NCBI GenBank assembly: GCA_902805535.1
Contig: CADCTN010000178.1
Coordinates: 1-33,326, forward strand
Source of the DNA: an uncultured Blastococcus sp.
GTDB lineage: Bacteria > Actinomycetota > Actinomycetes > Mycobacteriales > Geodermatophilaceae
DNA length: 33,326 nt
Direction of reading: 5' to 3'
Made by a program: the position numbers and the translations under genes. This document shows, piece after piece, positions 1 through 33,326 of the stretch. Under the pieces are notes generated by a model that was not told the origin of the DNA, ran no database searches, and saw nothing but the letters and a program-made list of their open reading frames with translations. Numbering within the stretch: position 1 is the stretch's first letter; each line of letters begins with the position of its first letter.

Positions 1-1
1 C

Positions 2-166
2 GCGGCGGCCAACCACGCGCAGCTCGCCGGGTGCGAGCTCGAGCCGGGGCATCGGGTGCGGGTGACGGTGACCGTGCCGGTCGCCCTCGGCCGGCTCGGC
101 CTGTTCTCCGCCACCGGGCGGGCCCGCGCCGGTCCGGTCCCGGTCCCGGTCGGGGTCGACGCGTGA
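2..166 (+). CDS. C-terminal fragment of a TadE-like / Rv3654c-family (helicase-secretion neighbourhood) protein, truncated by window edge
   Basis: Frame 2 reads AAANHAQLAGCELEPGHRVRVTVTVPVALGRLGLFSATGRARAGPVPVPVGVDA* with stop at 164-166; sits next to the DUF1998 helicase, the usual actinobacterial neighbourhood. Too short for the ORF track. Confidence 0.6.
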   Translation, partial: AAANHAQLAGCELEPGHRVRVTVTVPVALGRLGLFSATGRARAGPVPVPVGVDA

Positions 167-177
167 AGCGCGGGCGG

Positions 178-2646
178 TCAGAAGACCAGGTCGTCCTCGG
201 TGTCGTCGGCCGGGGGGAGGACCGCACCGGCGACCAGGTGCCTCCGCCGACCCGCGGCGGCCGGCTCGGAGTGCCCGGCGGCCAGCTCGTCGAGCACCAC
301 GTCGAGCACCCGGACCGCGCCGGCCTTGTCCAGCGGGTCGTTGCCGTTGCCGCACTTGGGCGACTGCACGCAGGACGGGCAGCCGCTCTCGCACTCGCAG
401 CTGGCCACGGTGGCCCGGGTGGCCTGCAGCCAGCGGCGGAGGACACCGAAGCCGCGCTCGCTGAACCCGGCCCCACCGGGATGGCCGTCGTAGACGAAGA
501 TCGTCGCCGTCCCGGTGTCCGGGTGCAGCGCGGTCGACAGCCCGCCGAGGTCCCAGCGGTCGCAGGTGGCCAGCAGCGGCAGGATGCCGATCGCGGCGTG
601 CTCCGCCGCGTGCAGCGCACCCGGCAGCGCGACGTCGTCGACCTCCGCCCGCTCGAGCGCGCGGTCGCTGAGCGTCCACCACACGGCGCGGGTGCGCAGC
701 TGCCGCGGCGGCAGGTCCAGCGGGAACTCCGCGAGGACCTCGCCGCTGCCGAGCCGCCGTCGCTGGTAGGCCACCACCTGGTTGGTCACGTCGACGACGC
801 CGGTGTACGCGGTGACCGTCCCCAGCCCGCGGGTCTGCTCCACCGACACCACCGACAGGTCGGTGACGTCGCGGGCCACGGTCGTCCACTCCGGGTTGTC
901 GGCGTGCACCACCGCGCAGGCGTCGTCCACGTCGAACTCGTCCACGACGAAGGTGTCGCCGCGGTGCACGTACAGCGCGCCCTCGTGGACGGTGGTGTGC
1001 GCGGCGCCGCCGTCGACGGTGCCGAGCAGCCGACCGGTCCCGGCCTCGATGATCGACACCGGTTCCCCGCCGCTGCCCCGGATGTCGACGTCGGGCCGCC
1101 CGCGGCCGGCCCAGTACCAGCCGGCCGGCCGGCGCCGGAGCTGACCGGCGGCCACGAGCTCCTCGAGCTGTGCCTCGGCCGCCGGGCCGCCGAACTCGGG
1201 GAGGTCGTCGGGCGTCAGGGGCAGCTCGGCCGCGGCGCAGCACAGCTGGGGCCCCAGCACGTACGGGTTGCCCGGGTCGGTGACCGTGGCCTCGATCGGC
1301 CGGCCGAACACCGCCCGCGGGTGGTGGGCGAGGTAGTGGTCCAGCGGGTCGTCCCGGGCGACGAAGACGACCAGCGACTCCTTGTGCGCCCGGCCGGCGC
1401 GCCCCGCCTGCTGCCAGAGCGAGGCCAGCGTGCCGGGGTAGCCGGCCAGCACGACCGCGTCGAGGCCGGCGATGTCGATGCCGAGCTCCAGCGCGTTCGT
1501 CGTGGCCACGCCCAGCAGGCTCCCGCTGGACAGCGAGCGCTCCAGCTCGCGCCGCTCCTCGGGGAGGTAGCCGCCGCGGTAGGAGTCCACCCGGGCGACC
1601 AGGTCGCCGCGGCCCCGGTCGTGCAGCAGCCGGCGGGCTTGCTCGGCGACGGATTCCGCGCTCCGTCGCGACCGCACGAACGCCAGGGTCCGCGCACCCC
1701 GCTCCACCAGGTCGGCCAGCAGTCCCGCGGCGTCCGCGGCGGCCGATCGGCGCAGCGGCGCACCGTGCTCGCCGAGGCGCTCGGTGAGCGGCGGCTCCCA
1801 CAGCGCGAAGGTGGCGCCGGGCCGTGGCGAGCCGTCGGTGGTGACGGCCTGGACGGGGGCGCCGACGAGCCGGCTCGCCGCGTCCGCGGGATCGGCCACG
1901 GTGGCCGAGGCCAGCACGAACACCGGCTCCGCGCCGTAGCGCCGGCAGATCCGGCGCAGCCGCCGCAGGACGTGGCCGACGTGGGAGCCGAAGACCCCCC
2001 GGTAGGCGTGGCACTCGTCGATGACGACGTAGGCCACCCGGCGCAGCGTGCTCGACCACTTCTGGTGCGCGGGCAGGATCCCGCGGTGCAGCATGTCCGG
2101 GTTGGTGACGATCCAGCGCGAGTGGCGGCGCACCCAGTCCCGCTCCTCGCCGGGGGTGTCCCCGTCGTAGGCGGCCGGGCGGACCGAGGGATCGGCGAGC
2201 GCCGCGACCGACGCCAGCTGGTCCCGCGCCAGGGCCTTGGTGGGCGCCAGGTACAGGACGCAGGCGCGGGGGTCCTCGGCGAGCCGCGTCAGCGCAGGCA
2301 GCTGGTAGGCCAGCGACTTCCCCGACGCCGTCCCGGTCGCCACCACCACGTGCCGGCCGTCGCGCGCCAGCCCGGCGGCCTCCACCTGGTGCCGCCAGGG
2401 GGCGAGGACCCCCCGCTCCTCGAGCCGGGACCGCAGGTCCGCGCTCACCCATGCCGGCCACGGGAGGGTGCTGCTCTCCCGGACCGGGACGTGGTGGACG
2501 TGGGTGACCGGCTGCTCGTCGTCCGCGGTGCCGGCGAGGACCGACGCCAGGAGGTCGGCGCCGGGGAGGACGCCCGAGGGGTCCACCTCCGCGTCGGGAC
2601 CGGCGTCGGCAGGGTCGACCCGCCGGACCGGGTGGAGCGTCGTCAC
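178..2646 (-). CDS. DEAD/DEAH box helicase with C-terminal DUF1998 zinc-binding domain (MrfA/YprA/Hrq1-like, mycobacterial SftH-type)
   Basis: Walker A ATGTASGKS, DECH box (VIDECHAYRG), SATV motif, QQAGRAGR motif VI, C-terminal Cys cluster CECESGCPSCVQSPKCGNGNDPLDK. Confidence 0.93.
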   Translation of the reverse strand: MTTLHPVRRVDPADAGPDAEVDPSGVLPGADLLASVLAGTADDEQPVTHVHHVPVRESSTLPWPAWVSADLRSRLEERGVLAPWRHQVEAAGLARDGRHVVVATGTASGKSLAYQLPALTRLAEDPRACVLYLAPTKALARDQLASVAALADPSVRPAAYDGDTPGEERDWVRRHSRWIVTNPDMLHRGILPAHQKWSSTLRRVAYVVIDECHAYRGVFGSHVGHVLRRLRRICRRYGAEPVFVLASATVADPADAASRLVGAPVQAVTTDGSPRPGATFALWEPPLTERLGEHGAPLRRSAAADAAGLLADLVERGARTLAFVRSRRSAESVAEQARRLLHDRGRGDLVARVDSYRGGYLPEERRELERSLSSGSLLGVATTNALELGIDIAGLDAVVLAGYPGTLASLWQQAGRAGRAHKESLVVFVARDDPLDHYLAHHPRAVFGRPIEATVTDPGNPYVLGPQLCCAAAELPLTPDDLPEFGGPAAEAQLEELVAAGQLRRRPAGWYWAGRGRPDVDIRGSGGEPVSIIEAGTGRLLGTVDGGAAHTTVHEGALYVHRGDTFVVDEFDVDDACAVVHADNPEWTTVARDVTDLSVVSVEQTRGLGTVTAYTGVVDVTNQVVAYQRRRLGSGEVLAEFPLDLPPRQLRTRAVWWTLSDRALERAEVDDVALPGALHAAEHAAIGILPLLATCDRWDLGGLSTALHPDTGTATIFVYDGHPGGAGFSERGFGVLRRWLQATRATVASCECESGCPSCVQSPKCGNGNDPLDKAGAVRVLDVVLDELAAGHSEPAAAGRRRHLVAGAVLPPADDTEDDLVF

Positions 2647-2698
2647 CGGTCCACTGTCACACCTTCCGCCGACGGGTGTCGGCGACGAATGCCACGGG

Positions 2699-2714
2699 TG
2701 TGATCCAGGTTACG
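2699..2714 (+). promoter_or_regulatory. CRP/GlxR-like site TGTGATCCAGGTTACG
   Basis: Resembles TGTGA-N6-TCACA; in the divergent helicase/hppA intergenic region. Confidence 0.4.
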
Positions 2715-2739
2715 GATCGCCCTCCGTTGCAGCACCCTG

Positions 2740-2755
2740 TGTGATCTCCCTTACA
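2740..2755 (+). promoter_or_regulatory. CRP/GlxR-like site TGTGATCTCCCTTACA
   Basis: 9/10 conserved half-site positions to TGTGA-N6-TCACA; 41 bp downstream of the first copy. Confidence 0.5.
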
Positions 2756-2861
2756 CTCCGGCAGCGTTCGGTGCACCGGGCCTCCCGATGCACCGGGCGG
2801 AAGCTCCGCCGACCCGGGAGCACGACGCCTCCCGGCGGCCGCCGACGCTCTGGAGGAACAC

Positions 2862-5126
2862 ATGCCCGACAGTTCGCTGTCCGGCGGGGACCTGGCGCTG
2901 GTCGCCGCCGTCCTCGTCGTCTCCCTGGCCGCCCTCGGGTTCGCCGCCTACCTCGTCCGGGCCGTGCTGGCCGCCGACCAGGGCACGGTGAAGATGCGGG
3001 AGATCGCGCTGGCGATCCAGGAAGGCGCGGCGGCCTATCTGCGACGGCAGTTCCGCACGCTCGGCGTCTTCGCCGTGATCGTGTTCCTGCTCCTCCTCGT
3101 CCTCCCGGTGGCCGACGGCGGCTGGGAGACCCGGGTCGGCCGGGCGATCTTCTTCCTCGTCGGAGCGCTGTTCTCCGCGTCCGTCGGCTTCATCGGCATG
3201 ACGCTGGCGACCCGCGGCAACGTCCGCGTCGCGGCGGCCGCCAACGCCGGCGGCTACCAGCCGTCCTTCCGGATCGCCTACCGCACCGGCGGCGTCGTCG
3301 GGATGATCACCGTCGGTCTGGGGCTCTTCGGCTCAGCCCTCACGCTGCTGCTCTTCGGCGACACCGCCCCGATCGTCCTGGAGGGCTTCGGCTTCGGCGG
3401 CGCCCTGCTGGCCATGTTCATGCGCGTCGGCGGCGGCATCTTCACCAAGGCGGCCGACGTCGGGGCCGACCTGGTGGGCAAGGTCGAGGCCGGCATCCCC
3501 GAGGACGACCCGCGCAACGCCGCGACCATCGCCGACAACGTCGGCGACAACGTCGGCGACTGCGCCGGCATGGCGGCCGACCTCTTCGAGTCCTACGCGG
3601 TCACCCTGGTCGCCGCCCTGATCCTCGGGCAGGTCTTCTTCGGCAACGTCGGCATGGTCTTCCCGCTGCTGGTCGCGGCGATCGGCATCATCGCGTCCGT
3701 CGTCGGCGTGCTCGCCACCCGGCCGGGCGCGACCGACTCCAGCGGGATGGCGCCGATCAACCGGGGCTTCTTCACCTCCGCGGCCGTCTCCCTGGTGCTC
3801 GTCGCCGTCGCCTCCTTCACCTACCTGCCGAGCATCTCCGACGGCGTGGACCTGTCGGTCAGCCCGCAGGTCCTCGGCTTCGTCTCGGTGCTCATCGGCG
3901 TCGTCCTCGCCGCGACGATCCAGCAGCTCACCGGCTACTTCACCGAGACCAGCCGCAAGCCGGTCAAGGACATCGGCCGCAGCTCGCTGACCGGCCCGGC
4001 GACGGTGATCCTGTCGGGCATCGCACTCGGCCTGGAGTCCGCGGTGTACGCCGCGCTCCTCATCGGCGGCGCGGTCTACGGAGCCTTCCTCATCGGTGGC
4101 GGCGCCGCGCTGTACGCCGTCGCGCTCGCCGGCTGCGGCCTGCTCACCACCGCCGGCGTCATCGTCGCGATGGACACCTTCGGGCCGGTGAGCGACAACG
4201 CGCAGGGCATCGCGGAGATGTCGGGCGACATCGACGAGGGGGGCGCCCGCGTCCTCACCGACCTCGACGCCGTCGGCAACACCACCAAGGCCATCACCAA
4301 GGGGATCGCGATCGCGACGGCGGTCCTCGCGGCCACGGCGCTGTTCGGCTCCTACAACGCGCAGATCGAGGTCGCCCTCGACGAGGCGGGCGACACCCTG
4401 GGGGACGCCTTCAGCCTGGTGAACCCGAACAACGTCGTGGGCGCGGTGCTGGGGGCCGCGGTGGTGTTCTTCTTCTCGGGGCTGGCGATCAGCGCCGTCT
4501 CGCGGGCCGCCGGGCGGGTGGTCTTCGAGGTCCGGGAGCAGTTCCGCACCCGGCCCGGGATCATGGACTACAGCGAGCGGCCCGACTACAGCGCCGTCGT
4601 CGACATCTGCACCAAGGACTCGCTGCGCGAGCTGGCGACCCCCGGTCTGCTCGCCGTCCTGGCGCCGGTCGCCGTGGGCTTCGGCCTCGGTTTCGGCCCC
4701 CTGGCGGCCTACCTCGTCGGCGCCATCGCGGCGGGCACCCTGATGGCGGTCTTCCTCTCCAACTCCGGCGGCGCCTGGGACAACGCCAAGAAGATGGTCG
4801 AGGACGGTGCCTACGGCGGGAAGGGCAGCGAGGCGCACGCGGCCACCGTCATCGGCGACACCGTGGGCGACCCGTTCAAGGACACCGCCGGCCCGGCGAT
4901 CAACCCGCTGATCAAGGTGATGAACCTGGTCGCGCTGATCATCGCCCCGGCCGTCGTCGGTCTGTCGGTGGGCGAGGACGCGAACACCACCCTGCGCGTG
5001 CTCATCGCGCTGGGGGCCGTCCTGATCATCGTGGTCTCCGTGGTGATCTCCAAGCGCCGGTCGGTCGTGGTCGGCGGCGCGCCGTCGGCGGCCTCGGACA
5101 GCACCCTCACCACCTCCGTCCCCTGA
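2862..5126 (+). CDS. hppA: Membrane-bound proton-translocating pyrophosphatase (predicted K+-independent)
   Basis: 754 aa; DVGADLVGKVEAGIPEDDPRNAATIADNVGDNVGDCAGMAADLFES, GNTTKAITKG, GDTVGDPFKDTAGPAINPLIKV; GGAGG RBS upstream of ATG. Confidence 0.97.
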   Translation: MPDSSLSGGDLALVAAVLVVSLAALGFAAYLVRAVLAADQGTVKMREIALAIQEGAAAYLRRQFRTLGVFAVIVFLLLLVLPVADGGWETRVGRAIFFLVGALFSASVGFIGMTLATRGNVRVAAAANAGGYQPSFRIAYRTGGVVGMITVGLGLFGSALTLLLFGDTAPIVLEGFGFGGALLAMFMRVGGGIFTKAADVGADLVGKVEAGIPEDDPRNAATIADNVGDNVGDCAGMAADLFESYAVTLVAALILGQVFFGNVGMVFPLLVAAIGIIASVVGVLATRPGATDSSGMAPINRGFFTSAAVSLVLVAVASFTYLPSISDGVDLSVSPQVLGFVSVLIGVVLAATIQQLTGYFTETSRKPVKDIGRSSLTGPATVILSGIALGLESAVYAALLIGGAVYGAFLIGGGAALYAVALAGCGLLTTAGVIVAMDTFGPVSDNAQGIAEMSGDIDEGGARVLTDLDAVGNTTKAITKGIAIATAVLAATALFGSYNAQIEVALDEAGDTLGDAFSLVNPNNVVGAVLGAAVVFFFSGLAISAVSRAAGRVVFEVREQFRTRPGIMDYSERPDYSAVVDICTKDSLRELATPGLLAVLAPVAVGFGLGFGPLAAYLVGAIAAGTLMAVFLSNSGGAWDNAKKMVEDGAYGGKGSEAHAATVIGDTVGDPFKDTAGPAINPLIKVMNLVALIIAPAVVGLSVGEDANTTLRVLIALGAVLIIVVSVVISKRRSVVVGGAPSAASDSTLTTSVP

Positions 5127-5182
5127 TCTCCCGCACGGATCCTCCGGCCGGCTGCCGCCGCCGGGGGATCCGTGCGCGAGAT
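5126..5182 (+). terminator. Long stem-loop at the hppA stop codon (23-bp arms 5126-5148 / 5160-5182, 11-nt loop)
   Basis: ATCTCCCGCACGGATCCTCCGGC ... GCCGGGGGATCCGTGCGCGAGAT: 21/23 Watson-Crick, one G-U, one mismatch; no U-tract. Confidence 0.7.
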
Positions 5183-5277
5183 GTGGAGGGTGCCGGCGAC
5201 TGTGGACGACGGGGCACGCGGCGGCGCCCGCGCCTCCTAGCGTCCGGAGCTCCTCATCCGGACCATCAGGAGCCGCC

Positions 5278-5604
5278 ATGTCAACGCCCGGTCACCCCGA
5301 CGTCCTGCGCCTGCGACCGGACGCGGTCCTGGCGCTGGCCGGCGAGCTGACCTCGCTGGCCGCCGAGCTGCACGAGGACGCCGACAGCAGCCGCGGCGCC
5401 GCCGGTTCCCTCGCCCGTGCCCTCGACGGCGACGACGGCGCGACCGCGGCGTCGGCGGCCACCGCCTGGGCCGAACTCGGGCAGCTGCTCGCCGAGCGGG
5501 CCGACGCACTGGCCCGCACGGTGGCCGGTGCCGTGCGGGCCTCCCTCGACCACGACGCCGGGATCGCCGGGAGCGTCGGTGGGCACCCGCGGGGTCCACG
5601 GTGA
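5278..5604 (+). CDS. Small Ala-rich helical protein, possibly WXG100/ESX-like partner of the downstream hydrolase
   Basis: 108 aa with predicted long helices, GTGA overlap with the next gene; no clear WXG motif seen. Confidence 0.6.
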   Translation: MSTPGHPDVLRLRPDAVLALAGELTSLAAELHEDADSSRGAAGSLARALDGDDGATAASAATAWAELGQLLAERADALARTVAGAVRASLDHDAGIAGSVGGHPRGPR

Positions 5605-7067
5605 CCGCGCCGCTCCTGGAGACGCCGGTCCAGGTACGGATGGCCGCGACCTGGGACCTGCCGCTCCTGCGCGGCGCCGTGGGCACGCTGGCCGGCGTCG
5701 CCGAGCGGCTGCCCTCCTGGCGGGTCCGGCTGGAAGGCGTGGCCCGGGCCGTGGACGACGGGGACAGCTGGGCAGGCCCGGCGGCGCTCGAGGCGGCGGG
5801 CGCGCTCCGCGACCTCTCCGCTGCCGGTTGGGCCGTGGAGGGCGCCCTGACGGACTCGCTGGCCGCCTTCCAGCGGCTCTGCGCCGAGGCGGACCGGGCG
5901 CAGGACCTCGCCCGCGAGGCACTGGTCCGGATGGAGGCGGTGCCGCCCGGAGGGCAGCCGTCGCTGCCCTCCGCCACCGTGGCGGCCGCGCTCGACGCCG
6001 TGGCGGCCGTCGGCGCCGCCGCGCAGGACGCGGGCCGGGCCCTCATCGGCGTCGGGGTCCAGCAGGCGTCCGCCCCGGCCGACTTCGCCGCCCTCGCGCA
6101 GGTGGTGCCGCTGGCGAACCCCGTGTGTGCGGTCCCCGGTCCGGCGGGGCCGCCCGGGGCGGTGGCCGCCTGGTGGGCGGCGCTCCCGCTGACGGCGCAG
6201 TTGCTCGCCCTCCGGACCGACCCGGCCGGTCTGGGGCGGCGCGACGGGCTCCCGGCCTGGGCGCGGGACCGGGCCAACCGGCTGCTCCTCGCCGAGGCTC
6301 TCGCGGCTCCCGCGACCGATCCCTACGCCGCCTTCACCGCCGGCGTCGTCGCGCGCCGCATCGAGGCGGAGGAGGCGACGGGGCGGCAGGTCCAGCTGCA
6401 CCTGCTCGACCTGGCGGGGGACCGGGTGTCCCTCGCACTGGGCGACCTCGACACCGCCGACGCGGTGGCGCTGATGGTGCCGGGGATCCACAGCACCCCG
6501 GGCGACGACCTGGGTGGGCTGGTCGGTGACGCCCGGGCCGTCGCCGGCGCGGCCGGGGAGGCGGCGCCCGCCCTCGGTCTCGCGACGATGGTCTGGCTGG
6601 GCTACGACAGCCCGAGCGGTGCCGGTCAGGTCCTCGGGCGGCGGAACGCGGTCGCGGGCGGCGCGGTGCTGGCCTCCGCCCTGTCCGGGCTGGCTGCGGG
6701 CCGGGACGCCGTCGCGGCCCCGGAGGCGCGGACCACGGTGCTGGCCCACAGCTACGGCACCGTGGTCGTCGACGAGGCCGCCGACGTGCCGGGGCAGCTC
6801 GATGCCGACGCGCTGGTCCTGCTGGGCAGTCCGGGCATGGAGGAGGACGCCGACAGCCTCGAGGCCCCAGAGGTGTACGACGCCGCCGCCCCGGACGACC
6901 TCGTCGTCGCCTCCCGGTGGTTCGGCCGGGCGACCGCCTCCGAGCGGTTCGGCTCGACCGGGCTGCCGGTCGACCCCGACACCGGGCACAGCGGCTACTA
7001 CGACCCCGACCTGCCCACCCTGGCCGCGATCGGGCGGGTGGTGGCCGGCGTGCCGGACCCCCGCTGA
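5601..7067 (+). CDS. Alpha/beta hydrolase, DUF1023-type
   Basis: Nucleophile elbow AHSYGTVVVDEA, N-terminal helical region, LLGSPGMEEDADSL; translationally coupled to the upstream ORF. Confidence 0.8.
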   Translation: MTAPLLETPVQVRMAATWDLPLLRGAVGTLAGVAERLPSWRVRLEGVARAVDDGDSWAGPAALEAAGALRDLSAAGWAVEGALTDSLAAFQRLCAEADRAQDLAREALVRMEAVPPGGQPSLPSATVAAALDAVAAVGAAAQDAGRALIGVGVQQASAPADFAALAQVVPLANPVCAVPGPAGPPGAVAAWWAALPLTAQLLALRTDPAGLGRRDGLPAWARDRANRLLLAEALAAPATDPYAAFTAGVVARRIEAEEATGRQVQLHLLDLAGDRVSLALGDLDTADAVALMVPGIHSTPGDDLGGLVGDARAVAGAAGEAAPALGLATMVWLGYDSPSGAGQVLGRRNAVAGGAVLASALSGLAAGRDAVAAPEARTTVLAHSYGTVVVDEAADVPGQLDADALVLLGSPGMEEDADSLEAPEVYDAAAPDDLVVASRWFGRATASERFGSTGLPVDPDTGHSGYYDPDLPTLAAIGRVVAGVPDPR

Positions 7068-7077
7068 CCTGCTCCGG

Positions 7078-7093
7078 ACCCCGCGGCCGGGGT
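7078..7093 (+). terminator. Short GC hairpin ACCCCG-CGGC-CGGGGT after the hydrolase gene
   Basis: Perfect 6-bp stem with tetraloop 11 nt after the stop. Confidence 0.3.
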
Positions 7094-7320
7094 GACGGGG
7101 AACACGTGGGCCGGGCCGACGTTGGTCCCGATGGCGGCACGCCCACGGTGGGTCGCCCCGGGCACCTCGTCCGGGGCGTGGCTTACCGTGGCCCGCTGAG
7201 GGGTGTTTCCGCGGCGGCTCACCGGAGTCGGGGGACTCCGCTCACGGGCGGGCGGACCCCGCACCCGTTCCCGGCCCCCGCGCCACGCAGCACCACCTCA
7301 GCACCACCGACAGGAGCACC

Positions 7321-10191
7321 GTGCCCGCGAAGACCAGCCAGACCGGAAGCGAGAGCACCCCCGCGACCGACGGCGGAGCGAAGGCGCCCGCACGCCGGCG
7401 CGCGGCCGCGCCCGGAGGCAAGCCGCTGGTCATCGTGGAGTCGCCGACCAAGGCGAACAAGATCGCCGGATACCTGGGCAGCGGCTACGTCGTCGAGGCC
7501 AGCGTCGGCCACATCCGCGACCTGCCGCGCAACGCGGCCGACGTGCCGGCCGAGCACAAGGGCGCCTCGTGGGCCCGTCTCGGGGTCGACGTGGACAACT
7601 CCTTCGAGCCCCTCTACGTCGTGAGCCCCGACCGCAAGCAGCAGGTCAGCCGGCTCAAGCAGCTGGTGAAGGACGCCAGCGAGGTGTACCTCGCGACAGA
7701 CGAGGACCGCGAGGGCGAGGCCATCGCCTGGCACCTGGTCGACACGCTCAAGCCGCGCGTCCCCGTGCACCGCATGGTCTTCCACGAGATCACCCCCGAG
7801 GCCATCGCCCGGGCCGTGGCCAACCCGCGCGAGCTCGACACCGCGCTGGTCGACGCGCAGGAGACCCGCCGCATCCTGGACCGCCTCTACGGCTACGAGG
7901 TCTCCCCGGTGCTGTGGAAGAAGGTGCTGCCCAAGCTGTCGGCCGGGCGCGTGCAGTCCGTCGCCACCCGGATCGTCGTCGAGCGCGAGCGGGAGCGGAT
8001 GGCCTTCCACGCCGCCGACTACTGGTCCCTGGAGGGCACCTTCGCGGTGCCGCGGCCCGGCACGGCCACCGACGACGGCGACCCCACCACGGTCCGCGCC
8101 AAGCTGGTCAGCGTCGACGACAGCCGCGTCGCCACCGGCAAGGACTTCGACCCGGCGACCGGCCGGGTGAGCGGTGACGTCGTCCACCTCGACGAGGCCG
8201 GCGCCCGCGGGCTCGCCGCGCGCCTGGAGGGGCGCCAGGTCGGCGTCACCCGCGTCGACGAGAAGCCCTACCGGCGCCGTCCCTACGCCCCGTTCACCAC
8301 GTCGACCCTCCAGATGGACGCCGGGCGCAAGCTGGGCTGGTCCTCGGCGCAGACGATGCGCGTCGCGCAGCGGCTGTACGAGAACGGCCACATCACCTAC
8401 ATGCGCACCGACTCGACGAACCTGTCGCAGGAGGCGATCAACGCCGCTCGTCAGCAGGCCCGCGAGCTCTACGGCGATGCCTACGTCCCCGCGGAGGCGC
8501 GCCGCTACAAGAGCAAGGCCAAGGGCGCGCAGGAGGCCCACGAGGCGATCCGTCCCGCCGGCGACAACTTCCGGACCCCCGGCCAGCTGGCTCCCCAGCT
8601 CGCCCGGGACGAGTTCCGGCTCTACGAGCTGATCTGGCAGCGGACGGTCGCCTCCCAGATGGCCGATGCCGTCGGGCAGACCGTGAGCATCCGGCTGGCC
8701 GGCCGCAGCGCCACCGACGAGGCGGTCGAGTTCACCGCCAGCGGTCGCACGATCACCTTCCCCGGCTTCCTCAAGGCCTACGTGGAGTCCCGCGAGGAGG
8801 CCCCGGCGACGGGCGGCGACGACGAGAACGGCAGCGACGATGCCGAGCGACGGCTGCCCCGGCTCGAGCGCGGCCAGCAGCTGGACACCCGCGAGCTCGA
8901 CGCCAAGGGCCACACGACCAGCCCGCCGTCGCGCTACACCGAGCCGAGTCTGGTCGCCCGCCTCGAGGAGCTGGGCATCGGCCGTCCGTCGACCTTCGCC
9001 TCGATCATGCAGACGATCCAGGACCGCGGGTACGTGTGGAAGAAGGGCAACTCCATGGTGCCCTCGTTCATCGCCTTCGCCGTGGTGAACCTCCTGGAGC
9101 AGCACTTCGCCCAGCTGGTCGACTACGACTTCACCGCCTCCCTGGAGGAGGAGCTCGACGAGATCGCCGGCGGCACCCTGCAGCGCGTGGACTGGCTCAC
9201 CGAGTTCTACTTCGGTGGCCAGGGCCGGCACGCCGGCGGCATCGCCGAGTCCGGTGGGCTGAAGTCGGTCGTGGGCCAGCGGCTGGAGGAGATCGACGCC
9301 CGCGGGGTGAACTCGATCCCGCTCCGGGCCACGAGCGCCGAAGGGCAGGCGGTCATCGCCCGCGTCGGCCGCTACGGCCCGTACCTGCAGGCCGGCGGCG
9401 AGGACGGCGCCCGGGTGAGCATCCCGGAGGACCTGGCGCCCGACGAGCTGACCACCGAGAAGGTGCGCGAGCTGCTGGAGGCGCCGTCGGGTGACCGCGA
9501 GCTCGGTACCGACCCCGAGTCCGGGCACCCCGTCGTCGTCAAGGCCGGCCGCTACGGCCCGTACGTGACGACCGTCGTCCCCGAGGACAGCAAGGACGCC
9601 CCGCGGACGGCCAGCCTGTTCGCGTCGATGTCGCCGGAGACGCTGACCCTGGAACAGGCGCTGACGCTCCTCACGCTGCCCCGCGCCGTCGGCACGGCTC
9701 CCGACGGCGAGGAGATCCAGGCGCTCAACGGCCGGTACGGGCCCTACATCAAGAAGGGCACCGACTCCCGCTCGCTGGACAGCGAGGAGAAGCTCTTCAC
9801 CGTCACCCTCGACGAGGCGCTGACGATCTTCGCCCAGCCCAAGCAGCGCGGGCGGGCTGCCGCGAAGGCCCCGCTCAAGGAGCTGGGCGCCGACCCGGTC
9901 ACCCAGGGCCAGGTCACCGTCCGCGAGGGCCGGTTCGGTCCCTATGTCACCGACGGCGAGACCAACGCCAGCCTGCGCAAGGGCGACGACGTCGAGACGA
10001 TCACCATCGACCGCGCGGCCGAGCTGTTGGCCGACCGTCGTGCGCGGGGCCCGGTGACGAAGAAGAAGGCGACGGCGAAGAAGGCGCCCGCGAAGAAGGC
10101 GACGGCCAAGAAGGCGACGGCGAAGAAGGCGACGGCGAAGAAGACGCCCGCCAAGAAGGCCCCGGCGGGCACCGCGGTCACGGCCGGCTGA
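7321..10191 (+). CDS. topA: DNA topoisomerase I (type IA)
   Basis: TOPRIM LVIVESPTKANKIAGYLG, active-site ITYMRTDSTNLS, repeated RYGPY C-terminal motifs, lysine-rich tail. Confidence 0.97.
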   Translation: MPAKTSQTGSESTPATDGGAKAPARRRAAAPGGKPLVIVESPTKANKIAGYLGSGYVVEASVGHIRDLPRNAADVPAEHKGASWARLGVDVDNSFEPLYVVSPDRKQQVSRLKQLVKDASEVYLATDEDREGEAIAWHLVDTLKPRVPVHRMVFHEITPEAIARAVANPRELDTALVDAQETRRILDRLYGYEVSPVLWKKVLPKLSAGRVQSVATRIVVERERERMAFHAADYWSLEGTFAVPRPGTATDDGDPTTVRAKLVSVDDSRVATGKDFDPATGRVSGDVVHLDEAGARGLAARLEGRQVGVTRVDEKPYRRRPYAPFTTSTLQMDAGRKLGWSSAQTMRVAQRLYENGHITYMRTDSTNLSQEAINAARQQARELYGDAYVPAEARRYKSKAKGAQEAHEAIRPAGDNFRTPGQLAPQLARDEFRLYELIWQRTVASQMADAVGQTVSIRLAGRSATDEAVEFTASGRTITFPGFLKAYVESREEAPATGGDDENGSDDAERRLPRLERGQQLDTRELDAKGHTTSPPSRYTEPSLVARLEELGIGRPSTFASIMQTIQDRGYVWKKGNSMVPSFIAFAVVNLLEQHFAQLVDYDFTASLEEELDEIAGGTLQRVDWLTEFYFGGQGRHAGGIAESGGLKSVVGQRLEEIDARGVNSIPLRATSAEGQAVIARVGRYGPYLQAGGEDGARVSIPEDLAPDELTTEKVRELLEAPSGDRELGTDPESGHPVVVKAGRYGPYVTTVVPEDSKDAPRTASLFASMSPETLTLEQALTLLTLPRAVGTAPDGEEIQALNGRYGPYIKKGTDSRSLDSEEKLFTVTLDEALTIFAQPKQRGRAAAKAPLKELGADPVTQGQVTVREGRFGPYVTDGETNASLRKGDDVETITIDRAAELLADRRARGPVTKKKATAKKAPAKKATAKKATAKKATAKKTPAKKAPAGTAVTAG
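10060..10164 (+). repeat. In-frame ~15-bp direct repeats encoding the (A/K)KKA(T/P)A basic tail of TopA
   Basis: Tandem gcgacggcgaagaag-type units, protein KKKATAKKAPAKKATAKKATAKKATAKKTPAKKAP. Confidence 0.8.
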
Positions 10192-10217
10192 GCGGCTCCA
10201 GCAGCTCCAGCCGGCCG
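10181..10217 (+). terminator. Stem-loop overlapping the topA stop codon (perfect 10-bp arms)
   Basis: CGGCCGGCTG (10181-10190) pairs with CAGCCGGCCG (10208-10217); lies between convergent topA and methyltransferase genes. Confidence 0.5.
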
Positions 10218-10226
10218 CGTCCGGAG

Positions 10227-11060
10227 TCAGTACGGGCGTGAACCGACGGCGAAGATCCGCCGGAAGGGCAGCAGGGTGGTGCCGTCCGGCCGCGGGGGAT
10301 AGGCCTCCCGCACGGCGGCGGCGTAGGCGGCGGTGAACGCGGCGCCGTCGTCCTTGCCGAGCTGCGCGAGGACTGGTCGCAGCTGGGTGCTGCGCACCCA
10401 GTCGACCACCGGGTCGGTGCCGGTCAGGACGTGCAGATAGGTGGTCTCCCACGCGTCGGTGGTGAGCCCGGCGCCGGTGAGCACGTCGTAGTAGCCGGAC
10501 GGCTCGAGGACCGCGCCGGTACCGCGGGGCACATCTGCCAGCCGCGCCGCCCAGCGCGGCGACCGGCACAGCTCGCCGAGGATCCGATGGGTGGGGAAGT
10601 CGAAGTTCCCGGGCACCTGGACCGCCAGCCAACCCCCCGGCGCGAGCCGGCCGGCCCACCGGGCGAGCAGCTCCTCGTGTCCGGGCACCCACTGCAGGAC
10701 CGCGTTGGTCACCAGGACGTCGACCGGCCCGGACGGCTGCCATTCCCGGACGTCGCCGGCGACGAACTCGACCTGGCCGGGGACGGCGTGGGCGGCCGCG
10801 GCGGCGAGCATGGTGTCCGACGAGTCCACGCCCGTGATCCGGGCACCCGGCCAGCGCTGCGCCAGTGACGCGGTGAGCGCCCCTTCACCGCAGCCGAGGT
10901 CCACGACGGTCGCCGGCGACTCCGCGGCGATCCGGGCCACCAGCTCGACGAACGGCCGGCCGCGCTCGCCGGCGAAGCGGAGGTAGCCCGCCGGATCCCA
11001 GACGGGCCCGGGGAGCCCGCCCGGCATCACGTCATGAGTCGTCCGCCGCGTGTCTGCCAC
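10227..11060 (-). CDS. tam: Class I SAM methyltransferase, trans-aconitate 2-methyltransferase-like (alternative start 11027)
   Basis: VVDLGCGEGALTASLAQRWPGARITGVDSS SAM motif; AVLQWVPGHEELLARWAGRLAPGGWLAVQVPGNFD, typical of Tam. Confidence 0.85.
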   Translation of the reverse strand: MADTRRTTHDVMPGGLPGPVWDPAGYLRFAGERGRPFVELVARIAAESPATVVDLGCGEGALTASLAQRWPGARITGVDSSDTMLAAAAAHAVPGQVEFVAGDVREWQPSGPVDVLVTNAVLQWVPGHEELLARWAGRLAPGGWLAVQVPGNFDFPTHRILGELCRSPRWAARLADVPRGTGAVLEPSGYYDVLTGAGLTTDAWETTYLHVLTGTDPVVDWVRSTQLRPVLAQLGKDDGAAFTAAYAAAVREAYPPRPDGTTLLPFRRIFAVGSRPY

Positions 11061-11166
11061 CGGTTGCGACCCTAGTCACCCCGCGGACACCGTGCGGCCC
11101 GGCGGTGCCGGTCCGTTGCCCCGTCCGGGCGGAAACCTGCCGGATTCGTCGGCCCGCCCCGGTAAC

Positions 11167-13542
11167 GTGAGGCTCGCCCAGGGACAGCTCGCCGCCCCTC
11201 CTCCGACCCCGGGAGCCCCGATTCCGTCCGACCCGACGTCCCCGGCACCGCCGCCCGACGAGGGGCGAGCGGCCGAGCGGACGACCCCTCCGGCCGACGG
11301 TCTGCCCCCCGCGGGCACGCCGGTACCGGCGGACGCCGCCGTGCCGCTGACCGAGCTCCAGCAGCGGGCGCGGCCGGACCAGGGGCACGCGGACGAGGAC
11401 CCCGATCCGGACCTGCTCGGCTCCGTCGGGCTGGTAGCCAAGCTCCGCGCGGTCCTGCGGGTGCGGGACTTCCGCAAGCTGTGGCTCTCCACGGCGCTGT
11501 CGAGCTTCGGTGACTGGCTCGGCCTGCTGGCGATCACGGCGATGGCCACCACGCTGGTCGACGGGTTCGCCGCGATGAACTTCGCACTGGGCGGTGTCCT
11601 GTTGTTCCGGCTGCTCCCCGCGATCGTCCTCGGCCCGCTGGCCGGCGCCTTCGCCGACCGGTTCGACCGGCGCAAGACGATGGTGACCACCGACATCATC
11701 CGGTTCGGGCTGTTCGCGTCGATCCCGATCGTCGACGACCTCGTCTGGCTGTTCGTCGCCCAGTTCCTCATCGAGGCCTTCAGCCTGTTCTGGATCCCGG
11801 CCAAGGACGCCGCGGTCCCCAACATGCTGCGCAAGGACCAGCTGGAGCCGGCCAACCAGCTCTCCCTCGTCACCACCTACGGGCTGACGCCCGTGCTGGC
11901 GGCCATCGTGTTCGCGCTGCTGGTGACGATCGGCGGACAGCTGCAGAGGGTGCTCCCGTCGGTCGACGAGGTCGACCTGGCGCTGTACCTGAACGCCCTG
12001 ACCTTCCTGGTCGCGGCCATCGTCATCTGGAACCTGCCCTCGATCAGCGGGCGGCGGGCGGCCGGCACCGTGATCGCGCAGGAGAGCTTCCTCGGCTCGC
12101 TCGTGCACGGCTTCTCCTTCGCCGGGCACACGCCGCTGGTGCGCGGCCTGGTGGTCGGCATCACCGGGGCCATGGCCGCCGCCGGCGTGGTCATCGCGAC
12201 GGGCCAGGCGTTCGCCAACGCCCTGGGCGGTGGGCAGGCGGCCTACGGGCTGCTGTTCGGCGCGGTCTTCATCGGTCTGGGTCTGGGCATCGCGCTGGGC
12301 CCGAGCATCGCCCGCGACCTGGCCAGGGAGCGCATCTTCGGCCTCGCGGTGTCCGTGGCCGGCGTGATGGTGCTGCTGATGGCGTGGGCCTTCGCGCTGT
12401 GGATCGCGCTGCTGCTGGTCGTCTTCATGGGCTTCTTCGCCGGCATCGCCTACCTCGCCGGCTTCACCCTGCTGGGCACCGAGGTGGAGGACGAGATCCG
12501 CGGCCGGACGTTCGCGATCGTCCAGTCGCTGGTCCGGGCGGCCCTGATCCTCTCGCTGGCGGTCGTGCCCTTCGGTGTCGGCCTCATCGGCCGGCACTCC
12601 CTCGACCTCGGCGTCGTCACCCTCCCGGTCACGGGGGAGCGGATCATGCTCTTCGTGGCCGGTCTGCTGGCGGTGGGCGTCGGCATCCTCGCCTACCGGC
12701 AGATGGACGACGGCCGGCCGGTGCCGCTGCTGGCCGACGTCGTCACCGCGCTGCGCCGCGACACCACGGCCCGTCGCCGCCTGGCCGGCGGTGGCGTGCT
12801 CATCGCCTTCGAGGGCGGTGAAGGGGCGGGGAAGTCCACCCAGGTCCGCAAGCTGCAGGAATGGCTCACCAACGAGGGCCTGGTCGCCCGGGCCACCTTC
12901 GAGCCCGGGGCCACGCCGTCCGGCGCCGGCATCCGGGCGATCGTCCTCGACAAGGCGCACGCGGGGATCTCCTCCCGCTCGGAGGCGCTGCTCTACGCCG
13001 CCGACCGCGCTCAGCACGTGCACGACGTCCTGCGCCCCGGCCTCGACGCGGGCGAGGTCGTCATCACCGACCGGTTCGTCGACAGCTCGCTGGCCTACCA
13101 GGGCGCCGGCCGGACCATCCCGCTCGACGACGTCCGCATGCTCTCGCGCTGGGCGACCCAGGGCGTGCAGCCCGACCTGACCATCCTGCTCGACCTGCCG
13201 CCGGAGGTGGGGCTGGCGCGTGCCCGGGGCCGCGCGGTCGCCGACCGGCTCGAATCCGAGTCGCTGGAGTTCCACCAGCGGGTGCGGCGCACCTTCCGGG
13301 CACTCGCCGAGACCGAGCCCGACCGTTATCTGGTGCTCGATGCCCGGGAGTCGCCCGACCAGCTCGCGGCCGCCATCCGGATCCGGGTCGCCGAGCTGCT
13401 GTCCGGGCTGCCCCTGCAGCAGCTGAGCCAGAACGTGCCGCCGCCGGCGGGCGAGGCCCCCCTCCGGCAGGAGGAGCTCGCCGCGTCCGGTCCGCACCGG
13501 CCGCACACCCAGACCGGCGCGACCCCCCACCTGCACCCGTGA
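11167..13542 (+). CDS. tmk: Bifunctional MFS-type membrane protein / thymidylate kinase fusion
   Basis: N-terminal MFS (FRKLWLSTALSSFGDWLGLLAI ... DRFDRRKTMV), C-terminal dTMP kinase from ~12.8 kb (IAFEGGEGAGKSTQ, TDRFVDSSLAYQGAGR). Continuous ORF; start codon uncertain (11050 or GTG 11167). Confidence 0.9.
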   Translation: MRLAQGQLAAPPPTPGAPIPSDPTSPAPPPDEGRAAERTTPPADGLPPAGTPVPADAAVPLTELQQRARPDQGHADEDPDPDLLGSVGLVAKLRAVLRVRDFRKLWLSTALSSFGDWLGLLAITAMATTLVDGFAAMNFALGGVLLFRLLPAIVLGPLAGAFADRFDRRKTMVTTDIIRFGLFASIPIVDDLVWLFVAQFLIEAFSLFWIPAKDAAVPNMLRKDQLEPANQLSLVTTYGLTPVLAAIVFALLVTIGGQLQRVLPSVDEVDLALYLNALTFLVAAIVIWNLPSISGRRAAGTVIAQESFLGSLVHGFSFAGHTPLVRGLVVGITGAMAAAGVVIATGQAFANALGGGQAAYGLLFGAVFIGLGLGIALGPSIARDLARERIFGLAVSVAGVMVLLMAWAFALWIALLLVVFMGFFAGIAYLAGFTLLGTEVEDEIRGRTFAIVQSLVRAALILSLAVVPFGVGLIGRHSLDLGVVTLPVTGERIMLFVAGLLAVGVGILAYRQMDDGRPVPLLADVVTALRRDTTARRRLAGGGVLIAFEGGEGAGKSTQVRKLQEWLTNEGLVARATFEPGATPSGAGIRAIVLDKAHAGISSRSEALLYAADRAQHVHDVLRPGLDAGEVVITDRFVDSSLAYQGAGRTIPLDDVRMLSRWATQGVQPDLTILLDLPPEVGLARARGRAVADRLESESLEFHQRVRRTFRALAETEPDRYLVLDARESPDQLAAAIRIRVAELLSGLPLQQLSQNVPPPAGEAPLRQEELAASGPHRPHTQTGATPHLHP

Positions 13543-14711
13543 GCGCTCCGGACGGCGTCTGGTCGCAGGTCGTCGGCCAGCAGGCGGTGGTCGCGGAGCT
13601 GCGCGCGGCGGTGGCCGACCCGGCTGCCATGACGCATGCCTGGCTGTTCACCGGCCCGCCCGGCTCGGGTCGCTCGGTGGCCGCCCGCGCCTTCGCCGCG
13701 GCGCTGCAGTGCCCCGACGGTGGCGACGGCACCTGCCACTCCTGCCGGACGGTGCTGGCCGGCACGCACGCCGACGTGAAGCTGATCGTTCCCGACGGGC
13801 TCTCGATCGGCGTGGCCGAGGCCCGTGAGCTGGTGCGCGTGGCGGGTCGCGCGCCGTCCCAGGGGCGCTGGCAGATGATCATCGTCGAGGACGCCGATCG
13901 GATGAGCGAGGCGGCCGCGAACGCCGTGCTCAAGATGATCGAGGAGCCACCGCCCCGGACCGTGGTGATGCTGTGCGCGCCGAGCCTGCACCCCGACGAC
14001 GTCCCGGTGACGATCCGGTCCCGCTGCCGGGTCGTCGCGTTGCGCACCCCACCGGTCACCGCGATCGCCGACGTGCTGGTGAGCAGGGACGGCGTCGACC
14101 CGGCGCTGGCCGCCTGGTCGGCCGCGGCCTCCGGTGGCCACGTGGGACGCGCCCGTCGCCTGGCCCGGGACGAGGAGGCGCGGCTGGCCCGCAAGGCGGT
14201 GCTCGACGTCCCGCTGCGGCTGATGTCCCTGGCGGCGTGCCTGGACGCCGCCGACGATCTCGTCGGCTCGGCGAAGGAGGAGACCGAGGCCGCGACCGAT
14301 GCCCTCGACGGGGCCGAGACCGATGCGCTCAAGACGAGCCTGGGCGTCGGCGCCCGCGGGCCGGGCGTCGCCGCCGCCGGCCGGGGGAGCGCCGGCCAGC
14401 TCAAGGATCTGGAGCGGCGGCAGAAGTCGCGGGCCACCCGCATCGGCCGGGACGCCATGGACCGGGCACTGGTCGACCTGGCCGGGCTCTACCGCGACGC
14501 GATGGTGCTCGCCTCCGCACCCTCGGCCGACCTGCCGCTCACCCACCCCGACCGCCGCGCCGACGCGGTGGAGCTGGGCCGGCGGATCGGCCCGGACGGG
14601 GCGGTGCGGCGGATCGACGCGATCCTGGACTGCCGCCGGGCGCTGGAGGAGAATGTCAAGCCGCAGATCGCCCTGGAGGCCCTCACCGTGGCGCTGCGCC
14701 TGCCCGCCTGA
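13539..14711 (+). CDS. holB: DNA polymerase III subunit delta'
   Basis: VVGQQAVVAELRAAV, GPPGSGRSVAARAFAAALQC, Zn-Cys CxxC, EDADRMSEAAANAVLKMIEEPPPRTV; GTG start overlaps tmk stop (GTGA). Confidence 0.92.
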   Translation: MSAPDGVWSQVVGQQAVVAELRAAVADPAAMTHAWLFTGPPGSGRSVAARAFAAALQCPDGGDGTCHSCRTVLAGTHADVKLIVPDGLSIGVAEARELVRVAGRAPSQGRWQMIIVEDADRMSEAAANAVLKMIEEPPPRTVVMLCAPSLHPDDVPVTIRSRCRVVALRTPPVTAIADVLVSRDGVDPALAAWSAAASGGHVGRARRLARDEEARLARKAVLDVPLRLMSLAACLDAADDLVGSAKEETEAATDALDGAETDALKTSLGVGARGPGVAAAGRGSAGQLKDLERRQKSRATRIGRDAMDRALVDLAGLYRDAMVLASAPSADLPLTHPDRRADAVELGRRIGPDGAVRRIDAILDCRRALEENVKPQIALEALTVALRLPA

Positions 14712-14769
14712 ACAGCCACCACCCTGCGCGGCTCCGGCGCTGTGGTGTCGTAGGCTGTCCGGGCAGTCC

Positions 14770-14842
14770 GCCGCCTTAGCTCAGTCGGTAGAGCATCTCA
14801 CTCGTAATGAGAAGGTCGTCGGTTCGATTCCGACAGGCGGCT
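14770..14842 (+). tRNA. tRNA-Thr(CGT)
   Basis: Acceptor GCCGCCT/AGGCGGC, anticodon stem TCTCA-CTCGTAA-TGAGA with anticodon CGT, T-arm GTCGG-TTCGATT-CCGAC; CCA not encoded. Confidence 0.96.
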
Positions 14843-15054
14843 CCGCGCAGCAAGAACGCCCCCGGCCGGGCCTGGTCCAGATCCCGGCGCCACCACCGCT
14901 CCACCTGCCCGGCTGCGGGTTATCGACCGCCGCCGAGCTGTTGGGCGAGACCGCCGACCCGGCCCGGTTCCGCCGGTGCCTAACCTGAGCCGGTGAGTGA
15001 AGCCCCCGGCCCGGCCGAGCAGTCGTGGCGATCCGTCCACGCCCACGGTGCCTC

Positions 15055-15546
15055 GTGAGCGACGACGTGTGGCTCACCCTCGACCAGCAGCAGGTGGTGC
15101 GAGCGCACCTGCACGCCACGCAGCGGCTGTTCGCGGCGCTGGACCGCCAGATGCAGCGGGACGCCGGCTTTCCGCGCAGCGAGTACGAGATCCTGGTGCG
15201 GCTGTCCGAGGCGCCGGAGTGGCGGCTGCGGATGAGCGAGCTCGCGGCAGCCATGTTCTTCTCGCTCAGCCGGCTCTCCCATGCGGTCTCGCGCATGGAG
15301 CACGCGGGTCACGTGCGGCGCGAGGTCGTCACCGGGGCAGGTCGCCGCACCGATGTCATCCTCACCGACCAGGGCTACGCGACGCTGGTGGCGGCGGCGC
15401 CGGGGCATGTCGCCGCCGTCCGGGCGCTGCTGGTGGAGCGCCTGACCCCGGCGCAGCTGGACCAACTGCACGAGATCAGCCTGGCGCTGCTCGCGAACGG
15501 CGACGGCCCGGACGAGGTCGGTGACCTCCTGGCCGGACCTGCTTGA
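15055..15546 (+). CDS. MarR-family transcriptional regulator (start may be 15025)
   Basis: RMSELAAAMFFSLSRLSHAVSRMEHAGHVRREVVTGAGRRTDVILTDQG winged helix. Confidence 0.88.
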   Translation: MSDDVWLTLDQQQVVRAHLHATQRLFAALDRQMQRDAGFPRSEYEILVRLSEAPEWRLRMSELAAAMFFSLSRLSHAVSRMEHAGHVRREVVTGAGRRTDVILTDQGYATLVAAAPGHVAAVRALLVERLTPAQLDQLHEISLALLANGDGPDEVGDLLAGPA

Positions 15547-15597
15547 CGTTGACCGTTCAACAGGCGTAGACAGGGTGTAGCGAGTTGAACGGTCAAC
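15543..15597 (+). promoter_or_regulatory. Promoter with paired 14-bp operators (15548-15561 and 15584-15597)
   Basis: GTTGACCGTTCAAC and its exact reverse complement GTTGAACGGTCAAC; candidate -35 TTGACG 15543-15548, 18-bp spacer, -10 TAGACA 15567-15572. Confidence 0.75.
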
Positions 15598-15619
15598 ACG
15601 CTTGGCGTCTGGAGATCGC

Positions 15620-16291
15620 ATGACCACCCTCGGCATCCTCGGCAGCGGCAACATCGGCGCGACCTTCGCCCGCCTGGCCGTCCTGGCCGGGCACGACGTC
15701 GTGCTGTCCAACTCGCGGTCCCCGGAGACGCTCTGGCCGTTGGCCGCCGCGCTCGGCCCCCGGGCGCGCGCCGCCACCGCCCAGGAGGCGGCCGACGCCG
15801 GCGACGTGGTCCTGGTCAGCGTGCCTTTCGGGCGCTATCGGCAGCTGTCGGCCACGGCACTCACCGGCAAGGTGGTGCTGGACACCGGCAACTACTACCC
15901 GGACCGCGACGCGCAGTTCGCCGAGCTGGACGCCGCCCGGGCCACGACGAGCGGCATGGTCCAGGAGCACCTCGCCGGCGCACAGGTCGTCAAGGTGCTC
16001 AACAACATCTGGTTCCACCATCTGGGTCTCGCGGCCCGGCCGGCGGGAGCCCCCGACCGCAGCACCCTGCCCGTCGCCGGCGACCACCCGGACGCGAACA
16101 AGGTGGCCGCCGGCCTGCTGGACGAGCTCGGGTACGACACTCTGGACACCGGTGGCCTGGTCGACAGCTGGCGGTTCGAGCGCGACCAGCCGGCCTACGT
16201 CGCGCCCTACGGACCGTTCGACATGAGCGCGGGCACGACACCGGTCACAGCCGATGCACTCGCCGACGCGTTGGCCCGCGCCACCCGCTGA
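15620..16291 (+). CDS. NADPH-dependent F420 reductase-like NAD(P)-binding protein
   Basis: N-terminal LGILGSGNIGATFARLAVLAGHDVVLSNSR Rossmann fold; VVLDTGNYYPDRD, VVKVLNNIWFHHL. Confidence 0.8.
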   Translation: MTTLGILGSGNIGATFARLAVLAGHDVVLSNSRSPETLWPLAAALGPRARAATAQEAADAGDVVLVSVPFGRYRQLSATALTGKVVLDTGNYYPDRDAQFAELDAARATTSGMVQEHLAGAQVVKVLNNIWFHHLGLAARPAGAPDRSTLPVAGDHPDANKVAAGLLDELGYDTLDTGGLVDSWRFERDQPAYVAPYGPFDMSAGTTPVTADALADALARATR

Positions 16292-16379
16292 GCCCGCCGG
16301 ATCGTGTCGGCCACCACGCGGCAGTAGGTCGTCGCCACGTGCGCGGCGGGGACGCCGGTGAGCTGGTCGGACGAGTGCC

Positions 16380-16925
16380 TCAGCTGGCCAGCGGCCAGCG
16401 CAGGCCGACCTTGTTCTCGTCCGGGTCCACGACCATGGCGAAGCGGATGTCCCCGCCGGACCAGGTGATCGGCGCCTGGTAGCTGACCGCGCCGGCGGCG
16501 ACGAGCTCGTCGTGCTTGGCGGTCACCTCGTCGGCGTTGCGGAACCCGAACTCCAGGGTCACCTTGCGGTCCCCGTTCCCGGTGCCGGTGGGCTGGTAGG
16601 TCGAGTCGAACCCCGCCTGGGTGTACTCGACGGTCTCCCACACGAAGATCGTGTCGTTGGGCATCCGGAAGCGCACCGCGCCGCCGCTGGTGTCCACGTC
16701 GGCCGGAACGGCCAGCCCCAAGCGCCGGTAGAACTCCAGCGACCGCGGGATGTCGGCGACGATCAGCCCGACGATGCCCAGCCCCAGAGTGCCGCCGGGG
16801 ACGGGGGGGCTGGGCGTGTCGGCGGCCGTCGGGGGAGTGGTGGAGCTGCAGGCTGCGAGGGCCGCGGTGGCGAGGGCGCCGACCGAGCCCAGCAGCATCG
16901 TGCGCCGGCTGGACGTGCTGACCAT
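16380..16925 (-). CDS. Exported lipoprotein with VOC/glyoxalase-like domain
   Basis: MVSTSSRRTMLLGSVGALATAALAACSS (twin-Arg + lipobox) followed by GIVGLIVADIPRSLEFYRRLGLAVPADVD...; RBS GGGGAGAG before ATG 16925 (longer ORF to 16970 possible). Confidence 0.83.
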   Translation of the reverse strand: MVSTSSRRTMLLGSVGALATAALAACSSTTPPTAADTPSPPVPGGTLGLGIVGLIVADIPRSLEFYRRLGLAVPADVDTSGGAVRFRMPNDTIFVWETVEYTQAGFDSTYQPTGTGNGDRKVTLEFGFRNADEVTAKHDELVAAGAVSYQAPITWSGGDIRFAMVVDPDENKVGLRWPLAS

Positions 16926-16960
16926 GGTCTCTCCCCGAGGCGTCATCCGAGTGCCGTGAA

Positions 16961-17010
16961 GGTTCAACACAACACCGACCGTTCTACCCGTGTTGAACGG
17001 TCAACGTCAA
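16961..17010 (-). promoter_or_regulatory. Second copy of the MarR-module promoter/operator, driving the VOC lipoprotein
   Basis: Minus strand TTGACGTTGACCGTTCAACACGGGTAGAAC (17010-16981), with half operator GTTGAACC at 16968-16961. Confidence 0.72.
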
Positions 17011-17149
17011 CCCCGGTCCAAGGGACCGACAAGGGTCCGGGGTGCTCATCGGCGAGCAAGGCCCGGCCTGCCACGTCGGCGACACTGCCGCCCACAAAGA
17101 TGTGCTCTGATATGTGGTATTGCGATCTGCTCGACAGAACGAGGATGCC

Positions 17150-18541
17150 ATGCCCACGGACGACGACGGCGCACTTGTGTCTCCCAACCGCACCTTGGGT
17201 GTGCTGGCGACCGGCGTCCTCGCGTTCGTCCTCGCGCAGACGATGATCATCCCTGCACTGCCCACGATCGCCCTGGAGTACGGCGTGACCAGCTCGACCA
17301 CCGTCTGGTTGCTCACCGGCTTCTTGCTCTCCGCGAGCATCTGCGCGCCGCTGGCGGGCAGGGCAGGAGACATGTTCGGCAGGCGGCGCGTGCTGCTGGT
17401 CGTCCTGGCAGTCTTCGCCGTTGCGCTGGCCGGCTCCGCACTTGCCGGATCGATCGAGGTGCTCCTCGCCGCGCGCGTCGTCCAGGGTGTCGGCAGCGCA
17501 GTGATGCCGCTGTCGATCGGCATCATCCGGGATGAGTTCCCGGCGGAGCGAGTGCCCACGGCAATCGGCATGGTCACCGCCATGCTGGGAGGGGGCAGCG
17601 CCCTCGGGGTGGTGCTTGCGGGGGCCTTCATCGACTACCTCAGCGTGGCCTGGATGTTCGGCTTCGCTGCGGTCATGACCTCCGCCGCCACCCTGGCAGG
17701 AATGCGCTTCCTGCCGCGGTCTAAGCCGCAGCGGGCCGCCAGGATCGACTGGGGTGGGGCCGTCCTGCTGTCGGTCGGCCTCGGCGCCTTCCTGCTCGCC
17801 GTCAGCGAAGGGAACCGATGGGGATGGACGTCGCCTGCAGTCATCGCCCTCGCCCTGGGATCGGTCGTCACCACGGTCGCGTTCGTTCGCCATGAGCTGG
17901 CCGCTCCCACGCCACTCGTCGACATCCGTCTCATGGGACGGCGAGCCGTGTGGACCAACAACGTTGCTGCCGCCGGCGTGGGGTTCGCGCTCTTCGGGTC
18001 GCTCGTGCTCGTGCCTGAGCTGGTGCAGCTGCCCGCCTCGACGGGGTTCGGCTTCGGCTCGACGGCTGGGATCTCGGCACTCGTCATGCTCCCGCACTCC
18101 ATCCTGATGTTCCTGGCTGCTCCGCTGAGCGGATGGTTGGCGACCAGGCACGGCTCCCGTCTCCCACTCGGTGCAGGCGCGGTCGTGGCGACGGGTGCGT
18201 ACCTGCTGCTCGCCTCCAGCCATGGTTCCCTCGTGACGCTCGCCGTCGGCAGTGGCCTCGTCGGCATCAGTGTCGGCCTCGCCATCGCGGCCCTCGGCAA
18301 CCTCAGCGTGCAGTCCGTGGACGTGGACGACACCGGGATCGCCACCGGCATGAACACGGTGAGCCGGACCGTGGGCGGCTCGATCGGTGCTCAGGTCACG
18401 GCCGCCGTCATGGCCGCCAGCGCGTCGTCGATCACCGGCCTGCCCACCAGTCAGGGGTTCGCATGGGCCTTCGCGTGCAGTGCCCTGGCCTCGGTCCTTG
18501 CTCTCGCGGTGGTGCCGCTGATGGGGGCCCCGGGTCGTTGA
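17150..18541 (+). CDS. MFS transporter, DHA2/EmrB-type
   Basis: GVLAFVLAQTMIIPALPTIALEYG, LAGRAGDMFGRRRVLLVV, multiple TM segments; RBS ACGAGGA. Confidence 0.9.
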   Translation: MPTDDDGALVSPNRTLGVLATGVLAFVLAQTMIIPALPTIALEYGVTSSTTVWLLTGFLLSASICAPLAGRAGDMFGRRRVLLVVLAVFAVALAGSALAGSIEVLLAARVVQGVGSAVMPLSIGIIRDEFPAERVPTAIGMVTAMLGGGSALGVVLAGAFIDYLSVAWMFGFAAVMTSAATLAGMRFLPRSKPQRAARIDWGGAVLLSVGLGAFLLAVSEGNRWGWTSPAVIALALGSVVTTVAFVRHELAAPTPLVDIRLMGRRAVWTNNVAAAGVGFALFGSLVLVPELVQLPASTGFGFGSTAGISALVMLPHSILMFLAAPLSGWLATRHGSRLPLGAGAVVATGAYLLLASSHGSLVTLAVGSGLVGISVGLAIAALGNLSVQSVDVDDTGIATGMNTVSRTVGGSIGAQVTAAVMAASASSITGLPTSQGFAWAFACSALASVLALAVVPLMGAPGR

Positions 18542-18680
18542 CGTTGCGTCGCACGGCGATCGCAAACTGCCCGGGCGATGCACAAGAGGCGGAACATTAT
18601 TCTGCAGAGCAGATAGTCTGTCTTGTGACTGCCCCCGGACCGTGATCGCCGCCAAGGCGATCCACAACGCAGGAGAGACC

Positions 18681-19121
18681 ATGACGAGTGGTACCAGTTC
18701 GTTCGTGACCCACCGCGCGACCATCACCGCCGAGGGCGCCCAGCGGGTCCTCGGGGCCGGCGTCGAGAAGGCGACCGGACTCGATGCGCCGTCAGTGATC
18801 GCGGTGGTCGACGCGAGCGGCACGCTCCTGGCCATGCTGCGCATGGACGGCTCTCCGGTCATCGGCGCCCACCTCGCGGAACGCAAGGCGCGGACCTCGA
18901 TCCTCCTCGGCGGCGCAGACACCGGTCAGGTGGCGCAAGCCGTCCATCAGGATGCCGGCCGCTCCGCGGCACTGTCCTCGGTTCCCGACATCACGATCCT
19001 CGCTGGGGCCACCCCGATCAGGATCGACGGCGTCGTCGTCGGTGCAGTGGGCGTGAGCTCCCCCTCGCACGCGGTGGAGGCCGAGATCGCCACAGCGGCC
19101 GCTGAGTCGGTCGCCGGCTGA
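18681..19121 (+). CDS. Heme-binding-protein-like GlcG/HbpS (DUF336) family
   Basis: SVIAVVDASGTLLAMLRMDGSPVIGAHLAERKARTSI; VVVGAVGVSSPSHAVEAEIA; RBS AGGAGAG. Confidence 0.85.
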   Translation: MTSGTSSFVTHRATITAEGAQRVLGAGVEKATGLDAPSVIAVVDASGTLLAMLRMDGSPVIGAHLAERKARTSILLGGADTGQVAQAVHQDAGRSAALSSVPDITILAGATPIRIDGVVVGAVGVSSPSHAVEAEIATAAAESVAG

Positions 19122-19150
19122 CCCCTGCTCGAAGGAGACAGGGACCCCCC

Positions 19151-20890
19151 ATGGACCTGGTCGTCGAGAAGAACGTCATGGTTCCCATGCGCGATGGGGT
19201 GGAGCTGGCAACTGACGTCTACCGGCCGGCCGCCGCGGGCGCGTACCCGGTCCTGATCAACCGCCTGCCGTACGACAAGGACCTCCCGGCGCTCGCCAGC
19301 TACAGCTTCGACGTCCTCCGTGGCGCGCGTTCGGGACATGCGGTCGTGGTCCAGGACACCCGTGGGCGCTACCGGTCGGGAGGTGACTTCACCCCGTTCG
19401 TCGACGACGCGGACGATGGTGAGGTCACCGTCGCCTGGGCGGCACGGCAGCCATGGTCCTCTGGCCGGGTCGGCATGATCGGAGGCTCCTACTTCGGCAC
19501 GACCCAATGGCTGGCGGCCACCCGCGCCCCTGCCGGTCTGCGGGCCATAGCGCCCTTCGAGACCGCGGACCAGCTCTACGACGGGTGGGCCTACCAAGGC
19601 GGCGCCTTCCAGCTCGGGTTCAACCTGAACTGGTGTCTGTCGTCGCTCGGCTTGGGTGAGATGGTCCGCCGCCTCTCGAGCGGGGGCGCCACGCCGGGTC
19701 AGCTCGAGGCCCTCGTCGAGGCGATCGACGACAACGACGCGCTCTACGCACGACTCCCTCTGGTCGACATGCCGGTGCTGGACGAGGTGGCGCCGTACTA
19801 CCGGCAGTGGCTGAGCCACCCGATGGAGAGTGACTACTGGAGGGCTCACGCGGTCCGGGAGTCATGGTCGAGCATCACGGTTCCGGCGCTCAACATGGGC
19901 GGGTGGTACGACCTCTTCCTGAAGGGCACCATCGCGAACTACCTGGGAATGCGTCAGCACGGAGGCAGTGCGCGGGCCCGTGACCACCAGCGACTCGTCA
20001 TCGGGCCCTGGGCCCACGGGCCACTGACCGGGTGGTTCCCCGAGCACGGCTTCGGCCTGATGTCGGGCACCGACGCCCACGACCTGACGGGGATCCAGCT
20101 GCGGTGGTTCGACGAGCACCTCAGCGAGGTCTCGCCCCTGCCCGAGAGCAAACCTGTCGAGATCTTCGTCATGGGGGTCAACAGCTGGCAGTTCGAGGAC
20201 GAGTGGCCGCTGCCGGACACGCAGTACGTGGACTGGTTCCTCGACAGCGATGGCCAGGCCAACTCCGCTGCGGGAAACGGCAGGCTGTCCACCAGCTGTC
20301 CCCGCCGGCCGGGCTATGACGCCTTCCTGTACGACCCGCGCCATCCGGTCCCGACCGTCGGGGGTGCGACCTATCTGCCCGGACTCGCCGTCGGAGCGAA
20401 CGCCGGCCCCCGGGACCAGCGAAGGGTCGAGGATCGCGCCGACGTCCTGTGCTACACGTCGGAGCCGCTGTCAGAGCCTCTCACCGTCATCGGGCCCGTC
20501 GAGCTGGTCCTGCTGGCATCCTCGTCCGCGCTCGACACCGACTTCACCGCCAAGCTGATCGACGTGCGGCCCGACGGAACGGCGATCAACATCGCCGAGG
20601 GGATCCTCCGCGCACGGTACCGCTACGGATTCGACAGGTCCGTCCACATGGAAGCGGGTGAGATCTACGAGATGATCGTCGATCTCGTGGCCACGGCGAA
20701 CGTGTTCGCCGTGGGTCACCGGCTCCGGTTGGAGGTCTCGAGCAGCAACTTCCCGCGCTTCGACCGCAACACCAACACCGGGGGAGACATCGCCACCGAC
20801 GGAACGGACAGTCTCGTCCAGGCGGTCAACCGCGTGCATCACGGTCCCGTCAGCCGCTCACGCCTGGTGCTGCCGGTCATTCGCCGATGA
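19151..20890 (+). CDS. CocE/NonD family hydrolase (X-Pro dipeptidyl-peptidase S15 fold)
   Basis: VPMRDGVELATDVYRP, VVVQDTRGRYRSGGDF, nucleophile GGSYFGTTQ, C-terminal jelly-roll RLRLEVSSSNFPRFDRNTNTGG. Confidence 0.93.
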   Translation: MDLVVEKNVMVPMRDGVELATDVYRPAAAGAYPVLINRLPYDKDLPALASYSFDVLRGARSGHAVVVQDTRGRYRSGGDFTPFVDDADDGEVTVAWAARQPWSSGRVGMIGGSYFGTTQWLAATRAPAGLRAIAPFETADQLYDGWAYQGGAFQLGFNLNWCLSSLGLGEMVRRLSSGGATPGQLEALVEAIDDNDALYARLPLVDMPVLDEVAPYYRQWLSHPMESDYWRAHAVRESWSSITVPALNMGGWYDLFLKGTIANYLGMRQHGGSARARDHQRLVIGPWAHGPLTGWFPEHGFGLMSGTDAHDLTGIQLRWFDEHLSEVSPLPESKPVEIFVMGVNSWQFEDEWPLPDTQYVDWFLDSDGQANSAAGNGRLSTSCPRRPGYDAFLYDPRHPVPTVGGATYLPGLAVGANAGPRDQRRVEDRADVLCYTSEPLSEPLTVIGPVELVLLASSSALDTDFTAKLIDVRPDGTAINIAEGILRARYRYGFDRSVHMEAGEIYEMIVDLVATANVFAVGHRLRLEVSSSNFPRFDRNTNTGGDIATDGTDSLVQAVNRVHHGPVSRSRLVLPVIRR

Positions 20891-20910
20891 CGGCGCCGGC
20901 TCACCGCCCG

Positions 20911-21747
20911 TCACGCAGCCAGGGTCCCACTGTCGACGGGAAGTGATGCGCCGGTGATGTAGCGGGCCTCGTCGGAGGCGAGGAACAGCACGGCGTTGCT
21001 GATGTCGATCGGCTCGACCCACGGGTTCGGGAGAAGCCCCATGCCGCGGGAGATCTCGGCGAAGTCGTCGATGGTCGGCTCGTCCAGGTGCGGCAGGAAC
21101 AGGCGCCACGACTTCTGGTTCATGATCATGGGGGTGTTCGTCTGCGTGGGGAGAACCGCATTGACCCGGATGGCATGCTCGCCGAGCTCGATGGCCATGG
21201 ACTTCATCAGGCCCTGAACCCCGTGCTTGGCCGCGACATAGTGCGAGATGTTGGGGTAAGCCCGGATGCCGGCAACCGAGGTGGTCAGGATCACCGAGCC
21301 ACCGCGCCCTCCCGCGACGATGTGCGCGATCGACGCCTTGCACGTGTGCCACACCCCTGTCAGGTTGACGTCGAGCAGGAGCTGCCACTCCTCCTGGTCC
21401 AGCTCGTCCGTGCGACCGTGCTTGTTGCCGATCCCGGCGTTGGCGCTGACGATGTCGAGCCGGCCGAACCGCTCCACGCCCTCGTCGACGGCTGCCACGA
21501 GCTCGGAGAGGTTACGGACATCAGCCTTCCGGGCCACGATGCAGCCACCGACGCTCTCCACCATCCGGACCGTCTCGGCGAGGTCCTCCTCCGAACCGCC
21601 CGGGTAGCCCCGCCCAGGGATGTCGACGCAGGCGTCGATGGCGATGATGTCGGCACCTTCCTCCGCGAGGCGGACCGCGTGGGACCGCCCCTGTCCCCTC
21701 GCTGCCCCGGTGATGAACGCGACCTTGCCTTCGACTCGCCCTGCCAT
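20911..21747 (-). CDS. Mycofactocin-coupled SDR family oxidoreductase
   Basis: GKVAFITGAARGQGRSHAVRLAEEGADIIAIDAC, YVAAKHG catalytic motif, VLPTQTNTPMIMN, typical of the TIGR03971-type subgroup. Confidence 0.88.
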   Translation of the reverse strand: MAGRVEGKVAFITGAARGQGRSHAVRLAEEGADIIAIDACVDIPGRGYPGGSEEDLAETVRMVESVGGCIVARKADVRNLSELVAAVDEGVERFGRLDIVSANAGIGNKHGRTDELDQEEWQLLLDVNLTGVWHTCKASIAHIVAGGRGGSVILTTSVAGIRAYPNISHYVAAKHGVQGLMKSMAIELGEHAIRVNAVLPTQTNTPMIMNQKSWRLFLPHLDEPTIDDFAEISRGMGLLPNPWVEPIDISNAVLFLASDEARYITGASLPVDSGTLAA

Positions 21748-21819
21748 GGTCGATCTCGCTTCCTCGGCGTGTGCCGATCCGGTGGTGTGCGCGACACGTG
21801 TGCGTCACGCCCTCTGGCC

Positions 21820-22983
21820 TCAGCGCACGAGACGAAAGAAGCTGCGGATGTCCGCCAGTAGGAGCTCAGGCTCCTCGAGCGACGCGAAGTGCCCCCCTCG
21901 CGGCATGGCGGTGAACTGCCGGAGGTCGTACCGCGCCTCCACCCAGGGACGGATGGCCGGAAGATTCTCCTTGGGGAAGGCGGCGAAGCCGGTCGGGACC
22001 TCGACCTTGGGGTACTCGTACGCCGCGTTGTCGTGGCGTCGCTCGTAGTACATCCGCGCTGACGAGGCGATCGAGTTCGGCGCCCAATAGAACATGAGAT
22101 TCGTCAGCAGGACGTCCTTGCTCAGCGACTCCTCGAAGTGGTCATCCCAGTCGCTCCAGCTGCGGAACTTCTCGACGATCCATGCCGCGAGCCCAGCCGG
22201 TGAGTCGGCCTGGGCGATGGCCACTGACATCGGCCGGGTCGCCTGCTGCAGCCAGTAGCCCCACTCCTCCTGGAGGAAGTGCCGGCGCCTCGCTATCGCC
22301 TCGCGCGCCTCGGGCGTCTCGGACTGCGCCGGATCGTCCATGTCGATCTGGCTGCTCGCGATGCCGAAGTTGAGGTGCAGCCCGATGACCGACTCGGGGT
22401 ACATCGATGCGACCTTGGAGGTGATCATGGCCCCCCAGTCGCCGCCTTGCATGCCGAAGCGGTCGTATCCCAGGGAGGTCATCAGCGTGTGCATCGCCCT
22501 CGCGCATCGCTCCAGACCCCAGCCCGGTTCCCGCGGTTGCCCTCCGAAGCCGTAGCCCGGCAGGGAAGGGATCACCAGGTCGACGGCGTCCTGCGCTTCC
22601 CCGCCGTGGTGCACCGGATCTGTCAGTGGCTCGATGAGGTGCTGGAACTCCACGATCGAACCGGGCCACCCGTGGGCCAGTAGCAGGGGGATGGCGTCAG
22701 GGGATCCGCTGCGGACCCACCAGAAGTGCAGGTCGACTCCGTCGACCTCGCAGAGGTACAGCGGGAACCGGTTGAGGGACCGTTCCTGGGCGCGCCAGTC
22801 GTACTCGTCCCTCCAGTAGTCGCACAGCTCTCTGATGTAGCTCACGTCGGCGCCGGCGTCCCACCCGGTCCCCGGAACCGGTTCCGCCCAGCGGGTGTTC
22901 GAGAGGCGTCGGTGCAGGTCGTCGAGGACCGTCTGTGGCACAGCGATGGGCGCTGGGCGGACACGCTCGTCGCGAGGGTGCAT
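21820..22983 (-). CDS. Epoxide hydrolase with EHN domain (start may be GTG 23121)
   Basis: LDDLHRRLSNTRW EHN start, LLAHGWPGSIVEFQHLIEPL, nucleophile GGDWGA, late PRGGHFASLEEPELL. Confidence 0.92.
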   Translation of the reverse strand: MHPRDERVRPAPIAVPQTVLDDLHRRLSNTRWAEPVPGTGWDAGADVSYIRELCDYWRDEYDWRAQERSLNRFPLYLCEVDGVDLHFWWVRSGSPDAIPLLLAHGWPGSIVEFQHLIEPLTDPVHHGGEAQDAVDLVIPSLPGYGFGGQPREPGWGLERCARAMHTLMTSLGYDRFGMQGGDWGAMITSKVASMYPESVIGLHLNFGIASSQIDMDDPAQSETPEAREAIARRRHFLQEEWGYWLQQATRPMSVAIAQADSPAGLAAWIVEKFRSWSDWDDHFEESLSKDVLLTNLMFYWAPNSIASSARMYYERRHDNAAYEYPKVEVPTGFAAFPKENLPAIRPWVEARYDLRQFTAMPRGGHFASLEEPELLLADIRSFFRLVR

Positions 22984-23117
22984 GACGGTCTGCTCATGGT
23001 CAGGCCCGACCGGCGGGCCGGTCGCGGCACCGCGCGAGTCCGGGGCGGTGTTCCGCACCGCAGTGACGGGTACCGCTGTACGGAACGGTTCGTCTCGACT
23101 GGCCGTGCCGCGGTCGC

Positions 23118-23861
23118 TCACAGCCGCAGCCCCCCACTGGCTTCGATGATCTGGGCCGTGACCCACCCGGACTCCTCCGAGGCGAGGAAGGCCACCAGGC
23201 CGACGATGTCCGACACCTGCCCGATGCGGCCATGCGCTGTCAGCGAGCTGATTCGCTGCCTCGCCTCCTCATCGAGCCAATCCGCGGTCATGTCGGTGTC
23301 GTAGACGCCGGGAACGACGGAGTTGACGGTGATCCCCCGCGGCCCCAGTGCTTCGGCCAAGGAGAGCGTCACGTTCTGCATCGCGGCCTTCGTGGGTCCG
23401 TAGGCGCAGGCGCGCGGCATCGCGACCCGGGTCGACACCGACGAGATGTTGATGATCCTGCCGCCGTCGCTCATCGTCCTCAGGGCTCCCTGCGTCAGGA
23501 AGAAGGGGCCTCGAAAGTTGGTCTCGACCAGGCGATCGAAGATCTCCGGGGTGATGGTGTCCATCTCCCCGCTGAACGAGAAGCCGGCATTGTTGACCAG
23601 GATGTCGATCCGGCCCTCGTGCGCGTCGACGTCGGCCAGCAGTCGGTCGACCTGTGTCAGATCGCGGAGATCCGCGGCGATGGGCCGGGCCTCACCTCCC
23701 GCGGCGACGATCGAGCGGACTGTCTCGTCCGCTGCGGCCGCGTCGGCGCCGAAGTGGACGATGACCTTCGAGCCGTCCGCGGCCAGCCGCTGGGCGATCG
23801 CTCTGCCGATGCCACGGCTTGCGCCCGTGACGATGGCGATCGTGCCGGTGGATGAGGGCAT
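23118..23861 (-). CDS. SDR family oxidoreductase (FabG-like)
   Basis: TIAIVTGASRGIGRAIAQRLAADG, NNAGFSFSG, YGPTKAAM active site. Confidence 0.92.
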   Translation of the reverse strand: MPSSTGTIAIVTGASRGIGRAIAQRLAADGSKVIVHFGADAAAADETVRSIVAAGGEARPIAADLRDLTQVDRLLADVDAHEGRIDILVNNAGFSFSGEMDTITPEIFDRLVETNFRGPFFLTQGALRTMSDGGRIINISSVSTRVAMPRACAYGPTKAAMQNVTLSLAEALGPRGITVNSVVPGVYDTDMTADWLDEEARQRISSLTAHGRIGQVSDIVGLVAFLASEESGWVTAQIIEASGGLRL

Positions 23862-23925
23862 CGCGTGTGTCTCCTGGTCGTGAGGTCAGCGTCGGCGGCG
23901 AGCGTGTCGGTCAGCCATGCCGCCG

Positions 23926-25113
23926 TCAGCGGGAGTGGCTCATCGGTCTGGTGAGCGTGGGCCGGAGTCGTCCGAGCTCCCGGGCCGCGCCGAACCCCAC
24001 GAGGCCCGCCAGTTGGTCATTCCTGACGTAGCCGATGACCGAGCCACGGATCTGTCCGCCCGAGAGGGCCTCGCCCTCCAGCGGCACCACGTGATCGGCG
24101 TCGTCGGTGTGCCCGACGACCTGGATCTTGATCCCGAACTGGTCCGACCAGACGTAGGGTGGCTTGTCCGTCGGCGGCAGCACTCCCATGATGGAGTGCG
24201 CGACGACGCTGGCCTGGACGGTCGCCGACGTCCAGTGCTCACGTCGTCGGAACGTCCCTGTGTCGTCCTGCCACGCCGCAACATCGCCCACGGCCCAGAC
24301 ATCGGTCAGTCCGAGGACGCGCCCGCTGCCATCGCAGCGGATCCCGTCGGCGAGATCGAGACCCGGACGTGCCAGCCAGCCGACGTCAGGCACGCCGCCG
24401 ATGCCGACGACCGTGACGTCGGCACCGATGCTCGTGCCGTCGGCGAGGTGGATCTCGGTGGCGTCGCTGGACGGGTCGGAGAACCCTGTCACCTGCGCGT
24501 TCGTACGAAGATCCACGCCGGCCTCACGCATGAGGCGAGCGCAGATGTCCCCGACGCCTGCGCCCAGGGTGCGCGCGAAAGGAGTGGCTGCCGATTCCAG
24601 GACGGTGACGGCCATCCCTCGCTTCAGCGCGCTGCTCGCCACCTCGGCACCGACGAAGCCACTGCCGACCACGAGCAGGGACCGGGCCTGCTCCATGGCG
24701 GCGCGCAACCGGTGCGCGTCATCGATCGTCCGAAGGCTCAGCGCAGACTCGGGCTGACCCGGAAGTCGGCGGGCGATCACGCCGGTGGCAAGGACGATCG
24801 AGTCGGCTGACCACACGGTCCCATCCGTCGTCTCGACCTCGCCGGTTCGCAGCGCGCACACGCGTTGCCCCGGGACGAGTTCGACGCCCAACGCCTCGAA
24901 GTCCGCAGGACCGCGCAGAGAGAGCTGATGGGCCTGCCAGGCACCGGTCAGCAGCTGCTTCGAGAGGGGTGGGCGGTCATAGGGCAGGTGGGTCTCCTCA
25001 CCCACCATGGTGATGCGTCCGGTGTGGCCGAGGTCCCGTACGTGCTCGGCGACGCGCAGGCCACCCAGTCCGGTACCCACCACCAGGACATCGGAGCGAG
25101 CGGCTGTGTTCAC
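23926..25113 (-). CDS. NAD(P)/FAD-dependent ferredoxin reductase (P450 partner; alternative start 25134)
   Basis: VLVVGTGLGGLRVAEHVRDLGHTGRITMVGEETHLPYDRPPLSKQLL, LLVVGSGFVGAEVASS, VWAVGDVAAW. Confidence 0.93.
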   Translation of the reverse strand: MNTAARSDVLVVGTGLGGLRVAEHVRDLGHTGRITMVGEETHLPYDRPPLSKQLLTGAWQAHQLSLRGPADFEALGVELVPGQRVCALRTGEVETTDGTVWSADSIVLATGVIARRLPGQPESALSLRTIDDAHRLRAAMEQARSLLVVGSGFVGAEVASSALKRGMAVTVLESAATPFARTLGAGVGDICARLMREAGVDLRTNAQVTGFSDPSSDATEIHLADGTSIGADVTVVGIGGVPDVGWLARPGLDLADGIRCDGSGRVLGLTDVWAVGDVAAWQDDTGTFRRREHWTSATVQASVVAHSIMGVLPPTDKPPYVWSDQFGIKIQVVGHTDDADHVVPLEGEALSGGQIRGSVIGYVRNDQLAGLVGFGAARELGRLRPTLTRPMSHSR

Positions 25114-25255
25114 AGGAATCCTTCGCCCATCCATGTTCTGCTCAGCAGTACTAGATTATGTCAGGTGGGATACCGTAGCGTGTAGCGTGCCTCACATCAA
25201 GGCGCCCAGACGACCGGGATCGCATGCGTGCACTCACACAGAAGGAGGTCCTCCG

Positions 25256-26479
25256 GTGACCCATCTCGTAGAGGCAGACCTGCCGTCGTACCCCATGGCT
25301 CGGCAGTGTCCGTACGACCCGCCCCCAGCCATGAGCGAGCTGCGCAGCTCTCGCCCTGTGACTCGGGTGAAGATCTGGGACGGGACCAGTCCATGGCTGG
25401 TGACCCGCTACGAGGACGTGCGAGACGTCCTCGCGGACCCACGGTTCAGTGCCGACTTCCGTCACCCGGGTTACCCAGGCAGCTCGCCCGCCGTCAAGGC
25501 GAGCAGGGACGTATCCCCGTGGTTCGTGAACATCGACGACCCCGAGCACGCTCGGTACCGACGGATGCTCACCGCGGAGTTCGCAGTGAAGCGAGTCGCG
25601 GGCTACCGGCCCATGATCGAGTCCGCCGTCGAGGAGCTCCTCGACGCCATGGCCGACATGCCGCAACCGGTCGACCTGGTGCAGGCGTTCGCCCTCGCCC
25701 TGCCGTCCATCGTCGTCTGCGAGGTCATGGGCATTCCCTACGGCGACCGGGGGCTGTGGCAGGAGCACAGCCGGGTGCTCTTCGATGTCGACTCGACCCC
25801 CGAGCAGGGGGCGCACGCCGACGCCGAGCTGCGCAGCTACCTGGCACAGCAGCTGGAGGAGAAGAAGCTGAACCCCGGTGATGACCTGCTGAGCCGCTTG
25901 GCTCAGAGGTACATCGCCAACGGGGAGCTGACTCCCGTCGATGGCGCCGCCATGGCGCTGCTGCTCCTCGTCGCCGGCCACGAGACGACGGCGAACATGA
26001 TCGGAATGGGCACGATGATGCTGCTCGACCATCCCGACCAAGCGGCAGAGGTCAGGGACGGAGACGAGAAGACGGTTCAGAGCGCGGTGGAGGAGCTGCT
26101 CAGGATCCTCACCGTCGTCCACGGAGGACGCCGCAGGGTGGCGACCGAGGCAGTCGAGCTCGGCGGAGTCCAGATCCAGGCGGGCGACGGTGTCATCGCG
26201 TCGGAGCCGGCCGCCAACCGTGATCCGGAGCAGTACGACGATCCGGACGAGCTCGACATCCATCGGAGCGACAACCACCATCTGGCGTTCGGCTTCGGGG
26301 TGCATAGATGCCTGGGCCAGCCCTTGGCACGCCTCGAGCTCCAGATCGCCTATCCCGCGCTGCTCCGCCGCTTCCCGGACCTGGCGCTCGCCGTCCCGAC
26401 GGACCAGATGACCTACCGCGACTCGATGATCGTCTACGGCGTCGACGAGATTCCGGTGTCCTGGGGTGGTCGGGGATGA
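25256..26479 (+). CDS. Cytochrome P450
   Basis: I-helix LLVAGHETTANM, heme loop FGFGVHRCLGQPLARLEL; GTG start preceded by AGGAGG. Confidence 0.96.
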   Translation: MTHLVEADLPSYPMARQCPYDPPPAMSELRSSRPVTRVKIWDGTSPWLVTRYEDVRDVLADPRFSADFRHPGYPGSSPAVKASRDVSPWFVNIDDPEHARYRRMLTAEFAVKRVAGYRPMIESAVEELLDAMADMPQPVDLVQAFALALPSIVVCEVMGIPYGDRGLWQEHSRVLFDVDSTPEQGAHADAELRSYLAQQLEEKKLNPGDDLLSRLAQRYIANGELTPVDGAAMALLLLVAGHETTANMIGMGTMMLLDHPDQAAEVRDGDEKTVQSAVEELLRILTVVHGGRRRVATEAVELGGVQIQAGDGVIASEPAANRDPEQYDDPDELDIHRSDNHHLAFGFGVHRCLGQPLARLELQIAYPALLRRFPDLALAVPTDQMTYRDSMIVYGVDEIPVSWGGRG

Positions 26480-26664
26480 AGATCGCTATCGACCACGACG
26501 GCTGCATCGGGTCCGGGGAGTGTGTCCTGGCGGCGCCTGAGGTCTTCGACCAGGACGACGACGGCATCGTCACGCTCGTCGGCAGCGACGAGGTCGATGG
26601 TCATGACGAGGCGATCCGGTCCGCGGCTCACGCCTGCCCAGCGCGGATCATCTCGCTGAGCTGA
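26476..26664 (+). CDS. 3Fe-4S type ferredoxin (P450 partner)
   Basis: 62 aa, MKIAIDHDGCIGSGECVLAAPEVFDQDDDGIV...AAHACPARIISLS; ATGA overlap with the P450. Confidence 0.94.
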   Translation: MKIAIDHDGCIGSGECVLAAPEVFDQDDDGIVTLVGSDEVDGHDEAIRSAAHACPARIISLS

Positions 26665-27528
26665 TCACTCCCTCGTGATCCCGCGAGGGGGCCCCAGAGC
26701 CGCCGCCAGCAGGTCGTCCATGCTGGCGGCGGCGATGCGGGCCGCCTCCGACGCGCCCTTGGCCTCGAGCTCGGAGCTGATCACCTCCGGGCCCACGCAG
26801 GCCAGTGCGCCGATGGCGTCGAGCTCTCGGATCACGCGAACCAGGTCGAAGCTCCCGTCCCCGGGGAGGCGTCTCTCCCGGGTGTCCTCGAGCAGGGTTC
26901 CCCGTAGCTCTGCCAAGGCGTCGCTGACCTGCACGGCGAAGATCCGGTCGCCCGGAACGGCCGCGAGCGTCGCGAAGTCAGGTGTCCCGCGGAAGAAGTG
27001 CCACGTGTCGAACACCAGACCGCCGTTCACCGCAGCGGCGTCACGGACGATCCGCCACGCCTCCGCCAGAGTCGCCACGTGGGTCATGGGGATGAATTCC
27101 AGCTGGACGCGGGCTCCCAGGTCGCCCGCACGGCGAGAGACGTCGGCGAACGGCTCGGCGAGCTCGGGGATCGACCGGTCACCGAGCACGCCGATGTTGG
27201 CCATCGCGCTCAGGGCCACTGCCCCGAGCTCCTCGGCACACCGCAACGCGTCGTCGGTGGAGTATCGACTGAACGGCGAGGTGGAGGTGGCGGACACGTC
27301 GTCGTACCAGTTCATGATGGGGTCGATCACGATCTCGAGCCCCGCTCCTCGGATGCGCTTGCCCAGCTCGCGAGCGCTCCGGCCTTCGGCCGCAGCCTGC
27401 TCGACGTCGGCGGGGCCGATGCTGAGCTGGTGGTATCCGTGGTCCCGGGCCGCGACGATGCGGGGCTCGACGGCGCTGAACAGCCCCACGGTCCCGGACC
27501 AGAGCGTTCTCGTGCCGATGGGATTCAC
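26665..27528 (-). CDS. Sugar phosphate isomerase/epimerase-like TIM barrel protein
   Basis: QLEFIPMTHVATLAEAWRIV, GLVFDTWHFFRGT, IFAVQVSDA; ATGA overlap with the upstream epoxide hydrolase. Confidence 0.82.
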   Translation of the reverse strand: MNPIGTRTLWSGTVGLFSAVEPRIVAARDHGYHQLSIGPADVEQAAAEGRSARELGKRIRGAGLEIVIDPIMNWYDDVSATSTSPFSRYSTDDALRCAEELGAVALSAMANIGVLGDRSIPELAEPFADVSRRAGDLGARVQLEFIPMTHVATLAEAWRIVRDAAAVNGGLVFDTWHFFRGTPDFATLAAVPGDRIFAVQVSDALAELRGTLLEDTRERRLPGDGSFDLVRVIRELDAIGALACVGPEVISSELEAKGASEAARIAAASMDDLLAAALGPPRGITRE

Positions 27529-28712
27529 CGCGCGCCTCGGGCTTCGGTCGGGGAGTCCAGTGCGCCCTCCGCGACGAGGTCGTTGAAGAACGCGGCGATG
27601 TCCGGGGCGAGCGTCTCGGGACTCTCCACGGCAGGGAAGTGACCCCCTCGTTCCATCACGGTGTAGCGCCGGAGGTTGAAGTTCGCCTCCACCCAGGATC
27701 GTGGATACGCGCCGGTCTCCTTGGGATAGGCCGCGACGGCCGTGGGGACCGACGTGATGGGGGCGGTCGTCGGTGGCGCGACCCGCTGGCGGCCCATCGT
27801 CTCGCGGTAGAAGCGGGCTGCGGTACCGACCGAGCCGGTGAACCAGAAGATCGACAGCGTCGTGAGCAACCAGTCCCGGGGATAGGCAGAGGCAAGATCC
27901 CCGTCGTGGTCGGTCCAGTTGTGGATCTTGTCCAGCAGCCAGGCAGCCATCGCTACGGGGGAGTCGTCGAGGTAGGCGATCGTCTGGGGCCGGGTGGACT
28001 GCATGTGCAGGTAGCCGGAGCCACTCTGCGCCTGAGACTCCGCGGCTGTCTGGCGGGACGTCTCGTCCGGTGCCCAGGCAGGCCTGGTGCGGTTCGTCGG
28101 CGACAGGTCGAGCGGCACGGGCATCGTGGTATGGAGTCCCACGACGATGTCGGGGTGGTCGTGCGCCAGCCGCTCACCTATCAACGCACCCCAGTCGGTG
28201 CCGTAGACGCCGTAGCGTCGATGGCCCAGGACCTCGGTCATCAGCTCGTGGAACAGCGCGGCTGTCTCCGTCACGCCGATTCCGGTCCCGCGGAGCGGTA
28301 CCGAGAATCCTTGGCCGGGTAGGTCCGGCACGACCAGCTCGAACCCGTCGAGCCGCGGCAGAACCTCCGCGAAGTCCCAGGACGTCTGGGGCCAGCCGCC
28401 CACCAGGAGCAGCGGAAGAGCCCCGGCTCTGCGAACGTGGATGTAGTGCAGGACCTGGCCTTGCGCGATGGCTCGGAAGTGGTCCCACTCGTTCATCCGC
28501 GACTCGTGCTCTCGCCAGTCGTAGCCGCCGGCCCACTCGTCGGCCAGCTGTCTCAGCCAGTTCAGCTCCGTCCCGTACTGCCAGCTCTCGTTGCCGAGGT
28601 CGCTCGGCCAGCGAGTCCTGGACAGTCGGTGACGCAGATCGGCCACGTCCGCGTCGTCGATGCGGATCTCGAACTGCTCGACGGGCAGATGGCCCGGTCG
28701 CCTGGTCGGCAC
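27525..28712 (-). CDS. Second EHN-domain epoxide hydrolase-like protein
   Basis: FEIRIDDADVADLRHRLSRTRWPSD, LLLVGGWPQTSWDF, GTDWGALIGERLA, ERGGHFPAVESPE; GTG start with GGAGG RBS. Confidence 0.88.
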   Translation of the reverse strand: MPTRRPGHLPVEQFEIRIDDADVADLRHRLSRTRWPSDLGNESWQYGTELNWLRQLADEWAGGYDWREHESRMNEWDHFRAIAQGQVLHYIHVRRAGALPLLLVGGWPQTSWDFAEVLPRLDGFELVVPDLPGQGFSVPLRGTGIGVTETAALFHELMTEVLGHRRYGVYGTDWGALIGERLAHDHPDIVVGLHTTMPVPLDLSPTNRTRPAWAPDETSRQTAAESQAQSGSGYLHMQSTRPQTIAYLDDSPVAMAAWLLDKIHNWTDHDGDLASAYPRDWLLTTLSIFWFTGSVGTAARFYRETMGRQRVAPPTTAPITSVPTAVAAYPKETGAYPRSWVEANFNLRRYTVMERGGHFPAVESPETLAPDIAAFFNDLVAEGALDSPTEARGAR

Positions 28713-28834
28713 GGTATTTTCCTCCGATGGTCCGGGTACCGCGGCCGCTGGACAGTGCCGCGCGGGAGTGACGGACTTCGCTTCCTCGTGTGCTGCCTCT
28801 CGGCTCCTCCGGGCGCCCATCGGTGGCGCCCTGG

Positions 28835-29227
28835 CTAGGAGACCGCGACGATCGGAAGAGCCCGGTGGGACATGCGTGCCTGCTCCCAGTGAGCGGTGAG
28901 CTCCGTGGCCTGTGGAGTCATCCGGTCGGGAGTCCACAGCTGTTCGCCGAGGATCTCGACGTCGACGGACGTGACCCCTTCCACTGCCAGGCCGGCCGTG
29001 CGCAAGCTGCTCATGATCTCCACCATGTAGACGCAGACCGGGTCATCGATGACGAGGCTGACCAGGGCGTTGCCCTCGTCGTCCAGGGTGACGTCCTCGA
29101 TCATGCCGAGGTCGGTGAACGTCAGGTTGGTCCCGTTGTGGACGCTGCACGGGTCCTTGACCGTGGCCAGGCTCGCGCGCAGACGGCCGGCCACGTCCTC
29201 GTGGGTGCCCGGACGTCGGGTCGGCAT
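28835..29227 (-). CDS. DUF59/MIP18-like metal-sulfur cluster assembly factor
   Basis: LATVKDPCSVHNGTNLTFTDLGMIEDVTLDDEGNALVSLVIDDPVCVYMVEIM; ATG overlaps amidohydrolase stop. Confidence 0.75.
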   Translation of the reverse strand: MPTRRPGTHEDVAGRLRASLATVKDPCSVHNGTNLTFTDLGMIEDVTLDDEGNALVSLVIDDPVCVYMVEIMSSLRTAGLAVEGVTSVDVEILGEQLWTPDRMTPQATELTAHWEQARMSHRALPIVAVS

Positions 29228-30324
29228 CACGCCGGCACCGCAGCGCCTGCACCGTGGCCGGCGCGGACGTTGGACCAGGGCGCCTCGAGCCCAGCCGCCT
29301 GTCGCCGGCTCACGTCGTCGTCGGCGATGCGGGTGCGGAACTCGTCCGCGTCGATTCCGTGGAGAGCGAGATAGTTCAGGCCGAGGATCTTCTCCTTGAT
29401 CTCGGCGGTGAGCTCAGGACGTCCCATCTCCTCGACCAGATCTCGGGGCATCTCGAAGTCGAGGAAGGCCCGGAGCGCGAGGCTCGGGTGGCTGAGTGAG
29501 AAGCCGGAGGCGTAGAAGATGCGGTCCTGTGCCCCCGCGCCCAGCAGTACGCCCATGAACTCGGCGAAGCGCCGTGGCTGCAGTGTCAGGATGGCGAACG
29601 ACGTCTCCAGGTTGAACACGCAGTTGGGGTGGGCCGAGGCGAGGAACGCGGTGCTCTCGACGAATGCCATTCCCGAGTGCACGATCTCGAATCTCATGTC
29701 GGGGAACATCGCGGCGGCGGCTGGGACGTCGTCCACCCCGTACGGCTGTGAACGGACCGGCCCGATGGGGATGGCCTTGTGGGAGGCGACGACGCTGATC
29801 CCACGCGCGAGAGCGCGCTCGATCATGGGGTAGGCGACCTCCTCGTCGTCGAGCGGGTTGGCAACAGTGCGTCGATCGATGAATCGTGCGGCGTAGAGCT
29901 TGAGACCTGAGACGCCGGCCTCTGCCAGCCGGTCGACCTCCTCCTCGATCTGCTGCGGGCTGTCGAAGGACCAGGGGTCGATGGCGCCGTAGGCGATGAC
30001 GCGCCCGGGGTGCTTCGCCAGCAGCTCGTATCCCTTGTGGTTCGCGGAGTGACCATCTCGGAAGAAGTCGTAGATGGGAGTTCCGTGATAGCCGATGAGG
30101 TCGACCCCCGTCTCGTAGAACAGGGCGTCGGAGATGTGATCGGCCTGCCAGTCCTGGCTGAATTCGCCTTCGGTCAGCCGCAACTCCGGGTTGTCCTTGG
30201 TGAAGCGCTCGTGGAAGCGATAGGAGCCCTGGACGATCCTCGCCGAGTCCGGCAGGACGAGATTCTCGGGAGTCCAGTTGTAGGCGTGAGCTGTCGCGTC
30301 GGCGACGATCATCCCGTTGATCAT
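29227..30324 (-). CDS. Amidohydrolase family protein (amidohydrolase_2/ACMSD-like)
   Basis: MIVADATAHAYNWTPENLV, GVSGLKLYAARF, VVASHKA, FEIVHSGMAFVES, FNLETSFAIL, RIFYASGFS; RBS GAGGAG. Confidence 0.85.
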   Translation of the reverse strand: MINGMIVADATAHAYNWTPENLVLPDSARIVQGSYRFHERFTKDNPELRLTEGEFSQDWQADHISDALFYETGVDLIGYHGTPIYDFFRDGHSANHKGYELLAKHPGRVIAYGAIDPWSFDSPQQIEEEVDRLAEAGVSGLKLYAARFIDRRTVANPLDDEEVAYPMIERALARGISVVASHKAIPIGPVRSQPYGVDDVPAAAAMFPDMRFEIVHSGMAFVESTAFLASAHPNCVFNLETSFAILTLQPRRFAEFMGVLLGAGAQDRIFYASGFSLSHPSLALRAFLDFEMPRDLVEEMGRPELTAEIKEKILGLNYLALHGIDADEFRTRIADDDVSRRQAAGLEAPWSNVRAGHGAGAAVPA

Positions 30325-30403
30325 GAGTTTCTCCTCGTGCCGGGCCCAAGGCGCGTGAGCGCCTCGGTCGGACGGAGCACCGGGCGCTTTTGTCTACCGA
30401 ACG

Positions 30404-30418
30404 TACCGCCAAGCGGTA
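30404..30418. promoter_or_regulatory. TetR-like operator palindrome TACCGC-CAA-GCGGTA
   Basis: Perfect 6-bp arms in the divergent amidohydrolase / dehydrogenase intergenic region. Confidence 0.5.
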
Positions 30419-30568
30419 ACCTAGTCTAGCCTGCAGAACAGTAGGCGTCAGGGACCCGTTCGCTGGCGGGTGCGGAGCGCGCCTGAGCGAGTTCTCACAT
30501 GGTGCCACCCGGGCCTCATCCGGGAACCGGCGAAGTGCGGGCACGCAGACGACGTGAGGTGGGACGTC

Positions 30569-31414
30569 ATGAGAGCTGGAGTCATCGGACTCGGCCAGAT
30601 CGGCAGCGGGGTGGCACTCTGCCTCGCGCGAGAAGGCCTTCTCGCGGGAGTGTTCGACGTGCGCAGCGACGCAGCCGAGCAGCTGGACGCCGTACCCGCC
30701 ATGGCCGGCTCGCCCGCCGAGGTCGCCGCCGCGTGCGACGTCGTCATCGTCTCGGTCGTCGATGCAGCTCAGACCATCGACGTCCTGAGCGGGCCCGAGG
30801 GCGTGCTGTCCGCGGTGGGCGAGGGGGCGAGCATCGTGCTGGTCGCGACCGTCTCGCTCGACCAGCTGGACCGGATCCGGGCGCTGACCAGTGCTGCCGG
30901 CGTATCGCTCGTCGACTGCGGGGTCGTCGGCGGGCTGGCCGCCGCTCAGAAGGGGCTGATCTGCCTGGTCGGCGCGACCGATGCCGAGCTCGCGCGGGTG
31001 CGCCCGGTGCTCGACGGGTTCGCCAGGTCTGTCGAACACGTCGGCGGCCCAGGGATGGGCATGGCGGCGAAGATCACCCGCAACGCGATCCTGCACCTCT
31101 GTCTCATGGCGGGCTACGAGGGCGCCGCGCTGGCAAGAGCCGCTGGACTGGATGTGGAGCGCCTGGCGCGGATCGTCGACAGCAGCGCCGACACCGTCGT
31201 CGGCCCTCTTCACTTCATGACGCTGCCGGACCCGACGTCGACCTCCGAGGAGACGTCGCGCCGTGCGGGTCTGCAGGCGGTCATGGGCAAGGACATCGAC
31301 GCAGCGCTCGAGCTTGCCCGCTCCCACGATCTGTCCTTGCCGGCCCTGGAACGCGTCCGCGGCCTTCTGCCGCAGGTCGTCGGGTTTCCCCTGGAAGCGC
31401 CGGCCGGGCGATGA
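30569..31414 (+). CDS. NAD(P)-dependent beta-hydroxyacid dehydrogenase (6-phosphogluconate dehydrogenase-like fold)
   Basis: MRAGVIGLGQIGSGVALCLAREGL, VSLVDCGVVGG, GGPGMGMAAKITRNAI, LQAVMGKDIDAALELA. Confidence 0.88.
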   Translation: MRAGVIGLGQIGSGVALCLAREGLLAGVFDVRSDAAEQLDAVPAMAGSPAEVAAACDVVIVSVVDAAQTIDVLSGPEGVLSAVGEGASIVLVATVSLDQLDRIRALTSAAGVSLVDCGVVGGLAAAQKGLICLVGATDAELARVRPVLDGFARSVEHVGGPGMGMAAKITRNAILHLCLMAGYEGAALARAAGLDVERLARIVDSSADTVVGPLHFMTLPDPTSTSEETSRRAGLQAVMGKDIDAALELARSHDLSLPALERVRGLLPQVVGFPLEAPAGR

Positions 31415-31456
31415 ACGAGTGGACGGCGGTCGGCGCCGACCTCGAGCGGTGCCTCC

Positions 31457-31477
31457 CAGAATACGATTCTGCAGAAT
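31457..31477. promoter_or_regulatory. Operator-like triple half-site CAGAAT-ACG-ATTCTG-CAGAAT
   Basis: 15-bp palindrome CAGAAT-N3-ATTCTG overlapping a 12-bp palindrome ATTCTGCAGAAT, next to TATAGT (possible -10). Confidence 0.5.
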
Positions 31478-31561
31478 GGGTTATAGTGTGAGCCACGGTG
31501 GGCATGCTCACGATGCCCCTCCCGCCTGGGGCCGTCCAGAAGTGGCACGAAGGGCAGTGCG

Positions 31562-32512
31562 GTGGTGACCTCGACGACTCGGCTGAGATCCCTCCTCGCA
31601 CAGCCGGGCCTGGTGGTGGCCGGTTGCTTCGACGCATTGTCGGCCCGCATGGCGGAGGTGGCGGGATTCGAAGCGGCGTACGTCAGTGGCTTCGCCGTCG
31701 AAGCCAGTCAGCTGGGGAGTCCGGACGTCGGGGTCATCACCCGTACGGAGATGGCGACGCATGCCGGCCGCATCGCATCCGCCGTGGACATCCCACTGAT
31801 CTGCGACGTCGACACGGGCTACGGAGACGTCCTCAACGTGGCACGCACGATCAGGGAGTTCGAGCGTGCCGGCGTAGCGGCTGTTCAGATCGAGGACCAG
31901 CCTGAGCCCAAGAGGTGCCCGCTGGTCGAGGACCGAACGGTCCTGCCACTCGATCAGGCTCTCCGGCGCCTGGGGGCAGCGCTGGAAGCGCGCACCGATC
32001 CGGACTTCTTCATCATCGCCCGTACCGACGCCGACGAGCTCTCCTTCGATGATGCTGTGACGCGCGCACGCGCCTACGTGACGGCTGGGGCCGACGCCGT
32101 GATGTCGCCGCTGTCCGGACTCGTCGACGGAGTGCCGTTCCGCCGCCTGGCCCCCGAGGACCAGATGGAGTGGCACCGCCGGTTCTGCGCCGAGGTCGGC
32201 GGACCCGTCTTCGGGTTGTCCATCCCGGCGACCTGTACCGCGACCGACATGTTCGCCGCGGGGTATCACGCGATGATCCTGCCCACGCTGAGCTTCCGGG
32301 CCGCCGCCATCGCCATGATGGCCTCGCTGCGCGAGGCGCGGGTGGACGGGACGGCCACCGAGTACTTCGCGAGACAGCCGGACGAGGAGCAGGCGGTAGG
32401 CCTCGGCCTCCTCAGAATGCTGGGCCTCGAGGCCGACCTGGAGCTGAGACGCCGGTTCGGATCCGATCCGCGTGTGCACCCGAAAGGAAGTCAGCCATGG
32501 GAAGCACGATGA
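31562..32512 (+). CDS. Isocitrate lyase / PEP mutase family protein (2-methylisocitrate or dimethylmalate lyase-like)
   Basis: GCFDALSARMAEVAGFEAAYVSGFAVEAS, LICDVDTGYGDVLNVARTIREFERAGVAAVQIEDQPEPKRCPL, IIARTDA. Confidence 0.9.
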   Translation: MVTSTTRLRSLLAQPGLVVAGCFDALSARMAEVAGFEAAYVSGFAVEASQLGSPDVGVITRTEMATHAGRIASAVDIPLICDVDTGYGDVLNVARTIREFERAGVAAVQIEDQPEPKRCPLVEDRTVLPLDQALRRLGAALEARTDPDFFIIARTDADELSFDDAVTRARAYVTAGADAVMSPLSGLVDGVPFRRLAPEDQMEWHRRFCAEVGGPVFGLSIPATCTATDMFAAGYHAMILPTLSFRAAAIAMMASLREARVDGTATEYFARQPDEEQAVGLGLLRMLGLEADLELRRRFGSDPRVHPKGSQPWEAR

Positions 32513-33326
32513 CCGCCAAGATACTGGCGAGGGCCGCCGGCAAGGATGTCGTGGAAGCAGGGGACGTCCTGCTGGCAGACGTGGACGTACTCACGGTGCC
32601 GGACGCGGAGCGGTTCATCGACGTCTTCGTGGACGAGGGTCTGCGCGTGTGGGACCCGAGCCGCATCGTCTTCTGCTTCGACCACTTCTTCGCCGACTGG
32701 ATGCCGTCCGGTGCGGTACGGGAGCATCCCAAGATCCACAGGTTCAGCGAGGACCAGGGCATCCCGCGCGACCAGATCTACGACCTCGACCGCAACGGCC
32801 TGTCCCACCAGGTGCCGGTCGAGGAGGGCTGGATCCTGCCGGGCACGGTGTCGATCGGCGCCGACACCCAGAGCGCGACCATGGGTGCGATGAACTGCTT
32901 CAGCATGCCGGCACTCTCCTCGGGGACCACAGCGGTCGCGCTGACCGGGAAGTGGTGGATCGTCGTTCCCGAGTGCATTCGCATCAACCTGACAGGTGCG
33001 TTGCCGGCCGGCGTGCTGGGCAAGGACGTCGCCTACCGGCTCATCAGGGACATGGGTGGCTTCGTCGACGGACGGGTGCTCGAGTTCGCCGGTCCGGGGG
33101 TGGCCTCCCTGCCCATCGACGTCCGCATGGGGATCGCCAATGGGGCGATCCAGATCGGCGCGCAGACCGTCGTGTTCCCCGGCGACCAGCGACTCCTCGA
33201 CTACCTCCGACCGCGCGCCCGCGCGCCGTTCGTCACGGTCGAGCCCGATGAGGACGCCCCGTACTACCGCACGATCGACTACGACCTGTCCACGTTCGAG
33301 TGCCTGGTCTCCGGGCCTCATGAGAT
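32497..33326 (+). CDS. LeuC/aconitase-family hydro-lyase large subunit, diverged, truncated by window edge
   Basis: Manual translation (no stop in window, so absent from the ORF track): MGSTMTAKILARAAGKDVVEAGD..., FCFDHFFADWM, LSHQVPVEEGWILPGTVSIGADTQSATMGAMN, KWWIVVPECIRINLTGALPAGVLGKDVAYRLI, LPIDVRMGIANGAIQIGAQTVVFPGD; RBS AAAGGAAG. Confidence 0.83.
   Translation, partial: MGSTMTAKILARAAGKDVVEAGDVLLADVDVLTVPDAERFIDVFVDEGLRVWDPSRIVFCFDHFFADWMPSGAVREHPKIHRFSEDQGIPRDQIYDLDRNGLSHQVPVEEGWILPGTVSIGADTQSATMGAMNCFSMPALSSGTTAVALTGKWWIVVPECIRINLTGALPAGVLGKDVAYRLIRDMGGFVDGRVLEFAGPGVASLPIDVRMGIANGAIQIGAQTVVFPGDQRLLDYLRPRARAPFVTVEPDEDAPYYRTIDYDLSTFECLVSGPHE

Follow-up and report, generated by a model that had tools for sequence, protein, structure and literature searches.

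The right end of an actinobacterial contig of 33,326 bp (here, the window, i.e., the whole stretch of DNA that was analyzed) encodes a β-hydroxyacid dehydrogenase (bHAD), a lyase of the isocitrate lyase (ICL)/PEP mutase superfamily, and a LeuC-type large subunit, which raises the question of whether these proteins catalyze a common pathway and, if so, on what kind of substrate. The preliminary description compared them to the Hgd, Dml, and DmdA proteins of 2,3-dimethylmalate metabolism in Eubacterium barkeri. The reading toward which we lean is narrower: the lyase, together with LeuC and a LeuD subunit encoded past the contig end, would act as a two-step module of catabolism, placed at the lower end of an island headed by an oxygenase, on a substrate shifted in the part that faces the changed active-site pockets.

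The window represents an entire contig (C178) of a draft genome (3.4 Mb in 242 contigs, 85% complete), so the LeuC gene is truncated by the assembly. The GC content is 74% to the left of 17 kb and 68% to the right of it; this composition shift, at about 16 to 17 kb, suggests acquired DNA. Together with a tRNA gene, the drop marks a likely island boundary (Table 1), at which no integrase was seen. The setting was correctly recognized as aerobic and P450 based, as the island encodes a P450 with its full complement of ferredoxin and reductase, together with two epoxide hydrolases. A mycofactocin radical-SAM gene is found elsewhere in the same genome, which fits with the mycofactocin-coupled short-chain dehydrogenase (SDR) of the island. 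The pair of genes for an Amidohydrolase_2 and a DUF59/MIP18-like protein recurs on catabolic plasmids of Sphingopyxis, Rhodococcus, and Bradyrhizobium, where it is accompanied by SDRs, limonene-epoxide-hydrolase-like proteins, or flavin monooxygenases.

Table 1. Features of the window discussed in the text
Feature	Position	Strand	Remarks
tRNA-Thr	14770-14844		With the GC drop, marks the likely island boundary (14770-17000)
Mycofactocin-coupled SDR	20911-21747	-	TIGR03971, above cut-off
Epoxide hydrolase 1	21820-23166	-	EHN and alpha/beta fold
Ferredoxin reductase	23926-25134	-	Completes the P450 electron chain
Cytochrome P450	25007-26479	+	Probably starts only some 250-270 nt into the ORF
Single-cluster ferredoxin, 62 aa	26476-26664	+	Overlaps the P450 stop; completes the P450 redox chain
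Epoxide hydrolase 2	27525-28937	-	EHN and alpha/beta fold
MIP18/DUF59-like protein	28835-29230	-	
Amidohydrolase_2	29227-30324	-	Paired with the DUF59-type gene, as on other catabolic plasmids
Inverted repeat TACCGC-CAA-GCGGTA	30404-30418		Divergent amidohydrolase/bHAD intergenic region
bHAD, HIBADH/6PGDH superfamily	30569-31414	+	NAD_binding_2, 3e-27; NAD_binding_11, 3.3e-9
Perfect 12-bp palindrome ATTCTGCAGAAT	31466-31477		bHAD-lyase gap
CPL-type lyase, ICL/PEP mutase superfamily	31562-32512	+	PEP_mutase, 2.2e-45
LeuC-type large subunit	32497-33326 (contig end)	+	Aconitase, 1e-33; N-terminal 276 of 428 residues

The three genes are codirectional, and the last two overlap (by 16 bp), as was originally noted; their family matches (1e-27 to 1e-45), long frames, and coding-type GC3 are far beyond chance. 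The genes for bHAD and the lyase are separated by a gap of 147 bp that contains the palindrome, so all three genes need not share one transcript. This palindrome is a possible operator of a separate promoter for the lyase-LeuC-LeuD genes, and the inverted repeat could likewise serve as an operator. No convincing second copies of either were found, and no σ70-like promoter or terminator-like site was detected in the region from 30200 to 32600.

The main test proposed for the dimethylmalate interpretation was the presence of a LeuD partner past position 33326. Such a gene was found in contig NZ_CADCTE010000179.1, assigned to the bin of an uncultured Arthrobacter and retrieved in a search that covered a single genome for each species, as well as in Sphingomonas formosensis. 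Positions 1 to 1049 of the Arthrobacter-binned contig correspond to positions 32278 to 33326 of the window (1,049 bp, 98.9% identity, 12 mismatches, no gap). It completes LeuC, a protein of 428 aa (positions 220 to 1506 of that contig), and continues with a LeuD-type gene at about 1503 to 2069 that overlaps the LeuC stop; the combined gene order is lyase-LeuC-LeuD, with overlapping genes. Pfam did not recognize LeuD in the long ORF of this contig, whereas a profile made from its sequence and that of its Sphingomonas relative matched PDB entry 3vba (4.9e-30) and had the leud and LeuD/DmdB family models as its best NCBIfam matches, all of them under the cut-off. These profile matches identify the small subunit as a true LeuD. 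Beyond LeuD, the contig goes on with genes for an aldehyde dehydrogenase, a periplasmic protein like those that bind substrate for branched-chain-amino-acid transporters, an alcohol dehydrogenase that approaches the NDMA-dependent type (421 bits versus a cut-off of 440), an SDR, a glyoxalase-fold protein, and ABC transporter components.

Searches with Aconitase, Aconitase_C, and the DNA of the overlapping contig did not detect the remainder of LeuC or LeuD in the draft genome to which the window is assigned. High identity of the Arthrobacter bin to the window is confined to the 1,049-bp contig end, and the overlapping contig resembles the right arm of the window in GC content (67.5% versus 68%) and in tetranucleotide profile (correlation of 0.96). 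Given this match in composition and the shared end in different bins, either the island extends over two bins, of which one is probably misassigned, or the contigs come from two strains; the shared end is a sign of mis-binning (a split bin) or of strain variants in the source metagenomes.

In S. formosensis, the genes for LeuC, LeuD (positions 11281 to 11790 of the locus), and the lyase are also found side by side, next to genes for a KshA-type Rieske oxygenase, a reductase, a metallo-β-lactamase-fold hydrolase, and an opposite-strand bHAD. Compared to the window proteins, LeuC is 60% identical, and the lyase is 51% identical over 236 residues and 45% overall; the two LeuDs (S. formosensis and the overlapping contig) are 40% identical. 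Because the same genes are adjacent in this genome too, the lyase and the hydratase form a true module, and this module is conserved in two phyla, being present in Actinomycetota and Alphaproteobacteria. No description of this gene combination was found in the open-access literature.

Alignment of the window lyase shows conservation of the core residues D55, D82, D84, E111, C119, and R154, and the equivalents of Asp58, Asp85, Asp87, Glu115, Cys123, and Arg158 are retained in all lyases of the CPL type; Asp58, Glu115, Cys123, and the Arg residue have been discussed as mechanistic in ICL and methylisocitrate lyase (PMC7609661). The KRCGH loop reads KRCPL in the window lyase, with Cys kept and Gly-His lost, the equivalents of PrpB E188 and N210 are lost, and there is an extra segment around residues 184 to 200. 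The set of CPL lyases includes five members, from the window, S. formosensis, Sphingomonas paeninsulae, Citricoccus, and one Sphingomonadales genome (L040). All five contain KRCP or KHCP and the extra segment and have no equivalents of Glu188 and Asn210, whereas most other lyases of the superfamily that were compared read KRCGH or KKCGH. In a tree that included canonical plasmid lyases and solved enzymes, the CPL lyases formed a single group with support of 100/100. This clade is rare: at an E value of 1e-75, it was detected in 1 of 398 genomes of Actinomycetota (the genome of the window), 2 of 401 genomes of Sphingomonadales, and 1 of 387 genomes of Alphaproteobacteria (S. formosensis again). 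Predicted structures were too poor for use, with a mean pLDDT of 63 for LeuD and 53 for the lyase.

All five CPL lyases, a small and nonrandom sample of loci collected by similarity, are encoded near an O2-dependent oxygenase, which is a P450 in the window and Citricoccus, a Rieske oxygenase in S. formosensis and S. paeninsulae, and a TauD-type enzyme in L040. For comparison, a flavin monooxygenase-type gene is found near one of six annotated canonical-lyase loci that were inspected (in Variovorax). No LeuCD is listed near the lyases of Citricoccus and S. paeninsulae (two of the five loci), so the lyase can exist without LeuCD. In L040 (positions 8186 to 10515), a gene for an MmgE/PrpD-family dehydratase overlaps the start of the CPL lyase gene, and the TauD-type dioxygenase gene is divergent; the combination of a hydratase with this lyase thus recurs with a different hydratase.

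The LeuC profile matched 4nqy over the full length (2.3e-89), including all cluster cysteines. The three 4Fe-4S cysteines are encoded outside the window, in the motifs IGSCSSGR and GCGGC of the overlapping contig, and all are kept, the latter motif reading GCGAC in S. formosensis. When read against aconitase (1aco) and the Methanocaldococcus jannaschii isopropylmalate isomerase (IPMI), the LeuCs from the window and S. formosensis retain Asp-His, His147, and Asp165 but have DTQ in place of DSH (aconitase positions 165 to 167) and Gln in place of Glu262. Both LeuDs have G(S/T)GHAHY where others have GxGSSR; with His, Ala, and His replacing Ser642, Ser643, and Arg644, the catalytic Ser and the substrate-binding Arg are, by alignment, missing. 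Among the comparison proteins, DSH and Glu are kept in all seven other LeuCs and GSSR in all seven other LeuDs. The two DTQ-containing LeuCs group together with full support (100/100); their long stem weakly adjoins the LeuCs of the canonical lyase cassettes of Ancylobacter and Streptantibioticus. Ser642 has been described as the general base across the aconitase superfamily, and even the divergent AcnX retains and requires its counterpart (PMC8184944).

These observations can be combined into a route in which a hydrocarbon (cyclic or branched) or a terpenoid would first be turned into an acid by the P450 with its ferredoxin and reductase, the two epoxide hydrolases, and several dehydrogenases. 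The LeuCD-type iron-sulfur enzyme would then convert a branched acid, unsaturated or hydroxylated, into a 2-hydroxy acid, either by hydration or by an isomerization through dehydration and rehydration, and the Mg-dependent lyase would perform retro-aldol cleavage between C2 and C3, releasing a 2-oxoacid of the pyruvate type along with another fragment. The same order of steps, with a hydroxyl added or moved before the C2-C3 bond is cut, is known from methylcitrate and dimethylmalate catabolism. The mechanistic core is kept, namely, the Mg-binding aspartates, Glu, Arg, and the Cys acid of the lyase and the cluster cysteines, Asp-His, His147, and Asp165 of LeuCD. The changes affect all three polypeptides: Ser166, His167, and Glu262 in LeuC; Ser642, Ser643, and Arg644 in LeuD; and the Gly-His, Glu188, and Asn210 positions in the lyase. 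As is general for these families, we take the changed positions to be those where the carbon on the carbanion side, with its carboxylate, is bound or acted upon. With the core kept and carbanion-side residues changed in three proteins, a substrate that differs at that position is the simplest joint explanation. Its carbanion side probably carries a group other than an ordinary free carboxylate, or a bulky ring remnant from P450 oxidation and epoxide hydrolysis. Without Ser642 as the base and without Arg644, LeuCD could also catalyze a different reaction or even be inactive.

A stronger departure, which we regard as unlikely but deserving attention, is that LeuCD uses a reaction without a Ser base, through His acid-base or cluster Lewis-acid chemistry, and that the lyase substrate is activated by a ketone, an aldehyde, or a ring rather than by a carboxylate. 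The absence of a general base that is preserved in AcnX is in line with such chemistry, as are the changes of Arg644, His167, and Glu262 common to two phyla and the matching losses in the lyase. However, this reading is alignment based: the loop contains a two-residue insertion, and a Ser/Thr located two positions earlier (GSG/GTG) might act as the base. AcnX, which includes cis-3-hydroxyproline and mevalonate 5-phosphate dehydratases, is likewise a divergent aconitase branch with new substrates, but it keeps the base Ser and changes the cluster, whereas the module keeps the cluster cysteines and is missing the Ser.

The original proposal, that the genes functionally reproduce the hgd/dml/dmdAB logic of E. 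barkeri with 2,3-dimethylmalate or a closely related alkylmalate as the substrate, appears improbable. The nicotinate fermentation enzymes Hgd, DmdAB, and Dml share three superfamilies with the window proteins and the sequence of hydration followed by retro-aldol cleavage; all parts match by family, including a small subunit that resembles DmdAB in matching the LeuD/DmdB family model, and the hydratase adjoins the lyase. In contrast to E. barkeri, the module has altered active sites and an aerobic P450 context, and bHAD is not tied to it. The lyase scored higher with methylisocitrate lyase 3eoo (146 bits) than with 2,3-dimethylmalate lyase 3fa3 (118 bits) and belongs to a clade of its own; its best curated model was prpB (TIGR02317; 201 bits, cut-off 354), with no dimethylmalate lyase model among its matches. 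LeuCD reached no curated cut-off and has the DTQ, Gln, and HAH changes, in a comparison set without DmdA, DmdB, and Dml from E. barkeri. As had been anticipated, the lyase and LeuC both fall outside the models for oxaloacetate decarboxylase and ordinary IPMI. By its sequences, the module resembles the lower pathway of E. barkeri in outline, with replacements at the active-site positions that would mark membership.

The bHAD contains the catalytic Lys motif GMGMAAKITRN. It scored 83 bits with E. barkeri Hgd (3cky) and 98 bits with a 6PGDH-family protein (3w6u), and it was below all equivalog cut-offs. The S. formosensis bHAD is encoded about 4 kb from the module; the nearest plasmid homologue, from Novosphingobium (55.5% identity), is encoded about 6 kb from a P450, and neither a lyase nor LeuCD is listed up to 12 kb away. 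As the S. formosensis counterpart is only 30% identical and the Novosphingobium one is found without lyase or LeuCD, bHAD is not established as a module member; it is perhaps a loosely linked neighbor without a specific tie to Hgd.

Among known systems, PrpB of the methylcitrate cycle (1mum and 3eoo) provides the nearest solved lyases, which have the core Mg, Cys, and Arg residues in common with the window lyase but differ from it in having KRCGH instead of KRCP, in Glu188 and Asn210, and in the extra segment. Similarly, both subunits of the M. jannaschii isopropylmalate/citramalate isomerase LeuCD (4nqy, 4kp1, and 3vba) are homologous to the module proteins over the full length, with the cluster cysteines kept; the module has DTQ for DSH, Gln for Glu262, and HAH for SSR. 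The same gene set, lyase-LeuC-LeuD, forms cassettes on plasmids of aerobes (Ancylobacter, Pseudoroseomonas, Variovorax RA8, Streptantibioticus, and Cupriavidus), which demonstrates the general hydratase-lyase logic. Unlike the window module, these cassettes have KRCGH or KKCGH lyases and LeuCD with DSH, Glu, and GSSR. At 7.4 to 15.4 kb of the Variovorax RA8 plasmid locus, the cassette is accompanied by genes for an isochorismatase-type hydrolase, a flavin monooxygenase-type protein, and a flavin reductase, and it may serve the cleavage of an N-heterocyclic ring to an alkylmaleate.

Thus, the earlier interpretation holds for the LeuD partner, the recurring lyase-LeuCD set, and the aerobic island and gives way on specific kinship to Hgd, Dml, and DmdAB. 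With active sites changed in all three proteins of the module, a simple substrate of the dimethylmalate type is disfavored, and the suggested branched C5-C7 dicarboxylate is partly undercut. That the lyase and LeuC genes are unrelated neighbors in a mosaic, partly decayed island would agree with the weak bHAD linkage, the rare distribution, and the composition shift at about 16 to 17 kb, but it is made very improbable by the S. formosensis locus, with its LeuC-LeuD-lyase set and shared derived motifs in a second phylum, and by the intact, overlapping frames.

The preferred reading, a two-step module with a shifted substrate, can be extended, tentatively, to a new branch of the aconitase superfamily, with the cluster Cys residues kept and Gly-His-Ala-His in place of Ser642 and Arg644, that has coevolved with a new clade of ICL-superfamily lyases; such a pair may hydrate and cleave an intermediate not doubly activated by carboxylates, in oxygenase-led catabolism in Actinomycetota and Alphaproteobacteria. 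As the catalytic Ser has been described as the general base of the superfamily, with a counterpart even in AcnX (PMC8184944), a LeuCD that carries the cluster but lacks this residue would broaden the range of reactions known for these enzymes. The lyase and LeuCD are both soluble and accessible to assay, and the CPL lyase clade, with an oxygenase nearby each time, offers a sequence handle on an unrecorded ending of the aerobic degradation of branched or cyclic compounds.
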